Assembly (NCBI RefSeq): GCF_002976435.1
Contig: NZ_PUGF01000003.1
Location: forward strand, 62,001 to 126,000
Length of the DNA stretch: 64,000 nucleotides
Direction of reading: 5' to 3'
Source of the DNA: Solimicrobium silvestre
GTDB taxonomy: Bacteria > Pseudomonadota > Gammaproteobacteria > Burkholderiales > Burkholderiaceae_D
The notes below the pieces were generated by a model that was not told the origin of the DNA, searched no databases, and was given only the letters and a program-made list of their open reading frames with translations. Positions 1 through 64,000 of this stretch are shown piece by piece; the stretch's first letter is position 1; each line of letters begins with the position of its first letter. The position numbers were made by a program, and so were the translations under genes.

Positions 1-598
1 TAATCAGCTGCAAATCGTCATGCCGACTACCCTCCTCCAAGGCATCCATTGCGGCCAGTTGATATTGCAAAGCTATTTGAAAATCACCCAATGCACTATT
101 AATAACCGACGCCGTACTATTGACCCGGCTTGTTAATCTTTTTACGTTAACAATTTTTGCTAACTGCATTGCTTGCGCATTCACCTTCTTGGCTTCTTGC
201 AGCTTTCCTTCACCTCTTAATATAGCCGCCTGAAAATTCAATACCATCGCATTCGACCAGTTGTCGTGATAGCGCTGCCCCAAAGCATTCAGCTCCGCGT
301 TCAACTTACCCGCGGGCTCATTTTGATCATCATTAAGATATAAACCAATCAAGGCAATCAACGCTTCGCGCTGATCTTCTAATGCCGTGTCCGCAGGTAA
401 GCTACGTTTAAGCTCGCTTAACTGCTTAATCGACTCAGCGACCTGAGTTTCAGACAAATCCTGCAAACGGAAAATTTCAGATTGGATAGGTGAAGGTTGG
501 GGGTCAACAGCCTGCGTCGTACCCACAAAAAGACATAGCAAAACCAGACCGGCCAAACAAGCCCGTAGAGAGGAAAACCTATCAAGGTGTATTTGCAT
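1..598 (-). CDS. N-terminal part of a secreted/membrane TPR-type protein, possibly a TPR-GGDEF diguanylate cyclase (partial)
   Basis: A minus-strand frame stays open from an ATG at 598 to the left edge of the window, about 199 codons, so the gene is cut by the window. Residues 1-30 form a signal peptide or membrane anchor ending near TTQA. The rest is helical, with Ala/Leu/Gln-rich stretches of the TPR kind (for example LQEAKKVNAQAMQLAK). Periplasmic TPR arrays with this look often precede a membrane segment and a GGDEF domain in proteobacteria, but no catalytic domain is visible here, so the enzymatic part is inference. It is divergent from the solute-binding protein gene at 1062. Confidence is good for a gene and low for the function. 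Confidence 0.55.
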   Translation of the reverse strand, partial: MQIHLDRFSSLRACLAGLVLLCLFVGTTQAVDPQPSPIQSEIFRLQDLSETQVAESIKQLSELKRSLPADTALEDQREALIALIGLYLNDDQNEPAGKLNAELNALGQRYHDNWSNAMVLNFQAAILRGEGKLQEAKKVNAQAMQLAKIVNVKRLTSRVNSTASVINSALGDFQIALQYQLAAMDALEEGSRHDDLQLI

Positions 599-1061
599 GT
601 GATGCAACGCCCTAGTTACACTTAGTTGACTAATCTCGCACACATACAAAAATAGATAAAGACCAGCGAGTGAGCACAAACCGACGTGATGAATAGCCCT
701 ACCTTACCTTCAAAATTACCATTGGGAAATATTTAGTATGAAAATCTGTTGCTATAACAGCGTATTCCCCTAGTTATTTGGCAGCATTATTTTCAACCTA
801 CGTTACCAAAAGAGCACTCTGGCAACTTTTATCACCAGCCGGGGGCACATTTTTTATGGAACAACGTAAGTTGTTTATTATTAATTCTAGTTAAACCGAG
901 TAGATTATCAAGGTAAATCCCGTTGATTGATGGCAACCCCGTAGCAGTGACAAACCAAAAAAGAAGGTTATATAACAAACTTGTTAAGGAAATTTTATCT
1001 GCTAGAGTATTTATCAGTGGCTCGTCATTGCTGTAATAAAACCCTCCCTAACTGAACTTTC
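599..1061. other. Intergenic region between divergent genes
   Basis: This 463-base AT-rich stretch separates the minus-strand TPR gene from the plus-strand solute-binding protein gene and must hold both promoters. I see no convincing ORF, tRNA or strong hairpin in it. Confidence 0.5.
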
Positions 1062-1850
1062 ATGAAACACAATTCGATTTTCAAGATTATTGCGGCGTTA
1101 TCCGTAAATTGTCTTTTGAGTGTTTCTGTCACCCATGCACAATCCGTGCTACACATCGCATCGGACGATTGGTGCCCCTACATCTGTGCTCAAAATGGAC
1201 ACCTTACCAGTGGCTATTTGGTTGATGTTGCTACACAAGCCATGCTGATAAGTGGTTATCAAGTCGAGTCAGCACTGATCCCCTTAACACGCGCAATGCA
1301 TGAAGCCAGCACGGGCAGTATTCAAGGAGTCTATGCGCCGCCGATTGATGACCGCTTACGCCTGAGCATACCTATCGCTTATTCACGCGCCTGCTTCTAC
1401 ACGCTTGCTGAACAGACCTGGCGCTATCAGGGCATAGCGTCCTTGCATAATGTCGTGGTCGGCATCGTTGGCGAATACGGTTATGACGACAATCTCATGG
1501 ATGCCTATGTCATCAAAAATCAACATAAACATTTGCTAATTGATACGTCATTTGGTGAAAATGCCGGCCTGAGTAATCTAAAAAAGTTACTAGCAGCTCG
1601 CTTTCCTGTCATGCTAGAACATGAGGCGGTAATGACAATGTTAGCGAAAAACCTCGGTGCTGAATATAAGATCAGACAAGCCGGTTGCCTGGAACATGCT
1701 TTACCGCTGCCCATCGGCTTTACCAAAATGGATAGCCATAACGAAGATTGGATCCGCGCACTAACATTAGGTATTCAACAATTGGAAGCCAGCGGCAAAT
1801 TGGCCGAACTACGCCAGCATTACCACATACCTGAGATCAACACAAAATGA
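1062..1850 (+). CDS. Periplasmic solute-binding protein, family 3 (SBP_bac_3)
   Basis: The 262-residue product has a signal peptide (about residues 1-26, ending VTHA) followed by one SBP_bac_3-type domain: an early beta strand and helix (SDDWCPYIC, GYLVDVATQAML) and the typical hinge pattern around VVVGIVGEYGYDD. Proteins of this family bind amino acids or similar small polar molecules in the periplasm, either for an ABC importer or as a sensory domain. No permease or ATPase gene is adjacent, so it may act alone or feed a signalling protein. Its stop overlaps the next start (ATGA at 1847-1850), so the two genes are translationally coupled. Confidence 0.75.
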   Translation: MKHNSIFKIIAALSVNCLLSVSVTHAQSVLHIASDDWCPYICAQNGHLTSGYLVDVATQAMLISGYQVESALIPLTRAMHEASTGSIQGVYAPPIDDRLRLSIPIAYSRACFYTLAEQTWRYQGIASLHNVVVGIVGEYGYDDNLMDAYVIKNQHKHLLIDTSFGENAGLSNLKKLLAARFPVMLEHEAVMTMLAKNLGAEYKIRQAGCLEHALPLPIGFTKMDSHNEDWIRALTLGIQQLEASGKLAELRQHYHIPEINTK

Positions 1851-2308
1851 ACACTGCTCATCAAAACTGGTTCGCTGGCCTAAAATCATTAAGTCAATCC
1901 GACTTCCCAAAGAAGTGCGCCTGTTGTGGGCGAGTCTACCAATCCGAAGAGGATTATTTTCAAGAAACCAAGGCAATTAGAAATGCACATACCGGCTTAA
2001 AGGTCGCTCAAGACGATGATGATGGTTTATTAGTCGAACTTTTTCGCAATTGCGTTTGCGGCTCTACGCTGTTAGCGTTTTTTTCAGACCGGCGCGATCA
2101 ATCCGACGCCGGAAACATACGCCGTAAATTATTTGATGAAGTATTGGACTACATTGTGCAAACGGGCGTTGCACCAATAACTGCGCGGACAGAATTGCTA
2201 CGGGTTATTCATGGAGAACAAAGCGACATGCTGGAGCTTTGGCATGCGAAGATTTTAGCTGCAGAAAAAAATGGCGGCTTGATGACATTAATCAAGTCAC
2301 AACAATAG
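1847..2308 (+). CDS. Hypothetical protein with CxCC...CxC cysteine clusters
   Basis: This 153-residue cytoplasmic protein is not one I recognise. Near the N-terminus it has KKCACCGRVY and about 45 residues later NCVCGS, so two Cys clusters that could bind zinc or an Fe-S cluster in a ribbon-like fold. The rest is helical and acidic. It begins inside the stop codon of the solute-binding protein gene (4-base overlap), which suggests that the two act together, perhaps in sensing. No signal peptide or membrane segment is visible. Confidence 0.6.
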   Translation: MNTAHQNWFAGLKSLSQSDFPKKCACCGRVYQSEEDYFQETKAIRNAHTGLKVAQDDDDGLLVELFRNCVCGSTLLAFFSDRRDQSDAGNIRRKLFDEVLDYIVQTGVAPITARTELLRVIHGEQSDMLELWHAKILAAEKNGGLMTLIKSQQ

Positions 2309-2398
2309 CGCTGATCACCATTCCTTAGCCATCTGACATAGCGAATTGAATTCAATTCAAAGTTATTTAACAAAATAAAATAAAAATAGCTTGCAATT

Positions 2399-2416
2399 AA
2401 ATAGCTCACTATATAT
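2399..2416 (+). promoter_or_regulatory. Putative OhrR operator in the ohrR promoter
   Basis: An imperfect inverted repeat AATAG-CTCA-CTATA lies at 2400-2413, ending 12 bases before the ohrR start and overlapping a -10-like TATATT. The same 5-4-5 pattern occurs twice before ohr, so autoregulation by OhrR is a reasonable inference. Confidence 0.5.
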
Positions 2417-2425
2417 TATTTCGAC

Positions 2426-2881
2426 ATGGAAACGAAATCACACAAAATCAATCAAGTCCCTCAGTTAGATGGGCAGCTTTGTTTTGCTTTATATTCAACA
2501 TCTTTAGCAATGAGCAAGCTGTACCGCAAACTGTTGCGCAAAATGGGAATCACCTATTCTCAATATTTGGTTTTGATGGTTTTGTGGCAGCGCGATGAAC
2601 TAACGGTCTCCGATATTGGTGCGCACTTGTACTTGGATTCAGCAACACTGACCCCTTTGCTAAAACGCATGGAAGCTTTAGAGCTGATTACTCGGGAACG
2701 TGCTGCAAACGACGAACGCCAGGTTATTATTTCACTGACTAAAACTGGTAACGCAATGAGAAAACAAGCAGCTGAATTACCGAACTCGGTGCTGTGCGCA
2801 ATTGAATGCATGCCGGAGCAAGCCATTGATCTTAAAATGCGACTGGAAGCGTTGCGTGCATCATTAATGAAAAATGCTTGA
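2426..2881 (+). CDS. ohrR: OhrR, MarR-family organic-peroxide-sensing repressor
   Basis: A 151-residue winged-helix MarR protein. The OhrR hallmark is the N-terminal LCFALYS segment with the peroxidatic Cys19. Cys124 and Cys128 near the C-terminus are candidates for the resolving cysteine, as expected of the 2-Cys (Xanthomonas-type) OhrR class. The wing ([13 protein letters not shown]) and recognition helix ([14 protein letters not shown]) are intact. OhrR represses ohr and its own gene until Cys oxidation by organic hydroperoxide releases it from DNA. The neighbouring ohr gene and the shared operator-like repeats support this identity. A terminator separates it from ohr, so the two are transcribed separately. 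Confidence 0.92.
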
Positions 2882-2905
2882 TGTTGTAGTGTCGAGCTTT
2901 TTTTT
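2876..2905 (+). terminator. Rho-independent terminator of ohrR
   Basis: GCTTGA (2876-2881) pairs with TCGAGC (2892-2897), with one G-U pair, and is followed directly by eight T. The left arm overlaps the ohrR stop codon. Confidence 0.6.
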
Positions 2906-2915
2906 ATTTTAAATA

Positions 2916-2944
2916 AGTAGTGTACTATTTAATAGTTAACTACA
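2916..2944 (+). promoter_or_regulatory. Tandem OhrR operators upstream of ohr
   Basis: Two adjacent 5-4-5 inverted repeats occur here: AGTAG-TGTA-CTATT (2916-2929) and AATAG-TTAA-CTACA (2931-2944). They match the repeat in the ohrR promoter and sit about 110 bases before the ohr start, where a promoter would lie. Confidence 0.55.
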
Positions 2945-3051
2945 TATAGCTTGTGCAGTTTGAGCCAAGCATTTTTAAATGGGATCAGAACGATATCTGG
3001 TTCCAACCCGAACAGCCCGGTTTGGCTGGAATACCTTGAAAGGAACACATC

Positions 3052-3477
3052 ATGAAAATAGCAACAATTCTTTATCGCGCTTACGCAAAAGCAACCGGTG
3101 GCCGCGATGGTCGTGCAGTATCTTCCGATGCTGTACTGGACATTAAGTTAGTGACACCAAAAGAACTCGGTGGTGCTGGTGGCGCAGGCACAAACCCTGA
3201 GCAGTTATTCGCGGCTGGCTACTCTGCCTGCTTCCTAGGTGCGATGAAATTCGTTGCGGCCCGCGACAAGATCGCCATCCCACCTGACGTTGCAGTTGAC
3301 GGTAGTGTCGGTATCGGTGCAATCGCCACCGGTTTCGGTATTGAAGTTGAGTTGAGGATCTCATTACCCGGCCTGGATCGTGCCGTAGCGGAAGACTTAA
3401 TCGCTAAAGCGCACATCGTTTGCCCTTATTCTAATGCCACCCGCAACAACATCGACGTCACGTTAGTGTTGGTTTAA
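3052..3477 (+). CDS. ohr: Ohr, organic hydroperoxide resistance protein (peroxidase)
   Basis: A 141-residue Ohr/OsmC-fold protein of normal length. It carries the two reactive cysteines Cys60 ([10 protein letters not shown]) and Cys124 ([12 protein letters not shown]). The N-terminal [12 protein letters not shown] motif supplies the conserved catalytic Arg. Ohr reduces fatty-acid and other organic hydroperoxides to alcohols using lipoylated dihydrolipoamide as reductant, in the cytoplasm. AAGGAAC precedes the start. It follows ohrR, is preceded by the candidate operators, and is followed after 37 bases by a secreted esterase that is probably co-transcribed. Confidence 0.95.
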
Positions 3478-3514
3478 TTACGCTTCACCCCACCCTTTTT
3501 GGAAAGAAATAGCC

Positions 3515-4537
3515 ATGAAAAATATGAACAAAGTATTCGCCGCAACGGCAATCAGCCTCACTATCGGAAACGCAATGGCCGCCGCAGGCAGCCCGGGTGT
3601 AGAACACACTACGCAAGCTTTTTTAGAAGCTCTGGAAACTGGCTTCGGCACACCGTTTGAACAACTATCACCGGCGGAAGCCCGCACTAAATTTGACGGC
3701 GCGCAAGCCGGTGTGAAATTAGTTTTACCCAAAGCGGATGTATCGGAAAAAATCATCGAAGTAGACGGTGCCGCAATCAAGTTGACCATAGTTCGGCCAG
3801 CTGGCGTAACTAAAACTTTACCGGCTTTTATGTTCTTTCATGGTGGCGGTTGGGTGTTAGGCGATTTCGCAAGTCATGAACGCTTAGTGCGCGATCTAGT
3901 TGTTAATTCCGGCGCGGTCGCTGTTTTTGTTAATTACACGCCGTCTCCTGACGCTAAATATGGTGTCGCGATTAACCAAGCCTATGCAGCTACCAAATGG
4001 GTAGCGGAACATGGAAAAGAAATCAATGTCGACGGTAGTCGCTTAGCGGTGGCCGGTAATAGTGTCGGCGGGAATATGGCAACAGTGGTCAGCATCATGG
4101 CCAAAGAACGCGGCGCTCCGAAGCTACGTTTCCAAGCCTTGTTATGGCCAGTAACGGATGCAAACATGGACAATGCATCGTATCAACAATTTGGCGAAAA
4201 TCATTTCCTTACTAAAAGTGCGATGAAATGGTATTGGGATAATTACACGTCAAATCTTGAGCAGCGCAATGAAATTTACGCGTCGCCACTGCGTGCAAGT
4301 TTAGCGCAATTACAAGGGCTTCCACCTGCTTTGATCGAAACCGCCGAGTTTGATGTCTTGCGTGACGAAGCTGAAGCATACGGGCATAAATTGGATGCTG
4401 CCGGTGTCGAAGTCACAAGCATGCGCTATAGCGGCATGATTCATGATTTCGGTTTATTGAATGTACTTAGCCAGGTTCCAGCAGTACGGTCGGCCATGCG
4501 ACAAGCCGGGGAAGAGTTAAAACAGCATTTGAAATAA
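3515..4537 (+). CDS. Exported alpha/beta hydrolase, HSL-like (type IV) esterase
   Basis: The 340-residue protein starts with a signal peptide (cleavage near residue 23, AMAAAG). It has the hormone-sensitive-lipase family oxyanion motif HGGGW at 109-113, a nucleophile elbow GNSVG with Ser183, and Asp279 and His309 to complete the triad. Members of this family hydrolyse short-chain carboxyl esters. It sits 37 bases after ohr, with a shared terminator downstream, so it is probably induced by organic peroxides. Alpha/beta hydrolases beside ohr are common in proteobacteria. A role in clearing oxidised lipid esters would be inference. Confidence 0.85.
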   Translation: MKNMNKVFAATAISLTIGNAMAAAGSPGVEHTTQAFLEALETGFGTPFEQLSPAEARTKFDGAQAGVKLVLPKADVSEKIIEVDGAAIKLTIVRPAGVTKTLPAFMFFHGGGWVLGDFASHERLVRDLVVNSGAVAVFVNYTPSPDAKYGVAINQAYAATKWVAEHGKEINVDGSRLAVAGNSVGGNMATVVSIMAKERGAPKLRFQALLWPVTDANMDNASYQQFGENHFLTKSAMKWYWDNYTSNLEQRNEIYASPLRASLAQLQGLPPALIETAEFDVLRDEAEAYGHKLDAAGVEVTSMRYSGMIHDFGLLNVLSQVPAVRSAMRQAGEELKQHLK

Positions 4538-4553
4538 TTTGTTAAGCCATCGC

Positions 4554-4613
4554 CACTGCCAATTAAATAGCGCACTATTATATTGCTTACTATTTTACTG
4601 GCAGTGACTTTTT
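4554..4613 (+). terminator. Long hairpin terminator of the ohr-esterase operon
   Basis: CACTGCCA (4554-4561) pairs perfectly with TGGCAGTG (4599-4606), and the inner AAATAG pairs with CTATTT, followed by ACTTTTT. The loop and inner stem also contain AATAG-CGCA-CTATT (4566-4579), a perfect version of the OhrR-type repeat, so the element could double as a binding site. Confidence 0.6.
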
Positions 4614-4713
4614 CGAGAAGCAGTAATGAAGTATTTAAGCATCTGATGCCTTTTATTGATTTGCATCTGTACCAACTTAGGTCGCAGCGTGCAGTCCTAT
4701 GTAACCGGATGGC

Positions 4714-5256
4714 CTAACCCCTGGCAGCAGATATCAACCGCTGAATCTGCAATAATCCAAATTCCCAGTGGCCCAAATCAGACTCCGCATTGATATGCCC
4801 CAACGCACCAGCATTCACGAATTCGCTACCCCATTGGCTTGCCCAGTAGATTGCCCGGTCCGAAGCCATCCAGGGATCGTCGGTACTGCCGACTACAATC
4901 GACGGGCAGTGCAAGCGTGCGCCCAGTAATACCTTTTCCAAGCCAAACTTCTCCGGATCAGCTGGCGCAACCAGCAAGGCGCCAATTAAGTTCGGCGCCC
5001 CGGAGTTGGCGCAATGAACAGTCGCAAGACATCCAAAACTATGTGCGGCGATCAGTGTCGGGCGATTATCGCTAAGCAGACTTTGACGCAATTGCTCCGA
5101 CCAGACCAGCAGTTCAGGCGTATCCCAGCACACCTGCTCAACTCGTTCAAAATGCGGATAACGCAATTGCCAATGCGTTTGCCAGTGCCCCGGACCGCTG
5201 TTATTCAGCCCGGGGACGATTAGCGTGCGCAAAGGTGAAAAAACATTCTCTCCCAT
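4714..5256 (-). CDS. RBBP9/YdeN-family serine hydrolase
   Basis: A 180-residue single-domain alpha/beta hydrolase of the RBBP9/YdeN type. It has the family opening IVPGLNNSGPGHWQTHW, nucleophile Ser73 in AHSFG, an acidic residue in GSTDDPW (126-127) and His154 in ALGHIN. The length is normal for the family. The physiological substrate is unknown; members act as small serine hydrolases. It is convergent with the ohr operon and lies 69 bases upstream of, and in the same direction as, nothing obvious other than the receptor gene behind it, so it is probably monocistronic or read at the start of its own unit. Confidence 0.8.
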   Translation of the reverse strand: MGENVFSPLRTLIVPGLNNSGPGHWQTHWQLRYPHFERVEQVCWDTPELLVWSEQLRQSLLSDNRPTLIAAHSFGCLATVHCANSGAPNLIGALLVAPADPEKFGLEKVLLGARLHCPSIVVGSTDDPWMASDRAIYWASQWGSEFVNAGALGHINAESDLGHWEFGLLQIQRLISAARG

Positions 5257-5325
5257 TTCAGGCTACCTCCCTTTCCAGAGCGACGCATTCAGTAACGGAA
5301 ATGCCAATTTCGATTACTGAGATTA

Positions 5326-8040
5326 TCAAATGCTCGCGCGCAACACAAGGCCGACATAACGACGATCGCCCGGAGTAGCCGTCACTGCACTTGTGGTGCT
5401 ATAGGCGTCGATGTTAGTAACATAATGAGTATCTGCAAGGTTCTTCCCGACCAGGGTCAGCTCAAACTTACCACCCGGGCTCTGAATGCCGATGCCCCCA
5501 TCGATAATACTGTAGCCACCTTGCGCACCAACAGCAGACAACCCGGAGTTGTAATTTGCGCTGCCTCGATAAACGGCATTACTAAATGTATGCAAATAGT
5601 AAGCGCCGACCAAAGGGACGCGGTAATCGAAGCCAACGTTGGTGCTGAATCTTGGCGCAAAAGGTAATTCTTTTCCGGTAAAGTTGCACTGTTGAGCCCC
5701 TCCTGGAGCGCCGGATATTTCGGCCGGGCATGGCGCATCAGCAAAATTAGAATAAAACGCTTTGTTATAAGCACCGCTAAAGTTGAAACGCAAACGCTCA
5801 GTTGCGGCGTAGGACCCATCCAATTCCAGACCCTGCAAAGTTACTCCGGCAACATTACCTAAATATGTACGGTAGGTTGTAGTTTGATTCTGTGCCGTTA
5901 AAATCGGATCAACTACAGACAGATTTTGCTGATAGTCGGTGATTTTCGTGTGATAAATATTGGCACCAAGGATTAACGCGTGATTCAATTGAGTGGTCTT
6001 AAATCCCAATTCAAAATCAAGGGCTTTTTCCGGCGCAACGTTTTGCGGCGTCAGTGTCGTCGTATTAAACTCAACTGCACCAGACTTCGCTCCATACCCG
6101 GCGGACGTGTATAACAGTGTATTTTCACTCAGCTTATAGCTCGGATTGATCAGCCATGCATACGATGTTGCGTTGATATCCTGTCCATTGACGAAACCTA
6201 AGTTAACATCCTTGGCACTGAGTATCCCTTTAGTAGCGGCGATTTGCGCTGCTGTTGCGCCACTGTATTGACCGCCAACGCCATTACCAGTAGCACTCAA
6301 CGTCGTGGCTTGTAAATTCGACGGCAGTGCTGAATTGTCCTCAATCACATTACTATAATTGTTGGTCTTGGTCTCTGCGGTACGACGCAGTCCTAACGTT
6401 ACGGTTGCTTGTTCCGTAAAATGCCAGTTCAACTGACCAAACTCGGCAGCACTTTTTGTATCGGGATGCGTTGTGGTATTTACAAAAAGCCCACGCAAGG
6501 AATCTTGTAATAGTTTAGTGCCAACGCCGCTACTGGATAAGGAATTGTATTGCGCATTCGTTGCGTAAAACGCCCCTGCATCCGATCCATAAAGCGTTCG
6601 ATCAGTAGAGTCGACCGTCGAATTAAGAAAATATACGCCAGCGGTATAGTCAAGCGTCTTACTGACCGTCGAATTTACATGGAACTCCTGAGAAACCTGC
6701 TCCTGCTTGATGATTGCGCCATATTGACGAATATTAAATGGATCCCATTCGGCGTTATGGGCATCGAACAACGAATTACGGTAGGCAGTGATCGAAGTAA
6801 AAGTCACATTCTCAAATGGTGTCCAATTGACGTTGGCAGATACGCCACTCGTCGCACTCACTGTCGGCAAAGATCCAACATTCACCACCTGATTCCAATT
6901 GCCTAAAAGAGGTTGGTAATCACCGAAGTACGACCGGGAGAGACGGGATGAAAAAGTCGTTCCGCTACCGGCCGTTCTCGAAGCACCATCGGCGAAGGTA
7001 GTCGGTTCGCCGATCAGCGGTGGATCGCCAAAAGGAACCATCTCATCCGACCGTTGGCGGTCGATGCTCAAGCGTATCGACAAATCGGGAGAAGGCAGTA
7101 GCAGGAATTGAATACGGCCACCAGCACGGTCGCGATTCCCAAATGTTTCATTGGTGTGGTCCGGTGCAATGTCCTGAAACGGGCCGTTGCGCTTTTCGCT
7201 AAAAACAGAAAGCCGGTAAGCCAATACACCATCCTGTATCGGGCCGCCTATCGTCGCCTTAGCGCCGATTTCATCGTATTCACCCGCAGACAACTGTACT
7301 GTTGCCTCCGGCTTAAAACTCGGGTCCTTGGTAACTATATTAACGACGCCAAGCGTCGTGTTTTTTCCCATCAATGTACCTTGCGGTCCGCGCAGCACTT
7401 CGATGTGATCAAGATCATCAAAGTTACCCCAAGAACCTGCGATGAATGCGCTAGGAACTCCGTCAATAACGACACCAACACTAGGCTCCAACGCATCATT
7501 GGCGGTATTTTTTCCAACGCCTCGTATGGAAATACTGGTTTGTCGCGCATTCGGTGCCTGCACCAAAATATTGGGCGTGAGCTTGGCAAAATCTTGTATG
7601 GTCACTGCGCCATCACGATCAAGCATCCTTCCGCTCACTGCCGATACTGGGATAGGCACATCTTGCAAATTTTCTTCACGTTCGCGTGCCCGCACAACAA
7701 TCTGATCAAGCGTCGGCGCATTGTTATCTTCAGCAGAAGCATTGGGTGTTGATGCGACGGTGCTGGTTTTATTTTCATCCGCTTTGCTGATCGACGCATC
7801 GACAGGGTTCAATGCTTTTTTAAGCTCCTCAACCTCTTTACGAAGGCGTATATTTTCGGCCTGCAAGTCGCTCACCGGCGGCTCTTCCGCGGCGAAGGTG
7901 TGGCCGCAGGAAAATATTGAAACAGCACCTATTACTGACGCTGCACCAGCGCGAATTTTCATACTTTTTGACGCTACCGCTCGGCTGCCTTTCGTACCGT
8001 GCAATACTGACTTCAATGTGTAGCCCTTCATCATTCCCAT
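5326..8040 (-). CDS. TonB-dependent outer-membrane receptor
   Basis: The 904-residue protein has a signal peptide (hydrophobic core about 31-50), a short heptad coiled coil at 58-78 (LQAENIRLRKEVEELKKAL), a TonB-box-like stretch near TLDQIVVRA, a plug domain (about 115-225, with SISIRGVG and VLRGPQGTLMGKNTTLGVVNIVT) and a long beta-barrel. It imports an unidentified ligand across the outer membrane using TonB energy. The coiled coil between signal and plug is unusual and recalls receptors for poorly defined organic substrates. Two further in-frame ATGs (8034, 8031) fit the GAGGG ribosome site better than 8040, and an even later one (7962) gives the tidiest signal peptide. The divergent tonB-exbBD operon is its likely partner. 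Confidence 0.88.
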   Translation of the reverse strand: MGMMKGYTLKSVLHGTKGSRAVASKSMKIRAGAASVIGAVSIFSCGHTFAAEEPPVSDLQAENIRLRKEVEELKKALNPVDASISKADENKTSTVASTPNASAEDNNAPTLDQIVVRAREREENLQDVPIPVSAVSGRMLDRDGAVTIQDFAKLTPNILVQAPNARQTSISIRGVGKNTANDALEPSVGVVIDGVPSAFIAGSWGNFDDLDHIEVLRGPQGTLMGKNTTLGVVNIVTKDPSFKPEATVQLSAGEYDEIGAKATIGGPIQDGVLAYRLSVFSEKRNGPFQDIAPDHTNETFGNRDRAGGRIQFLLLPSPDLSIRLSIDRQRSDEMVPFGDPPLIGEPTTFADGASRTAGSGTTFSSRLSRSYFGDYQPLLGNWNQVVNVGSLPTVSATSGVSANVNWTPFENVTFTSITAYRNSLFDAHNAEWDPFNIRQYGAIIKQEQVSQEFHVNSTVSKTLDYTAGVYFLNSTVDSTDRTLYGSDAGAFYATNAQYNSLSSSGVGTKLLQDSLRGLFVNTTTHPDTKSAAEFGQLNWHFTEQATVTLGLRRTAETKTNNYSNVIEDNSALPSNLQATTLSATGNGVGGQYSGATAAQIAATKGILSAKDVNLGFVNGQDINATSYAWLINPSYKLSENTLLYTSAGYGAKSGAVEFNTTTLTPQNVAPEKALDFELGFKTTQLNHALILGANIYHTKITDYQQNLSVVDPILTAQNQTTTYRTYLGNVAGVTLQGLELDGSYAATERLRFNFSGAYNKAFYSNFADAPCPAEISGAPGGAQQCNFTGKELPFAPRFSTNVGFDYRVPLVGAYYLHTFSNAVYRGSANYNSGLSAVGAQGGYSIIDGGIGIQSPGGKFELTLVGKNLADTHYVTNIDAYSTTSAVTATPGDRRYVGLVLRASI

Positions 8041-8468
8041 CCCTCGTAAGTGAAATATTAAAACCAGTTCGCGTGCTAAAACCTGATGTAGGCACGTCGC
8101 TCCATTTAACGACGAAACGTTTTCTATGGCCGACTATAACAATTGATGGCTTACAAAAAACGTCAATGCTAGCGCTCGCTTACTGCAATGTGAACGAATC
8201 AAAACATGTTTATATATGCGCAAATGAACTAATAAAAATTAGGGCTACCAGAATGTGCGGAATGGATGATGAAATAGATTTTAGAATCACGATTCGTATT
8301 ACAAGAATGGGATTTGACTAGTCATTTTTTGCGTCGTTATGCGAAAACCAAGCAAGCTAATTTGAAATGATTTCTTCACACATCGACTGCAGCCTACTAA
8401 TCTTCCTGGCATGCATTCCAATGCAAAGAGCTTGATCGAAATTATCAAAACCTACAGGAAATCAAAAC
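8041..8468. other. Intergenic region between the TonB receptor and the DsrE-like gene
   Basis: This 428-base AT-rich region carries divergent promoters. I see no clear Fur-type box or conserved ORF. AGGAA at about 8457 is the ribosome site of the next gene. Confidence 0.45.
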
Positions 8469-8894
8469 ATGAAAATCATCCGTATCTTGCAATCATTTTT
8501 TATTGCGCTTGCTCTTATTTCCTCCACTACTGCCTGGGCGTCTGGCGCAACAGTGGTCTACCACATAGACGACAGCGCGAACGCGCGCATGGTATTGGGT
8601 AATGTGACCAACCACCTGATTGCGGCACCGGATACGAAAATTCATGTTGTCAGCAATGGCAAGGGAATCGAATTTTTACTAGTTGATGCACAAGACAGTA
8701 ACGGGAAACCTTACGCGCCCGCCATCCAGGCACTGGCCGCGAAAGGAGTCGCATTCAAAGTATGTCGAAACTCATTAAATAGTCGCAAGCTTGGCGACAA
8801 TGCCGTGATAGCAGAAGCAACGATCGTTCCGGCGGCTGTTGCTGAGATTGCCCGCTTGGAAATTGACGAAAAGGCCGCGTATATAAAACCTTGA
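8469..8894 (+). CDS. Periplasmic DsrE/DsrF-like protein
   Basis: A 141-residue protein with a signal peptide (cleavage near Ala24) and the DsrE-like alpha/beta pattern: VVYHIDDS, a central IHVVSNGKGIEFLL strand-turn and a single Cys in VAFKVCRNSL, ending with AAYIKP. Exported DsrE-like proteins are widespread in betaproteobacteria; their relatives handle sulfur or act in thiol chemistry, but the exported group has no settled function. It lies upstream of the TlpA-DUF1684-tonB genes, with a hairpin in between, and faces the TonB receptor. A role linked to thiol redox or metal handling in that system is inference. Confidence 0.75.
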   Translation: MKIIRILQSFFIALALISSTTAWASGATVVYHIDDSANARMVLGNVTNHLIAAPDTKIHVVSNGKGIEFLLVDAQDSNGKPYAPAIQALAAKGVAFKVCRNSLNSRKLGDNAVIAEATIVPAAVAEIARLEIDEKAAYIKP

Positions 8895-8941
8895 TGCGTA
8901 AAACCGTGAATTGGTACGGCCATTTACGCATTGCCTGATTC
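8894..8941 (+). terminator. Hairpin after the DsrE-like gene
   Basis: ATGCGTAAA (8894-8902) pairs perfectly with TTTACGCAT (8933-8941), and an inner CCGT/ACGG pairing extends it. No T-run follows, so it may stabilise or attenuate the transcript rather than stop it fully. Confidence 0.4.
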
Positions 8942-9109
8942 GAATTTAGCTTTTCTATTAGCGATAGTTGAAACTCAAATAAGCTGCAACGAAATGATTC
9001 GTTCTCTCAATGATGGACGTTCGCTATTCTTCTTATCTAACTTTCGTTCACTGCTGTTTTCTATTATTTGCTAGTCGGTGGCGATCACGTTCAAAGGTAT
9101 TGGGATTAG

Positions 9110-9622
9110 ATGAAACTGAACTATATTATTTTGATGATGGCGCTCGGCGTCCCCGCACTGCAGCCTTTTGAGGTTTTTGCCGCCAACAGTGCTTTGACTG
9201 CATTCCCATCCACATCGCTTCCCGACGTGGACGGACGGGCGCATAACTTTAACGAGTGGGGAGGGAAAATTCGCGTAGTCAATTTCTGGGCAACCTGGTG
9301 TGCGCCGTGTCGCAATGAGATTCCGCTTCTATCCGCTATAAGCCGGGAATGGCATGCAAAGGATGTAGAAGTTATTGGCGTAGCCATTGATGGATCTGAT
9401 GACGTACGTGCCTTTATCAATGAAGCCAAAATTGCTTATCCAGTCTTGTTAGCGGAGCAACAGGGACAAGGGTTGATGCAATCAGGCGGTAATGCAATGG
9501 GCGCCTTGCCATTTACGCTATTGCTAGACCGACGCGGCAATATCATCCAACGCCATGCGGGAGTTCTCGACGCCAGACTTTTGAAACAGTGGCTGGCGGA
9601 AGCCACGGCAAAGCCAAAGTAG
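9110..9622 (+). CDS. TlpA-like thiol:disulfide oxidoreductase
   Basis: A 170-residue exported thioredoxin-fold protein: signal peptide 1-25, then the motif WATWCAPC with active-site Cys64 and Cys67 and the downstream cis-Pro region (ALPFTLLLD). TlpA/ResA-type proteins reduce specific periplasmic disulfides, for example in cytochrome c or copper-site assembly. It is followed by a DUF1684 gene and tonB-exbB-exbD on the same strand, with the DsrE-like gene before it. That suggests it keeps thiols of a periplasmic uptake component reduced, but the client is not shown by the sequence. Confidence 0.85.
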   Translation: MKLNYIILMMALGVPALQPFEVFAANSALTAFPSTSLPDVDGRAHNFNEWGGKIRVVNFWATWCAPCRNEIPLLSAISREWHAKDVEVIGVAIDGSDDVRAFINEAKIAYPVLLAEQQGQGLMQSGGNAMGALPFTLLLDRRGNIIQRHAGVLDARLLKQWLAEATAKPK

Positions 9623-9682
9623 ACCAGCGATAAAACATTCGCCGGTATTTTGAAACCATTTATTTACATTAGGGAGCATATC

Positions 9683-10621
9683 TTGAAAATTATTCCATCA
9701 TCTCTGATTTCGGCGCTTGTAATCGGGCTGACACTGTGCGCATCAACTTGCGCGGCTCCGGGGGACAACTACATCACTTCGCTAGACGCATGGCGTAAGC
9801 AGGCCGACGAAAAAATTCGCTCAGAAGATGGCCCGCTATCGGCAATCGGGCTGTATTGGCTTCATGACGGCATCAATAAAGTTGGCGCATATCCGAGCAA
9901 CGAAGTAGTGCTGCCGTCTAGCTTGGCGCCCACGAAGGCAGGCATTATTAAAGTGGATGGCCCAACAGTCACCTTTGATACGGTCGACAACGTGGTTGTA
10001 GCAGTTGACGGGCAAGACACCAAACACGTTACATTGCAAAAAGACGGAAAAATTGACCAGAACAATTTTAAACTTGGTCGCCTCAAATTTTCCTTCGTCA
10101 ACCGCGAACTCGGATTAGCAATCAGAGTTACCGATCCAAACAATGCGGCACGACGGGATTTCCCTGGGCAGCAATGGTTTCCGGCCGATGAGAGTTGGGT
10201 GCTAGAAGGGCATTTCGTACCATTCGACGCTCCTAAGACCTTGGTCTATGAAGCAGCCACCGGAGGCACGCGTACCGGTATTAGCCCCGGTTATGTAAGC
10301 TTCAACCATGACGGGCACGAATATCGACTCGAGGTTCAAAAAACCTCAGAGACCAGCTATCTGGCATTCTTTTTTGATGCATCCACCGGCAAAGCAACGT
10401 ATGCAGGTGGACGCGTAGTACCGATCGAAAAGCTGACCGGAGACCTTGTCAAACTTGACTTCAACAAGGCGTTCAACATGCCGTGTGCCGTGTCCGCTTT
10501 TTTCAATTGCCAGATCGCTCCGCAACAAAATCATCTGACGGCACTTGAGATACCTGCCGGTGAAAAAAAGCCATTGGTCAGAGTACAGCGTGTTGCCAGT
10601 GCGCCTGACTACATCAAATAG
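9683..10621 (+). CDS. DUF1684-family exported protein
   Basis: A 312-residue product with a signal peptide and DUF1684 features: an N-terminal WRKQADEKI and AIGLYWLHDG segment and a C-terminal CAVSAFFNCQIAPQQNHLTA followed by the AGEK-type motif (PAGEKKP). I chose the TTG at 9683 because AGGGAG lies at 9671-9676 and a signal peptide starts there; the upstream TTG at 9650 has no ribosome site. The family has no established biochemical role. It sits between the TlpA gene and tonB, 33 bases before tonB, so it is very probably part of this TonB operon. Confidence 0.82.
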   Translation: MKIIPSSLISALVIGLTLCASTCAAPGDNYITSLDAWRKQADEKIRSEDGPLSAIGLYWLHDGINKVGAYPSNEVVLPSSLAPTKAGIIKVDGPTVTFDTVDNVVVAVDGQDTKHVTLQKDGKIDQNNFKLGRLKFSFVNRELGLAIRVTDPNNAARRDFPGQQWFPADESWVLEGHFVPFDAPKTLVYEAATGGTRTGISPGYVSFNHDGHEYRLEVQKTSETSYLAFFFDASTGKATYAGGRVVPIEKLTGDLVKLDFNKAFNMPCAVSAFFNCQIAPQQNHLTALEIPAGEKKPLVRVQRVASAPDYIK

Positions 10622-10654
10622 CGCCAAGTAACTAGCAATCAATCAGGAGGAGTT

Positions 10655-11440
10655 ATGACTACAATGACTTTTGCAAGCATTCATGGCGCACCACGCCGTG
10701 CTGCGGCTCGCAGAATTTATACTACTGCGCAGCGTTTCGAATCGACATCGACTCCTCCTGCAGCAGCAGTCGCGGTTATTGGCAACGTAACTGATGCCAA
10801 GCGATCACGCGATCAAATCGGCTTAATAGCAACCGTTGGTATCGTGATTGCTCTGCATGCGGCAATCATTACCATCGTCAATCAGTCGGTGGAAACTGCG
10901 CCAATTCCAAGCAAAGCGTCCATGCTTGCCGTTGATATTGCTCCTCCACCACCACCGCCGCCGATAATAAAACCAAAACCGTTACCGCAAATTGCCGCGG
11001 TAAAACCAGTAACTCGGCAACCGTCCACCTCGGTGCCCACAGTGCCGAGCGTAACCGAAACGCCAGCACCATCTGCGGAAACCGTCCAAGTGGCAGTAGC
11101 AACACCCTCAGTACCTGCACCTGCCCCGACGCTCGCACCTGCACCTGCGCCAGAACCTGTTACCGAGCCGCGTGGTTACGCTGGTTACCTGAACAATCCC
11201 GCGCCGAGTTATCCGTTAGCGGCACAAAAGCACGGTTTACAGGGCAAAGTCATACTCAAAATTCATGTTCTTACCAACGGTCAGCCTGACAATATCAGCG
11301 TCGCTAAATCGAGCGGCTATGCCATTCTCGACGAAGCTGCCGTCAAGGCAGTTACTGCATGGATTTTCGAACCGGCCAAGCGTGGGCAAAAACCTATCGA
11401 TGGTTGGGTCAACGTGCCAATCAATTTTAATCTCTCCTAA
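10655..11440 (+). CDS. tonB: TonB energy transducer
   Basis: The 261-residue protein has a cytoplasmic N-terminus, one membrane anchor at about 56-75 with the expected His (IALHAAI), a Pro-rich periplasmic spacer (about 90-155, PPPPPPP and PAPAPTLAPAPAPEP) and a C-terminal TonB domain (about 170-260, YPLAAQKHGLQGKV...AILDEAAVKAV). GGAGGAG precedes the ATG. TonB spans the periplasm and passes inner-membrane proton-motive force to outer-membrane receptors. It is followed by exbB and exbD, so a complete energising unit is present next to the divergent receptor gene. The 55-residue cytoplasmic leader is longer than usual. Confidence 0.93.
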   Translation: MTTMTFASIHGAPRRAAARRIYTTAQRFESTSTPPAAAVAVIGNVTDAKRSRDQIGLIATVGIVIALHAAIITIVNQSVETAPIPSKASMLAVDIAPPPPPPPIIKPKPLPQIAAVKPVTRQPSTSVPTVPSVTETPAPSAETVQVAVATPSVPAPAPTLAPAPAPEPVTEPRGYAGYLNNPAPSYPLAAQKHGLQGKVILKIHVLTNGQPDNISVAKSSGYAILDEAAVKAVTAWIFEPAKRGQKPIDGWVNVPINFNLS

Positions 11441-11455
11441 ATTTCATCACACACC

Positions 11456-12178
11456 ATGACAGATCTCTATTTAAATCTCATCGCCCAAGGCGCGATATAT
11501 GCGTTGGTTTTATTTTCTATCATTACCTGGATTTTGATCTTTACCAAAGGCGTTCAGCACTGGCGACTGGCACGCCATAATCGCACTTTCTCCAAACAAT
11601 TCTGGAGTGCCAGCAGTCTCGATGCTGCCGCTGCGCTCACTGAAATCGCCAGTCCGAAATCAAGGCTGGCTAGTGTCGGCTTCAACGCTTTGTTCGTCAA
11701 TGAAGGTGGCAGCGTCAGTCACGATCTGGAACATAGTTGGGATAGGCAGGAATTGCTGGAGCGTCATCTACGGCAACAAATTCAAAAAGAATATCAATCG
11801 CTAGAAAGCGGTTTGGCAGTACTTGCATCGATAGGCAGCACGGCACCGTTTGTTGGCCTGTTCGGAACGGTGTTCGGCATTATCCATGCACTGAGTGCAA
11901 TCGGCAAAAATGCTTCGGCCAGCATTGATGTGGTGGCAGGCCCAATCGGCGAGGCGCTGGTGGCGACCGGTGTAGGTATCGCGGTCGCAGTCCCTGCGGT
12001 TCTTGCCTACAATTTCTACGTCCGCCGACTGAAGGTCACTGCTGCGGATCTGGATAACTACGCGACCGATTTCGTTAATTTGGCACAGAAAAATGGCTTC
12101 CGAGTTGCCAGAAATTCGGCACGCAGTACGCAGACAAAAGTGCAGGGAATTGCCAGCATTGAAGGAGCGTTCGCATAA
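11456..12178 (+). CDS. exbB: ExbB, TonB-system proton channel subunit
   Basis: A 240-residue MotA/TolQ/ExbB-family protein with three membrane segments: an N-terminal one (ALVLFSIITWILIFTKG), and two near the C-terminus around VLASIGSTAPFVGLFGTVFGI and GVGIAVAVPAVLAYNFYV. The GLFGTVFGI signature is the conserved family core. ExbB forms the pentameric proton channel around ExbD that energises TonB. The stop overlaps the exbD start by one base (TAATG). Confidence 0.93.
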   Translation: MTDLYLNLIAQGAIYALVLFSIITWILIFTKGVQHWRLARHNRTFSKQFWSASSLDAAAALTEIASPKSRLASVGFNALFVNEGGSVSHDLEHSWDRQELLERHLRQQIQKEYQSLESGLAVLASIGSTAPFVGLFGTVFGIIHALSAIGKNASASIDVVAGPIGEALVATGVGIAVAVPAVLAYNFYVRRLKVTAADLDNYATDFVNLAQKNGFRVARNSARSTQTKVQGIASIEGAFA

Positions 12179-12588
12179 TGGCATTTTCTACTGGAAATAA
12201 TAGCGCCGAAGTTCTCAGCGAAATCAACATCACGCCGCTGGTTGATGTGATGTTGGTGTTACTGGTTACCTTCATCATCACAGCTCCGTTACTCAATAAC
12301 GCGGTGCACATCAATCTTCCGAAGACAGCTACCACCGCGCCACCAAACGATATAAAACCGGTAACGGTGAGTATTGACGGTAGCAACCATGTATTCATCG
12401 ACAAGCGCGAAGTGAACCTGACAGCGCTTGAATTTGAATTGCACGAGCTAGTTGCTCACAATCCCGATCTGAGTCTGAGTCTACAAGCTGATGAGGGCGT
12501 CCCATATCGATCAGTCGCGAAAGTCATTACGAATATCCAGCGCGCCGGAATCAGCAAGCTATCCGTATTGACTGCAACAGGAGGCTAG
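12178..12588 (+). CDS. exbD: ExbD, TonB-system proton channel subunit
   Basis: A 136-residue ExbD/TolR protein. It has the conserved INITPLVDVMLVLLVTFIIT segment, which contains the membrane-embedded Asp that carries protons, and a periplasmic C-terminal domain. It is translationally coupled to exbB and closes the tonB-exbB-exbD operon. Length and motifs are normal for the family. Confidence 0.93.
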   Translation: MAFSTGNNSAEVLSEINITPLVDVMLVLLVTFIITAPLLNNAVHINLPKTATTAPPNDIKPVTVSIDGSNHVFIDKREVNLTALEFELHELVAHNPDLSLSLQADEGVPYRSVAKVITNIQRAGISKLSVLTATGG

Positions 12589-12694
12589 TAATTATTTAAA
12601 ATTACTTGGGTGCTTAGTAGAGTGATGATTCAGGAAACTATCAATAATCTTTGTATAGCAAAATCAGGATAGGGATAGGGATAAGCATCAGCCA

Positions 12695-13660
12695 CTAAGC
12701 ATTGGTTGCGCCAACATTTAAAGCGCGCATCGTATTCAAATGACGATCTGCAATGCCCTGTTTGAATTCTCTGGAAATGCGAGGATCATTCAATACGTCA
12801 GTCCAAAATTGATTAGCCATTTCATAGCACCGTTGCAGATGTATCAATTCAAGTCTGGCGCCCAAATTAGGCACCCACTCGCGTTCGACAATTTCGCCGT
12901 GCGCATTTGGTCGATATAGCATCGGCAGCATGTCATACACATCAAGCAACTGGTGACGTCCATTGAACGTCCACGCCAGAGCGATGTTTCCATGATGCTT
13001 GTCGGTGTTACCAATGAGTGTGCCGTAAAGGTCAAGAATTTCAACTGTCTCTATGTCCTTCTCGGAAAGATGTCCAAGACGGCCAAGCTCACGGGAAACC
13101 GTAGTCCAGTTTTGATCCAACATGCCAAGATCGCCGTCTAGTGCAGAGAAGGTCGCCATTGGGCGTCGCCCTCTCAGCCCGACTCTGTCGAATCGGACCA
13201 CCTCCAAGAACACACGTCCTCCGGCTTCAATGAGTGAAGTTTTTGCTGCAGCAATTTGGTTGCGCGCAAGGACCTCAAGCGCCAAGTGTTCGCAGATAAG
13301 TAAGTCGCCCCAACGACGACCGTTTAGCGTGTCAACTTTAGGGGAAAATTTGACGATGACATGTTCGAATAATTCGTGTTCACCACTACGCTGAATCACT
13401 GCGGTAAACTTCGGCTGCTCGCCGCCGGCAGAGGAACCGGGTGATTCTCCTTGCATGGCATGTTCTGCCATTTCGGGATACCGAACAGCGCGTTCAACGT
13501 CAGGTATGAGCAACTCCAGTACCTTGGCTATATCTGAGAGATACCTGGCATACGACTCGTTCCCAAATATGAATTGGATAGTGAATAGATTTATGAATGA
13601 TAAAATAACAGCATGATTGAAACGTCGCGGCAATGTTATTAGCTCAGGCTTAAAACGCAA
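12695..13660 (-). pseudogene. HipA-like (YjjJ-type) kinase, probably 5'-truncated
   Basis: From about residue 60 on the product matches HipA-family kinases: the SSAGGEQPKF ATP-binding loop, the catalytic loop GNTDKHHGN and the metal-binding VYDMLPMLY segment, all apparently intact. YjjJ-type relatives have about 440 residues with an N-terminal winged-helix part; here only 321 codons are open. The first 35 residues look non-homologous, the only starts are TTG or late ATGs without a ribosome site, and upstream sequence shows no continuation. I therefore read it as a relic lacking its DNA-binding N-terminus; a functional short kinase is the alternative. No HipB-like antitoxin gene is adjacent. 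Confidence 0.6.
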
Positions 13661-13851
13661 TTAGGCGCAACAAATATTGCACATGAGGAATTAATCTATC
13701 CTTACTAATTTCTGCAAAAGAATTCAAAACGTTTCCCAAGACTACCTATTAAACCGCAATGACCTGCGCTGGTCAGGCAACCTTTCTATCATCACTTCAC
13801 AGGTATTTCGGCATACAGGCTGACTAAATCAACATATCTGAAGGAGAACAT

Positions 13852-14034
13852 ATGAGTGAAGATGTACTGGATGTGGAAACCATCGATGCCTGCAAAATGG
13901 GTATTGGCGCACAAGCTTTGATCAGCAGCAGCACCAATGCGCCGACTATCATGAACGCTGAAAGAGCCGTAGGCGTAGTCATGCCAGCCACCCAGTACTA
14001 CTCAAACTGCGTCGATAATTTGGAGAAATCATGA
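13852..14034 (+). CDS. Small protein of 60 residues, coupled to coniferyl aldehyde dehydrogenase
   Basis: A perfect ribosome site (AAGGAG, seven bases before ATG) and a 4-base ATGA overlap with the dehydrogenase gene argue that this short ORF is translated. The product is neutral to acidic with two Cys (DACKMG and YSNCVD), no signal peptide and no membrane segment. I do not recognise the family. It could be a leader peptide that controls dehydrogenase translation, a small partner protein, or the remnant of a larger enzyme. Confidence 0.5.
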   Translation: MSEDVLDVETIDACKMGIGAQALISSSTNAPTIMNAERAVGVVMPATQYYSNCVDNLEKS

Positions 14035-15503
14035 ACGACACCATTCACAAATTAACGACAATTTTTGCCTTGCAAAAAGACGCTTGCTTAGCCACGCCGT
14101 ATCCCCAAGAGGCTCAGCGCAAGAACAATCTCAAGGCGTTGCGCATTGCGTTACTGCGCTACCAAGATCAATTGACAACGGCAATGAGCGAAGATTTTGG
14201 GCGTCGTTCGGAATTTGAATGCAAAATGGTCGACGTTTTAGCACCGGCTTTGCAGGTCGACCATGCGCTGACCAATCTACGGCGTTGGATGAAACCGCAA
14301 CGACGCAAAACGGACTGGCTATTTATTACCAATAGCGCCAAAGTAGTTTATCAACCCAAGGGCGTTGTTGGTGTGATTGCGGCCTGGAATTTTCCTGTGA
14401 TTGAGGCGGTGGGTCCGCTCATTACGGCACTAGCTGCCGGCAACCGTGTGATGATCAAAATGTCGGAATTCTCACCGCGATGCACAGAGGTTTTGCGTCA
14501 CATGTTAGCGGAAATTTTTCACGAAGATCAGGTTGCGGTTTTTGGTGGTGGCGTTGAAATAGGCCAAGCATTTTCCAATCTGGCGTTAGACCACATTGTC
14601 TTTACCGGATCGCCCGCCATCGGTAAAGAAATCATGCGTGCCGCAGCAAATAATCTGACGCCAGTGACACTGGAGTTGGGTGGTAAGTCGCCGGCAGTCG
14701 TCGCGGATTCCGCTTCAATCACTGCCGCCGCCCAATCAATTGCACACGGCAAGGCGTTCAACAGCGGTCAGGCATGTGTTGCCCCTGATTACGCGCTCGT
14801 ACCTAGAGGCCAGATCGACGAATTTGTTTCTGCCGTTGTGACCGCGTTTAAACACATGTATCCCGACCCCGTAACTGATCTGCAGTACACCAGCATGGCT
14901 TCCGAACGGCATGCGGACAGAGTGCGGGAATTATTGGACGATGCAGTTGCCAAGGGTGCCACAGTAATACCCTGCGGCGTAGGCAATGGCGGACGTATCG
15001 TTCCACTGCAAGTTGTGACCGGTGTAACGGACGATATGCGCATCATGCAAGAGGAACTATTTAATCCCATTTTGCCTGTAATAGCCTACGATTTAATGGA
15101 AGAAGCGATCCACTACGTAACCTCTCGCCCACGCCCCTTGGCTTTGTATTATTACGGTCGAGACCGCGTCGAGGCAACGCGATGGACGCGTGATGTTCAC
15201 TCTGGTGGCATGACGATAAATGACTGGGCATGGCATGTATTTCAATGTGATTTGCCTTTTGGTGGCAGCGGCAATTCCGGGATCGGAAGTTGGCGTGGCC
15301 CGGAAGGGTTTCGGGCGTTGTCACACGCTAAGGCCGTGTTCACCGAACAACGCTGGTTTCCAGCGAGTTTTTTTCGCCCGCCCTACGGAAACCTGATTCA
15401 GCAAATGTCACTGAAAATTTTTCTAGGCGATGCCGATTCGTCCTTGGCAGAACACAATCCAGACATCATGGATCAGACGACTTATGCAACGAAAACAGAA
15501 TGA
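14031..15503 (+). CDS. calB: Coniferyl aldehyde dehydrogenase-type NAD(P)+ ALDH
   Basis: The 490-residue protein has a full aldehyde dehydrogenase fold: cofactor loop IAAWNFPV (about 116-123), FTGSPAIGKEI, catalytic Glu215 in ELGGKSP and nucleophile Cys249 in FNSGQACVAPDY. The GQACVAPDY variant and the C-terminal region with HVFQCDLPFGG are typical of the coniferyl-aldehyde dehydrogenase subfamily, which oxidises coniferyl aldehyde and also aliphatic aldehydes to acids. Its real substrate here is not shown by context. It is coupled to the preceding 60-residue peptide. Confidence 0.85.
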   Translation: MNDTIHKLTTIFALQKDACLATPYPQEAQRKNNLKALRIALLRYQDQLTTAMSEDFGRRSEFECKMVDVLAPALQVDHALTNLRRWMKPQRRKTDWLFITNSAKVVYQPKGVVGVIAAWNFPVIEAVGPLITALAAGNRVMIKMSEFSPRCTEVLRHMLAEIFHEDQVAVFGGGVEIGQAFSNLALDHIVFTGSPAIGKEIMRAAANNLTPVTLELGGKSPAVVADSASITAAAQSIAHGKAFNSGQACVAPDYALVPRGQIDEFVSAVVTAFKHMYPDPVTDLQYTSMASERHADRVRELLDDAVAKGATVIPCGVGNGGRIVPLQVVTGVTDDMRIMQEELFNPILPVIAYDLMEEAIHYVTSRPRPLALYYYGRDRVEATRWTRDVHSGGMTINDWAWHVFQCDLPFGGSGNSGIGSWRGPEGFRALSHAKAVFTEQRWFPASFFRPPYGNLIQQMSLKIFLGDADSSLAEHNPDIMDQTTYATKTE

Positions 15504-15820
15504 AATTTGCAATTCATTTTCTGTAGCCAATCCAACTACATATTCAAACTTATTACGCTATTGAATCAAGCTGATCCAAAAAACTGTTGGGTGAGAACCT
15601 GAGCCAACTTACCTACAACGTCGAGAGAATTATTGAAAAAAGAAGCCATTTCTTTGAGTATTCTCTCAATCAAAAATTAATGAACTTGAGTCGTTTTTAG
15701 ATTTGACAAGCGCTATGCAAGGGTATCAAATGACTCTGGTGTTGCCAGGCTGCACCGCTGACGGATCGCTTATGAAAATTTCAAGGAAAATTACTACCGG
15801 CATTGCGCATCGCATAAATC
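15504..15820. other. Intergenic region before the diguanylate cyclase
   Basis: This 317-base stretch holds no recognisable gene. A short plus-strand frame around 15600-15700 looks mildly protein-like but lacks a start and homology that I can name; it may be a relic. Confidence 0.35.
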
Positions 15821-17599
15821 ATGAAAATTTTCCAATTATTGCTCGCACCCGCCGTGGCATTAATGGGGCGCCTGCGTTACCCCTATAAATTCGCCACGAT
15901 CGGCTTATTGGGTGTTGTCGCCATCGTCTACCTGTTTCTGGTTCTGACGTCGCACTTGCAAGCTTCGATGGATACCGGGCATCGCGAACAACTTGGCGTG
16001 ATGCTCGACAAGCCTTTATTGAGTCTGGTGCAAACGATCCAGCAGCACAGAAGCTTGTCCGTCGCCTTGCTCGGCGGAGTAAAGAGCCTGACGGAAAAGC
16101 GCATAAACAAGGCAACTGAGATTCATGAGGTAATCACTGCGGTCGATCAAGTCGTGGTCGCGCACGGAGCGGAATTAAATGTTTTAACGGATTGGCAATT
16201 GGCAAAGGCACATTGGGAAAACATCCAAGCGAACGGCCTTCAAATGAGCGCCCGAACCAATCGCGATACGCACACGGCGGTGATCAAGGAATTGCTCTCG
16301 ATGGTTGCCAGAATAGGAGACAACAGCTTCCTGGTTCTAGATCCCAACGCCAATAGCTACTACTTGATGGATGCCGCTACCAACAAGCTTCCGGCAGCGT
16401 TGGAAATTGTCTCTCAGCTCCGCGCTCACGGTGCAGAAGTACTCGCTACGAAGTCTTTGGATGAAACAGGGCGCGTCGAATTTGTTGGAGAGGTTGCCGT
16501 ACTGCGTTCCAAGCTTGAAGAACTGGACGCTGCCTTGCAAAGAGTCGCCGCGTCCAACCCCAAGGTTGCGCCACGCATTAATCAATTCTTGCCCCCGTTT
16601 CACGCTTCAATCAATGATGTGCTGAAAATAGTTACCGACGACATTCTAAGCGCCAGATTTACGGCGGATACCGAACAATTTATCGAGAAAACAACGACTG
16701 CAATTGATCGCGGCTATGCCCAGTCTCAAGAATTATTATTACCGGTGTTACATGAATTATTAGAGACACGGATCAAACAAATGCAACACCAGTACTTTGA
16801 GAGCGCCATATTGGCTGGCCCGGCTTTCTTGATGCTCTTCATTTACCTCGCCACTGGCGCGTATCTGGCCGTCATGTCCTCAATAGAATCGCTACGAGAA
16901 GGTGCCGACCGAATGGCCGAAGGAGATCTCATTACGCCGATTGCACTAGCAACGAAAGACGAACTTCGACACGTAGCCGTTAGCTTCAACCACATGAGCG
17001 AGCAGCTCGCACGCCGCATCAAAGACGCACAGCAACACTCAACGGAACTGGAGGCACTCAATTTGATGCTGAAATCGTTGAGCGCCACAGACGGCCTGAC
17101 TGGCATTTCAAACCGCAGACACTTTGATGAGGCGCTCGCGACGGAGTGGCAACGCGCAGCGCGGCTCAAACAGCCCATAACATTAGGGATGCTGGATGTG
17201 GACTGGTTCAAGAAATACAACGACCAATATGGTCATCTGCTCGGAGATGAGTGCTTACAGCGTATTGCGAAAGTTTTAGCGAATAGCATTGCTCGTACCG
17301 GCGATGTTGTTGCACGCTACGGTGGCGAGGAGTTTGCTTTCATCGCATTAAATTGCGATAGTAAGCAATCGCAGTTAATTGCGAATAATATTATCAAGGC
17401 AGTAGAGGCATTGTGGCTACCGCACCAGATGTCGGAATTCGGCCATGTAACGGTTAGTATTGGCGTCGCCTCCATTATTCCGAAGGCCGGCGATGCAGCC
17501 CATACGCTACTGAAAGCCGCCGATGATGCCTTGTACACGGCAAAGGAATCGGGGCGTAATCGTATCGTAATTGCATCGTTTGATTCAACACCAGAGTAA
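15821..17599 (+). CDS. Membrane diguanylate cyclase (HAMP-GGDEF)
   Basis: A 592-residue protein with a transmembrane helix near residues 24-45, a large helical periplasmic sensor region (about 46-325), a second membrane helix (about 330-350), a HAMP linker (EGADRMAEGDL) and a C-terminal GGDEF domain. The active site is GGEEF at about 501-505. RTGD five residues upstream matches the RxxD inhibitory c-di-GMP site. It should therefore make c-di-GMP under product inhibition in response to a periplasmic signal. It stands alone. Confidence 0.9.
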   Translation: MKIFQLLLAPAVALMGRLRYPYKFATIGLLGVVAIVYLFLVLTSHLQASMDTGHREQLGVMLDKPLLSLVQTIQQHRSLSVALLGGVKSLTEKRINKATEIHEVITAVDQVVVAHGAELNVLTDWQLAKAHWENIQANGLQMSARTNRDTHTAVIKELLSMVARIGDNSFLVLDPNANSYYLMDAATNKLPAALEIVSQLRAHGAEVLATKSLDETGRVEFVGEVAVLRSKLEELDAALQRVAASNPKVAPRINQFLPPFHASINDVLKIVTDDILSARFTADTEQFIEKTTTAIDRGYAQSQELLLPVLHELLETRIKQMQHQYFESAILAGPAFLMLFIYLATGAYLAVMSSIESLREGADRMAEGDLITPIALATKDELRHVAVSFNHMSEQLARRIKDAQQHSTELEALNLMLKSLSATDGLTGISNRRHFDEALATEWQRAARLKQPITLGMLDVDWFKKYNDQYGHLLGDECLQRIAKVLANSIARTGDVVARYGGEEFAFIALNCDSKQSQLIANNIIKAVEALWLPHQMSEFGHVTVSIGVASIIPKAGDAAHTLLKAADDALYTAKESGRNRIVIASFDSTPE

Positions 17600-17685
17600 C
17601 CCAGAAATTGCCATCGACAGCATCACGCATTTGCGTCGATTCTTTGAGTTTTTGTTCAACCCAGCACAACCTAAGGAGAATGATT

Positions 17686-18453
17686 ATGACAAGTAATTTT
17701 ATTTGGTATGAGCTTTTAACAACAGATATTGATGCGGCAGCAAAATTTTATAGCCATGTGGTCGGTTGGAAAGTCGTAGATTCAGGCCAGTCAGAAATGG
17801 ACTATCGCATTTGGATGGCGAAAGAAGACGGCATTGGCGGACTGATGTCCATTCCCGCTGAAGCAGCCTCGAGTGGAATGAAGTCTTGCTGGTTTGGTTA
17901 TATTAACGTACCTGATACAGACAAAGCAGTCGCCGAAATCATCGCAGCGGGTGGACAAGTGCAATGGCCCGCAACGGATATTCCCAATGTTGGCCGTATA
18001 GCACGAATGTCTGATCCGCAAGGCGCGGGGTTTTATGTCATGACACCCTTAGGCACAGGCAAGAGCGTAGCTTATGCTGAAGGCGTACCTGGTCATTGCA
18101 GCTGGAACGAACTTCGCACTAGCGATGGCGCAGCAGGACTAAAGTTTTATTCCAAACAGTTTGGCTGGACGAACATCAGCAACATGGACATGGGACCGAT
18201 GGGTACCTATCACGTTTTTAGCGCAAATACTGAAGGGGATATTGGCGGAGTAATGACGATGTCGCCTGAATGCCATAGCCCTTCCTGGCTCTATTATTTT
18301 TGCGTTGACAACATTGATGCCGCCATGGCGCGAGTGGTTAGTGCCGGCGGTGTTGTTACCAATGGTCCGCACCAAGTACCTGGTGGCGGCTGGATTATTC
18401 AGGGCGTTGATCCACAAGCTTGCAAGTTTGCACTCGTTGGGCCGAAGGTTTAA
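17686..18453 (+). CDS. VOC-superfamily (glyoxalase-like) double-domain protein
   Basis: From the ATG at 17686, which has AAGGAGAA upstream, the 255-residue product holds two VOC (vicinal oxygen chelate) modules: residues 1-120 (FIWYELLTTDIDAAAKFYSHVVGW) is one and about 130-255 (CSWNELRTSDGAAGLKFYSKQFGW) is the other. Longer reading from 17608 adds 26 residues without a ribosome site and is unlikely. VOC proteins include dioxygenases, glyoxalases and resistance proteins; this two-domain type is usually annotated as a glyoxalase-like protein without a known substrate. A strong terminator follows. Confidence 0.8.
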   Translation: MTSNFIWYELLTTDIDAAAKFYSHVVGWKVVDSGQSEMDYRIWMAKEDGIGGLMSIPAEAASSGMKSCWFGYINVPDTDKAVAEIIAAGGQVQWPATDIPNVGRIARMSDPQGAGFYVMTPLGTGKSVAYAEGVPGHCSWNELRTSDGAAGLKFYSKQFGWTNISNMDMGPMGTYHVFSANTEGDIGGVMTMSPECHSPSWLYYFCVDNIDAAMARVVSAGGVVTNGPHQVPGGGWIIQGVDPQACKFALVGPKV

Positions 18454-18500
18454 GTATGTCAATCACCGCACATTGGTGACGTGATGCACATAGGTTCCGA

Positions 18501-18523
18501 GGGGGGATCTCCCCCCTTTTTTT
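18501..18523 (+). terminator. Rho-independent terminator after the VOC gene
   Basis: GGGGGG (18501-18506) and CCCCCC (18511-18516) close a four-base loop, followed by seven T. Confidence 0.85.
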
Positions 18524-18732
18524 AATCACATGAAACAAAAATATGGCATTAATAAAAACGCATTTTTAAAGCTATCATTCAGGAAAATTTGATTGCAATA
18601 AAGTGTTCTAAATTACTCAAAATTATTCGCCTACTTTATAGTTTTTTAATACCGCATTAAATTAATTATAGAAAGTTTTTACAGCAATCTCATTAACCTA
18701 GATTCATAGTTTTTAACATTGGGAAAACAACT

Positions 18733-19110
18733 ATGAATCTCGTCCATGCACCTGCTACAAAAAAATCAATTGCAGATTTTGATGACGCACCTATCTATCA
18801 AACTCAATTTAAGTTTATGTCGGTCAGCGAACACTTAAATCGCATTGTTCAACGAATAAAAAACTTCAACAATAAAACATCTAATCAAAATAACGAACAA
18901 CCTGAGCGTTGCTCCATGCTGTACTTCTCTGTTGACGCAAAACGCATCACTGAAGCACGTCGCCTTATTATTTCCATGTGCAGAGACAAGCTGATATTTA
19001 TGCGCGTCAAACCCATGCAGCACGCAACGACGATGCAGGTTGAGTTATTTCTTAAAACATCGGTAATGCAACACGTGCAAGAAATGATGGAATCAAGTTT
19101 TCAATGTTGA
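18733..19110 (+). CDS. Hypothetical protein, possible ferredoxin-like fold
   Basis: A 125-residue basic cytoplasmic protein in AT-rich DNA. Its first 60 residues look disordered (KNFNNKTSNQNNEQPE). The C-terminal half has a beta-alpha-beta pattern (MLYFSVDAKRITEARRLIISMC, then LIFMRVKPMQ and a final helix), which could be an ACT- or ferredoxin-like fold. I do not recognise the family. It stands alone between long intergenic regions. Confidence 0.55.
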   Translation: MNLVHAPATKKSIADFDDAPIYQTQFKFMSVSEHLNRIVQRIKNFNNKTSNQNNEQPERCSMLYFSVDAKRITEARRLIISMCRDKLIFMRVKPMQHATTMQVELFLKTSVMQHVQEMMESSFQC

Positions 19111-19620
19111 AATAATCTTAGAAATGACCTGAAATTCAACTCCGTTAATACGAGTTGAATTCGAGTACAAAGTTAACTAAAAATCAGCGGTATAAAACAT
19201 CAACTATTTCCTCGCTATACGCTTGTCAGGAGAAACATTTTGCACAAACATTTAAAACATTCCATGCCAAGACGCGGTGTATGGGCAATGCAAATAAAGA
19301 GCACCGCTCCAACATCGCGATTTAACGTAATTAGGACGAGGCACTATCGCTATGCAATCGTATCGCTCTGTAAAAGTCTATTCAGATAGATATTGCGCCA
19401 ATTTAAAAAACACATGTAATTGCTAATGCCTATCAATAGGCCTCCCGAACCTTCAACAAAAAAACCTTTCCTATAGTTGAATTTCGTATAAAGTTATTTA
19501 GCATTATTCGTATCGTCGCTTCAACCTCTTCATTACCATGATCAACCTTTATTGACGGCATATCGCTCACAAGTCGATTGTTTAAAAATAAGGCCTTTAG
19601 ATATTTTATAAAGAGATCTC
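19111..19620. other. Long intergenic region with one weak small-ORF candidate
   Basis: This 510-base stretch before the transsulfuration genes contains one candidate, TTG at 19240 with CAGGAG upstream, running to a TAG at 19389 (49 basic residues, MHKHLKHSMPRRG...). Nothing else supports it. The rest is AT-rich and presumably holds the promoter of the next operon. Confidence 0.3.
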
Positions 19621-20997
19621 ATGAAAAACACCACCCAGCCAGCCGTACTCGAACAGATCGGCAACACACCCTTGATACAGGTAACGCGGCTTGATACCGG
19701 GCTTTGTCAGCTGTTCCTCAAACTCGAGTCACAAAACCCCGGCGGATCAATTAAAGACCGCATCGGGCTGGCGATGATAGAGGCGGCTGAAAGTGACGGG
19801 CGTCTGAAGCCCGGCGGCACCGTGGTGGAAGCGACGGCGGGCAATACCGGCCTGGGGCTGGCACTGGTGGCACGTGCAAAGGGTTACCGTGTGGTGCTGG
19901 TGGTGCCGGACAAAATGTCGACAGAAAAAGTGCTGCACCTGAAAGCGATGGGGGCCGAAGTGTATTTGACGCGTTCCGATGTTGGCAAAGGGCATCCGGA
20001 ATACTATCAAGACTATGCAGCACGTCTGGCCGGCGAAATCCCCAATTCATTTTTTGCCGATCAGTTTAATAACCCCGCCAATCCCAAAGCCCATGAAACC
20101 ACCACCGCTCCGGAAATCTGGGAGCAGACGCAACATAATGTGGACGCTATCGTCTGCGGAGTAGGCTCTTCCGGCACGATTACCGGATTGACCCGCTTTT
20201 TCCGTAAACATCAACCCGAACTGGAATTTGTACTGGCCGATCCGCAAGGTTCTATCTTGGCCGAATACGTCGAAACCGGGCATGTTTCCGACACCAGCGG
20301 CTCATGGCTGGTGGAAGGAATCGGTGAAGATTTTATTCCGCCGATTGCCGATTTGTCCGGCGTCAAAAAAGCCTACACCATCAGCGATCAGGAAAGCTTT
20401 GACACCGTGCGTGAATTATTGCGCGCCGAAGGTATTTTGGCCGGTTCCTCCACCGGCACACTGTTGGCGGCAGCACTGCGTTACTGCCGCGAGCAAACCG
20501 AACCGAAACGGGTGGTGACGTTTGTGTGCGATACCGGCACCCGTTATCTTTCAAAAATCTATAACGATTACTGGATGATTGATCGCGGCTTAATCACCCG
20601 CACAACCTATGGCGATCTTCGCGACTTGATAAGCCGCCGCTTTGACGAAGGTGGCGTCATCAGCGTGTCTAAATCCGACACACTGATCACCACATTCAAT
20701 CGAATGCGCAATGCCGAGATTTCACAACTACCAGTGATTGAAGCTGGCAAGGTGGTAGGAGTAATTGACGAATCCGATCTGCTGTTGAAAATTGCCGATG
20801 ATGCAGTGCGGTTTCATAGCACGGTTGATACAACCATGACGCACAAGGTTGAAACGCTAACGCCTGACAGCAGTTTAGAAGAATTACGCTCAATACTAGA
20901 TCGTGGTTTGGTCGCGATTATTGCTGATCAAGGTCATTTCTATGGCTTGATTACCCGCATCGATTTCTTAAACTATTTACGCAGAAAACTATCATGA
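19621..20997 (+). CDS. cbs: Cystathionine beta-synthase with C-terminal CBS domains
   Basis: The 458-residue protein has a fold-type II PLP domain (1-320) with the cofactor lysine at Lys45 in NPGGSIKDR, and two CBS (Bateman) modules at about 335-458. It condenses homocysteine with serine to cystathionine, the first reverse-transsulfuration step. The CBS modules suggest allosteric control by an adenosyl ligand. O-acetylserine-type sulfhydrylase activity is the main alternative. Its stop overlaps the next start by four bases (ATGA at 20994), so the enzyme pair is co-translated. Confidence 0.9.
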   Translation: MKNTTQPAVLEQIGNTPLIQVTRLDTGLCQLFLKLESQNPGGSIKDRIGLAMIEAAESDGRLKPGGTVVEATAGNTGLGLALVARAKGYRVVLVVPDKMSTEKVLHLKAMGAEVYLTRSDVGKGHPEYYQDYAARLAGEIPNSFFADQFNNPANPKAHETTTAPEIWEQTQHNVDAIVCGVGSSGTITGLTRFFRKHQPELEFVLADPQGSILAEYVETGHVSDTSGSWLVEGIGEDFIPPIADLSGVKKAYTISDQESFDTVRELLRAEGILAGSSTGTLLAAALRYCREQTEPKRVVTFVCDTGTRYLSKIYNDYWMIDRGLITRTTYGDLRDLISRRFDEGGVISVSKSDTLITTFNRMRNAEISQLPVIEAGKVVGVIDESDLLLKIADDAVRFHSTVDTTMTHKVETLTPDSSLEELRSILDRGLVAIIADQGHFYGLITRIDFLNYLRRKLS

Positions 20998-22178
20998 GCT
21001 CAACAGATAAAACCAATAACACTCAGTTTGCAACGCGCGTCATTCATGCCGGGCAATCGCCAGACCCAAGTACCGGCGCAATCATGCCGCCGATATATGC
21101 CACGTCAACCTATGTGCAGGAAAGTCCGGGCGTTCATAAGGGACTCGATTACGGCCGTTCACATAATCCAACGCGATGGGCGCTAGAACGTTGTGTGGCA
21201 GATCTGGAAGGCGGGTCGCAGGCATTTGCGTTTGCTTCCGGTTTGGCTGCCATTTCCACCGTGCTGGAAGTACTTGAGACCGGCTCACATATCGTCGCGG
21301 GCGATGACATGTATGGCGGCACTTTCCGCCTGTTTGAGCGGGTGCGCCGACGCAGTGCCGGACTACGTTTCAGCTACGCCGATCTCACCAATCCTGAAAA
21401 TCTGCTAGCTGCATTACAGCCTGATACTAAAATGGTGTGGGTAGAAACACCGACGAATCCAATGTTAAAACTGGCCGACCTATCTGCTATTGCCGCCATA
21501 TGCCGTGAGCGCGGCATCATCAGCGTGGCGGACAATACCTTTGCCAGCCCATTCAACCAGCGTCCGCTAGAACTCGGCATTGATGTTGTGGTGCATTCCA
21601 CCACCAAATATTTGAATGGCCACTCCGATATCATCGGTGGTATTGCTATCGTAGGTAAAGAATCGCATCATGCTGGCTTACAAGAGCAACTTGCGTTTTT
21701 GCAGAATTCCGTCGGTGCTATTGCCGGGCCGTTCGACTGTTTTCTGGCGTTGCGCGGAGTAAAAACACTGGCATTACGTGTCGAGCGCCATAACCAGAAT
21801 GCGCTGGAACTTGCACAGTGGCTGGAGCAGCACCCCAAAGTCGCCAAGGTGTATTACCCCGGCCTGAAGTCGCATCCACAGCACGCTTTGGCGTTGCGTC
21901 AGATGGATGGATTCGGCGGGATTATTTCGGTGAATCTAAAAACCGATCTGGCCGGATCACGTCGCTTTCTGGAGCGTTGTGAAATTTTTGCATTGGCTGA
22001 AAGCCTGGGTGGAGTAGAAAGCCTGATTGAACATCCAGCCATCATGACGCATGCAAGCGTTCCACCACAACAGCGTGCGGCATTGGGTATTAGCGATACA
22101 TTAATACGCCTGTCCGTGGGAATTGAAGCTCTGGAAGATTTACGCCAGGATCTGATTAATGCGTTTGATGCCATTTAG
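20994..22178 (+). CDS. mccB: Cystathionine gamma-lyase (Cys/Met-metabolism PLP enzyme)
   Basis: A 394-residue member of the Cys/Met PLP family with the cofactor lysine at Lys205 (HSTTKYLNGHSD), the DYGRSHNPTR substrate-phosphate loop and a C-terminal SLGGVESLIEHPAIMTHAS motif. Pairing with cystathionine beta-synthase favours gamma-lyase, which splits cystathionine to cysteine, 2-oxobutyrate and ammonia. Gamma-synthase activity cannot be excluded from sequence alone. Confidence 0.88.
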   Translation: MSSTDKTNNTQFATRVIHAGQSPDPSTGAIMPPIYATSTYVQESPGVHKGLDYGRSHNPTRWALERCVADLEGGSQAFAFASGLAAISTVLEVLETGSHIVAGDDMYGGTFRLFERVRRRSAGLRFSYADLTNPENLLAALQPDTKMVWVETPTNPMLKLADLSAIAAICRERGIISVADNTFASPFNQRPLELGIDVVVHSTTKYLNGHSDIIGGIAIVGKESHHAGLQEQLAFLQNSVGAIAGPFDCFLALRGVKTLALRVERHNQNALELAQWLEQHPKVAKVYYPGLKSHPQHALALRQMDGFGGIISVNLKTDLAGSRRFLERCEIFALAESLGGVESLIEHPAIMTHASVPPQQRAALGISDTLIRLSVGIEALEDLRQDLINAFDAI

Positions 22179-22938
22179 GATCAACGATTGCCGGCTGCCT
22201 CGGTGGTATCAGAACTCTGATGCTACCGAGACGCTCACCAGTGTCTCACCTCAATGAAAACGCACCGTTCCACATGCAAGCTGCACCCTGATAGGTACGG
22301 AGAACGCCCCATCCATGCGCGGTTCGCATTGCAGCTAGCGTTAGCCTAGTCTCGCTGAACCCAGAACCGACCTTTTCAGCACTCAGAAGAAAATCTGCTC
22401 TATAACTGAGCCAAAGATACGAGCTACATTTAGTATAAATATTCAGATAAATTAAAAGTAGTAAACCCATTGCAGCAATGGGTCTCTGTGGCTCGTGATG
22501 GAAAGGCATTAGACTTTTCCCCGCCGACAGGTTCCGGCGCATGGACATCAGATCAAGGTGTGTCAAACCAACTACGCAAAATGCCCTATTTATGGCATAG
22601 ACAAAGTAATAAGCATATAGTATCTTGCAAAATCTTTATATTGAGCAACATACAGCAGGCGATGAATTAAATGTTTACTCATTAAAAACATCTTTAGCTG
22701 ATTTGGATTATTAAAATAAAACATCGTCGCCCTATGTATTAATCCTTACCAAAGCACACTACACAAACTGGGACTCTATGTATTTTTTTAAGCATATTCT
22801 GCGATTAATATCCCAGGAAAGCGTGCATCGGTTTGCCGTGGCGCATACGCCCGTAAACGAGTATCGCTCTGTACCTGAACGCGCCTTCGCGAAGGGATTT
22901 TTCCTCCCACATACTTTCCACGCTAATCAGGCAACACT
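22179..22938. other. 760-base region without a convincing gene
   Basis: Just after the lyase gene an imperfect hairpin (CTCGGTGGTATCAGA with TGATGCTACCGAG, about 22198-22230) may end the operon, though no T-run follows. The rest is of mixed composition. A 106-codon minus-strand frame at 22246-22566 has no ribosome site or family resemblance and I do not call it. The promoter of the MocR gene should lie near the right end. Confidence 0.4.
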
Positions 22939-24390
22939 ATGCATTTAGGTGGCATCGAATCACTGAAAACTATCGTCCGTGATAGCGCTGAACCGCTATA
23001 TCGGCAGATTTACAATCGCTATCGGCAAGCAATTGCAAATGGCTCGCTGGCGCCCGGCGCGCGCGTACCTTCAGTACGCACCCTCGCCAGCGAATTGCAG
23101 TTGTCGCGCAATACGGTGGAAGTGGCCTATGACCTGCTCATTGGCGAAGGCTATCTACTGGCCAGAGGACAGGCCGGCACCATCGTCTCGCCCGACATTG
23201 TCCCGCAAAAAGTAAAAAATGCCATGGCTCAGCCCAGCGCGCCCATCAGCGGCGCGACGTTCTACCATGCACCGGGCGAGCAAAGCCCAAAACCATTTCA
23301 GCTCGGCTTGCCCGCGCTTGATCTGTTCCCACACAAGATCTGGTCCAGTCTGACGGCCAAACAATTGCGGCTGCAAAGCCAGTATCTTTCCTATCCTAAT
23401 CCGGCCGGTTACCAGCCGCTGCGCGAGGCGATTTCAGCCTATCTGCATATTTCGCGCGGACTCGACTGCACATCGGAACAAGTATTTATCGCACCGGGCT
23501 ACCGCGGTGTGATTTCCCTGATCGGACGCACTTTGTTGCAACCTCTTGATCAGCTTTGGCTGGAAGATCCGTGCTTTCCGCCAGCGCGCTATCTACTGGC
23601 CGAACTAGGCGCGCAGATCGTGCCGGTGCCAGTTGACCAAGACGGGCTGATAGTGGCGCAAGGACGCGCGCGCGCACCGCATGCGCGCTTCGCGCTCGTC
23701 ACACCGGCCCACCAAAGTCCGCTCGGTGTGACGCTGTCAATGGAGCGCCGACTGGAATTATTAGCATGGGCCGAGCAAAACAATGCCTGGATCATCGAAG
23801 ACGACTACGACAGCGAGTATCGCTACGAAGGTCGCCCACCACCGGCCTTAGCCAGTCTCGATGAAGCCGGCAATGTGCTCTATGTTGGTACGTTTAGCAA
23901 AGTACTCAGTCCAGCTCTGCGACTTTCTTACGTGGTCGTGCCCAAGACGCTAATCTCCCGCTTTAACCAGACTTGCGGCAAGATGCACGACGGCTGTCCT
24001 TTGCTATTACAAGGGGTGACCGCCGACTTCATCAACGGGGGATATTTCAGCCGGCACTTGAAAAAAATGCGCCATGCCTATACCCAGCGCCGACAGATCG
24101 TCATCAGCTCCATGCGAGAAGTATTGGGTGAGCGCTTGCAATTTTCCGCGCCCGCCAGCGGCTTAAATCTGCTGGCGCGCCTGGACGCTAACGAAGACGA
24201 TGTGAAGCTGGCACAGCAAGCCAAACGCCAGAATATGGCCGTCGAAGCCTTGTCTGCACGCTGTCTAGATACGCCTTGCGGTAAAGGCCTGTTGCTAGGC
24301 TTTGCCAATATCGCCTCAAGCCAGCAGGCGCTCACGCTCGCCACCCAGTTAAAGCACAGCCTGGAGACCTCGGGCAGCATTGTTGAGTAA
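22939..24390 (+). CDS. MocR/PdxR-type transcriptional regulator (GntR HTH + aminotransferase domain)
   Basis: The 483-residue protein has an N-terminal GntR winged helix (about 15-80, PSVRTLASELQLSRNTVEVAYDLL) and a fold-type I aminotransferase domain (about 115-480) with DDYDSEYRY and the PLP-binding lysine near residue 319 (GTFSKVLSPALRL). MocR regulators use PLP or PLP-amino-acid adducts as signals. The next genes on the same strand encode DoxX and an AhpD-like protein, a frequent set beside MocR regulators, so these are the likely targets. Control of the biosynthetic cluster further downstream is possible but unproven. Confidence 0.88.
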   Translation: MHLGGIESLKTIVRDSAEPLYRQIYNRYRQAIANGSLAPGARVPSVRTLASELQLSRNTVEVAYDLLIGEGYLLARGQAGTIVSPDIVPQKVKNAMAQPSAPISGATFYHAPGEQSPKPFQLGLPALDLFPHKIWSSLTAKQLRLQSQYLSYPNPAGYQPLREAISAYLHISRGLDCTSEQVFIAPGYRGVISLIGRTLLQPLDQLWLEDPCFPPARYLLAELGAQIVPVPVDQDGLIVAQGRARAPHARFALVTPAHQSPLGVTLSMERRLELLAWAEQNNAWIIEDDYDSEYRYEGRPPPALASLDEAGNVLYVGTFSKVLSPALRLSYVVVPKTLISRFNQTCGKMHDGCPLLLQGVTADFINGGYFSRHLKKMRHAYTQRRQIVISSMREVLGERLQFSAPASGLNLLARLDANEDDVKLAQQAKRQNMAVEALSARCLDTPCGKGLLLGFANIASSQQALTLATQLKHSLETSGSIVE

Positions 24391-24856
24391 GTCAACTCAC
24401 ACACATCACAACATCATTTAAGAAACTCATGGGATGGAGGGAGCCGACAACGGCGCTCCGATGTCCCAGGCAGTTTTATATAAACAGCCCGATGCGAAAG
24501 TAGTCGTTCCTTCACACCGCACCGCATCGTAATACTTTCCATCGCTGGCGACACGCAACCCAACAATCACATACAACGCATTGCCACAGCAAAATCTGCG
24601 GCGTGGATCATAGCGTCTGCATTAAGCAGAATGACTAATTTCACTATGTCAGTGTTTGTAAAAATAGAGCGGAAAAAAATGACAGCTTGATGACTTCATT
24701 TTGATTTATCAAACTACGCATGTCATGGTCGAACAATCCAATCTTGCCCCTTAAGTAAATCCTAGTGCGTCGAGTAGAGTGTCACTCAAATGTGAGACTG
24801 AAACGCACATGAAGAAGGCCACCCATTTAACCTTTTCTTAATTAAAGACACGCCAG
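24391..24856. other. Intergenic region with a possible minus-strand gene relic
   Basis: On the minus strand, 24427-24621 stays open for 64 codons and reads protein-like, with GLRVASDGKYYDAVRC followed by CLYKTAWDIGAP, but it is preceded by a stop and lacks a start. It may be the decayed end of a gene. The right part presumably holds the promoter of the DoxX gene. Confidence 0.3.
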
Positions 24857-25312
24857 ATGAAGGAGTTGAAATTGACAGAAGAAAATTCTTGGAAAGCAGC
24901 ATTGTATTTTTCTCGGATTGCGTTGGCAGCAGCTTTCCTTTCTGCTGTTGCAGACCGTTTTGGCTTATGGGGCAAGATGGGTGAACTGGGCGTTTCTTGG
25001 GGGTCGATGGCGGGCTTTTATCCGCATGTCGCAAAACTGTCGCCCTGGTCGCCAGCTGCCTTTATTCCGGCACTGGCCTGGTTGATCACCATCCTCGAAG
25101 CGCTGCTCGGCATTTTCCTGCTGCTCGGTATTCAAGTACGTAAAACAGCCTTGTTCAGCGCCCTGCTCTTGCTACTTTTTGCAATGAGCATGATGGCATT
25201 TCAAAGCCTTAAGTTGTCATTGAATTTTAGCGTTCTTACTTGCGCTGCCTGCGCCGTGTTCGTCTACTTGGCAAGCAATACCCAAGCACGCGAATTTGGC
25301 AGGGCGCGCTAA
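24857..25312 (+). CDS. DoxX-family membrane protein
   Basis: A 151-residue inner-membrane protein with four hydrophobic segments in the DoxX pattern (first helix ALYFSRIALAAAFLSAVADRFG, then helices in the middle and C-terminal thirds). DoxX proteins act in thiol and respiratory redox balance or as partners of oxidoreductases, with no single reaction known. It lies between a MocR regulator and an AhpD-like gene and is probably co-transcribed with the latter (57-base gap). Confidence 0.78.
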   Translation: MKELKLTEENSWKAALYFSRIALAAAFLSAVADRFGLWGKMGELGVSWGSMAGFYPHVAKLSPWSPAAFIPALAWLITILEALLGIFLLLGIQVRKTALFSALLLLLFAMSMMAFQSLKLSLNFSVLTCAACAVFVYLASNTQAREFGRAR

Positions 25313-25369
25313 TTGCGATGTTATTCATCGCGTTTTTTCCATTAAACAGTGTGATATCAGGAGTTATTT

Positions 25370-25801
25370 ATGAGCAATCTGCGTCTACCTTATAACGAAT
25401 TGTCCCCCGAGTTACTCAAAGGATTCCGTCAAGTCAAAATTGAATTAGAAAAAAGCCCACTCGGTTTGCCGCTGATCGAATTGGTCTATATGCGTATTTC
25501 GCAAATCAATGGCTGTTCCTACTGTTTGAATCTGCATGGTGAATCTCTGCGCAAACATGACACCCCGCAACGGCGCATAAATGAATTGGCCGGCTGGCGT
25601 GTCAGCGTGCAGTTTTCCGCTAAAGAAAAAGCTGCGCTGCAATGGACTGAAGCATTGACGCATGTGTCGACAACTAACGCGGCCGATGCGTTCTATGAAC
25701 CGTTAAAGGAACATTTTAGCGACGTTGAAATTTCCGATCTCACGTTCGCCATTTCGTTGATGAATGCCTTCAATCGTTTGGCAATCGGCATGCGCCAGTA
25801 A
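25370..25801 (+). CDS. AhpD-like carboxymuconolactone decarboxylase-family protein
   Basis: The 143-residue helical protein carries the AhpD-type active-site motif in INGCSYCLNLHGESLRKHD, that is CxxC followed by the conserved His. AhpD-like proteins are thiol peroxidases or peroxiredoxin reductants. GGAG precedes the start. Its neighbours DoxX and MocR make a common small redox unit. The biosynthetic cluster begins 58 bases later on the same strand, so read-through is possible. Confidence 0.85.
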   Translation: MSNLRLPYNELSPELLKGFRQVKIELEKSPLGLPLIELVYMRISQINGCSYCLNLHGESLRKHDTPQRRINELAGWRVSVQFSAKEKAALQWTEALTHVSTTNAADAFYEPLKEHFSDVEISDLTFAISLMNAFNRLAIGMRQ

Positions 25802-25859
25802 AGTCTGATTGCGCATGGAATGTTTTTTTCGTTTGATTATTTGTGAATTGGATGGGTAA

Positions 25860-27611
25860 ATGGATATCGCTGTGAGATCTGAGGCTTGGGCCAAACTGTA
25901 CAACGACCCTGAACTGGGTGCGGGCAATTTTCTGTTCAAGGCTTTTGACGCCTATACAGATACGGAAAGCATTTTTCTGCATCTGGAAAAGCCGTATATC
26001 TCGCCCTCCGGCGCTTCCCATACTTCCTTCAGTTTAAATACCTTGTGTGAAGTTGTTGCTCAATTGGCCGCATGGTATGTGCAAAAAGACGTCAAACAGG
26101 GCAATTACGTCTGCCTGTATTTGGGCGATGGCATTGCCTCCTTCTTACACTTTCTGGCCTTGAATAGTCTCGCTTGCGTGCCGGTTTTGATCAACGGCAA
26201 TCTGCGGCCAGATATAGCGGCTCTGTATGCCGACCTTAATCGTTTCTCAGTCTTTGTACATGATCGCGAAACCGCCACGCGCTGGCAACTCGACGCAGTT
26301 TTTGGCGCAACGCGCCGGCTCGATGCCGGGTTCAAGGAAGGCGTAGTAGTGCCGCTGGCCGATTTGTGCAAAGATCTTTGGCCGGCACCACGCCATGCCG
26401 ATGACACCATCATGATTTGCCATAGTTCTGGCACCACCGGTGTGCCAAAGGCAGTGCTGTTCGGGCATGCGCAATTTTTTAATGGCAAGCGCGAGCGGCT
26501 TCAAAGCTTTGTTGAAGATCCGAGCGACAAACTCGCTACCGCTATGCCGACCACGCATGCAGCCGGTATCAGTTATCTAATGACGGCCGTCCTGCTACAG
26601 CTTCCTACCTTGTCCTTGAATACGCAAACCGGCCCGATGGTGGCTACTCTACTGGCGAGCTTTCAGCCGACGATCGTAACGGCATTTCCCCAGACCTATG
26701 CTTCATTTGCCGAGGCGGGGCTGCCCGATGCTTACTTCAAGTCGATACGACGTTTTTACAATACCGGTGATTCCGCCCACGAGGCGCATATCGCTCAATT
26801 ACTACGCTTGGCACCGGATGCGCGCTTTACCGATATGTTCGGCGCTTCTGAATTAGGCATGTCCCAATTTTTCAAGGTTTCCACCGTCGGCTCTACCACG
26901 TCGGTACGTTCAGTTGGCAAACCGGCCGCCTATGCGCATTGCGCAATTCTGGCCCCGGACGGCAAGGAACTACCCGATGGCACGCCCGGCTATTTTGGCG
27001 TGCACTCACCCACCGTCACGCCTGGCTATTATGGACAGCCGCACTTAACTGCAATGACAACACTGAATGGTTATTGGCTGACTAGCGACGTCGGCCTCCG
27101 TATGGCCGATGGTGAATTTATCCATCTTGACCGGGCGGTTGATGTCGTCGATTCTTTTATTATCGGCAAACCAGCCTACACCCTATTACTTGAAGAGCAC
27201 CTGCTCAAACTACGGGACATCTTTGATGTAACGGTAGTGGGTATTCCACGCGGGCCGACTCGCGAAGAGGCGCTGCTGATATTAGTACGTCCAAATGCTG
27301 CCGCTAACGCCATCTCGGCCGAACAGATATTGCGACATACATTGCAATGCTATCCATTCCAGGGAATGGCTTCATTACCTGAATATTGCGTCTGCATTGG
27401 CATACTCGAGCCAGACTTCGTACTGCCTCTGGGTTCAACCGGCAAAGTGCTCAAGCGCGTTATTCGCGATAATTTCTGGGCCTGGCAGCGCGAGTTCGAT
27501 GAACAGCAACGCGATAAATTAGGCGAGCTGTTGTGGAATCAGGATGCGGATCTATCGCTCCTGCCAAGCCTGCCTGCGCGCTCATTGCTCGAATACGTGA
27601 TGACGGCCTGA
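25860..27611 (+). CDS. ANL-superfamily acyl/aryl adenylating enzyme (CoA-ligase-like)
   Basis: The 583-residue protein has both ANL domains: the P-loop-like [17 protein letters not shown], a middle region with [22 protein letters not shown], and a C-terminal lid with the catalytic Lys in [10 protein letters not shown]. It should activate a carboxylate as the adenylate, then probably as the CoA thioester. The substrate is unknown and it differs clearly from the second ligase at 35142. It starts the cluster and ends four bases before the paaA-like start, so it is co-transcribed with the epoxidase genes. Confidence 0.8.
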
Positions 27612-27615
27612 TGCT

Positions 27616-28587
27616 ATGAGTGCCGTGATGAACGATAACATGCCGTCGCTGGAGCAAGCCTTCCAGCAACAAATAGATAGTAAATGCAAGGTCGAGCCTC
27701 AAGACTGGATGCCTCCCGCCTATCGCCAAAGTCTGACCCGGCAAATAGCGCAGCATGCACATTCAGAATACGTCGGCATGCTGCCGGAAGCAGCATGGAT
27801 TACGCGCGCACCCACCTTGCAGCGCAAATCGATCTTGTTAGCGAAAGTACAGGATGAAGCCGGGCATGCCCAGTATTTGTACGCCGCTCTCGAAACATTG
27901 GGCGTTGGGCGTGAACAGGCCTATTTGCAATTGCTGAACGGAGCAGCAAAATATCTCAACATATTCAACTATCCAGCCATGAATTGGGCCGACGTTGGCA
28001 TGATCGGCTGGCTCACCGATGGCGCAGCAATTGTCAACCAAGTGCCACTTTCACGCAGTTCGTACGGGCCATATGCAAGGGCAATGATACGCATCTGCCA
28101 GGAAGAAAGTTTTCACCATCGGCAAGGCTTCGATTTAATCAGAACGATGACCGAGGGCACACCGCAGCAACGTCAGATGGCGCAGGATGCACTTGACCGC
28201 TGGTGGTGGCCGACCTTAATGGTGTTCGGCCCTCCCGATGCCGACTCACCGCATTCTCAACGTTCTATGCAGTGGGGCATCAAATTGTTTTCCAACGACG
28301 AGCTGCGCCAAAAATTCATCGACCAAACGGTCCCGCAGGTTCACTACCTGGGCTTGCGCGTACCTGACCCTTGTTTGAAATTAGACCGCGAAAGCGGCCA
28401 CTACAAGATTGGCCCGATCGATTGGGACGAATTCAAACGCAGCATTAATGGCCAAGGCATGTGCAACCAAGATCGCATTCAGGCTCGCAACAAGGCGTGG
28501 GAAGACGGCAGCTGGGTGCGGGAAGCAACCGCTGCCTACGCCGACAAACAAGCCGCTTTAAAAACTGAAGGGAACGTCAATGTCTGA
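27616..28587 (+). CDS. paaA: PaaA-like catalytic subunit of a CoA-thioester epoxidase
   Basis: This 323-residue diiron protein closely follows PaaA of the 1,2-phenylacetyl-CoA epoxidase: [15 protein letters not shown], the iron ligands in [18 protein letters not shown] and [12 protein letters not shown], and [15 protein letters not shown]. PaaA inserts one oxygen atom from O2 into the aromatic ring of a CoA ester. Subunits B, C, D and E follow with overlapping ends. No later phenylacetate genes are present. The neighbouring anthranilate-forming genes suggest an aminobenzoyl-CoA or other aryl-CoA substrate rather than phenylacetyl-CoA, which is inference. Confidence 0.92.
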
Positions 28588-28861
28588 TGCGCAATTATGG
28601 GAAGTTTTTGTACGCAGCCAAAACGGTTTGGCGCATCGTCATATCGGCAGCGTGCGGGCCAGCGATGCGCAATCGGCATTGCAGCATGCGCGTGATGTCT
28701 ATATGCGACGCGGCGAAGGCATCAGCATCTGGCTGGTTGCGTCCAAGTATCTCGTGATCAGTCCGCCCGATGAGCGCGCTGCATGGCTAGCTTCGTCTGA
28801 GGACAAAGGGTTCCGACTGCCGACTTTTTTTTCCGTACCAGAAGGAGTGCAATACCTGTGA
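28580..28861 (+). CDS. paaB: PaaB-like structural subunit
   Basis: A 93-residue PaaB protein ([40 protein letters not shown]). In the known enzyme PaaB links PaaAC heterodimers in the epoxidase complex. It overlaps the paaA end by eight bases and shares four bases (GTGA) with the paaC start, so the set is co-translated. Confidence 0.92.
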
Positions 28862-29628
28862 ATGCCGTAGCCGAATCGAATGAGCAGTTAAGCCAATACC
28901 TGCTACGTATGGGAGATAACTGCCTGATATTGTCGCAACGTCTATGCGGTTGGACGGGCCACGGCCCGACGCTCGAAGACGATCTGGCACTGAGCAACGT
29001 TGCGCTGGATTTACTCGGACAAGCCCGCCTTTGGCTTGACTACGCCAGCTCCTTGCATCCAACGAAACGCAGCGAAGATGCACTGGCATATTGGCGCGAT
29101 GCCCATGAATTTCGCAATCTGCTATTACTTGAGCAACCGAACGGTAATTTCGCCGATACTCAGGTGCGCCAATTCTTTTTCGACAGTTGGCATTTCCTGG
29201 TGCTGACTGCCTTGTCGAACTCGACAGATGAAAAGGTGGCGGCCATCTCGACCAAAGCCTTGAAAGAAGTGGACTACCACGTGCGGCGCAGCAGCCATTG
29301 GATGCTCAGGCTCGGCGGTGGAACCGAGCTTAGCCGTTCAAAGCTAATTCTGGCGCTGGAACAGCATTGGAACTATGTCGGCGAGCTGTTCGAAATGGAT
29401 GAACTGGAACAAGAAATGCACGCATGCGGCATTGGTTGCGACTTGGGCGCGCTGCATGCCGAGTGGCTTGCTTACGTGAACGATGTGCTGGGCAAAGTAG
29501 AACTTGCGCTACCTTCGCGCACACCATTTCAGTCCGGCGGAAAACGCGGAAAACATGGGGAGCACCTGTTATCCATGCTAATGGAAATGCAGTATCTGCA
29601 ACGCGTCCATCCGGGGGCGCAATGGTAA
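28858..29628 (+). CDS. paaC: PaaC-like structural subunit
   Basis: The 256-residue ferritin-like protein matches PaaC (GDNCLILSQRLCGWTGHGPTLEDD, LGQARLWLDYA, KEVDYHVRRSSHWMLRLGGGTE). PaaC is the non-catalytic partner that holds PaaA in its active shape. It starts with GTG inside the paaB stop (GTGA) and its own stop lies inside the paaD start (overlap 29622-29628). Confidence 0.92.
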   Translation: MNAVAESNEQLSQYLLRMGDNCLILSQRLCGWTGHGPTLEDDLALSNVALDLLGQARLWLDYASSLHPTKRSEDALAYWRDAHEFRNLLLLEQPNGNFADTQVRQFFFDSWHFLVLTALSNSTDEKVAAISTKALKEVDYHVRRSSHWMLRLGGGTELSRSKLILALEQHWNYVGELFEMDELEQEMHACGIGCDLGALHAEWLAYVNDVLGKVELALPSRTPFQSGGKRGKHGEHLLSMLMEMQYLQRVHPGAQW

Positions 29629-30128
29629 ATCAGCAAGCAAGTACTGAGCGCATCTGGGAATGGTTATCCGGCATTCCCGATCCGGAAATGCCCTTTCTGT
29701 CGATCGTCGATCTTGGCATTGTGCGCGACGTGCATTGGGAAGAAGAACAGTTGCGCATCGTCGTCACGCCGACCTATAGCGGCTGCCCGGCTAAATCACA
29801 CATCGACGCCAGCATTCGCAATACCTTACTCGACCGCGGCATCGAACACCTCGCACTAGAAACACGGCTGTCACCGGCCTGGAGCACAGATTGGCTTGGC
29901 GATGTAGCCAAAGCCAAACTGCTGGCGGCTGGAATCGCACCGCCGATGGCATCCGAAGTTCCTATGCGCAAACTCGAATACCGTGCCTGGTCAATCGCTA
30001 CGCCAAGTTGCCCGCTGTGCGGCTCGGCGTCGACCACCGTACGCGGCGAATTTGGCTCAACCTTATGTAAGTCGTTGTATGTGTGCGGTGACTGCGCTAA
30101 CCCGTTCGAACACTTCAAGTGTTTCTAA
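29622..30128 (+). CDS. paaD: PaaD-like protein (MIP18/DUF59 domain plus zinc ribbon)
   Basis: From the ATG at 29622 the product has 168 residues: a MIP18-type domain (GIPDPEMPFLSIVDLGIVRDV, TPTYSGCPA) and a C-terminal Cys4 ribbon (CPLCGS...YVCGDCANP). In phenylacetate systems PaaD is needed for epoxidase activity, presumably to help mature the Fe-S or diiron centres. A longer reading from 29424 lies inside paaC and is rejected. It overlaps paaC by seven bases. Confidence 0.9.
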   Translation: MVNQQASTERIWEWLSGIPDPEMPFLSIVDLGIVRDVHWEEEQLRIVVTPTYSGCPAKSHIDASIRNTLLDRGIEHLALETRLSPAWSTDWLGDVAKAKLLAAGIAPPMASEVPMRKLEYRAWSIATPSCPLCGSASTTVRGEFGSTLCKSLYVCGDCANPFEHFKCF

Positions 30129-30150
30129 ATTTTTCATAGAGCGAGCTATC

Positions 30151-31230
30151 GTGCCACAATTTTTTCCATTGACGATTTCGCACGTGCAGCATGAGCCTGG
30201 CGATGCTTTGGTGTTGACCTTGGCAGTCCCCGCAGACTTGCGCGAGCATTTTACATACATCCAAGGGCAGCATTTGACCTTGCGCGCCTATATTGACGGC
30301 AAAGAAACCCGGCGTGCTTACTCGCTCTGCAATGCGGTGGGAGAGCCGTCGCTGCAACTGGCAATTAAGAAAGTGGCTGGTGGCGCATTTTCAAATTGGG
30401 CTCATCAAACCCTGCAACGCGGCACTCAGATTGATGTCATGCAACCGGCAGGGCACTTCAATACGACGCTAGATGCAAAGCACGCGCGCCACTATGCCGG
30501 TTTTGTCGCAGGTAGCGGAATCACTCCTTTGCTGTCGATCATTAAGACCAGCTTGCAACAAGAACCGGACAGCCGCTTCACGCTGGTTTATTGCAACCGC
30601 ACGCTGTCGTCCATGCTCTTTCGGGAACAGTTGGCCGATTTAAAAGACCGCTTTCCGCAGCGCCTCTCTCTCATTTATTTGTTCACGGCTGAGGCGCAGG
30701 AGATCGAATTACTCAACGGGCGATTAAGCACCGAGCGCTGCCGGGCATTACTGCAGCACTGGCTGCCGTCAGCGTCAATCGACTATGCCTTCGTTTGCGG
30801 CCCAGCCGCGATGATGCAAGCCGTCGCGGCTGCGTTGAGCGAGGCTGGGTTGCCGGACGAGCGGATTAAGCTCGAATATTTCGCCGCTGCCGGTTCAACA
30901 ATAACTCCCGATTCTGCGCCAGCTCAAACCGAGAGTTTGACGACCCTGACCAGCGCTGTCGAAATGACCTTGATCGTGGATGGCGTACAACGCCAATTGC
31001 GGCTCGATAAAGCGGTAGACAACATCCTCGATGCCGCCCTGGAAGCGGGTATCGACCTTCCCTATTCATGCAAAGGCGGGGTGTGCGCAACCTGCCGTTG
31101 CAAGGTGCTGCAAGGAGAAGTCGCGATGACAGGAAACTATGCACTCTCAGCGAACGAACTGGCCGCAGGCTATGTACTAAGTTGCCGCAGCCGGCCGCTG
31201 ACGCGCCGTTTAGTGCTCGATTTTGATTAG
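30151..31230 (+). CDS. paaE: PaaE-like reductase (FAD/NADPH + 2Fe-2S ferredoxin)
   Basis: From the GTG at 30151 the 359-residue product has a ferredoxin-NADP reductase part (FAD motif RRAYSLCN, nucleotide site GFVAGSGITPLLSI) and a C-terminal plant-type 2Fe-2S domain with CKGGVCATCRCK and a late Cys in YVLSCRSRP. It passes electrons from NADPH to the PaaA diiron centre. The earlier ATG at 29983 would overlap paaD by about 145 bases and is rejected. An MFS gene follows after 53 bases. Confidence 0.92.
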   Translation: MPQFFPLTISHVQHEPGDALVLTLAVPADLREHFTYIQGQHLTLRAYIDGKETRRAYSLCNAVGEPSLQLAIKKVAGGAFSNWAHQTLQRGTQIDVMQPAGHFNTTLDAKHARHYAGFVAGSGITPLLSIIKTSLQQEPDSRFTLVYCNRTLSSMLFREQLADLKDRFPQRLSLIYLFTAEAQEIELLNGRLSTERCRALLQHWLPSASIDYAFVCGPAAMMQAVAAALSEAGLPDERIKLEYFAAAGSTITPDSAPAQTESLTTLTSAVEMTLIVDGVQRQLRLDKAVDNILDAALEAGIDLPYSCKGGVCATCRCKVLQGEVAMTGNYALSANELAAGYVLSCRSRPLTRRLVLDFD

Positions 31231-31283
31231 GCATCAAGCTCACCATATTTTGAACAATATAACTATAGAGATGAGGTAGGACA

Positions 31284-32477
31284 ATGAAAGACACTACGGG
31301 TTTATCACGCTATCAGCACTGGCTGTTTTGCCTCGCCACCGGGTTTTCGGTAGCGGCGGTCGTGTACCACCAGGCGATGACGCAGATGATTGCGGCCAGC
31401 TTCCAGGTGCCAACCACTTCGCTGTGGGATTTATCGGTCGCCACGCAGTTTGGCTATGGCATTGGCTTGATCCTGGGTCTGCCCTTGGGCGATATGGTCA
31501 TGCCACGCAAGTTGATCCCGACGGTGGTGACCAGCCTCGGTCTGGTACTGCTACTGGTGGGCGTATCGTCAAACTTGGCCGCAATGACGGCGCTATGTTT
31601 TCTGGCAGGTGTCTTGTCAATTGGAGGGCAGCTATTGATCGCATACAGCGCCAAAACCGCCGCGGCCACTACCGCTGGCCGACCAAAGATCGTCGACAAC
31701 CTGCTTTCAGCCCTATTCGCTGGCCTGCTGCTGGCGCGCGTACTGGGCGGATGGGGTGCTGAAAAAATTGGCTGGCGTCAGGTTTATTTGCTGGCTGGCG
31801 GCGTGACCGTGCTCCTAGGTTTGTCTTTATTTTATAGCGTGCGCCGTCAAACCCAGATCGACCCTAACTTGCGCTACGGCCAGATGCTGCGGCGGCAAGC
31901 GCAATTGTGGCAAAGCCTGCCGGAACTGCGGCGTCTCGCTTTGGTCGCCGCCTGCTTTTTCGCTGCCTTAAACGGTATCTGGGCCAACCTGGCTTCCTTA
32001 ACCCATAGCTCCCTGAATTGGAGCGCGTCTCAAACCGGCCTGCTCGCATTTACCGCCGTGGTAGCACTGTGGGCGCCGGCGCTAGTACGCCGTTTGCAGC
32101 AGCGGTTGCACTGGAGTGGTGTCATCGTCTTGCTGGGATTATGTATGGGCGCAGTGTCGCTAGCTGGCTATTGGTTCGGCAGCAGTGTGTTCATGATCAT
32201 CATCTTCCTGATCGTATCCGATGTCAGCGTACGTTCGGTTCATGTGATTTCCCAAGGCAAGGTTCTAAGTATCGACCCTGCTGCTGCATCGCGATTGAAC
32301 AGTTTATTTATGACCGTATTTTTCATTGGCGCAGCGTTGGGTTCATGGCTGGGTGGTATCGCAGTGCGCCATTTCTCCTGGGCTGGAATGTACCTGTTTC
32401 CGCTCGTTTGCGCTCTGCTGGGAGTGCTGTTGCTCCGCATACGGGACGGTCAATTGTCCTTTTCCCGCGCGCTTTAA
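31284..32477 (+). CDS. MFS transporter, probable exporter
   Basis: The 397-residue inner-membrane protein has about 12 hydrophobic segments and the major-facilitator loop pattern (LGLPLGDMVMPRKLIP). GAGGTAGG precedes the ATG. In the middle of a biosynthetic cluster it is the most likely route by which the product leaves the cell, or the means of self-protection. Its last codons form part of a terminator hairpin. Import of a precursor is the alternative. Confidence 0.8.
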   Translation: MKDTTGLSRYQHWLFCLATGFSVAAVVYHQAMTQMIAASFQVPTTSLWDLSVATQFGYGIGLILGLPLGDMVMPRKLIPTVVTSLGLVLLLVGVSSNLAAMTALCFLAGVLSIGGQLLIAYSAKTAAATTAGRPKIVDNLLSALFAGLLLARVLGGWGAEKIGWRQVYLLAGGVTVLLGLSLFYSVRRQTQIDPNLRYGQMLRRQAQLWQSLPELRRLALVAACFFAALNGIWANLASLTHSSLNWSASQTGLLAFTAVVALWAPALVRRLQQRLHWSGVIVLLGLCMGAVSLAGYWFGSSVFMIIIFLIVSDVSVRSVHVISQGKVLSIDPAAASRLNSLFMTVFFIGAALGSWLGGIAVRHFSWAGMYLFPLVCALLGVLLLRIRDGQLSFSRAL

Positions 32478-32501
32478 AGAGGTAGCGCGCGGGTTTTTTT
32501 T
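32464..32501 (+). terminator. Rho-independent terminator after the MFS gene
   Basis: CCCGCGCGC (32464-32472) pairs perfectly over nine bases with GCGCGCGGG (32485-32493), followed by eight T. It overlaps the 3' end of the MFS gene and divides the cluster into two transcription units. Confidence 0.8.
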
Positions 32502-32555
32502 ATCGATGTCCCAATTCGTCCTGGACGATTTAAATTTTAAAAGAAAGAGGAATGT

Positions 32556-33785
32556 ATGACGCTATTAATGGAAACCGAGGCAGTCACAATACTGCAAAGC
32601 ACGGCACCGGCCGGCATGAGTTTGATGTGGAATAACTGGCTGCAAGAAGACGCCTTGCAAGACCTGGTGCAGCATCCGCTGTTATTAGCTTTAGGTCGCA
32701 ACGAGGCTAGCCTTGGCGTGCTCAAAACTTTGCTGGTGCAGCATAGTCATTATTCACGCAACTTCACGCGTTATCTGTGCTCGCTACTGGGGCAGTTAAC
32801 CGAAGCCAGCGACATTATGGCCCTGCTTGAAAATCTGCGTGAAGAAATGGGCGTGGACGGTATGGGCGACATGACGCATGCCGAGATGTTCCAGCGCACC
32901 TTGCGAATTGTCGGTGTAACGCCGGACGAGCATGCAGCGCTGCCAGCGACCACGGCGATGGTGCAGACGATGATGGGCTATTGCCAGTCGAACGACCCGT
33001 TGGCCGGACTGGCCGCTATGTGCCTGGGTGCAGAAGCAATCGTCCCGCTGGTCTACCGTCCGATATTGCAGGCATTGCAGCACTTTGGCTACGGCAAAGA
33101 CGCCACAGAATTCTTTAGATTGCACATTGAAGAAGACGAAGATCACGCTATCACCATGCTGAACATTTTGCGCCGCTTGACCCTCGACAAACCGGAACGG
33201 CGTGAACTGGCAATTCAGATCGGGCGCGAATTAATCGGCAAGCGAGTGGCCATGTTCGATTCAATCTGGAACAACGTCCAAAACAGCAGCGCAACACCGG
33301 CCGCCAGTACGCTAGCACCAGTGAACGGCACGCGATTTTCCTCAGCCGATTTTGGCAACGTGCCAGCCCGCTTAAAAGTGACTATGCCGGAACGGTTGAA
33401 GCATCCAATGGTCATGCAAACGAACAATGCTGCCGATCAAGCCTTCTCTTCCGATCGCAAGCACAAGGTTCATATCGTCGATCTGCCGACCAATACCATC
33501 AGCATGACCATCGGACGCCTCGACGTGGCCGAGTCGACACGCTTACATCGGCATAACTACGAAACCGTCATGTACATACTCGCCGGCAGCGGCTATTCAG
33601 TGGTCGGTGAACGCCGCGTCCCGTGGCAGGCTGGCGACGCCGTCTATATACCGGTCTGGGCTGCGCATCAGCATGTTAATACCGGTGATGTCGAATGCGC
33701 CTACCTTGCTTGCGAAAATGCCCCGCTGCTGCAAAACCTTGGCGGCATTGCGTTACGCGAGGAACTGGGTGCGCTAACCACCTGA
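32556..33785 (+). CDS. Heme-oxygenase-like diiron oxidase (HDO) fused to a cupin domain
   Basis: The 409-residue protein has two parts. Residues about 20-225 form a helical HDO/TENA-like domain with the diagnostic last-helix ligand motif HxxxDxxH (His190, Asp194, His197), plus Glu160, His108 and Glu96/97 as further ligands. Residues about 295-400 are a cupin with HRHNYE and, later, GDAVYIPVWAAHQHVN, both metal motifs intact. HDOs include N-oxygenases, desaturases and oxidative decarboxylases of secondary metabolism. A fusion with a cupin is uncommon. In this cluster it could oxidise the amine or the ring of the anthranilate-derived intermediate, which is inference. Confidence 0.75.
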   Translation: MTLLMETEAVTILQSTAPAGMSLMWNNWLQEDALQDLVQHPLLLALGRNEASLGVLKTLLVQHSHYSRNFTRYLCSLLGQLTEASDIMALLENLREEMGVDGMGDMTHAEMFQRTLRIVGVTPDEHAALPATTAMVQTMMGYCQSNDPLAGLAAMCLGAEAIVPLVYRPILQALQHFGYGKDATEFFRLHIEEDEDHAITMLNILRRLTLDKPERRELAIQIGRELIGKRVAMFDSIWNNVQNSSATPAASTLAPVNGTRFSSADFGNVPARLKVTMPERLKHPMVMQTNNAADQAFSSDRKHKVHIVDLPTNTISMTIGRLDVAESTRLHRHNYETVMYILAGSGYSVVGERRVPWQAGDAVYIPVWAAHQHVNTGDVECAYLACENAPLLQNLGGIALREELGALTT

Positions 33786-33849
33786 ACACTTATTTGAAGA
33801 TGGGCAATGAGCGAATTTTTCTTACTACATTAAATAGGAAGTGGCGCAA

Positions 33850-35145
33850 ATGTTCTCTAACCGCACACCATGGAGCCCCAGCAGTTGGCAATCCATGTCG
33901 CAACGTCAGTTGCCTCACTATCAGGACGACGCTGCGTTGCAGCAGGTATTAGCAAGGATTCAAAGCTATCCGCGTCTGGTGGCCATAAGTGAAATCCGCC
34001 GTCTCACCTCGCGCATGGCAAGGGTCGCACATGGGCGTGGCTTTATTTTGCAAGGTGGTGATTGCGCCGAAAGCTTCTCTGATTTTTGCCCGAAAATCAT
34101 CCGCCAGCATTATCATCTTCTGCAGCAAATGGCAGCGATGATCGGCGCGGCAAGCCATCAGCCGGTGGTGCGCATTGGCCGCATCGCAGGGCAGTACGCC
34201 AAGCCGCGCAGTAGTGCTATGGAATGCGTCGCTGGGCAGGAACTGCCTAGCTATCGCGGTGACATGATCAATGGCGCGGAGTTCCAGGAGCAGGCGCGCC
34301 AGACCGATCCGCTGCGCATGGAAACAGCTTATTTCAAGGCCGCCGGTAGTCTTAATTACTTGCGCAGTTTGAATAGTGAAGCCAATGCCAGCAGAGCGGG
34401 AAGCTACTTCACCAGCCACGAAGCATTGCTGCTGCCGTATGAACAATCAATGCTTGAACAAGATGCAATGGGTAATTGGTATTGCGGCTCCGGTCACTTT
34501 TTATGGATCGGCGAACGTACCCGGGCACTGGATGGCGCCCACGTCGAATTCTTGCGCGGCGTGTGTAATCCGATTGGCGTCAAGCTCGGCCCGACGGTAA
34601 GTCGCGAAGAGCTGATACGCCTGATCGATGTGCTCAATCCGTTCAATGAAGCCGGTCGACTTACCTTGATCGTACGTAATGGCGCGGCCCATATCGATCG
34701 CTTACCCAAACTGCTGGAAGCGATTCAATTGGAAGGCCGCGAAGTTTTATGGATGTGCGACCCGATGCACGGCAACGGCATTCAGACAGCGGACGGTATC
34801 AAGACCCGCGACTTCGCATCGATTCAAGCTGAATTAAATGGCTTTCTTGATGCCCATCGCAAAATCGGCACCCATCCCGGAGGCGTGCATCTCGAATTGA
34901 CCGGTTTGAACGTCAGCGAATGCCTCGGCGGCCCGTCAAAAGTGAGCGAAGCCGATCTGGCGACCGGCTACCTGAGCGCTTGCGACCCCAGATTAAATCC
35001 GGAACAAGCCATGGCGTTGACGGCGACTCTGGTGAACCAGCTCGGCTTGGCGTCTGAGCGTGCAACAAGTCCGATTGCGCCTAAAGCACAGGTCGGCTTG
35101 CCCGCCGTTCATGCTCAGCACCTGGACTGGGAGAGCCGTGTATGA
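33850..35145 (+). CDS. Class II DAHP synthase (3-deoxy-7-phosphoheptulonate synthase)
   Basis: A 431-residue type II DAHP synthase: WSPSSWQSM, QGGDCAESF, GRIAGQYAKPRSS, MWCDPMHGN and HPGGVHLELTG. It condenses phosphoenolpyruvate with erythrose 4-phosphate, the first shikimate step. I prefer the ATG at 33850 (AGGAA nine bases upstream) to the GTG at 33841. Extra type II copies in secondary-metabolite clusters raise chorismate supply, and trpE/trpG-like genes follow. Its stop overlaps the next ligase start (ATGA). Confidence 0.92.
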   Translation: MFSNRTPWSPSSWQSMSQRQLPHYQDDAALQQVLARIQSYPRLVAISEIRRLTSRMARVAHGRGFILQGGDCAESFSDFCPKIIRQHYHLLQQMAAMIGAASHQPVVRIGRIAGQYAKPRSSAMECVAGQELPSYRGDMINGAEFQEQARQTDPLRMETAYFKAAGSLNYLRSLNSEANASRAGSYFTSHEALLLPYEQSMLEQDAMGNWYCGSGHFLWIGERTRALDGAHVEFLRGVCNPIGVKLGPTVSREELIRLIDVLNPFNEAGRLTLIVRNGAAHIDRLPKLLEAIQLEGREVLWMCDPMHGNGIQTADGIKTRDFASIQAELNGFLDAHRKIGTHPGGVHLELTGLNVSECLGGPSKVSEADLATGYLSACDPRLNPEQAMALTATLVNQLGLASERATSPIAPKAQVGLPAVHAQHLDWESRV

Positions 35146-36704
35146 CGAACATCAATTTAGCCGCACATTTCATTGTCAGCAAGCGCAAATCCGATGCGCT
35201 GTGCTTTGTCGGGCCCGATATATCACTGAGCTATCGGCAGCTAGACTGTGCGGTTCGCTGCCAAGCACATTGGCTTGAGCAGCAAGGTGTGCGTGCCGAT
35301 CAACGCATTGCCATTGGCTTGGATGACGGTGCGGAATTGGCCGTGCTGTTTTTTGCAGCATTGGCGCTTGGCGCCCTGCCCTTGCTAATCAATCCTCGGC
35401 TTGATGCGCCAGCCATGCGCCATATTTTCGATGATTCCGATCCGGTAATTGTATTCGGCCAGCACGAGCAAAAAACAGTCTTAACAGAGGTAATCGCTAG
35501 CGCAGCGCATCCAACCCACCTTCGCTTGATCAAAGCGGGTATGCATCGGGATTGGATCACGCCAACGGCCGAAGGCTCAGCATGGAATGGCTTTTTAATG
35601 CGACCGCTTACTGCACCGGCCTTCATTCAATATACGTCCGGCACCACTGGTCAAGCCAAGGGCGTGCTGCACAGTGCCGCATCCATCATCTCCTCTTGCG
35701 CTGGCTTCGCCGCTGGCCAGTTGCGCATCAATTCCAGTGATTTGCTGTATTCCGTGCCCAAAGCATTTTTTGGCTATGGCATGGGCAACAGCTTGTTCTT
35801 CCCCCTTTATTTGGGTGCATGCGCGTTGCTCGATCCAGCCTGGCCCACGGCCGAACTGGTCGCAGCCAACCTCAAACGCTACCGGCCCAACGTGCTATTC
35901 GCCGTGCCAACCATGTACCGTTTGCTGCTTGAGGAAGGATTGCAGCCCAGCAATTGCTCCTTGCGTCTGGCTTTTTCGGCTGGTGCGCCTTTGGCCGAAT
36001 GCATCAGCGCGATGTGGCAGCAACGCTTTGGCTTCGACCTGCACGATGGAATCGGTGCCACTGAGCTATGCCATGTATTTGCTACGACCTACCCAGACCG
36101 ACTGCGCCGAGGCAGCGTTGGCCGGATGCTCGACGGCTGGCAAGCCCGCATTGTCGATGAACAAGGAGCGCTGGCGGCCGACGACGAGCCAGGCGTGCTG
36201 CTGGTAAAAGCACCGTCGATGGCGCTTTGCTATTGGAGAAGACCGCAAGACGATGCGCTTAAATTCGTCGACGGTTGGTATCGCACGGGCGATCTATTTA
36301 CTACGGATAGTGACGGCTTCCTGTATTTCCATGGCCGCGAAGATGAGCGCTTCAAAGTATTCGGGCGCTGGGTCATGCCGAGCGAAGTCGAGTCCTTGCT
36401 CTCGCAGCATGCAGGCGTACTCGGCGAGTGCTATTTGGTGCCTGGACGCGACGCAACGGGGGAAGATCGTCCGGTGCTGTACATCCGCGCGAATGACGAC
36501 TTTGAACAACAGGCACGCTTTGCCCTGGCGACTCTAAAAACGCATCTGGAGAGTTTCAAGTATCCGGCCAAAGTACTGCCACTGGAAACATTACCCATGA
36601 CCGCTAACGGCAAGCTCAATCGGCGTGCGCTGGCAAGTCAGGCTAGCAACGCTTTGCAAGCAGTAATGCCGACGCAACACGAAGAGAGCGATTTATTATG
36701 TTGA
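35142..36704 (+). CDS. Benzoate-CoA ligase-family aryl-CoA ligase (candidate anthranilate-CoA ligase)
   Basis: The 520-residue ANL enzyme resembles benzoate-CoA ligases: YTSGTTGQAKGVLHSA, the AFFGYGMGNSLFFPLYLGA segment, IGATELCHVF, WYRTGDLF and the C-terminal lysine in MTANGKLNRRAL. It should convert an aromatic acid to its CoA thioester. Placement between DAHP synthase and anthranilate synthase genes, with overlaps on both sides, makes anthranilate the obvious candidate substrate. The resulting anthraniloyl-CoA would suit the PaaABCDE-like epoxidase. Confidence 0.85.
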   Translation: MTNINLAAHFIVSKRKSDALCFVGPDISLSYRQLDCAVRCQAHWLEQQGVRADQRIAIGLDDGAELAVLFFAALALGALPLLINPRLDAPAMRHIFDDSDPVIVFGQHEQKTVLTEVIASAAHPTHLRLIKAGMHRDWITPTAEGSAWNGFLMRPLTAPAFIQYTSGTTGQAKGVLHSAASIISSCAGFAAGQLRINSSDLLYSVPKAFFGYGMGNSLFFPLYLGACALLDPAWPTAELVAANLKRYRPNVLFAVPTMYRLLLEEGLQPSNCSLRLAFSAGAPLAECISAMWQQRFGFDLHDGIGATELCHVFATTYPDRLRRGSVGRMLDGWQARIVDEQGALAADDEPGVLLVKAPSMALCYWRRPQDDALKFVDGWYRTGDLFTTDSDGFLYFHGREDERFKVFGRWVMPSEVESLLSQHAGVLGECYLVPGRDATGEDRPVLYIRANDDFEQQARFALATLKTHLESFKYPAKVLPLETLPMTANGKLNRRALASQASNALQAVMPTQHEESDLLC

Positions 36705-38254
36705 ATCAAGAACAATTTCTCGAATACGGTAAACAGGGTTTTAATCTGGTGCCGCTGTGGCAAATACTGCCGCTACCTCCCCAATTGGAAGCGCTTAGTC
36801 TTTACCGTGTCTTGTGCATGCAAGGTAACGATTATCTGTTCGAAACGGGGCAGTGGGAGGGCGGGAATTTTCAGCGCCACTATTCCATCATTGGGCTACC
36901 AGCAGCCGAGCGCATCGAGATCGGAGAGCATTGGTTCAAGCATATAAAAGAGGGAGAAATCATACAGGAGCTCAGCACGAGCGAACCCCTGGACGAACTG
37001 GAACGTTTACTGGCTAGCTTCAGAGTGCCGCAAATTGCAGCACTACCGCCATTTTCTGGCGGCTTGTTCGGCTACTTCGGATTCGAAACCACTCGCTTGA
37101 TCGAGCCACGCCTGGCGCGCCAACCGCGCAAACCGTCCGGGCTCGACGTGCCTGATGTGGTACAGCTAGTCAGCAAGGAATTGCTGGTATTCGACCATCG
37201 CCAGTCGCAACTATTTTGCATCGTGCATGACGATCCTGGCGTTGCCGACAGCTATTTACGCACGCACAATCGGCTCTATGCCTTGTGCGAACACGTGCTA
37301 CATAAGATGACAGAGATCGCTACAAACTTTCCTGCGCAAACATATGCGCCAAAGACTACTACGCACGCCGCGCCAGCGCTCCATGATGAGCTTACTTACG
37401 CATTTCCCCGTGCGCAATTTGAGCAGGCGGTGGGAGCCATCAAGACATATATCGCGGCTGGCGACGTGATGCAGGTAGTGCTGTCGCAACGCATGAGCCG
37501 CTCCTTGTCTTGCGACGCGCCGACCCTATATCAAGCGCTACGCAGCTTGGGTCAGACGCCGTACAGTTACATCGTCGATCTGGGTCAATTTCAGGTGGTG
37601 GGTGCCTCGCCAGAAATGCTGGTGCAGCGCCAAACCAATACGATGACCAGCAGGCCGATGGCCGGTACCCGCCGACGCGGTGCGGATGCCTCGGCCGATC
37701 TCCAGCTCACACAGGAATTGCTGGCCGATCCTAAGGAAATCGCGGAACACATGATGCTGCTTGATTTAGCCCGCAATGATCTGGGGCGCGTGGCCGAGGT
37801 CGGCAGCGTACAGGTCAAGAATATTTTGTCGGTCGAATATTTTTCCCACGTCATGCATATCGTCTCGACGGTGACTGGTTTGGCACCATCACAATTGAGC
37901 GGCCTCGAAGTGTTCAAGAGCACCTTCCCGGCCGGCACCCTCAGTGGCGCCTCGAAAATTCGTGCACTTGAAGTCATCGCCCAACTTGAACCGCATGCAC
38001 GCGGAATCTACGGTGGTGCCATTGGCTGCATGGACTGGCACGGCGGAGTAGATCTTGCCATCGCCATCCGTACTGGCGTTCTCCAGGCAGGGATCTTGCA
38101 GGTTCAGGCCGGTGCCGGGGTGGTGCAAGATTCCGTGGCCGAACGTGAGTGGCAAGAAACGATAGAAAAGAGCCGGATGATGCTGCTTGCAGCGCAATTG
38201 GCTCAAAGTTGGCAGCAAGAGATGACCGTTCTGGAGGACCCCGCATGCATTTAA
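36698..38254 (+). CDS. trpE: Anthranilate synthase component I-like chorismate enzyme
   Basis: A 518-residue chorismate-binding enzyme with the full C-terminal catalytic domain: YIVDLGQFQVVGASPEML, RPMAGTRRRG, AEHMMLLDLARNDLGRV, FPAGTLSGASKIRA and GIYGGAIG. Ala in PMAGT fits anthranilate (or ADIC) synthases, while PabB has Lys there. The N-terminal tryptophan-sensing motif LLES is replaced by LFET, so feedback inhibition by tryptophan may be lost. It overlaps the ligase before it and the amidotransferase after it. This is probably a dedicated pathway copy rather than the housekeeping trpE, since trpD and trpC are absent. Confidence 0.88.
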   Translation: MLNQEQFLEYGKQGFNLVPLWQILPLPPQLEALSLYRVLCMQGNDYLFETGQWEGGNFQRHYSIIGLPAAERIEIGEHWFKHIKEGEIIQELSTSEPLDELERLLASFRVPQIAALPPFSGGLFGYFGFETTRLIEPRLARQPRKPSGLDVPDVVQLVSKELLVFDHRQSQLFCIVHDDPGVADSYLRTHNRLYALCEHVLHKMTEIATNFPAQTYAPKTTTHAAPALHDELTYAFPRAQFEQAVGAIKTYIAAGDVMQVVLSQRMSRSLSCDAPTLYQALRSLGQTPYSYIVDLGQFQVVGASPEMLVQRQTNTMTSRPMAGTRRRGADASADLQLTQELLADPKEIAEHMMLLDLARNDLGRVAEVGSVQVKNILSVEYFSHVMHIVSTVTGLAPSQLSGLEVFKSTFPAGTLSGASKIRALEVIAQLEPHARGIYGGAIGCMDWHGGVDLAIAIRTGVLQAGILQVQAGAGVVQDSVAEREWQETIEKSRMMLLAAQLAQSWQQEMTVLEDPACI

Positions 38255-38859
38255 TGATAGATAACTACGATTCGTTCACCTATAACGTCGTGCAGTACCT
38301 GAGCATGCTGGGCGCCGAAATCGAGGTTCGGCGCAGCGATCAAATCAGCCTGGAACAGATCGATGCCATGGCACCGCAATCGCTCATCATTTCGCCGGGC
38401 CCGTGTTCACCGACAGAGGCGGGCATATCTATTGCCGCCATCCGTCATTTTGCCGGGCGCTTGCCAATACTGGGAATCTGCTTAGGACATCAATGCATCG
38501 CGGCAGCCATGGGTGGACAGGTGCGTCGCGCCGAGGAAGTATTGCACGGCAAAATCTCACCGATCCAGCATGCGGGCGATGGCTTGTTTGCCGGTATCCC
38601 ACAACAAGGGTTGGTCGGGCGCTACCATTCATTGGTGGTAGACGCTTTGCCGCCAGAGTTGCTCGTCACGGCACGCGCCTTACGGCCCGATGGCAGCGAG
38701 GGAGAAATCATGGCTATGCAACACCGCCACCTTCCTATCTACGGCATGCAATTTCATCCTGAATCGGTATTGACACAGCACGGTTTGGGCATGCTTGCCA
38801 ACTATATGCGCATCGTCACGCAGTTCGAGCTTGAGGGCGGCACTCGCATTCATATCTAA
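38245..38859 (+). CDS. trpG: Anthranilate synthase component II, glutamine amidotransferase
   Basis: A 204-residue class I amidotransferase: IDNYDSFTYNVVQYL, the nucleophile Cys in ICLGHQC and the His-Glu pair in QFHPESVLT. It supplies ammonia from glutamine to the TrpE-like subunit. The ATG at 38245 has GGAGG eight bases upstream and overlaps the trpE stop by ten bases; the longer frame from 38149 lies inside trpE. PabA-like amphibolic use cannot be excluded. Confidence 0.9.
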   Translation: MHLMIDNYDSFTYNVVQYLSMLGAEIEVRRSDQISLEQIDAMAPQSLIISPGPCSPTEAGISIAAIRHFAGRLPILGICLGHQCIAAAMGGQVRRAEEVLHGKISPIQHAGDGLFAGIPQQGLVGRYHSLVVDALPPELLVTARALRPDGSEGEIMAMQHRHLPIYGMQFHPESVLTQHGLGMLANYMRIVTQFELEGGTRIHI

Positions 38860-38926
38860 TTTTATTTAACGAAGCGCAGGCCGGCAGGTCTGTTCTGAAC
38901 TACTGCTTTTAATCTACGAGGATTTC

Positions 38927-39373
38927 ATGCGTATTACTTGTTTTGAAAAAAATTACCCGATCCGATTTTCTCATTGCGATCCGGCCGGTATTGTTTATTT
39001 CCCCCAGTATCTGGTCTTAAGCAATTGGCTGGTCGAAGACTGGTTCACAGAAGGATTGGGTATTGATTTTTCCCACTTCATCTGTGCCCGGCGCTTGGGG
39101 CTGCCGATCGTCAAGCTCGAGAATGAATTCCTGGCTCCGTCGCGCCAGGGCGAGTTACTCACGTTTCGCTTGGAATTACAGAACCTGGGGCGGCGCTCAC
39201 TGGAAGTGTTGATCAGCGCACGGTTTGGCGACCAGGTCCGGATGCAGAGCAAGCAGGTAATGGTAATAACTTCGCTAGAAAGCGGCAAATCAATTGTTTT
39301 CCCCGATGACGTGCGGCAGCAGCTGCAGCGGTTTACAGAACAGACAAAACTAACAGAAATGGTGGCTTCATAA
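38927..39373 (+). CDS. 4-hydroxybenzoyl-CoA thioesterase-family hotdog protein
   Basis: The 148-residue hotdog protein has the 4HBT motif FSHCDPAGIVYFPQYL with the catalytic Asp. It should hydrolyse an aromatic acyl-CoA. In this cluster it may release the modified ring acid from CoA, or proofread stalled thioesters as thioesterases do in tropone-type pathways. Its stop shares one base with the RidA start (TAATG at 39371-39375), so the two are co-translated. Confidence 0.88.
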   Translation: MRITCFEKNYPIRFSHCDPAGIVYFPQYLVLSNWLVEDWFTEGLGIDFSHFICARRLGLPIVKLENEFLAPSRQGELLTFRLELQNLGRRSLEVLISARFGDQVRMQSKQVMVITSLESGKSIVFPDDVRQQLQRFTEQTKLTEMVAS

Positions 39374-39762
39374 TGCAAATCTTACAACCGCCCGATTGGG
39401 TTCGTCCACGCGGCTATGCCAATGGTGTCGTAGCCAAGGGAAGTTTAGTCTTTACCTCCGGCCAGCTTGGATGGGACGGGCAAGGTCAATTCCAAAGCGA
39501 GCGCTACGCGGATCAGGCGCGCCAAGCTTTACAAAATATTGTGACCGTACTGGCGCAGGCCGGAGCCAAGCCGGAACACATCGTGCGCCTGACCTGGTAC
39601 GTGACTGACCGTGCGGCCTATTTAGAACAGGCTAAAGAGGTGGGGCAATCGTATCGGGAGTTGATCGGCCATTTTCCAACCATGAGCGCGTTTCAAGTGA
39701 GCGCCTTAATGGTCGACGGGGCCAAGGTTGAAATCGAGGCGACAGCCGTAATTCCCGATTAA
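39373..39762 (+). CDS. RidA-family (YjgF/YER057c/UK114) protein
   Basis: A 129-residue RidA-like protein (FTSGQLGWDGQG, ARQALQNIVTVLAQAGA, VRLTWYVTD, and MSAFQVSALMVDGAKVEIEATA). The last part contains Val/Leu where archetypal RidA has the substrate-binding Arg (R-V-A-V-x-L-P), so it may belong to a non-archetypal Rid subgroup. RidA proteins hydrolyse reactive enamines and imines. An amino-substituted epoxide or dearomatised ring would produce such species, which makes its presence here meaningful. Confidence 0.85.
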   Translation: MQILQPPDWVRPRGYANGVVAKGSLVFTSGQLGWDGQGQFQSERYADQARQALQNIVTVLAQAGAKPEHIVRLTWYVTDRAAYLEQAKEVGQSYRELIGHFPTMSAFQVSALMVDGAKVEIEATAVIPD

Positions 39763-39925
39763 ATTAGTCCGTGATCACGAGGCTGCATTTTAAATGTGTT
39801 CGGCGAATTCCTGCTGATACAAAGCCTACGCACATGAACAATAGAGAGCATTGGGGTCACATAATTTCCTGCATGCTCATTCATAAACATAACGGTGCAG
39901 TTCGCCATGCTGAAGAGGTTAAGGT

Positions 39926-40816
39926 ATGTACACAAACAACAAAACCAGCGCAGTATCCGGCCAACCGTGGTGGGCTTTTCCTACCGAAACCACAACACTG
40001 CGCACGCAAGATTTCGGCGGCTACACGGTTGCTGTGCGTGGTCCGACACTAGAAGAATATATCGACGGGCCGAACGTATTTCTCGTGCATGGCATGGTGG
40101 ACTCAAGCGATACCTGGGATGCATTGTTACCAGCACTCTCACACTGCAACATCTGGCGCCTTGATCTGCCCTGGTCCGGTCGTGACGGTGTATCTTGGCC
40201 TACCCTGCAACCAGCGCTGAAATGGTTGCAGGCGGCATTGGCGCTGTGCCCGATAAAACGCGGTATCTTCGTCGGCCATTCGTTCGGTGCCACGGTGTTA
40301 TTGGATTGGTTGGCTACAGATCCGACGGCGCGCCAGATGGCCGACGGTATGCTGTTGTTTGCACCTTTGTATTGTGATGCGCAGCGCCCAGTGTCATGGC
40401 CCGATTTTGACCTGTTCGCACGCGGCGTCCAGTATCGCTTTGAGAAAAACTTGCGCATTCGGATGGGCTGTGACGTACCAAGCGACGCAACCGTGTGTGC
40501 GATCGCAACGCAGCTCAGTGAACGTTTTTTGCCGGACGCCATGCTAGAACTATTTCGCATCTTTCTCTCAAGCCGTCACTGGGAATTTAAGCAGTTGCAA
40601 TTACCAGTGAAGTTAGTCATTGGGGAAAAGGAAAACCCCATTACACGCCACAACATCAACGAAATGATCAACAGCCTCCCCGGCGCTGAGTGTCACACTT
40701 TGGCCGGGTGCGGTCATTACAGCATTCACGAACAACCTGCCATGTTGCGTGCTTTGCTTTCCGAGTTCCTGGTACGCGTTCGTATGCCAGAGAGCTCGCA
40801 TGCTTTACGAATGTAG
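39926..40816 (+). CDS. Alpha/beta hydrolase
   Basis: A 296-residue cytoplasmic alpha/beta hydrolase with the oxyanion segment VFLVHGMVDSSDTWD, nucleophile Ser in VGHSFGA, and late KLVIGEKENPIT and CGHYSIHEQP, supplying Asp/Glu and His. It is the last gene of the cluster, 163 bases after RidA. It might hydrolyse or cyclise a late intermediate. It is convergent with the metallo-beta-lactamase-fold gene, only eight bases apart. Confidence 0.8.
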   Translation: MYTNNKTSAVSGQPWWAFPTETTTLRTQDFGGYTVAVRGPTLEEYIDGPNVFLVHGMVDSSDTWDALLPALSHCNIWRLDLPWSGRDGVSWPTLQPALKWLQAALALCPIKRGIFVGHSFGATVLLDWLATDPTARQMADGMLLFAPLYCDAQRPVSWPDFDLFARGVQYRFEKNLRIRMGCDVPSDATVCAIATQLSERFLPDAMLELFRIFLSSRHWEFKQLQLPVKLVIGEKENPITRHNINEMINSLPGAECHTLAGCGHYSIHEQPAMLRALLSEFLVRVRMPESSHALRM

Positions 40817-40824
40817 GCGATACA

Positions 40825-41826
40825 TCAGTGGGTCGATCCAAGTAAAACCAGAGAATCCGGTGCGGCCAATGTCAGGAATGGCGGCACGAAAAGCTGGTCC
40901 TGCATAATAAAAGAACCGTAGTGCGTGTAGAAATGGTTGAAGTGTTCGACAGCCTCGGGTAACGCCATCAGATCTTTCTTGGTCAATGGAAGAACGTGTT
41001 CGTTGGCATGCATGGTCGCTCCCCAAGAAAACGTCTCCCCAGCATCATTGATTTCAACGTGCCCTCCCAGTACATAACTGACAAGGTGTTGACTTGCAAA
41101 AGCAGCCATGCGGCGAGCACTGGCAAGATCAGCCTGCTTGTCGTTAATCAGGAGACGCCCCGGCATAAGAAAATCCCCCGAAAAAACCAGCGCTGTGGTG
41201 CGATCGTAGAATGCCACGTGCGTCTCGTTGTGACCGGGAGTCGGAATCACATCGACAATACGGCCACCAAGGTCAATGTGGGCTTCGCCATTGGGCCAGT
41301 CGACAAAACCGAAATACGTTTTCACGCTATCGATGTCGTGACCAATCACCTCTACGTTTGGCAAACCCCGGAACTGCACGTCGCCCTCACGATGGTCACT
41401 GTGCCGGTGGCTATGAGCGACAAGCAAGGGCAACGTGAGCCCAGCTTTTGCCGGCAAGAGCCGCAATACGGTTTGCGCGAGCGGCATTTTTTTAGGGTCA
41501 GCAACATCACCGGTATCAATTAAAAGAGCCCGGGTTGAGCCAATAATGAGATACATAAAAGGTGCTTCATCGGTCACACACAGGCTCTCTCGCAAGACAT
41601 AAGTCGTGGCATCGAACTGCCTGATTTCCAGAGGTGGCGGCGGGTTGTGATCACAGTCTGAAGCGCCCGGGCTGAACTTAGTTGTTAGCAGCAATGGAAT
41701 AACATCCTGCGCCTGGCAACTGAGTGTAGTAAACAGTGCCAGCATGACCAACGCCAACATAGTCCGGCACCACGTTGGGCGGATTGGACGTGACAGGGTA
41801 AAAAAGTGAGGTGTGGCGGTTTTCAT
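40825..41826 (-). CDS. Exported metallo-beta-lactamase-fold hydrolase
   Basis: The 333-residue protein has an N-terminal hydrophobic stretch with a signal-peptide end near SCQAQ (about 40) and the MBL motif HxHxDH at 140-145 (HRHSDH), followed by a GHNETHVAFYD segment and a late GGHVEI with further ligands. It is a periplasmic zinc hydrolase of unknown substrate. It is not clearly a true beta-lactamase, since the surrounding sequence resembles the general MBL-fold group. It reads toward the cluster end and has its own promoter near 41830-41900. Confidence 0.82.
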   Translation of the reverse strand: MKTATPHFFTLSRPIRPTWCRTMLALVMLALFTTLSCQAQDVIPLLLTTKFSPGASDCDHNPPPPLEIRQFDATTYVLRESLCVTDEAPFMYLIIGSTRALLIDTGDVADPKKMPLAQTVLRLLPAKAGLTLPLLVAHSHRHSDHREGDVQFRGLPNVEVIGHDIDSVKTYFGFVDWPNGEAHIDLGGRIVDVIPTPGHNETHVAFYDRTTALVFSGDFLMPGRLLINDKQADLASARRMAAFASQHLVSYVLGGHVEINDAGETFSWGATMHANEHVLPLTKKDLMALPEAVEHFNHFYTHYGSFIMQDQLFVPPFLTLAAPDSLVLLGSTH

Positions 41827-42009
41827 TGCGTCTTCCTTGCGTTGTGGAATGCGCTAACTCTAGCAGTCTGTGGGAAGAAACCAGAAGCTGCGTGCCGAAG
41901 ATTCGATGAATCGACAATGCGCTGCGCCAGATCGAAGGTTTAGCACGACGAAGTTTTTTGATTTGTGCAGAATTTCGGCGCGGGGGTTATCTTTAGAAAC
42001 CACATTCCG

Positions 42010-42771
42010 CTAGTGGCGATTACGCCCCAATAGCCAGCTGTCGATACGGTCAGCACACGTGCGGCTGGATCGATGCTCAGAACCATCAACAAGCGTAATC
42101 AAGAACTCGCGGTTTTCAAGGCGGCGCAATTCCATCACACGCGATTTTTGCAGGATGCGCGAACGATGGATTCTAATGAAGCGCGCCGGATCAAGACATT
42201 CTTCGAATGAGCGCATGGTTTCGCGCAGAAGATGCAGACGGCCTTGCACATGTAGTTCGCAATAGTCGCCCGCTGCGGCAATCCAGTCGATATTTTCAGC
42301 GTCGACAATCTGAATACGCGTCCCGGTCTGTACGCGGAAGTGCGTAGCATACGGTGAACTCTCGCCTTTTAACACTTCAATCATTTTCTCTGCGGAGCGC
42401 AAGCGCTGGGAGGTTTCGAGCAGTGCACGGGCACGCTCGAGAGCGACGTAGAAGCGTTCATCGTCTATCGGTTTGACCAAATAATCCAATGCCTGCACGT
42501 CAAATGCGCTCAGTGCATGCTCATCGTACGCGGTCAGAAAAATCACCAGCGGGAGATGCTCCTGATCGAGCTGCCTCATCACTTCAAGTCCGTTCAACCC
42601 GGGCATTTGGATATCTAGAAACACCAGATCGGGATTCTCGGCACGAATCTTCTCGACCGCAGAGATTCCGTCACCGCACTCCCCGATCACGCTAATGTCA
42701 GAGAAGCGCAGCAAGCGAGCACGAACACCCCGTCGGCTCAGAGGCTCGTCATCGACAATCAAGACTCGCAC
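42010..42771 (-). CDS. LytTR-family response regulator
   Basis: A 253-residue regulator with an N-terminal receiver (VLIVDDEPLSRRG, phospho-Asp in LVFLDIQMPGLNGL, Lys in YLVKPID) and a C-terminal LytTR DNA-binding domain (IDWIAAAGDYCELHVQGR...FIRIHRSRIL). It overlaps the histidine kinase gene by 13 bases. The pair is of the LytS/LytT (AlgZ/AlgR-like) kind, which control cell-surface or metabolic genes; targets are not evident. Confidence 0.92.
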   Translation of the reverse strand: MRVLIVDDEPLSRRGVRARLLRFSDISVIGECGDGISAVEKIRAENPDLVFLDIQMPGLNGLEVMRQLDQEHLPLVIFLTAYDEHALSAFDVQALDYLVKPIDDERFYVALERARALLETSQRLRSAEKMIEVLKGESSPYATHFRVQTGTRIQIVDAENIDWIAAAGDYCELHVQGRLHLLRETMRSFEECLDPARFIRIHRSRILQKSRVMELRRLENREFLITLVDGSEHRSSRTCADRIDSWLLGRNRH

Positions 42772-43841
42772 AAGATCTCCTGCCGGGGATTGACTGGCTT
42801 CACCAATGGGATCTCAATCTTTATGCAGCATCCGCCATGCTCCGGCCAGGTCAACTCAAGTTCATGGCTGTCTGGATACAGCGTCTGCAACCTTTCGCGG
42901 GTATTCGCGAGGCCAACCCCCAACGAAGCGTGCTTCACAGGAACCACCACCAGATCGCGATGGCCGGAATTCTCAACAATGATGGATACGCGCCCTTCAG
43001 CAGACACCGCCGCGATTCGGAGCCAGCCTCCATCGATTTGCAAATTGATTCCATGCTTGATGGCGTTCTCAACCAGTGGTTGCAACAGCATGGTCGGCAC
43101 CGTGGCATCCGTGACCGCGTCATCAATGTCAATATTGATCTGCAAGCGTTCACCAAACCTGACCTTCTCAATGTCGAGGTAGCGGTTCACCAGCGTTATC
43201 TCTTCAGCCAAGGTATGACTCAATGCACCGTCAGAATCGAGAGTGCTGCGCAACAGTTCGGCGATCTGGCTCAGCATACGGTTTGCGCCGCTACCATTGC
43301 CCTCTGCCACCAGAGTCGACACCACATTCAGGGCATTAAACAGGAAATGCGGGTTGAGTTGATAGCGCAGTGAGTTCAGACGAACTTCGCGCAATGCCTG
43401 TTCGGCCAGAATGCGGCGTTCGCGCTCGTCAACCGAGTGGCGCCACTGTTTGATACTGAAATAAAGACTGCACCACAGAAATAGAATCACCGTAATCTGA
43501 AGGCAGTCGGTCAACCAGTTTATCCATTCGAGGGGCCGGATATCCGAGATCCCGAGCTCCACGACCAGAGCTCCAAATGCACCCGCGCAGAGCGACCAGA
43601 CGAAAGCACGAGCCTCAAGCGCCAACCACGAATGTTGTTTCGCGATAGCAGAACGGCACAGCCGCCACAGCACGCAACTTTCGATAAATGCAACGCCGAC
43701 ATAGATAGCGTTCCCACGCAACATACCGGGCGCGCCAATGACAGGAATCATGGCGATTAGAATCAGCAAATAGAGGCTGGTCCAGCCTATCGCCTGAAGT
43801 TGCCAGAAATTGGGGAAGTTGGATGCACGGGGTTGACTCAT
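42759..43841 (-). CDS. LytS/AlgZ-type membrane sensor histidine kinase
   Basis: The 360-residue protein has about four membrane helices in residues 15-140, a short linker with a coiled region, the His_kinase motif RYQLNPHFLFNALN with the phospho-acceptor His, and a C-terminal ATPase region (LLQPLVENAIKHGI, GVGLANTRERL). It phosphorylates the response regulator encoded just downstream. Confidence 0.92.
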   Translation of the reverse strand: MSQPRASNFPNFWQLQAIGWTSLYLLILIAMIPVIGAPGMLRGNAIYVGVAFIESCVLWRLCRSAIAKQHSWLALEARAFVWSLCAGAFGALVVELGISDIRPLEWINWLTDCLQITVILFLWCSLYFSIKQWRHSVDERERRILAEQALREVRLNSLRYQLNPHFLFNALNVVSTLVAEGNGSGANRMLSQIAELLRSTLDSDGALSHTLAEEITLVNRYLDIEKVRFGERLQINIDIDDAVTDATVPTMLLQPLVENAIKHGINLQIDGGWLRIAAVSAEGRVSIIVENSGHRDLVVVPVKHASLGVGLANTRERLQTLYPDSHELELTWPEHGGCCIKIEIPLVKPVNPRQEILCES

Positions 43842-44252
43842 AGTAACGCTATTTTATTCTGTTGACTTCCCCTGTGCAACGCAGTTCATCGTGCCATGCG
43901 CTCACTCTGGCGCGGAGCCCCTAGCATTACTTCACGTCGCCTCCTCGCGGCTGGAACCACCAATCGAAACTTGCGTTTCGGCATTAAGTCTTTCTACGTT
44001 TTTCAGAAAATAAAAAAGCCCCATCGATAAGAATGTCGATTCAAACATATTGGTTGGCTTCGCGGATAGTCTCCTACAAGCAATAACTTTACCGAATATT
44101 TCAACGATAAATTCCGTTATGTGCATCACCGAACAGAGTTGGTTGTGCGCTCGGTGTAGCTTGGATTGCGAATCGTAGCGCGCACTGACGATTTCGAGGT
44201 CAATTTCTTATACAAGTGCGCAATTTTAGCTACTCAAATTAAAGGAATTGCC
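43842..44252. other. Intergenic region between the kinase and the collagen-like gene
   Basis: This 411-base region carries divergent promoters. A small hairpin CGAAAC-TTGC-GTTTCG is visible at about 43963-43980. No gene is convincing. Confidence 0.4.
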
Positions 44253-45218
44253 ATGAAATCCACAATGATAAAAAGTACGCTATCGCTAGCGATAATCGGA
44301 CTATTCGCCGCAGGGTGCACTAGTACTCCGCCGCACGTCGCAGAAAACAACTATGTACAGCAACCAGCACCCATCAGTTACGTCGGTCCTCCTGGGGCGA
44401 CTGGCGCTACTGGTGCGCAGGGTATACAGGGTGAAACCGGTGCCACCGGCCCTACTGGTCTCGCGATGGCTGGTCCAACAGGTGCGACGGGTGAGACCGG
44501 CGCACAGGGCATGCAAGGTCCTGTTGGCGAAACGGGTGTTGAAGGCAGAATGGTGGTGGGGCGTGCTGGTCCAACCGGAGCAACCGGCGCGACCGGCGCA
44601 CAAGGGATGACCGGTGATACCGGAGCACAAGGTTCCAGCATACCAGGGCCTGCAGGTGCAACGGGCGCTACCGGGTTAACCGGTATTCAGGGCGTAATTG
44701 GAAGCAGAGGTCCTGAAGGTCCGTCGCGTGAAGGTCCTGCTGGTCCGGCTGGCGCAGTCGGCGCCACTGGCGCGCAAGGATTAGTTGGATCTACTGGGGC
44801 TCAAGGTAACACTGAAACGGCAGGTTTATCTGGGCCGACTGGCGCTACCGGTTCTACTGGCCCACAAGGTGAGGTCGGTCAGACTGGCGCGCAAGGCATG
44901 GGCGGTTCTACCGGAGCACTCGGCTATACCGGTACCGGCGCTCAGGGCAACTCAACACCATCCTGGAATTACACGTTTAAAGGCAATAGCGACGATACTC
45001 AGAAGTCAGACGACGGCAAAACGCAAGAGATTGTGAGCTATATGAATCAGAATCCATCTTCACAAATCACGATCAACGGTCCGAGCAATCGTTATGTGCA
45101 TAGCGTTATAGAATCCCTGACCGATGCCGGAGTGAAAGAATCCAGAATCCACCTCGGTCCACTCACCGACTCGACGCAGGATAATGGTCACCGGGTTGAT
45201 GTAATAATCAGTAACTAA
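44253..45218 (+). CDS. Lipoprotein with collagen-like Gly-X-Y repeats and an OmpA-like C-terminus
   Basis: From the ATG at 44253 (AAAGGAA upstream) the 321-residue product has a lipoprotein signal with lipobox FAAGC (Cys near residue 21). A long Gly-X-Y array follows (about residues 44-235, many [10 protein letters not shown] units with Thr and Gln in X/Y), broken by short interruptions. The C-terminal 85 residues resemble an OmpA-like peptidoglycan-associated fold ([18 protein letters not shown]). It probably forms a collagen-like trimeric rod anchored in the outer membrane. Reading from 44166 would destroy the lipoprotein signal. Confidence 0.8.
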
Positions 45219-45285
45219 TCATCGTCATTTCAGGTGATTGAAGAATGCCAGGCCCTAAGCGGCACTTTCACTACGGGCCTGATAA

Positions 45286-46311
45286 TTAATGATTCGTTCG
45301 AAAAGGTTGAACGACCTGCGCATCTGCCGTAGCCTGCACCATTGATCCGTCTGTCCGTCCGGCCTCAATCAATTCAGATTTCGACATGCTGGCCAGACTA
45401 TCCGCAGCACTTTCTGCTGCACTTTCATTTGCTGCTGTTATTGCTGTTTCCTGCACTCTGCCTTCGCATCTACCCTGACCTGCGTCAAGAAATGCGCACG
45501 TCGGTGCACGCGCTTTGCGCTGCAGGTAAGCGAACATGGTTAAATTGAGTCGCCGCGCTGAGGCTGCATCCAGCCGGTCTTCGGACGATGGACTGATTCC
45601 TTCCAAATAAAACCGTTTCAGATCTGCCGGGCTGACCACCTGCACAGATTCCGGGGGAACCAGCATGATCGCTTCATACAATGAAGAGGGGAAATCCAGC
45701 TCCTCGACGAAGTTCTTCAACGTACTCTCCAAATGGCGAAACTGGTCGAGGCGTGAAGATGCATCCTGAGTGAACGGAAAAAACGGACGATGAATGCCGA
45801 GCTGTCCTGCCACACTGCGGCGTTCACCTCCCATGAATGCGAACACACATGCACTCATACAGCGGTCATTCTTGCCAACGATAGTGTCAATGCCCAACGC
45901 ACGAAGCTGCCGCCCGAGTTCCATCCCCGCATCAATATCGCCACCATTACTGGAAAACCATATCGTGTTGTTGGCAATTTTTTGTTTGCCGCTTTTAATC
46001 AGTTTTGCCATAATTTCTGCGCTCTCCACGTCGCGGTGCGTGACCTCTCCGGAAAGAATTACCCGCACCTCTTCGGCATGCGCTGTCGCTCCACCCCTTG
46101 TGTAGAGAATGTCGGACGGGTTACTGTATTTCTTGATCGGCGACCAGCGTTGTTGGCCGTCTACCTGCTCAACGCTACGAAAAACCAGTTCGGCATGCAC
46201 GGAGAAACCGTGCAACGCGAGCACGAGGAACAGGATAAATGCAGGTATTGTGCCTGGCTTACGTAACGCATTTACGTTGAACATAGTGGTCAAACTCCAG
46301 TTGTTGATCAT
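45286..46311 (-). CDS. Periplasmic ClpP/crotonase-like serine protease-like protein
   Basis: The 341-residue protein has an N-terminal signal anchor (about 20-40) and a ClpP-like fold: oxyanion segment FSSNGGDIDAGM (120-130), a candidate nucleophile Ser153 in RCMSACVFAFMGG and His174 in GIHRP. Exported proteins of this COG3904-like group resemble membrane-bound or periplasmic ClpP-type proteases; the substrate is unknown. Its start overlaps the stop of the upstream response-regulator gene (ATGA), so the two are co-translated, and AGAGGAA supports that start. Confidence 0.75.
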   Translation of the reverse strand: MINNWSLTTMFNVNALRKPGTIPAFILFLVLALHGFSVHAELVFRSVEQVDGQQRWSPIKKYSNPSDILYTRGGATAHAEEVRVILSGEVTHRDVESAEIMAKLIKSGKQKIANNTIWFSSNGGDIDAGMELGRQLRALGIDTIVGKNDRCMSACVFAFMGGERRSVAGQLGIHRPFFPFTQDASSRLDQFRHLESTLKNFVEELDFPSSLYEAIMLVPPESVQVVSPADLKRFYLEGISPSSEDRLDAASARRLNLTMFAYLQRKARAPTCAFLDAGQGRCEGRVQETAITAANESAAESAADSLASMSKSELIEAGRTDGSMVQATADAQVVQPFRTNH

Positions 46312-46727
46312 GATTCAATTCCTCTGTGCATCTCGGCAATCGGTACTACGTCGCAACTGTGCTTGCAAAGCGCTGTTAGCAGATTAATGCAAGCTTCGCT
46401 GCCCTTGGTTTTGTCGAAAAAGTAATGAGCGCCAAGTGCCATGCACCTGGCTTGGTATTCGCGTTGCACAAAGTTCGTCAGCACGATCGTCGTGATATCG
46501 GAATACATAAAATTGATATGTTCGATCAACGTCAAGCCACTACCGCGTTTAAGTCGAAGATCGATGATGGCGATGTCTGGTTGAACCTGTTGAAGACAGG
46601 TTCGTGCATGGTCCTCGTTGTCAGCCTGGGCCACCAACACGGCGTTTGGAATGGCATTAATTAACGTACCAAGCCGCTCACGCAAGATCAGAGAATCTTC
46701 AATCAGGAGAATTTTCAACATCGTCAT
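46308..46727 (-). CDS. Stand-alone receiver-domain response regulator
   Basis: A 139-residue CheY-like protein with one receiver domain: ILLIEDSLILRERL, phospho-Asp in IAIIDLRLKRGSGL, Thr in TIVLTNF and Lys in FFDKTKG. It has no output domain, so it works through protein contacts or as a phosphate relay. It is coupled to the ClpP-like gene. The NarL-type pair upstream on the same strand may supply phosphate, but that is inference. Confidence 0.85.
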   Translation of the reverse strand: MTMLKILLIEDSLILRERLGTLINAIPNAVLVAQADNEDHARTCLQQVQPDIAIIDLRLKRGSGLTLIEHINFMYSDITTIVLTNFVQREYQARCMALGAHYFFDKTKGSEACINLLTALCKHSCDVVPIAEMHRGIES

Positions 46728-46839
46728 CAGCTCGTTAATATCATTAACGTGATGCTACGCCGGCCGATTTTTGGGCGATATCAGCAGAGGGAGTGACTAG
46801 CTGTAGGAATTGCCCTACAGCAATTAGATCAGACGGAAA

Positions 46840-47487
46840 TCAGGGAATGGACGAATCGTCCACCAGGCCGTGTTTCAGCCCATAGCGTATTAGTTCAGCG
46901 ACACTGGTCATTTGCATTTTTTGCATGACGCGAGTCTTGTAGGTACTGACTGTCTTGGCGCTTAGGTTGAGCCGCCTGGCAATGTCGTTGATGCTGCTAC
47001 CGGCAGCTATCCGGCGAAAAATCTGAAATTCGCGTTCCGACAATGAGGCGTGAAGTGGCCGCTCATCTCCGAGTATCAAACCGAACGCAAGATCAGCGGC
47101 AACTTCCGGGCTGATGAAACGCCCACCTGATGACACCGCGCGTATCGCACTGAGCAACTGCTGCGAAGCGCTGTCCTTGCAAAGATAACCTGCCGCGCCA
47201 GCGCGAATAGTACGGACAGCATATTCACCCTCTTTATGCATACTGAGGACTAAAATTGGCAACTTGGGCTTTTCTGCTTTGATTTGTTTGATCAGCTCGA
47301 CTCCGCTCCGACCGGGCATCGTCATATCGAGTAACAGCAGGTCGCACTGTTCACTGCGAACGCTTGAAAGTACTTGGAAACCGTTGCTGGCTTCTCCTAT
47401 AACAATCATATCGCCTGCAGTAGACAGAATCTGCTTCAACCCGTCACGCATCAGGGTATGGTCATCGGCGATCAGGATACGAATCAT
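46840..47487 (-). CDS. NarL/LuxR-type response regulator
   Basis: A 215-residue regulator with a receiver (ILIADDHTLMRDGL, phospho-Asp in LLLLDMTMPGRSG, Lys in GYLCKDSA) and a LuxR-type helix-turn-helix (SEREFQIFRRIAAGSSINDIARRLNLSAKTVSTYKTRVMQK in essence, about 150-190). It overlaps the kinase stop by four bases, so it is the cognate regulator. Confidence 0.92.
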   Translation of the reverse strand: MIRILIADDHTLMRDGLKQILSTAGDMIVIGEASNGFQVLSSVRSEQCDLLLLDMTMPGRSGVELIKQIKAEKPKLPILVLSMHKEGEYAVRTIRAGAAGYLCKDSASQQLLSAIRAVSSGGRFISPEVAADLAFGLILGDERPLHASLSEREFQIFRRIAAGSSINDIARRLNLSAKTVSTYKTRVMQKMQMTSVAELIRYGLKHGLVDDSSIP

Positions 47488-48605
47488 GGCGAATCGTTTC
47501 TGGGGATATTCACTTCGATGTGGGTTCCTCGCCCCGGTGCGCTATCGATTGCAATTCGTCCGCCCAGCATGTTGACGCGCTCCTTCATGCCAAGTATGCC
47601 AAAGGTTTTTCTTTCATCGGTCAGCTCAGTCGGCAAGCCGATTCCATCGTCGGCTATCGTCAGCAGCAAGCCGTTATCGCAATCCTGCAATGCCACCATG
47701 GCATGCGAAGCCTGTGCGTGACGGGCGATATTGGTTAGCGCTTCCTGAACGATTCTGAAAATTGCCGTCGATAGATATTTATCCAGTCCATAGTCCTCGC
47801 GATCCAGCAACAGATCACAGGGTACGCCGAACCGCTTGGTAAAACTCCTCGCGTAGCTAGTGATCGCGGCTTCAAAGCCAAGGTCATCGAGCATACCAGG
47901 ACGCAGCTCTTCGCAAATCAACCGCGTTGCGTCCACCGTTCGAATGATCACTTGATCGATTGCATCGAGCCGCGCAGCAATTGCCGGATCACTGGTCGCT
48001 AGTTGGTTCGCTAGCCCGTTGAAATCGATCCTTAATACCGTTAAGTTCTGACCCAACTCGTCGTGTAATTCGCGGGAAAAATGGGCACGGTCTTCCTCAC
48101 GCGCCCGTTGCAGAAAAATCGATAGCTGATGCAAATGTGCCTTGCTTTCAATGAGTTCGCGCTCAACCTGTTTGCGTTGGGAGATGTTTCGGATGTTGCA
48201 CTGAATTACCTTAATATCTTCACATTCATACGTATTACTGACGAATTCCACCTCAATGAGCTCACCTGATTTTGTCTTGAGAGGAAGGTCTTCGTACCTG
48301 ACATAACCTGTTGTTTGCAGTTCTGCAAACATATTTTTGCTTTCAGCAACATCTGCAAATGAACCGACTTCCCATAATTTTTTGCCGAGAAACACGGCAT
48401 GCGAATATCCCAGCATGTTGATTAAATAGGGATTGACGTCTTCGATCTGGGCGGTATCCGCGTTAAGCAAAAGTATCCCATCCTGCGCGGTTTCAAATAG
48501 CCGGCGGTAGCGACTCTCGGATAACCGCAATGCTTTAAGCGAACTAGCATTGATCGTATTTATCGCAGCGATCCGTTTTTTGGGAGAATTGGAAGAGATT
48601 TGCAT
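47484..48605 (-). CDS. Cytoplasmic PAS sensor histidine kinase, NarX/DegS type
   Basis: The 373-residue protein has a PAS domain (about 30-155, RRLFETAQDGILLLNADTAQ), a HisKA_3 dimerisation segment with phospho-acceptor His in FSRELHDELGQNL, and an HATPase region (EALTNIARHAQA, DDGIGLP). No membrane segment is visible, so it probably senses a cytoplasmic or redox signal through the PAS domain. It phosphorylates the NarL-type partner. Confidence 0.9.
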   Translation of the reverse strand: MQISSNSPKKRIAAINTINASSLKALRLSESRYRRLFETAQDGILLLNADTAQIEDVNPYLINMLGYSHAVFLGKKLWEVGSFADVAESKNMFAELQTTGYVRYEDLPLKTKSGELIEVEFVSNTYECEDIKVIQCNIRNISQRKQVERELIESKAHLHQLSIFLQRAREEDRAHFSRELHDELGQNLTVLRIDFNGLANQLATSDPAIAARLDAIDQVIIRTVDATRLICEELRPGMLDDLGFEAAITSYARSFTKRFGVPCDLLLDREDYGLDKYLSTAIFRIVQEALTNIARHAQASHAMVALQDCDNGLLLTIADDGIGLPTELTDERKTFGILGMKERVNMLGGRIAIDSAPGRGTHIEVNIPRNDSP

Positions 48606-48877
48606 GTTGGAGAACCCTTTAAGGCAGGCACCTGTCGAGCCGAGGTTGAACCACGAGTGTCATCCAGATCGACCGGTTCGGCCCATTTGAAAAAATCGAA
48701 ACGACACCGTCCAACGCGAAAACCTGGCGATGATCCACGTTATAGCCACACGTGTTGTCGGGCGGCTCTTACGTAGGTTGGTCTCAAATTTGGTGATTGT
48801 CTGAGCGGTAGCGCACATTGATGTCAACATTTCGTTATATCAACGTTAAGGCAAACGCGTGACCACATGCTGCGCGC

Positions 48878-49312
48878 CTAAACCAGCTTTGATCGCGGAG
48901 CCTTCTTTTTTGGTGCGTCAATGACACCGACTGCGGCAGCTCGCATGAGGCGACGAAAAGTAGGGCATTCAAAATGGTTTGGCGCTGAGCAAGCCGCCGC
49001 GTGTCGCAAGCCATCGCGCATAGCACTCAGTTTCTGAATCGTAGAGTCGATTTCTTCTGCCTTGGCGTTAAGCGCCGCACGGTTAATGGTAGGTTGCCCA
49101 TCTGCTACAAACATGCTCTCGATCTCTTCAAGTGAAAAACCTGCGGCACGTCCCAGGCCGATGAGTGCCAATCGCTCCAGCACGTCGGCGGCAAAAAGTC
49201 GCCGCAAGCCTTTCCTGCCGATCGAGGTAATCAGTCCTTTTTCCTCATAAAAACGCAATGCCGAGCAGGAGATGCCGGAACGCTTTGCTACCTCAGATAT
49301 ATCGAGCCCCAT
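48878..49312 (-). CDS. MerR-family transcriptional regulator
   Basis: From the ATG at 49312 the 144-residue product is a MerR protein: HTH and wing (ISEVAKRSGISCSALRFYEEKGLI) and a long dimerisation helix. The C-terminal ACSAPNHFECPTF has two Cys with a seven-residue gap but lacks the CxxCxC cluster of SoxR. It may sense a drug or a reactive compound. It faces a MFS gene across a promoter with the MerR-type 19-base spacer and a SoxR-box-like palindrome. Confidence 0.85.
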   Translation of the reverse strand: MGLDISEVAKRSGISCSALRFYEEKGLITSIGRKGLRRLFAADVLERLALIGLGRAAGFSLEEIESMFVADGQPTINRAALNAKAEEIDSTIQKLSAMRDGLRHAAACSAPNHFECPTFRRLMRAAAVGVIDAPKKKAPRSKLV

Positions 49313-49319
49313 AAATCGC

Positions 49320-49350
49320 TTGACCTCAAGTTGACTTGAAGTTGAATAAT
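49320..49350 (+). promoter_or_regulatory. MerR-type promoter and operator for the MFS gene
   Basis: TTGACC (49320-49325) and AATAAT (49345-49350) are separated by 19 bases, the over-long spacer that MerR activators correct. The spacer holds CCTCAAGTTGACTTGAAG (49324-49341), a near match to the SoxR box, with a perfect core TCAAGT-TG-ACTTGA. Confidence 0.65.
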
Positions 49351-49406
49351 AGCCTTTCAGTTCTCGGAGCACAACAATCAAACCCTAAACATTGAAGGAA
49401 AAAACC

Positions 49407-50294
49407 ATGTTAAAACAAGAAGTTGCAGAACCCAGCACGGCTAATATCGCAGGTGTTTCCCAGACGCCGTCAGTTCGCTTAGCGTTAGTCGGTCTTTCGT
49501 TTTCCATGGTGTTGTCTTCCCTTGGCACCAGCATCGTCAATGTGGGATTGCCGACGCTGGCACAAGCATTTAGTGCGTCATTTCAGCAAGTGCAGTGGGT
49601 TGTCATCGCCTATTTGCTCGCTATTACCACGCTCGTCGTCGGCATCGGCCGCCTTGGAGACCTAACCGGGCGCCGCAGACTACTGCTGGCCGGAATTGCT
49701 CTCTTCACCGGCGCTTCGGTCGTGTGCGGTATCGCATCCGCGCTCTGGTTACTCATTGCCGCGCGCGCCATACAAGGTCTCGGAGCCGCCGCCATGATGT
49801 CATTGTCACTGTCCTTTGTCGGCGATTTAATGCCTAAGGAAAAAACCGGCAGTGCCATGGGACTACTCGGAACGATGTCTGCAATTGGCACCGCGCTTGG
49901 CCCCTCGTTAGGCGGAATTTTGATCGCACGGATCGGTTGGCAAGCCATATTCCTCATCAACCTGCCCTTGGGCATCCTTACCTTTTTACTTGTGCTGCGT
50001 TACCTGCCGGTTGACCGACATAATCACAAAACAATTAGGGGCGGTTTTGACAAGACAGGCATGCTGCTTACATTAACGCTTGCGGCCTATGCACTGGCAA
50101 TGACTGTGGGGCGGGGTGATTTTGGTTTGCTCAATCTAACACTTTTAGTAGCAGCGGCTATTGGAGTTGTCGGATTCATGCGCATCGAAGCAAGGGTATC
50201 AACACCCCTACTTCAATTAAAAATGTTCCGTAACCTCGCGCTAGCTTTTGAACACTTCTGCGACTTCACGGTTTTTAAATTTATCCATGGTTAA
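49407..50294 (+). pseudogene. Truncated MFS drug:H+ antiporter (DHA2, EmrB-like)
   Basis: From the ATG at 49407 (GAAGGAA upstream) 295 codons remain. The N-terminal part is a good 14-TM MFS transporter: LGTSIVNVGLPTLAQAF, the RLGDLTGRRR loop and GLGAAAMMSLSLSFVGDLMP. Family members have about 470-500 residues, but after LLQLKMFRNLAL the sequence turns into FEHFCDFTVFKFIHG and stops. The C-terminal half is missing, apparently through a deletion next to the tetR gene. It was probably a target of the MerR regulator. Confidence 0.75.
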
Positions 50295-50384
50295 TGTCAT
50301 CCTGAAAGGTTTGGCAATTTCTACCCACGATCTGTATATCAACGACTAGCTAATCAATGTATAAATGTGAGACCTGATTCTGGA

Positions 50385-50978
50385 TTACCCAGATCGATCA
50401 CGCAAATAAGCCCGAACCATTTGACCGAGCTCCGCCTTCAACGCAGGCGAGTCAAGTTCTCCGTGCCGGGCCGCGGCATGAACCACGCCTTCGACCGCTG
50501 CTGCAAGCACCCGTCCAGCCACATCATCACGTGCACTACTATGCTTGCCCGAACTCGCCGTGATCAGATCCCGATAACGTCCCTGATATTCACTTTTAAA
50601 CTCCTCATAATTCCATTGCCCGGCAAATGGCACTTCTTCAAGCAAGATGCGATGCAAGGCTTGGTTGACCGAATGAACTGCGATAACACCATCAATCAGG
50701 CGAGTTACCCATTGATCAAGTGTTGAAATTTGCCGCCCGTTACCGGAGACAGTAAGCGCCGCGAGCACAGCGTCAAGGTGCCTCTGCCGAATCTCTTCGG
50801 CAAGTCCGAGCTTGTTGGGGAAATACTGGTAAAGCGACCCAATGCTGACACCGGCTACATCAGCAACCTCGCTGGTCTTGAAACGCGCCCAGCCACGCAG
50901 TGCCAATACGCGAGTGGCGGCTTCAATAATGGTATCCACCATGATCTGTGAACGTTGTTGGCTTGGTGCTTTGCGCAT
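50385..50978 (-). CDS. TetR-family transcriptional repressor
   Basis: From the ATG at 50978 (CGGAGA upstream) the 197-residue product has an N-terminal TetR HTH (ARFKTSEVADVAGVSIGSLYQYFPNK) and a helical ligand domain. It is divergent from the oxidoreductase gene at 51107 with a palindromic operator in between. It very probably represses that gene and relieves repression on binding a small reactive molecule. Confidence 0.9.
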   Translation of the reverse strand: MRKAPSQQRSQIMVDTIIEAATRVLALRGWARFKTSEVADVAGVSIGSLYQYFPNKLGLAEEIRQRHLDAVLAALTVSGNGRQISTLDQWVTRLIDGVIAVHSVNQALHRILLEEVPFAGQWNYEEFKSEYQGRYRDLITASSGKHSSARDDVAGRVLAAAVEGVVHAAARHGELDSPALKAELGQMVRAYLRDRSG

Positions 50979-51029
50979 GATTCTCCGTCGAAATAGAACG
51001 CGAATGGGCAAACTCGCGACGCAACGATA

Positions 51030-51053
51030 AAATGCGATTATATGCTCGCATTT
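51030..51053 (+). promoter_or_regulatory. Candidate TetR operator
   Basis: AAATGCGA (51030-51037) and TCGCATTT (51046-51053) form a perfect 8-base inverted repeat with an 8-base spacer, in the gap between tetR and the oxidoreductase gene. An extra half site, ATGCGAT, follows at about 51060. Confidence 0.65.
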
Positions 51054-51106
51054 CAAAACATGCGATGTGCAGCCTGATTTTTTTCACATCTGACTTGGAG
51101 TTAACC

Positions 51107-52138
51107 ATGATCGTGCACCCCCTAACATCCCGCGAAGTCAAACTCGCGCGACGGCCCGATGAAACACCCCGCCCTGAACATTTTGAGATCGTAACGTCCC
51201 CGATGCCACGCCCCTCCGCACAAGAAATTCTGGTGCGCAATCGGTGGTTTCGTATCTCGATTTCCGCACGCTTAATGATGAGTGCCGGTGCGGAAGACAT
51301 CAAAGGCATTCCGTTTCCACCGATCAAACCCGGTGATACGCTGGCCGATGGAGCGATCGGCGAAGTGGTCTCGGCACCATCCGAAAGCGGCTTACAGCCC
51401 GGCGACTTTGTTTCGCATCATTGCGGCTGGCGCGAGTACGCGGCGGTTCCGCTGAACCAATGCGTACTTCTGCCTTCAGGGCCAGTCAATCCGGTGGCGT
51501 ATCTTGGGCACGGCTGGACAGCCTACGCCGCGCTGACCCGCGGTGTTCAAGTGCGGCAAGGTGACACGGTTTTCGTCTCCAGCGGTGCAGGTGCTATCGG
51601 ATCAATGGCTGGACAAATCGCCCGCAGGCTCGGTGCCGCGCGCGTCATCGGCAGCACCACTTCCCATACCAAAGCCGAATGGATGAAAACAGCCCTCGGC
51701 TATGACGCAGTCATCGTCATCGGCAGCACGCCAATTGCCGAACTGTTGGCCGATGCAGCGCCGGAAGGTATTGATGTCTATGTAGATATAGTAGGTGGCG
51801 AGCATTTGCAGGCTGCGGTAGAAGTCGCCCGACAGGGAGCGCGCTTCGTACTGCTCGGCGCACTGACTGCCGAGTTAGCTGCCAAGGGCGCGACGAAAGT
51901 TGCACCAGTGGAGCTCGATTCGTTTCAACTCATCATCAAGGGCATGACGCTGCGCGGCTACAGCGCCGACAACGATCCTGACGCGTTCAATGAATGGCTT
52001 CAGCACCTCGATGAATGGCAACAGGACAATGGCATCCACCTAACCTCCTCAAAATTCACCGGGATCGAGAGTGCGCCGCAAGCGTTGCATGAAGCTTGCC
52101 TGGGACGACTCAAAGGATTGGTGTACGTGGAGTTATAG
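51107..52138 (+). CDS. NADP-dependent zinc-independent oxidoreductase (MDR superfamily, CurA-like)
   Basis: From the ATG at 51107 (TTGGAG upstream) the product has 343 residues: an N-terminal catalytic half and a Rossmann half with VSSGAGAIGSMAGQIARRLG. It resembles the zinc-free medium-chain reductases of the 2-alkenal/leukotriene B4 dehydrogenase group, which reduce alpha,beta-unsaturated carbonyls with NADPH. Divergent TetR control suggests induction by reactive carbonyl compounds. Confidence 0.88.
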   Translation: MIVHPLTSREVKLARRPDETPRPEHFEIVTSPMPRPSAQEILVRNRWFRISISARLMMSAGAEDIKGIPFPPIKPGDTLADGAIGEVVSAPSESGLQPGDFVSHHCGWREYAAVPLNQCVLLPSGPVNPVAYLGHGWTAYAALTRGVQVRQGDTVFVSSGAGAIGSMAGQIARRLGAARVIGSTTSHTKAEWMKTALGYDAVIVIGSTPIAELLADAAPEGIDVYVDIVGGEHLQAAVEVARQGARFVLLGALTAELAAKGATKVAPVELDSFQLIIKGMTLRGYSADNDPDAFNEWLQHLDEWQQDNGIHLTSSKFTGIESAPQALHEACLGRLKGLVYVEL

Positions 52139-52236
52139 GCACAGCTCAGGGGGATTGAAGTATCTTCCCCCCCATTGAATCACCTTGTAGTTACATCACA
52201 AAATCGGGAGCCAAGCGCAAAGGGATCAGGCCCAAG

Positions 52237-52956
52237 TTAATTAGAGGTGGTGATTATGGCTTCCTCAAAAAACGTATTGAGGCTACGGCGCTTGCCGAAG
52301 TGCTCCTGCTCCGCAGGGCCGGGGCAGCAATTGTTTGCGTTCTCTATGGTGAGTGTGTCGGTGAAGGGAAAATAGACGGTTGTTCCGCTTTTTCCACAAT
52401 ACCGAAGTGCGGGGCGCAATTTGTCGTACTGAATGACAGGGTTCTTGGCTTCAGAGATATTACATACCTCAATAGTTTTTTTACTAACCAAGGCATCCTT
52501 GGTAAAAGTCTTTACATGGACAGCGACAAATAAATCATCAACGCTTTTCCACTCAAATAAACCTCTCACATGTTCCATATGCGTACTCAGAACAACACTG
52601 CTCGCAATCCAGTTGCTACTGGCGGTGTTGTAAAAGACGAAATCGATATGACCTGCACCTGACGAGTCGTTTGTCGCATCCAAAAATGGCAATGCAACAG
52701 TCTTACCTTCAGCAGTCGTAAGGCTGTATTTGTAATCTGATGAGGCCACAGAATTCCTAAGCCCTTCTATGGTCGATACAACTTCTACGTGTTGCGTTTG
52801 TTGCAGAATGATTTGAGTTGGCTCTGGGCTGCCCGATGTGTAGATCAGTTCAGGCTTTAATGTGCGATCAGGTAGTTTTGAGGCGCATCCGCACAGCACT
52901 GTAGAAAATATCAGGATCGCAGTCACATGCGGTTTATTGTATTTTTTCATGGTCAT
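52237..52956 (-). CDS. Hypothetical lipoprotein
   Basis: The 239-residue product has a lipoprotein signal peptide with lipobox VLCGC (Cys near 24), followed by a mainly beta-strand region of about 210 residues. I do not recognise a domain. It is probably an envelope lipoprotein of unknown role. It lies downstream of the fic gene on the same strand with a gap of about 200 bases. Confidence 0.6.
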   Translation of the reverse strand: MTMKKYNKPHVTAILIFSTVLCGCASKLPDRTLKPELIYTSGSPEPTQIILQQTQHVEVVSTIEGLRNSVASSDYKYSLTTAEGKTVALPFLDATNDSSGAGHIDFVFYNTASSNWIASSVVLSTHMEHVRGLFEWKSVDDLFVAVHVKTFTKDALVSKKTIEVCNISEAKNPVIQYDKLRPALRYCGKSGTTVYFPFTDTLTIENANNCCPGPAEQEHFGKRRSLNTFFEEAIITTSN

Positions 52957-53160
52957 GATGGAGAGAGAAATTTTAATTGTTACTGCGCATTCCGGCGAAC
53001 GTGACCGCTCATTCCGCTATCGCTGCGCAGCTATAGCAGCAACACGCAAGGATGAATTCCTGGAATGGAATAGGATTGTTTATGAAAGACTGTGCCACCG
53101 TAATTTATTTAAATCGTCGGTAGCATTACACAAAGGAGGGGATTCACGGGTAATAGCAAT

Positions 53161-54333
53161 TCAGTCAGGACTTGTGGCAGCTTCGGGATAGAGTTCAGGA
53201 AACAAGAATTGAAGGGAGTCAAGCGGCAACCCAAAACGCACAGGTCCAAGGGCAGTGTCGCTAACAAGCAGTCCGGTGGCCAGTAGGCGTGACAACAACG
53301 AACGGGCGGTACGATCACCTAAGCCGCTTATTTGCGTAAATTCGCCGCGTGTAATCGGCCCGGCCGCAAATACATGAAAGAGCGGCAAAATTGCTTCTGC
53401 GCGCATACCTTTGTCGTGCATCGAACGAAAAGTAATCAGCGCCTCGATGCGGCGCTTCATACCATCGAGATCAAGCATCTTGCTCATGAAGTTTACTTGA
53501 TCAAGGCAGATATCCAGAAAGTATTCGACCCATTCATTGAGACCTGCGGTAGTTAAATTTCCTCTTCCATCAAGGTCGCCACGTCGTGGCATATCTGCGT
53601 TATGTAGTTTGGCATAATAGGTGTTTACTGTTCGTGCAATTCCTCTACTCGGCGACCACAATCCATCCGATAAATTCCACAAGGCGCAATGTGACTGTAA
53701 CCTCACCGAACGACCGTTTCCATCCCTGAAAGGGTGTACCCATGCGGCGCGATGGTGCTCACAAGCGACCGAAATTAGTTTTAAATCCCAACCCGTCGAA
53801 CGATCGTAAACTTCGTCCATTCGCTCAAAGAAATTCAACAGTGATGAAGCGGTGGGAGCAACATGAGTACCAACCTCGACTTCTTGCGTCCGCACTTCGC
53901 CTGGCACAATAATATGACCGTCTACGGTCGTTCGGTCTTCTACTTCAAGCCGCGAATACAATGCATGGTGGGATGCGATTAAAAAATTTGACGACATTGC
54001 TGATTGGCCACCGAGCACGCGATTTTCAAGAGCTCGTTCGGCCTCAATGTGGGCTAGCGCAACCCGCTGCAGGCGGGCGATGTCCGGCTTATCCGAAAAC
54101 TCCATCCTGAGCGCACGTTCGATATTTTGTGGGTGTGTCCCTTGACCTTCGATGCGATTGGAATAGTATGAGTTTAGCGAACGTACAATTTCACGAATTG
54201 CAGAGCGCGCAGAAGGATGCGCTGCAGATGTCAATCGTAATGAGGATGTTGAGATTTCGGACGCTTTATCGATTAGCGCTTGTGGCATTGGCGACGGAAT
54301 CAGAGGTTCGAATTGGTTTGCTTTAGAATACAT
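53161..54333 (-). CDS. Fic-family protein (AMPylase) with N-terminal inhibitory motif
   Basis: The 390-residue protein has the full Fic active-site motif HPFRDGNGR at 200-208, with Arg at the expected later position (SVR). It also carries the inhibitory SxxxE(G) helix upstream: Ser58, Glu62 and Gly63. The C-terminal part (about 300-390) looks like a winged helix (FTQISGLGDRTARSLLSRL). Proteins of this class add AMP to targets and auto-inhibit through the helix. Targets are unknown and no separate antitoxin gene is visible. Confidence 0.9.
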   Translation of the reverse strand: MYSKANQFEPLIPSPMPQALIDKASEISTSSLRLTSAAHPSARSAIREIVRSLNSYYSNRIEGQGTHPQNIERALRMEFSDKPDIARLQRVALAHIEAERALENRVLGGQSAMSSNFLIASHHALYSRLEVEDRTTVDGHIIVPGEVRTQEVEVGTHVAPTASSLLNFFERMDEVYDRSTGWDLKLISVACEHHRAAWVHPFRDGNGRSVRLQSHCALWNLSDGLWSPSRGIARTVNTYYAKLHNADMPRRGDLDGRGNLTTAGLNEWVEYFLDICLDQVNFMSKMLDLDGMKRRIEALITFRSMHDKGMRAEAILPLFHVFAAGPITRGEFTQISGLGDRTARSLLSRLLATGLLVSDTALGPVRFGLPLDSLQFLFPELYPEAATSPD

Positions 54334-54475
54334 GTTTTTGCCGAGTTGAATTCCGAGTATTAAAATATGTAACTTATTGATTTATATGCAGATACTACAT
54401 TCATTCATTATTGAATTCAATTAATTATTGCCGACTTAATTGCCGAAATTGGTTTGGTGGTCATTTTCAGACAAA

Positions 54476-54615
54476 TTAGGCCAGTGGCAACCAAAAATGT
54501 TGTTGAATACGGTTAATTTCATCGGAACCAATACCGGCTTGTGTCGCAAATTTTGACCAATTTTGTAAAACATCCGACGTATTTTTAATGATGGATTTTA
54601 TCAGACTTGCGCGTA
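54476..54615 (-). pseudogene. C-terminal relic of a HipA-like kinase gene
   Basis: The last 45 codons of a 129-codon minus-strand ORF (54476-54865) resemble the helical C-terminus of HipA-type kinases (SDVLQNWSKFATQAGI, then INRIQQHF). The upstream part of the ORF is antisense to a tnpB remnant and is not homologous. I read this as the 3' end of a gene whose body was lost or displaced by the IS200/IS605 element. The HipA assignment is by eye only. Confidence 0.4.
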
Positions 54616-54848
54616 AAACCTCGTCCTTTAGGGCGGGGATGCAAGCGCGGATGGCATACGGAATATGTCCAGGTCTGCCAAGGGGAATAGCGAACAGCCC
54701 GGTACGAAGGTAGCCCAGAAGTCCGGTTTGAACCGTTCTATCCTCGATCAGCGTTGGGGTGAGTTCAGGCGGCAACCCACCGAAGCGACTCAAGCAGTGT
54801 TTGTTTGAGCACAGTAGAATCCCGCCGTTTAGGGCGGGGAGGATGTGA
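54616..54848 (+). mobile_element. tnpB: IS200/IS605 (tnpB) remnant with hairpin ends
   Basis: On the plus strand 54662-54808 encodes NMSRSAKGN, KSGLNRSILDQRWGEFRRQ and PTEATQAVFV, then a stop. This is the inner part of TnpB joined to its usual C-terminal end, with the RuvC/zinc-ribbon section deleted between EFRRQ and PTEAT. Hairpins of the kind found at IS200/IS605 ends lie on both sides (TCGTCC-TTTA-GGGCGGGGA at 54621-54639 and CCCGCC-GTTTAG-GGCGGGGAGG at 54821-54842). It resembles a non-autonomous PATE-like derivative, inactive on its own. Confidence 0.7.
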
Positions 54849-54882
54849 AATTTTGTTGGGCTCAATTTAGCGAAGAGGGTAG

Positions 54883-55368
54883 CTATTTTGAGTTTTCTTC
54901 CATTAATTGGATTATTTTGTCCTTCGTTGTTTTGTCGAGCAAAGGGATAACTTTCGCAATCGAATTACCCATTTCCAGTTTTTTTTCTTCTTCGCGCGAT
55001 TGATTCGTACCCTGGCCAAACCACGTTGAACCGATGAAAATACCAAACAGCGTCGCAATAACCGCAATGCCAACGATGTTGAATTGTTTTACCCTATCAA
55101 CGGGCTTACTGCTAGATTCGGTATTGATCTGATGTTTAATTGATTTGGCAAATTCTGTTAAATCACGTTTCAGCATTGGCATGTGGGCTACCGCAATTTG
55201 CTTGGTTTGCTCAACCATGCGCAGATAGACCTGCTCATTATTTTTTTGAAGTACTTTTGATGGTTCAGCGAGGTAGGTTAATGTAATGGACGCCTCCCGC
55301 CCACAACGGCATCGCAATGTGCCAAAGTAGAGTTTCAACACACTACTTAAGTGAGGGGAGGCGTCCAT
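54883..55368 (-). CDS. Hypothetical single-pass membrane protein, start displaced by a MITE
   Basis: The 161-codon ORF starts inside the MITE-like repeat at 55282-55372, so its first 30 or so residues (MDASPHLSSVLKLYFGT...) are encoded by the insertion. The native part begins around YLAEPSKVLQKNN and has a helical region, one membrane segment (FNIVGIAVIATLFGIFIGSTWF in part) and a charged C-terminus. Excision in silico gives a possible original TTG start upstream. I do not recognise the family. Confidence 0.5.
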   Translation of the reverse strand: MDASPHLSSVLKLYFGTLRCRCGREASITLTYLAEPSKVLQKNNEQVYLRMVEQTKQIAVAHMPMLKRDLTEFAKSIKHQINTESSSKPVDRVKQFNIVGIAVIATLFGIFIGSTWFGQGTNQSREEEKKLEMGNSIAKVIPLLDKTTKDKIIQLMEENSK

Positions 55369-55372
55369 TACA
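55282..55372. repeat. MITE-like inverted-repeat element (IS3-family-like ends)
   Basis: TGTAATGGACGCCTCCC (55282-55298) is repeated inverted as GGGAGGCGTCCATTACA (55356-55372), 17 bases perfect, flanked by TTAA on both sides as a possible target duplication. The symmetry continues outward (GTAGG...CCTAC) to 26 bases. TG...CA ends are typical of IS3-family elements. The 57-base core has no ORF of its own. Confidence 0.7.
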
Positions 55373-55664
55373 TTAACCTACACACTATCTTCGCCAATTC
55401 GCAATTGACTCAGGTATTTATCATGTCCATGACCCCATGCAATGGTTAAGTCATGACCAGTAAGCGGCCGCATCCCCGTCGTTAAGGCGCCAGTCATTTT
55501 TTTTTGTGAAAGGTCGGATTCGGCACATTTCGGTCAGTGCGAAACTAACTAAAATTGTGGAGGTTAACTGTAGCATGACGAAATTTCGTTTAGTTCAGGC
55601 TGCAATTTTATTTGGTGTTTTTTTCTTGAGTGCAGTATTTTAAAAACCGATAAATTTAAAGAAT

Positions 55665-56114
55665 ATGAAATCATATCTGATGATCGCGGTCCTAACGATG
55701 GGTACAATGTCGTCTGTTTGGGCAGCCGATTCTATATTGGAACTCTCGCTGCAAGACGTGCTGACTATGCCTGAAGCTCGCGATGTCCTTGATGGGTCCG
55801 TAAAATTTTATTTGAAAGGACAAGTAACGCCAGAGACGGTCGTAATGCTAAAGTCGGCTGCTGTTGGCAATGTCAAAGGCAATGCTACTGAGATGGGCGA
55901 TCGATACGCGTGCAAGCAAGCGGCACTGGCAGCGCTCGTTTCATTTCACAATCGTGCCAAAGAAAAGGGAGCAAACGCTGTCGTTGACATGGTCAACTAT
56001 TACAAGCAAGTCGAGAGTGCGCGAAACACAGTTATTCAATGTCATGTCGACCATCCATTTGCCAGCGTTATGTTCAGGGGCCTTTTTGCCAAAGTGGCAA
56101 AAGGCCAGAATTAA
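55665..56114 (+). CDS. Small exported protein of unknown function (YbjQ-like?)
   Basis: A 149-residue product with a signal peptide (cleavage near WAAD, residue 21). The mature part has a conserved-looking segment YACKQAALAALVSFHNRAKEKGANAVVDM (about 85-115, shown in part), which recalls the YbjQ/heavy-metal-binding-like fold in many proteobacterial periplasmic proteins often mislabelled excinuclease. Two Cys may form a disulfide. It is alone, with the DUF4124 gene 120 bases downstream. Confidence 0.55.
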   Translation: MKSYLMIAVLTMGTMSSVWAADSILELSLQDVLTMPEARDVLDGSVKFYLKGQVTPETVVMLKSAAVGNVKGNATEMGDRYACKQAALAALVSFHNRAKEKGANAVVDMVNYYKQVESARNTVIQCHVDHPFASVMFRGLFAKVAKGQN

Positions 56115-56234
56115 CAAGCAGATGGATAGACCGGTAAAACAAAGCGATGTTTCATGGCGTGGCGAGAAAAGTCGACCATTGCTCTTGGTACAGTCCGCGT
56201 GTGCGGCAAATTAAAACGTTGAAAGGAGATGCAA

Positions 56235-56600
56235 TTGAAGTTATCAGTTCAGTTCGCGATATTGTTTATTAGCCTTCCGCTTCAGGTACAGGCAGGGGTA
56301 TTTAAATGTACCCTGCCGGACGGGTCAACTAGTTTTCAGGATACGCCTTGTCCCGCTAATGCTGGTCAATCAACAGTCACTCTGCATAGCGCATCGGTCG
56401 ATTCGGCAGCGACACCGAAGAACACTTCATTACCTTCAAAAGAAGAAAAAGCAGAAGTCGCAAAGCTATTTGCAAGCTGTGCTCACGCTATGGATCATTG
56501 GAACGCAGTTAAAGCAGCCAAGGCAACGAGATCGGGAACTGCCAATAGTGACGCTGAGCTTAAAGCGGCAGAAAAAAGGGTGGCCGATGAATGTAATTGA
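56235..56600 (+). CDS. DUF4124-domain exported protein
   Basis: The product starts with a signal peptide and has the DUF4124 motif GVFKCTLPDGSTSFQDTPCP just after cleavage, followed by a variable Lys/Ala-rich helical tail. I prefer the TTG at 56235 (AAAGGAG six bases upstream) to the ATG at 56229, which abuts the ribosome site. DUF4124 proteins are common small periplasmic proteins of betaproteobacteria with no known function. Confidence 0.7.
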   Translation: MKLSVQFAILFISLPLQVQAGVFKCTLPDGSTSFQDTPCPANAGQSTVTLHSASVDSAATPKNTSLPSKEEKAEVAKLFASCAHAMDHWNAVKAAKATRSGTANSDAELKAAEKRVADECN

Positions 56601-57203
56601 AGTAGAGCTGACAAAAATGTCGTTGATCGACTGAAATCTCTTCTATCAGTATTTTGGACAATTGGTTAAATACATTTCCGATAATCGGGTTCCCCTTAAT
56701 TTTCCGATGAACTACAAGCCAAAGCGGCATATTGACGGTCGACGCGTTAGGAAGTATTTCGACGACGTTTTTCATTCGGCATTTATGCCAGCCTGGCGTC
56801 TCTATTGGATAGGATACCTTACGTTTGTACTCAAACCTCGCTGCCTGAATGACAGGTTTCAGCAACCCGATCTGGCGGCAATGGGCACTCATAGCAGTAA
56901 TAGCAGTAATAATCCATCTAGCAGCAACCCGTTGAATCCGCCGTTCCTCACCAGACATTCACGCGTTGTTTAAAAAAGTGTTTTTTAGAGTTAAGGACTT
57001 AATCAAGCATTCTCACAATGGTGAACATTTAAGTTGGCTGCTGGTTTGACGCATGCAAACTGGTAGCTCATTTAAAATGCGAATTGGTGGCTTTCTTGAT
57101 GCGAATATGGAGTCTATCCCTGTTGTGCCTGAGCCATCGGATAGGGTTCTCAGAAGCCGCCTTTGCTCATATTGAAGGTCAATCCACACATAGAACTTGT
57201 CGT
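56601..57203. other. Region with conflicting weak ORFs
   Basis: Two ORFs overlap on opposite strands (plus 56662-56973, 103 codons; minus 56560-56958, 132 codons), neither with a recognised domain or strong ribosome site. A further minus frame at 57013-57207 (64 codons) has a protein-like stretch LRTLSDGSGTTGIDS. I cannot decide which, if any, is real; the area may be decayed DNA next to the accessory zone. Confidence 0.35.
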
Positions 57204-57821
57204 TCAATTTGTTTTGTCAGCTTCGCCCTTGATCCGTGTGTCAGTCGCGATCCAGTTCACTTCCCATGATTTACCGCCATCCTTTGAAAACGCCTGCTCG
57301 AAGTGACACGAGTTCTGGGTGATGTCTGATATGACGAAACGGACCAAAATGCTTCGGCCATTCAGGGTTTCCTGATCATAAAATTCACCACGCCCATTCT
57401 TGAATTCGCCGACGGTAGGAGCATCAACCGTGCCGCTGCTGATGCTGGCAAAATTTAGGCTCCATTGGTGAGAGTCAGGGTTATATAGTCGGAGAGATAA
57501 ACCTTGAATGTGGCCCGCAGATCCATCAACATCAAGTTCCACCAGATTTGCGCGGCCATTCCAAACTCTTCGGACTATGGTTGTCCCCTCATAGGCTACC
57601 CATGTTGTTGAGCCCGTTGGCGGGTGCAATAGACGCGACAAATGCGTTTTCCATGTGCCTATCTCAAAATCAAAGTCGTGCTGCCCATCTGGCACGGTAA
57701 CAGCTTGCTGAGCATTTGATGCAGGCGAATCCTGTTGCGCAATTGCCTGCTGTGAAATGCAGGCAATCAAAGTGCAAGTTAAGGAATAGATTAAGGCATA
57801 GATGCGCAAACATTTTTTCAT
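57204..57821 (-). CDS. Exported protein, first of two tandem paralogues (DUF1579-like)
   Basis: From the ATG at 57821 (GGAG upstream) the 205-residue product has a signal peptide followed by a beta-rich domain: DGQHDFDFEIGTWKTHL, TGSTTWVAYEGT, VRRVWNGRANL, EFKNGRGEF and DGGKSWEVNW. The motif set resembles DUF1579-like lipocalin-type proteins, whose role is unknown. The next gene upstream, at 57904, is a paralogue with the same motif order. Confidence 0.65.
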   Translation of the reverse strand: MKKCLRIYALIYSLTCTLIACISQQAIAQQDSPASNAQQAVTVPDGQHDFDFEIGTWKTHLSRLLHPPTGSTTWVAYEGTTIVRRVWNGRANLVELDVDGSAGHIQGLSLRLYNPDSHQWSLNFASISSGTVDAPTVGEFKNGRGEFYDQETLNGRSILVRFVISDITQNSCHFEQAFSKDGGKSWEVNWIATDTRIKGEADKTN

Positions 57822-57903
57822 GATCTTGACTCCGTTAGTTCTCATCAAGCGTATATCGATTAAATCAGTACTATCTACTGGGGCCCAGCTCGCCTGGTTA
57901 GAT

Positions 57904-58488
57904 TCATTCTTGCAGCCGCGTCATTGTTGATATCCAATTTACTTCCCATGTCTTGCCTCCATCGTCAGAGTACGACTGTTCGAAGTGGGCCGAATTCGGA
58001 GTGATGTCCGACCAAATATATCGAATAAAAATAGCTCTGCCATTTAAGGTATCTTGGCAAAAGAATTCACCGCGTCCATTTTTGAATTCTCCAACGCTGG
58101 GTGGTCCGCCAATAGCACCATCTTTGCTGTTGGCCCAATACAAGCTCCACTGGTGAGTTTGCGGATTATAGAGACGCAGCGTCAGACCTTCAATATGCCC
58201 TGACGGGCCCTCGCCCTCAAACTCATTCAGGTTGGCGCGCCCATCCCAAACTCGTCGGACGACAATCGTGCCGTCAAATTCGGCCCACGTCGTGGACCCT
58301 GTCAGGGGATGAATTAGGCGCTTGAGGTGCTGTTTCCAGCTGCCAAAATAGAAATCGAAATCATGTTGCCCGTCGTGCAGTGCTGGCTGAATCTCAACCG
58401 TCGTAGGAGTGGTCGCTTGCGCCGAAACAAAATTCGGCGCAATCAATAGGCACATTGCTAGTGTAATTAGAGTTCGATACCAATTCAT
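57904..58488 (-). CDS. Exported protein, second tandem paralogue (DUF1579-like)
   Basis: From the ATG at 58488 (GGAGAG upstream) the 194-residue product has a signal peptide (ends near VSAQA) and the same motif ladder as its neighbour: DGQHDFDFYFGSWKQHL, STTWAEFDGT, VRRVWDGRANL, EFKNGRGEF and DGGKTWEVNW. The pair arose by tandem duplication. Function unknown; both should be periplasmic. Confidence 0.65.
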   Translation of the reverse strand: MNWYRTLITLAMCLLIAPNFVSAQATTPTTVEIQPALHDGQHDFDFYFGSWKQHLKRLIHPLTGSTTWAEFDGTIVVRRVWDGRANLNEFEGEGPSGHIEGLTLRLYNPQTHQWSLYWANSKDGAIGGPPSVGEFKNGRGEFFCQDTLNGRAIFIRYIWSDITPNSAHFEQSYSDDGGKTWEVNWISTMTRLQE

Positions 58489-58830
58489 TAATCTCTCCAA
58501 ATGTTCAAGAGTGGAATTGCCTGAGCGGTGAATTTGGGTTCTGATTATGCAAACTCATCCTGCCTTCTTCGATTTTTCAATCAAAATGAAGGGAAGATTA
58601 TTAACGACAGTGCGCATTAGTATAAATAATCCAAGTAGGTTTTGTTCCACCATTTATGAAAACATAAATTTCATAAATGCAGGTAATAAGCCGCCCACAG
58701 CTGAAGTGGTTGCGAGCGCAAGTCTTAGAGCGTGGCGCCTCAAAAAACTATTCGATGCGCTCTACGATGGTGCCCACTTTTGAAGAGCAGGCATCAATTT
58801 CAGAGAATTCTTTAGCGTCAACCCGCCCCA
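58489..58830. other. Intergenic region with no gene seen
   Basis: This stretch separates the paralogue pair from the hydrolase gene, both on the minus strand. I see no gene in it; the promoter of the paralogue operon should lie here. Confidence 0.4.
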
Positions 58831-60297
58831 TCACTTCGTATGTGCCGATACCCAATCACCGATAACATTCAAGGCGATAGGATTGATGGTTTCCTCAATT
58901 ACCGCATATTCCGTTGGCGATCCCGTGCTGGCGGCTTGGAAGAGATGATTAAGATTGGCTAACTCCATTACCGTCACATCTTTATTGTTGCTCAAAGCAT
59001 CCCGCATGGCAGCCAGATCGTCCTTAGGTGGAACCTGCAAGTCGAGTGATCCATTAAGTGCCAGTACCGGGACCTTCACCTGGCGCAGCGCAGGAACGGG
59101 ATCGTAACTCAGGAAATAGCGCATCCATGGCGTACTCAATTGAGAAAAGCCTGCTGCTTTGGTCTGTGCAACGTCGCCAAATATCTTATGGTCTTCCACT
59201 GCCTTGTCAAAAATGGCTTCTGCCTTCAATTTTGCCTCGGACTCATTCGCTGCCTCAGCAATTGCCGTGAATATTTCCTCATTTATCTTACGACTGATGG
59301 TGCCATGATCTTCGGGAACGCCGGACGCTTTATCTATCAAATATATTTGTTCCGCCAATAATTTATCGCCGCGGATGGCGGGGCCCGCTAGCAGAACGAT
59401 AAAGCTGACTTTCGCATCATTAGCCGCAACCGCTGGCACAATCTCGCCGCCTTCAGAATGGCCGATCAATCCGATATGTCGTACATCGACATCGGCCCTG
59501 CTGCGCAAATAGGTGAAAGCAGCTTCGGCGTCAGAAGTAAATTCCGCCGTGGTGGCTGATTTGTAGTCACCGGTTGACTGGTCGACGCCGCGTTTGTCGT
59601 ACCGCAATACGGCGATACCTCGTTTAGTTAGATAGTCCGACAGTACTAAAAAAACCTTGTGGCCGGCAACCCCTTCATCACGTGTATTTGGACCCGATCC
59701 GGCAATCAACACCACAGCTGGGAAAGGGCCTTCTCCCTTTGGAGTGCTAAATGTTCCGGCTAATTTGACATTTGCGTTCCCGCCATCAAAAGTAACTGCC
59801 TGCTGGCCATAGGGTAAAGGTGCAGTCTCAATCGCGTGTTCCTGCGGTCGTCTTGGCCTCGGTATGTCGCCGTTTGTTCGTGATAGCGTAAGCGGCATGC
59901 CCTGGCCTTGTGTCCAGGTTCCGGCCCAGGCTTTGGCCTTGTCGTCCCATTTGGCATCGAAGGAACCATGAACCGTCGTGGCCGACAAAATGAGGTGATC
60001 AGCAGTGACTTCCAGCTTATCAACCGGAATCATGGCATTCCCTTGATCCACGCTCTCCATGACTGCTGTATATTCGCCGGAAGGTGATTTTTTGACGTGC
60101 AAAATAAGGCGCAAGGTTCCCGCCAGCGTTCCGCCCCAATTCCCCTCAATTTCCTGAGCGATTGAATGCGTATCCGCCTTCGGCTCTATCTTTATATCGG
60201 AAGAACCGGCTACTGCCGCGCTGGCAAGGAATGCGAACGCCGCGCCCGCAAGAATTTTGATCGATGCTACTGCCACATTCATTTTTTTCTTTAGCAT
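58831..60297 (-). CDS. Exported alpha/beta hydrolase with an N-terminal beta-rich domain
   Basis: The 488-residue protein has a signal peptide (about 1-30), a beta-rich domain (about 45-150, EIEGNWGGTLAGTLRLILHV) and a C-terminal alpha/beta hydrolase: oxyanion region VLIAGSGPNTRDEG, nucleophile Ser in LIGHSEGGEI, and late LNGSLDLQVPP and ANLNHLFQ, giving Asp and His. It is a periplasmic serine hydrolase of the COG1073-like kind with unknown substrate. The N-terminal domain is typical of a widespread hydrolase subgroup. Confidence 0.8.
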   Translation of the reverse strand: MLKKKMNVAVASIKILAGAAFAFLASAAVAGSSDIKIEPKADTHSIAQEIEGNWGGTLAGTLRLILHVKKSPSGEYTAVMESVDQGNAMIPVDKLEVTADHLILSATTVHGSFDAKWDDKAKAWAGTWTQGQGMPLTLSRTNGDIPRPRRPQEHAIETAPLPYGQQAVTFDGGNANVKLAGTFSTPKGEGPFPAVVLIAGSGPNTRDEGVAGHKVFLVLSDYLTKRGIAVLRYDKRGVDQSTGDYKSATTAEFTSDAEAAFTYLRSRADVDVRHIGLIGHSEGGEIVPAVAANDAKVSFIVLLAGPAIRGDKLLAEQIYLIDKASGVPEDHGTISRKINEEIFTAIAEAANESEAKLKAEAIFDKAVEDHKIFGDVAQTKAAGFSQLSTPWMRYFLSYDPVPALRQVKVPVLALNGSLDLQVPPKDDLAAMRDALSNNKDVTVMELANLNHLFQAASTGSPTEYAVIEETINPIALNVIGDWVSAHTK

Positions 60298-60739
60298 ACT
60301 CGAACACCTTTTTAAGATTCATAACAGAGACTACGTATCTTCCTATGCGTCCAAGCACATTTTCTGCCTGTAATTACTCAGGGACACATTTAAACGCACT
60401 CTTACCTTTTTTTATTGATAAGTCAATCTGCGATTTATTTGCGTTTTCACACAGTCTTTGCCGTTTTCTGCCGGTCAGCGCTCACATCAAAACATGGCTT
60501 AATTCCCTATGCTGCCGGATCTTATTCCCTAAACAGGTCATTCATCGGCGGGGATTTCATTCCAGCCTGTAACCCTATGTTCGATAACGAACAGATGGAA
60601 TTTATTTAAAAACATACACTCAATTTCATAGCAATATTTTTAAATGAACCAAGATTAAAAAGTATTGAAGAAAAGCGATGTTAATTCCAAATGCTGAATT
60701 TGGATTTTGAAGTAACTATTACGCCGCATTGGGGGATAT
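60298..60739. other. Intergenic region between hydrolase and orphan tonB
   Basis: A 442-base AT-rich stretch with divergent promoters. No gene is convincing. GGGGGAT just before 60740 is the ribosome site of the tonB gene. Confidence 0.4.
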
Positions 60740-61381
60740 ATGAATTTTTCAGAACGCGAGCAAGATCCGATCAAAAAAATGACGGGTATTTTTGTTGTTG
60801 TGGTGATTCATGCGATAGTTATCTATGCGCTGCTAACCGGCTTGGGTAAGCAAATTATCGCCGTAATAAAAGAACTGCCGATAGAAACAACAATCATTGA
60901 AGAGGTGAAGCCACCACCTCCTCCACCTGAGACACCTCCACCTCCACCGAAATTAGTTGAGCCGCCACCACCGTTCATTCCAGTGCCGGAGATACAGGTA
61001 GATCAACCAGTTTCGCCAAACGCGATTGCGGCTACAACGAATGTACAACCGCAGCCTTCAGATGCGACTGAAGTCGCGACGACATCAACAACAGGCCCTT
61101 CGGTTGTCAAGGCGCAGGTCGATTTCAGTACTTGTGATAAGCCAGCGTATCCAACTAATTCCCTGCGCAATGAAGAAGCGGGAGTCGTCCGGATTCAGTT
61201 CTTGATTGGATTGGATGGTCGTGTAGCAGATTCAAAAATCGAAAAGTCATCTGGCTTTAAAACATTAGATGTCGCTGCAAAAAAAGCGTTGGGCTTGTGT
61301 AAGTTCAAACCCGGCACCGTTGATGGAAAACCACAGCAATTATGGACTGCCGTGGAATATGCATGGAAATTGCCGAGTTAA
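60740..61381 (+). CDS. TonB-family energy transducer (orphan)
   Basis: The 213-residue protein has a short cytoplasmic N-terminus, a membrane helix (about 15-35, with VVIHAIVIYALL), a Pro-rich spacer (KPPPPPPETPPPPPK) and a C-terminal TonB domain with VVRIQFLIGLDGRV and SGFKTLDVAAKKAL. No exbB or exbD is adjacent, so it probably uses the ExbBD encoded elsewhere, perhaps at 11.5-12.6 kb. Confidence 0.85.
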   Translation: MNFSEREQDPIKKMTGIFVVVVIHAIVIYALLTGLGKQIIAVIKELPIETTIIEEVKPPPPPPETPPPPPKLVEPPPPFIPVPEIQVDQPVSPNAIAATTNVQPQPSDATEVATTSTTGPSVVKAQVDFSTCDKPAYPTNSLRNEEAGVVRIQFLIGLDGRVADSKIEKSSGFKTLDVAAKKALGLCKFKPGTVDGKPQQLWTAVEYAWKLPS

Positions 61382-61445
61382 GCCGATCGACAAAAATATG
61401 CCCTATTGACGTTATCCGCAACAATACCTATTTTGTTTTAGCACA

Positions 61446-61483
61446 GGCTACGCTGGCTTCTTAGTAAAGAAGCCAGCGTAGCC
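61446..61483. terminator. Perfect 17-bp hairpin between convergent genes
   Basis: GGCTACGCTGGCTTCTT (61446-61462) and its exact complement (61467-61483) enclose the loop AGTA. No T-run follows on either strand, but the place between convergent genes suits a bidirectional terminator. Confidence 0.55.
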
Positions 61484-61555
61484 GTAACAGTTAACATCTG
61501 ATCTTTTTCGTCTAAAAATATATATAAAAATTGTGGCCGAACATTTTTCCGTAAC

Positions 61556-62416
61556 TCACTTCGCTTTTAATTTGAACCAGGCTGCAGTCGCATCATCAGC
61601 CGGAAAAAACGACTCCACCCGCAACTCGTGCACGGTCACGTCGTGCGGCGTTCCCATGGTAGTAATCGACGTGAACAGATTCAGCGTCACGTCGTTCTTG
61701 CGTATGGTGACAGGCATAAAGGGCAATGCCCGCGTATCTAGATTGGGCACGTTCTTCGCTGATTGCACGCCCGGAATGGTGGCCAGTTCTTGAAGCAACA
61801 GTGTAGATTCACTGCCCGGCCCATCACTCATTGCTTCGCGCTGAATCCAGTGCAGCAGATCTGCGCAAATGTGTTCCCAATTAACCAAATAGGGCCTTAG
61901 CGACGAGGGATCAAGCATCATCTTGATAACGTTCAGACCTTCAGTTGAAACTGGCTGGCTGTCTGGAATATCTAACAACCATTTGATCATCATCAGCGCC
62001 GGCTCATTACTCATGACCAGATTCCAGAGGCGATCAACCACTAGCGCTGGATAGGGTGCCTGCTGCGCCAACATGAAATTTAGCGCATATCTGACCGACT
62101 CCAATTCCGGGTCCGACATTTTCCGCTCCTGGTAGGCTGGCGCGAAGCCTGCTGCCAATAGCATCTGGTTGCGCTGGCGAAGTGGAATATCGAGAGTCAC
62201 TCCCATTTTCAGAATTAATTCCTTACTTGGTTGCGCTCGACAACTTTCAAGAAAACTAATATGTCGCTGCGAAATATTACTAACTGTCGACAAGCGCAGC
62301 TGGCTAAAACCGCGCTTGTCGCGCCAATATCGAAGCGCCGAAGCGAAATCCTTGAAATAAGGATTGGAGACGGCATGGCCGCCCGAAGTATCTGTTACAG
62401 CATTTGAGGCAGACAT
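61556..62416 (-). CDS. XRE-family regulator with MmyB-like ligand domain
   Basis: From the ATG at 62416 (GGAG upstream) the 286-residue product has an N-terminal helix-turn-helix (about 25-80, SQLRLSTVSNISQRHISFLES) and a C-terminal MmyB-like domain (ALNFMLAQQAPYPALVVDRLWNLVMSNEP in part). Such regulators control nearby oxidoreductase or hydrolase genes. The hydrolase and NTF2-like genes just upstream on the same strand, preceded by a perfect palindrome, are the likely targets. Confidence 0.85.
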   Translation of the reverse strand: MSASNAVTDTSGGHAVSNPYFKDFASALRYWRDKRGFSQLRLSTVSNISQRHISFLESCRAQPSKELILKMGVTLDIPLRQRNQMLLAAGFAPAYQERKMSDPELESVRYALNFMLAQQAPYPALVVDRLWNLVMSNEPALMMIKWLLDIPDSQPVSTEGLNVIKMMLDPSSLRPYLVNWEHICADLLHWIQREAMSDGPGSESTLLLQELATIPGVQSAKNVPNLDTRALPFMPVTIRKNDVTLNLFTSITTMGTPHDVTVHELRVESFFPADDATAAWFKLKAK

Positions 62417-62470
62417 AGGGTCAACTCCATAAAATAAATCGACAATTGGCATGCAGTTTGCGGCATATGA

Positions 62471-63343
62471 TTATTCCATTTTTTTGCCGCCAATGAATTC
62501 CAACAGGTCAGCATTAACCCGATCCACGTCGGTAAGGAATAAAGCATGCGCTACATTCGCATACTCTTTCAGCTTGGCTCCTGGAATCAATGCGGCAGTA
62601 CGGCGCGCGGTCAGTTCCAGCGGTGCGCTGACATCTTTGTCCCCATGCAAAATCAGTGTAGGTACATCAATGTTGGTCAGCTCTTTCCTGAAGTCTGCGT
62701 CCTGCAGTGAACGGCTGCATTCCAACAAAGCTTTCCCAGAGGTTGATAGCGCTATTTGAGTAAGCCATGTATCCATTCCTGTCGGCGTTTTCTCTCCAAA
62801 GAACGGCCCTTTACTTCCTTCTATCCAGCCGGGAAAATTCTGCATCAACTGCTTAGTTAAAAAATAGTCAATTGCCTCATCAGGAACACCGTCAGGATTA
62901 TCTGCGGCTTTACGCATGCAGGGAGTGACGGTACCAAGCATGGCAATACGCTTGATGCGTCCGCTTCCATAGCGAGTCAAATAGCGTGTGATTACTCCGC
63001 AACCGATAGAATGCCCAACCAACGTAACGGACTGCAGCTCAAGTACGTTCAGTACTGCGGCCAGGTCTTGCGCCATTGTATCGAAGTCGTATCCGCGCCC
63101 TGGATCGCTGGAGCGACCATGGCCCCTCATGTCGTAGGCAACGCAGCGGAAACCTTGGTCGTTCAGATGCAGCATCTGATAGCACCAGGTATCGGACGAC
63201 ATAGCCCAACCGCTGAGGAACACCACGGTTTCGCCAACACCCCAATCACGATAAAACAAATTCACGTTATCGGTAGTGCGTATAAATCCTGGCTCGCCCA
63301 ACGTGGCGACGGGGACTTGCTTATCAACGTTTTTCGCAGTCAT
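62471..63343 (-). CDS. Alpha/beta hydrolase (non-heme chloroperoxidase/esterase-like)
   Basis: From the ATG at 63343 (GGAG upstream) the 290-residue product has the pattern of chloroperoxidase-like hydrolases: FYRDWGVGETVVFLSGWAMSSDTW, CVAYDMRGHGRS, nucleophile Ser in LVGHSIGCGV, LHGDKDVSAPL and YANVAHALF for the Asp and His. It lies between the XRE regulator gene and the NTF2-like gene on one strand and probably forms an operon with them. Confidence 0.85.
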   Translation of the reverse strand: MTAKNVDKQVPVATLGEPGFIRTTDNVNLFYRDWGVGETVVFLSGWAMSSDTWCYQMLHLNDQGFRCVAYDMRGHGRSSDPGRGYDFDTMAQDLAAVLNVLELQSVTLVGHSIGCGVITRYLTRYGSGRIKRIAMLGTVTPCMRKAADNPDGVPDEAIDYFLTKQLMQNFPGWIEGSKGPFFGEKTPTGMDTWLTQIALSTSGKALLECSRSLQDADFRKELTNIDVPTLILHGDKDVSAPLELTARRTAALIPGAKLKEYANVAHALFLTDVDRVNADLLEFIGGKKME

Positions 63344-63406
63344 GATCAACTCCATAAAAAATTAGTTTGTATTAAATTTGAATTGGAAAATTAGTTCAGT
63401 GCAGAA

Positions 63407-63805
63407 TCAGCCTGGTACCGCCGCCGCATCCAAAAAACCGGTTACTTTACTGATGCGTCCATCTTCAGTAACAATGACGATGTCGGTGCCGAACGCGACC
63501 GGTGCAGCATTCTTTGCTGCCAGCTTCCAAGAAAAACGCACGACATTGTTATGCCCGTCCGGCGTTCCATGTAGCTGAAAACGAAAATCTGGGAATTGTG
63601 CCTGCACAGCGGCGATCATTTTGTCCATGCCGTCATGGCTGGCACTTTGCATCATGGGGTCGGTATATTCCACGTCGGGGGTAAACGTGGACGAAATCAG
63701 AGAGCGGCGGTGGGTAGCGCCCATTTCATCCCAAACGGCAATATATTGCGTAGCAATACGATGCGCCTGTTCGGCAATCAGTTGAGAAGTTTGTGAGGTT
63801 GACAT
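63407..63805 (-). CDS. NTF2-like (SnoaL-type) protein
   Basis: The 132-residue protein has the SnoaL/NTF2-like pattern: a helical start (AHRIATQYIAVWDE), PDVEYTDPM and FRFQLHGTPDGHNNVVRFSWKLA, FGTDIVIVTEDGRISKVTGF. This fold is used by small isomerases, dehydratases and binding proteins; no catalytic residue stands out. AAAGGAG precedes the ATG. It is the first gene of the unit behind the palindrome at 63897. Confidence 0.78.
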   Translation of the reverse strand: MSTSQTSQLIAEQAHRIATQYIAVWDEMGATHRRSLISSTFTPDVEYTDPMMQSASHDGMDKMIAAVQAQFPDFRFQLHGTPDGHNNVVRFSWKLAAKNAAPVAFGTDIVIVTEDGRISKVTGFLDAAAVPG

Positions 63806-63896
63806 GGTAGAGCTCCTTTATGTTTGAGCCGGATTTTCCGGAAAGTTGTTTGTCTTAATCGACAGACGAATTCTCTACTCAACATTTAGTCCGGTC

Positions 63897-63915
63897 GATT
63901 ACCTGCCAGGTAATC
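63897..63915. promoter_or_regulatory. Perfect 9-1-9 palindrome upstream of the NTF2-like gene
   Basis: GATTACCTG-C-CAGGTAATC lies about 90 bases before the start at 63805. Its position and perfect symmetry suit an operator for the XRE regulator encoded downstream in the same unit. Confidence 0.55.
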
Positions 63916-64000
63916 AAACTGGCTTGCTCAATCATTTTGTGCAACTATTTTGGGGCAGTTCAAAAGGTATACGCAAAAGGGGTCTAACACTCAAACAACT

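What the first reader, a model, noticed from the sequence alone, without database searches (positions are those of the whole stretch)
32556..33785. Heme-oxygenase-like diiron oxidase fused to a cupin
The HDO half keeps the last-helix motif HxxxDxxH (His190, Asp194, His197) seen in N-oxygenases and oxidative decarboxylases, and the cupin half keeps both metal motifs. Two oxygen-active metal sites in one chain suggest a two-step oxidation, perhaps of an aryl amine. I do not know a characterised fusion of this kind.
Basis: partly seen in the sequence, partly recalled or inferred. Interest (0 to 1): 0.7.

Follow-up and report, generated by a model that had tools for sequence, protein, structure and literature searches.

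The report
Diiron-cupin fusion in a diazo-type cluster
A bacterial protein with two different iron-site domains sits in a conserved gene cluster that appears to turn a simple aromatic amine into a reactive nitrogen-nitrogen (diazo) compound, and it may be the missing source of the oxidised nitrogen.

Summary
In detail: 32556-33785 encodes one 409-aa chain, a CADD-type heme-oxygenase-like diiron (HDO) domain plus a gentisate-dioxygenase-like cupin. All six HDO ligands are invariant in 36 aligned rows (window included); the three cupin histidines nearly so. The claim that no such fusion is characterised is wrong: SznF (streptozotocin) has the same HDO-cupin order. But this is a separate lineage: no phmmer hit to SznF, no SznF-type N-terminal domain. 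It lies in a biosynthetic operon: anthranilate synthase, aryl-CoA ligase, complete PaaABCDE-type epoxidase, thioesterase, RidA, MFS transporter, and an ANL enzyme whose best structural matches are the nitrite-using diazotase CmaA6 and Tri17. The core is conserved in six other bacteria. In 26 of 58 loci, related HDO genes sit near aminobenzoate-type synthesis genes; HDO and cupin occur fused, adjacent or apart. In the host genome I found no nitrosuccinate lyase and no molybdopterin nitrate reductase. Most likely the fusion oxidises an amine nitrogen in an aryl-diazo pathway, possibly supplying nitrite; substrate and product are inferred, not shown. New variant of a known kind, with a directly testable role.

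The parts
32556..33785 (+). HDO-cupin fusion protein, 409 aa
   Evidence: single match in own genome at E up to 0.001
32622..33284 (+). HDO domain, residues about 23-243; ligands E97 (32844), H108 (32877), E160 (33033), H190 (33123), D194 (33135), H197 (33144)
   Evidence: Pfam; CADD structural match Z 25.5, rmsd 2.2, 206 residues, model 23-238; ligand columns; correspondence to CADD E81/H88/E142/H174/D178/H181 read from the alignment (CADD numbers counted by hand)
33285..33461 (+). linker, residues about 244-302; 251-280 of low confidence
   Evidence: in G275 (L016) HDO and cupin are separate ORFs and the HDO stop falls in the matching stretch
33462..33743 (+). cupin domain, residues about 303-396; ligands H331 (33546), H333 (33552), H371 (33666); invariant E336
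   Evidence: Pfam; gentisate dioxygenase 3bu7 match 314-397; columns
25860..27611 (+). Lig1: ANL (AMP-binding) enzyme nearest to nitrite-using diazotases / N-nitrosylases
   Evidence: AvaA6 diazotase HMM 272 bits, next best 143, curated cut-off 975 not reached; other ANL matches in this genome at most 66 bits; CmaA6 Z 48.6, Tri17 Z 46.8, next 41.4; adenylation motifs kept
27616..28587 (+). PaaA-type epoxidase subunit
   Evidence: TIGR02156 476 bits, above cut-off; the next match in the genome has 28% identity
28580..28861 (+). PaaB-type subunit
   Evidence: TIGR02157 above cut-off
28858..29628 (+). PaaC-type subunit
   Evidence: TIGR02158 above cut-off
29622..30128 (+). PaaD-type subunit (start estimated)
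   Evidence: TIGR02159 above cut-off
30160..31230 (+). PaaE-type reductase (start estimated)
   Evidence: TIGR02160 414.7 bits, just under cut-off 420.8
31284..32477 (+). MFS transporter, probable exporter (direction inferred)
   Evidence: Pfam MFS_1; in 6 of 6 orthologous clusters
33841..35145 (+). class II DAHP synthase
   Evidence: Pfam DAHP_synth_2 514.6 bits; not detected in L025 and L027
35142..36704 (+). Lig2: benzoate-CoA-ligase-like, probably anthranilate-activating (inferred)
   Evidence: TIGR02262 335.8 bits, under cut-off 375
36698..38254 (+). TrpE-type anthranilate synthase component I, an extra copy
   Evidence: TIGR00564 427 bits, best model, under cut-off 517.7; another TrpE-like gene at 44% identity on contig C4
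38245..38859 (+). TrpG-type glutamine amidotransferase
   Evidence: TIGR00566 above cut-off
38927..39373 (+). 4HBT-type thioesterase
   Evidence: Pfam 4HBT_2
39373..39762 (+). RidA-family protein
   Evidence: Pfam Ribonuc_L-PSP
24857..25312 (+). small membrane protein (called DoxX-like by eye)
   Evidence: only a sub-threshold MauE hit; detected in 5 of 6 orthologous clusters
25370..25801 (+). CMD/AhpD-family protein
   Evidence: Pfam CMD; detected in 3 of 6 orthologous clusters, and near the HDO-cupin of X. bovienii and Sessilibacter
22939..24390 (+). MocR-type regulator
   Evidence: NF052282 above cut-off; in 6 of 6 orthologous clusters, there downstream on the other strand

Best explanation
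The protein is an N-oxidising two-metal enzyme of a biosynthetic cluster that makes an aryl compound with an N-N (diazo-type) group. Proposed route: DAHP synthase, TrpE and TrpG make anthranilate; Lig2 makes anthraniloyl-CoA; PaaABCDE epoxidises it, probably giving 3-aminosalicyl-CoA by the 1,2-shift known from antimycin; the thioesterase frees the acid; Lig1 uses ATP and nitrite (or an equivalent) to diazotise the amine; the MFS protein exports the product. The HDO domain would use its diiron-peroxo species to oxygenate an amine nitrogen, and the 3-His cupin would carry out the following rearrangement or release, so that the chain supplies the oxidised nitrogen. Shown: domain anatomy, conserved ligands, operon content, conservation, Lig1's closest relatives. 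Inferred: every reaction, the substrate, and the order of steps.
For: Core of the operon found in 6 named genomes. Lig1's best fold matches are CmaA6 and Tri17, set apart from ordinary aryl/acyl-CoA ligases; by sequence they come second to fourth, after 9xb8, a chain named only FadD. The AvaA6 HMM is its top model and singles it out within this genome. HDO and cupin keep company as fused, adjacent or same-locus genes. HDO relatives lie near three kinds of aminobenzoate-type synthesis genes in 26 of 58 loci. HDO + cupin + such genes + AvaA6-like ligase recur in X. bovienii (382 bits), P. khanii (259) and Sessilibacter (393). HDO + cupin is the architecture of SznF, and HamA/HamB are a separate HDO/cupin pair of a diazeniumdiolate cluster (PMC11705231 passages). 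A 3His/3carboxylate HDO can be an N-oxygenase (HrmI; PMC13108848 parts 1 and 3; Z 24.8). Paa-like AntHIJKL turns an anthraniloyl thioester into 3-aminosalicylate (PMC3869250 passages).
Against: No activity, metal or product data. By sequence the HDO is nearest to CADD-type 4-aminobenzoate synthases and BesC rather than to N-oxygenases, and the cupin is nearest to ring-cleaving dioxygenases. HDO relatives also occur without a recognised diazotase: beside EctB-type transaminases, or with a class II aldolase in place of the cupin; 26 of 58 loci showed neither aminobenzoate-type nor strong EctB-type genes with my queries, some of them on short contigs. Of eight other Lig1-like proteins typed, AvaA6 was the top model in six (narrowly in L062, a fragment in L045), not in L060, and the L042 fragment had no hit. 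HamB, the cupin of the ham cluster, is reported non-essential for valdiazen, and fragin was still detected without it (PMC11659414 passages). Lig1 is far under the AvaA6 equivalog cut-off.
Confidence: 0.45

Rival explanations
1. SznF-like action in cis: HDO and cupin both act on the cluster's own aryl amine (3-aminosalicylate or its CoA ester), giving a nitroso, nitro or N-N product directly; Lig1 acts at another step with nitrite from elsewhere.
For: SznF precedent (passages); aminobenzoate context; domain order and three-His cupin as in SznF.
Against: SznF's cupin rearranges a dihydroxyguanidine, which holds several nitrogens; a single aryl amine has one. Little sequence kinship with SznF beyond the fold.
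Confidence: 0.25
2. Oxidative ring opening: the HDO hydroxylates or decarboxylates the aminobenzoate and the cupin cleaves the ring as gentisate or 5-aminosalicylate dioxygenases do; RidA then hydrolyses an enamine.
For: Cupin best hits are gentisate 1,2-dioxygenase 3bu7 and the 5-aminosalicylate dioxygenase model; RidA in the operon.
Against: The operon appears to build the ring from chorismate; a diazotase-like Lig1 has no role here; in L029, L043, L048 and L075 the HDO and cupin sit with EctB-type transaminase genes and none of my aromatic-route queries hit.
Confidence: 0.17
3. A catabolic phenylacetate-type operon that acquired extra genes; the HDO-cupin is a detoxification enzyme.
For: Complete PaaABCDE set; CMD/AhpD and RidA are common in stress and catabolic operons (general knowledge).
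Against: No PaaG, PaaZ or beta-oxidation gene among the operon genes scanned; extra DAHP synthase, TrpE and TrpG; core kept as a block in six other bacteria.
Confidence: 0.06
4. A CADD-like self-sacrificing 4-aminobenzoate synthase with a fused cupin.
For: CADD is the closest HDO by fold and the closest in the profile search.
Against: The sacrificed Tyr27 aligns with L43 (L, I, V or M in 36 of 36 rows) and Lys152 with I170 (no Lys among 36).
Confidence: 0.02

Closest known systems
SznF/StzF (streptozotocin) and its HDO-cupin relatives GrbD, ChmM
   Same: HDO domain followed by a C-terminal cupin; for SznF also six HDO ligands and a three-His cupin; found in biosynthetic clusters concerned with N-N chemistry
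   Different: No phmmer hit to SznF at E up to 1 and only 17.9 bits with an HDO profile; no room for SznF's N-terminal domain; HDO nearer to CADD, cupin nearer to gentisate dioxygenase; aminobenzoate rather than arginine context. ChmM is reported to lack HDO ligands
CADD / NePabS 4-aminobenzoate synthases
   Same: Closest solved HDO fold (Z 25.5, 20% identity) and the same six ligands
   Different: Sacrificial Tyr and Lys absent; fused cupin; biosynthetic operon
Gentisate and 5-nitrosalicylate 1,2-dioxygenases (cupins)
   Same: Second cupin domain of 3bu7 aligns over 314-397 with the three His; 8ch4 is also matched
   Different: One cupin domain here, and E336 where 3bu7 has Asn (alignment)
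HamA + HamB (fragin/valdiazen cluster)
   Same: HDO and cupin genes together in an N-N cluster (passages); the DUF3050 model, the family of HamA structure 9vwb, matches the window HDO above its cut-off (28.6 against 22.2 bits; Z 20.8)
   Different: Separate genes, NRPS-bound valine pathway; distant sequence
CmaA6/AvaA6 diazotases and Tri17 (for Lig1)
   Same: 31% and about 27% identity over most of the chain; P-loop, Mg-binding Glu and catalytic Lys kept
   Different: Below the AvaA6 equivalog cut-off; no nitrosuccinate-lyase-type gene found in the genome
AntHIJKL of antimycin
   Same: Multicomponent oxygenase, likened to phenylacetate catabolism, acting on an anthraniloyl thioester (passages)
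   Different: Antimycin uses tryptophan-derived anthranilate on a carrier protein; product here not shown

Membership tests
HDO superfamily (3His/3carboxylate) | Heme-oxygenase-like seven-helix fold | tested here: met
   AF2 model; CADD Z 25.5, HrmI 24.8, UndA 23.0
HDO superfamily (3His/3carboxylate) | E, H, E and HxxxDxxH ligands | tested here: met
   36 of 36 HDO-bearing rows
SznF-type HDO-cupin N-nitrosating enzymes | HDO followed by C-terminal cupin | tested here: met
SznF-type HDO-cupin N-nitrosating enzymes | Three cupin His (H407, H409, H448 in SznF) | tested here: met
   H331, H333, H371; SznF numbers from PMC11705231 passages; no residue alignment to SznF was available
SznF-type HDO-cupin N-nitrosating enzymes | Seventh ligand (fourth carboxylate, 3H/4C) | not testable with these tools
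   no residue-level alignment to SznF and no model coordinates in hand
SznF-type HDO-cupin N-nitrosating enzymes | N-terminal dimerisation domain before the HDO | tested here: not met
   HDO fold starts at residue about 23 of 409; SznF's three-domain layout from PMC11705231 passages
SznF-type HDO-cupin N-nitrosating enzymes | Sequence homology above noise | tested here: inconclusive
   no hit at E up to 1 with phmmer; 17.9 bits, E 0.014, HDO part only, with profile A1; not among the best 60 of 113 shown with A2
SznF-type HDO-cupin N-nitrosating enzymes | N-hydroxylation of a guanidine and N-nitroso formation | not testable with these tools
   needs biochemistry
CADD/PabS 4-aminobenzoate synthases | Sacrificial Tyr27 and Lys152 (CADD numbering) | tested here: not met
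   L43 and I170 in the alignment; roles from PMC13108848
Gentisate 1,2-dioxygenase family | Two-cupin (bicupin) chain with three-His iron site (bicupin recalled; two matched stretches in 3bu7) | tested here: not met
   three His present but only one cupin domain
AvaA6/CmaA6/CreM diazotases (Lig1) | Reaches the curated AvaA6 HMM cut-off | tested here: not met
   top model, but 272 bits against cut-off 975
AvaA6/CmaA6/CreM diazotases (Lig1) | Catalytic motifs of adenylate-forming enzymes | tested here: met
   SSGTTG, Mg-binding Glu, TGKVLKR (motif roles recalled)
AvaA6/CmaA6/CreM diazotases (Lig1) | Nitrite-dependent diazotisation | not testable with these tools
   needs biochemistry
ANS nitrous-acid pathway | Nitrosuccinate lyase (fumarase/aspartase superfamily, placement recalled) | tested here: not met
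   own genome has three Lyase_1 matches, typed FumC, ArgH, PurB above equivalog cut-offs

The most novel reading that the evidence does not exclude
The HDO-cupin pair is a previously undescribed nitrous-acid (or nitroso-donor) generator that replaces the aspartate-nitrosuccinate pathway in proteobacterial diazo clusters: the HDO oxidises an amine to a nitro or nitroso level, and the cupin (or, in other clusters, a class II aldolase) releases the oxidised nitrogen for the adjacent diazotase. It would answer where nitrite comes from in diazotase clusters that lack CreE/CreD-type genes.
Probability: 0.25. Interest if true: 0.85.

Novelty: new variant of a known kind. Interest (0 to 1): 0.62.

Why it matters
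About half of the ava-type diazotase clusters in one survey of actinomycetes (72 of 134; PMC10777205, passages) lack the two genes known to make nitrous acid, and that paper leaves an alternative route open. Here a diazotase-like enzyme sits with an HDO-cupin in a genome where I found neither a nitrosuccinate lyase nor a molybdopterin nitrate reductase. That makes the question directly testable with two purified proteins. A second HDO-cupin lineage, not visibly derived from SznF, would also suggest that this pairing is a recurrent solution for handling oxidised nitrogen, and the six orthologous clusters are a defined target for finding a reactive aryl metabolite.

Tried and rejected
The first genome-contig scan with the single protein found nothing; an alignment query gave 58 loci. 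The viral scan gave one 42-base match of no value. PADLOC: no hit. Paper searches for the cluster or its product by Paa/anthraniloyl terms, isonitrile/aerocyanidin, organism, diazotase, 3,4-AHBA and diazo terms listed no paper that I could recognise as describing it; only this open-licence library was searched, four of the seven searches asked for at least three terms at once, and most listed papers were seen only as titles and abstract starts. An isonitrile idea (aerocyanidin, recalled) found no support. Comparison with HamB failed: the DUF3050 genes found in relatives had no cupin hit in the about 1.5 kb held on either side, so cupin kinship to HamB is untested. Self-sacrificing pABA synthesis was rejected on residues. 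Whole-genome tests for other nitrite sources covered only the Lyase_1 and Molybdopterin families; two NAD_binding_9 proteins stayed unnamed; NO synthase, ammonia oxidation and other nitrate reductases were not tested. Lyase_1 counts in other producers: 4 each for the genomes of L026, L028, L031, L035, but 5 for L023 and 6 for L027, none typed. The VIA list for the HDO-cupin model is filled by HDO chains, so it says little on the cupin.

Full report
What is there. The frame 32556-33785 (+) encodes 409 aa. Residues 58-220 match Haem_oxygenas_2 (104 bits) and 323-384 match Cupin_2 (48.8 bits), both over the curated cut-offs; weaker matches include TENA_THI-4 and DUF3050. NCBIfam places the HDO part nearest to the CADD family (47.8 bits) and the cupin nearest to 5-aminosalicylate 1,2-dioxygenase (45.2 bits), both far under their cut-offs. 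Against solved chains the cupin matches gentisate 1,2-dioxygenase 3bu7 (residues 314-397) and the HDO matches 4-aminobenzoate synthase 8va9 and 1rcw. The genome gave one match.

Metal sites. In the 45-row alignment A2 (36 HDO-bearing and 21 cupin-bearing rows, window included) E97, H108, E160, H190, D194 and H197 are the same in every HDO-bearing row. By the alignment they correspond to CADD E81, H88, E142, H174, D178 and H181 (numbers counted by hand). The cupin has H331 (20 of 21), H333 (21 of 22) and H371 (22 of 22), with an invariant E336 off the canonical glutamate place. The two residues that CADD sacrifices are replaced, Tyr27 by L43 and Lys152 by I170, so it is not a pABA synthase of that kind. 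AlphaFold2 gives mean pLDDT 86.3 and pTM 0.70, with two confident domains and a loose linker.

Known fusions. SznF/StzF is one: HDO central domain, C-terminal mono-iron cupin, N-nitrosation (PMC11705231 and PMC10849742, passages; PMC13108848, parts 1 and 3 of 6). Foldseek ranks SznF fifth, aligned over 385 columns with rmsd 17, which I read as both domains matching but placed differently. By sequence the two are not close: no phmmer hit at E up to 1 and 17.9 bits with an HDO profile. The window protein has no room for SznF's N-terminal domain. I therefore do not file it as a SznF member, while noting the same two-site layout.

The operon. On one strand, from 24857 to 39762: a small membrane protein, CMD/AhpD, Lig1, PaaABCDE, MFS, HDO-cupin, class II DAHP synthase, Lig2 (benzoate-CoA-ligase-like), TrpE, TrpG, thioesterase and RidA, with a MocR regulator upstream. 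tblastn (E up to 1e-8) of 20 window genes against 64 loci shows the core (Lig1, PaaA-E, MFS, HDO, cupin, Lig2, TrpE, TrpG, thioesterase, RidA, MocR) in 6 of them: Chromobacterium haemolyticum, C. alkanivorans, C. alticapitis, Pseudomonas fontis, P. trivialis and Lonsdalea quercina. DAHP synthase was not detected in the two Pseudomonas, CMD/AhpD in three of the six, the membrane protein in one; the hydrolase at 39926 and the MBL protein at 40825 were detected in none within the held flanks. The genome has no second close PaaA (next 28%) and two further TrpE/PabB-family genes, so these copies look dedicated. Among 294 genomes of the window's family 7 gave any match at E up to 1e-10; only the window's own showed the whole fusion as one frame, and none of the four other same-genus genomes listed matched. 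A class-wide sample gave 5 of 369 at E up to 1e-20, two of them distant fusions. This patchiness suggests horizontal spread.

Lig1 points to N-N chemistry. Its top NCBIfam model is the AvaA6 diazotase at 272 bits, next 143; other ANL matches in the genome reach at most 66 bits. The closest solved chains by sequence are 9xb8 (258 bits, named only FadD, identity unknown to me), 8ztz (228) and 9bq0/8tf7 (187), then 73. Entry titles name 8ztz and 9ijf as diazotase CmaA6 and 8tf7 and 9bq0 as Tri17; these fill the first twelve Foldseek rows and the first four VIA rows (Z 48.6 to 46.1, against 41.4 for MenE and 37.4 for anthranilate-CoA ligase AuaEII). CmaA6 uses nitrous acid and ATP (PMC10777205, passages); Tri17 can form diazo compounds from anilines (PMC11705231, passages). 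The adenylation motifs are intact. Membership as an AvaA6 equivalog is not met (cut-off 975).

Relatives of the HDO. The profile scan returned 58 loci. With E up to 1e-10, 26 of 58 carry the cupin, 22 of 58 carry a class II aldolase, and none carry both (Fisher p about 1e-8, not corrected for shared ancestry); at a looser threshold Sessilibacter adds a 27th cupin. Aminobenzoate-type genes lie in 26 of 58: TrpE in 7, GriI- and/or GriH-type genes in 14, fused aminodeoxychorismate synthase in 5. Caveats: the GriH-type proteins typed score best as 3-dehydroquinate synthase II family and, like the BagB/BagC-type hits, mostly under cut-offs, so 3,4-AHBA synthesis is inferred from the pair; the synthase was typed in L051 only, the other four are 69-78% identical. 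For scale, the BagB/FevI aldolase family was found in 0 of 195 sampled genomes of the window's family at E up to 1e-15, although G202, a family member of another draw, has such a gene near its HDO. Another 6 of 58, plus a Pantoea plasmid, have an EctB-type transaminase (typed in L029, L043 and Pantoea). So the HDO family seems to track amine-bearing acids rather than one pathway. The remaining 26 loci gave neither with these queries, some on short contigs.

Fusion history. HDO and cupin are one chain in the window, L023-L029 and L031, and in a distant group (L021, L078, L079, and L022 = L080 in the tree); adjacent genes in nine loci, two of them with a 4-base overlap; and apart in the same locus in eight Photorhabdus. 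In the quick HDO tree the window clade has SH-aLRT 98 and the distant fused group falls elsewhere; long branches make the deep order unsafe. Fused, adjacent and same-locus pairings together are good evidence that the two domains work together.

Where would the nitrite come from? The known ANS route needs a nitrosuccinate lyase. The window genome (98.97% complete) has three Lyase_1 matches, typed as FumC, ArgH and PurB. Its three Molybdopterin-family matches are typed as formate dehydrogenase alpha, NuoG and, below cut-off, a DMSO/selenate-reductase-like protein; none reaches a nitrate-reductase cut-off. Exogenous nitrite, NO chemistry, missing sequence or an unrecognised enzyme remain possible. 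Against this background the HDO-cupin is the best candidate for a nitrogen-oxidising enzyme that I found in the operon.

Proposed working. An anthraniloyl thioester plus a Paa-type oxygenase gives 3-aminosalicylate in antimycin (PMC3869250, passages); 3-aminosalicylate shares the amino-hydroxy-benzoate core of the cremeomycin diazotase substrate (PMC11705231, passages). I therefore propose an ortho-diazo-type product, with the HDO-cupin providing oxidised nitrogen. The weakest link is the HDO-cupin reaction itself: by sequence its domains lean toward pABA synthase/BesC and ring-cleaving dioxygenases, and the family also occurs without any recognised diazotase. Overall confidence 0.45; the specific nitrite-generator reading 0.25. 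Mending the report against the calls changed wording and counts, not these odds.

Noticed in passing
L010:19938-21938 (Pantoea agglomerans plasmid NZ_CP143422.1): A related HDO (49% identity) is fused to an EctB-type diaminobutyrate transaminase; in Photorhabdus sp. CRCIA-P01 (L032:9932-13351) an HDO and a hit to this transaminase lie in one 1139-aa frame.
   Followed up: partly
L054, L051, L065, L070 and others: In 22 of 58 loci a class II aldolase (PRK07090 type, typed in L054) sits beside the HDO instead of the cupin, never together with it; it may do the equivalent next step.
   Followed up: partly
L033, L036, L038, L041 against L035: The Photorhabdus HDO cluster may be decaying: the diazotase-like gene is whole in P. 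khanii and appears only as short matches elsewhere.
   Followed up: no
L011, L012, L013 (Gluconobacter, Hymenobacter, Chroococcidiopsis plasmids): Stand-alone close relatives of the cupin (51-57% identity) are each followed by a dihydrodipicolinate-synthase-family gene, a pair of unknown function in three phyla.
   Followed up: no
L078:1-18982 (Sessilibacter corallicola): A distant HDO-cupin fusion with GriH/GriI-type genes, a diazotase-like ligase (393 bits to AvaA6), two CMD/AhpD genes, and, judged by eye from the translations, a halogenase-like, a PKS-like and two nitroreductase-like genes.
   Followed up: partly
L031:14299-15450 (Xenorhabdus bovienii): In the related cluster no Paa epoxidase gene was hit and a salicylyl-CoA 5-hydroxylase-like flavin monooxygenase is present, as if replacing it.
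   Followed up: no
L029:9887-19120 (Pseudomonas fluorescens HKI0874): An HDO-cupin fusion heads a different cluster: transaminase with a glutathionylspermidine-synthase-like part, ThiF, TauD, GNAT, ATP-grasp and PurD-like genes.
   Followed up: partly
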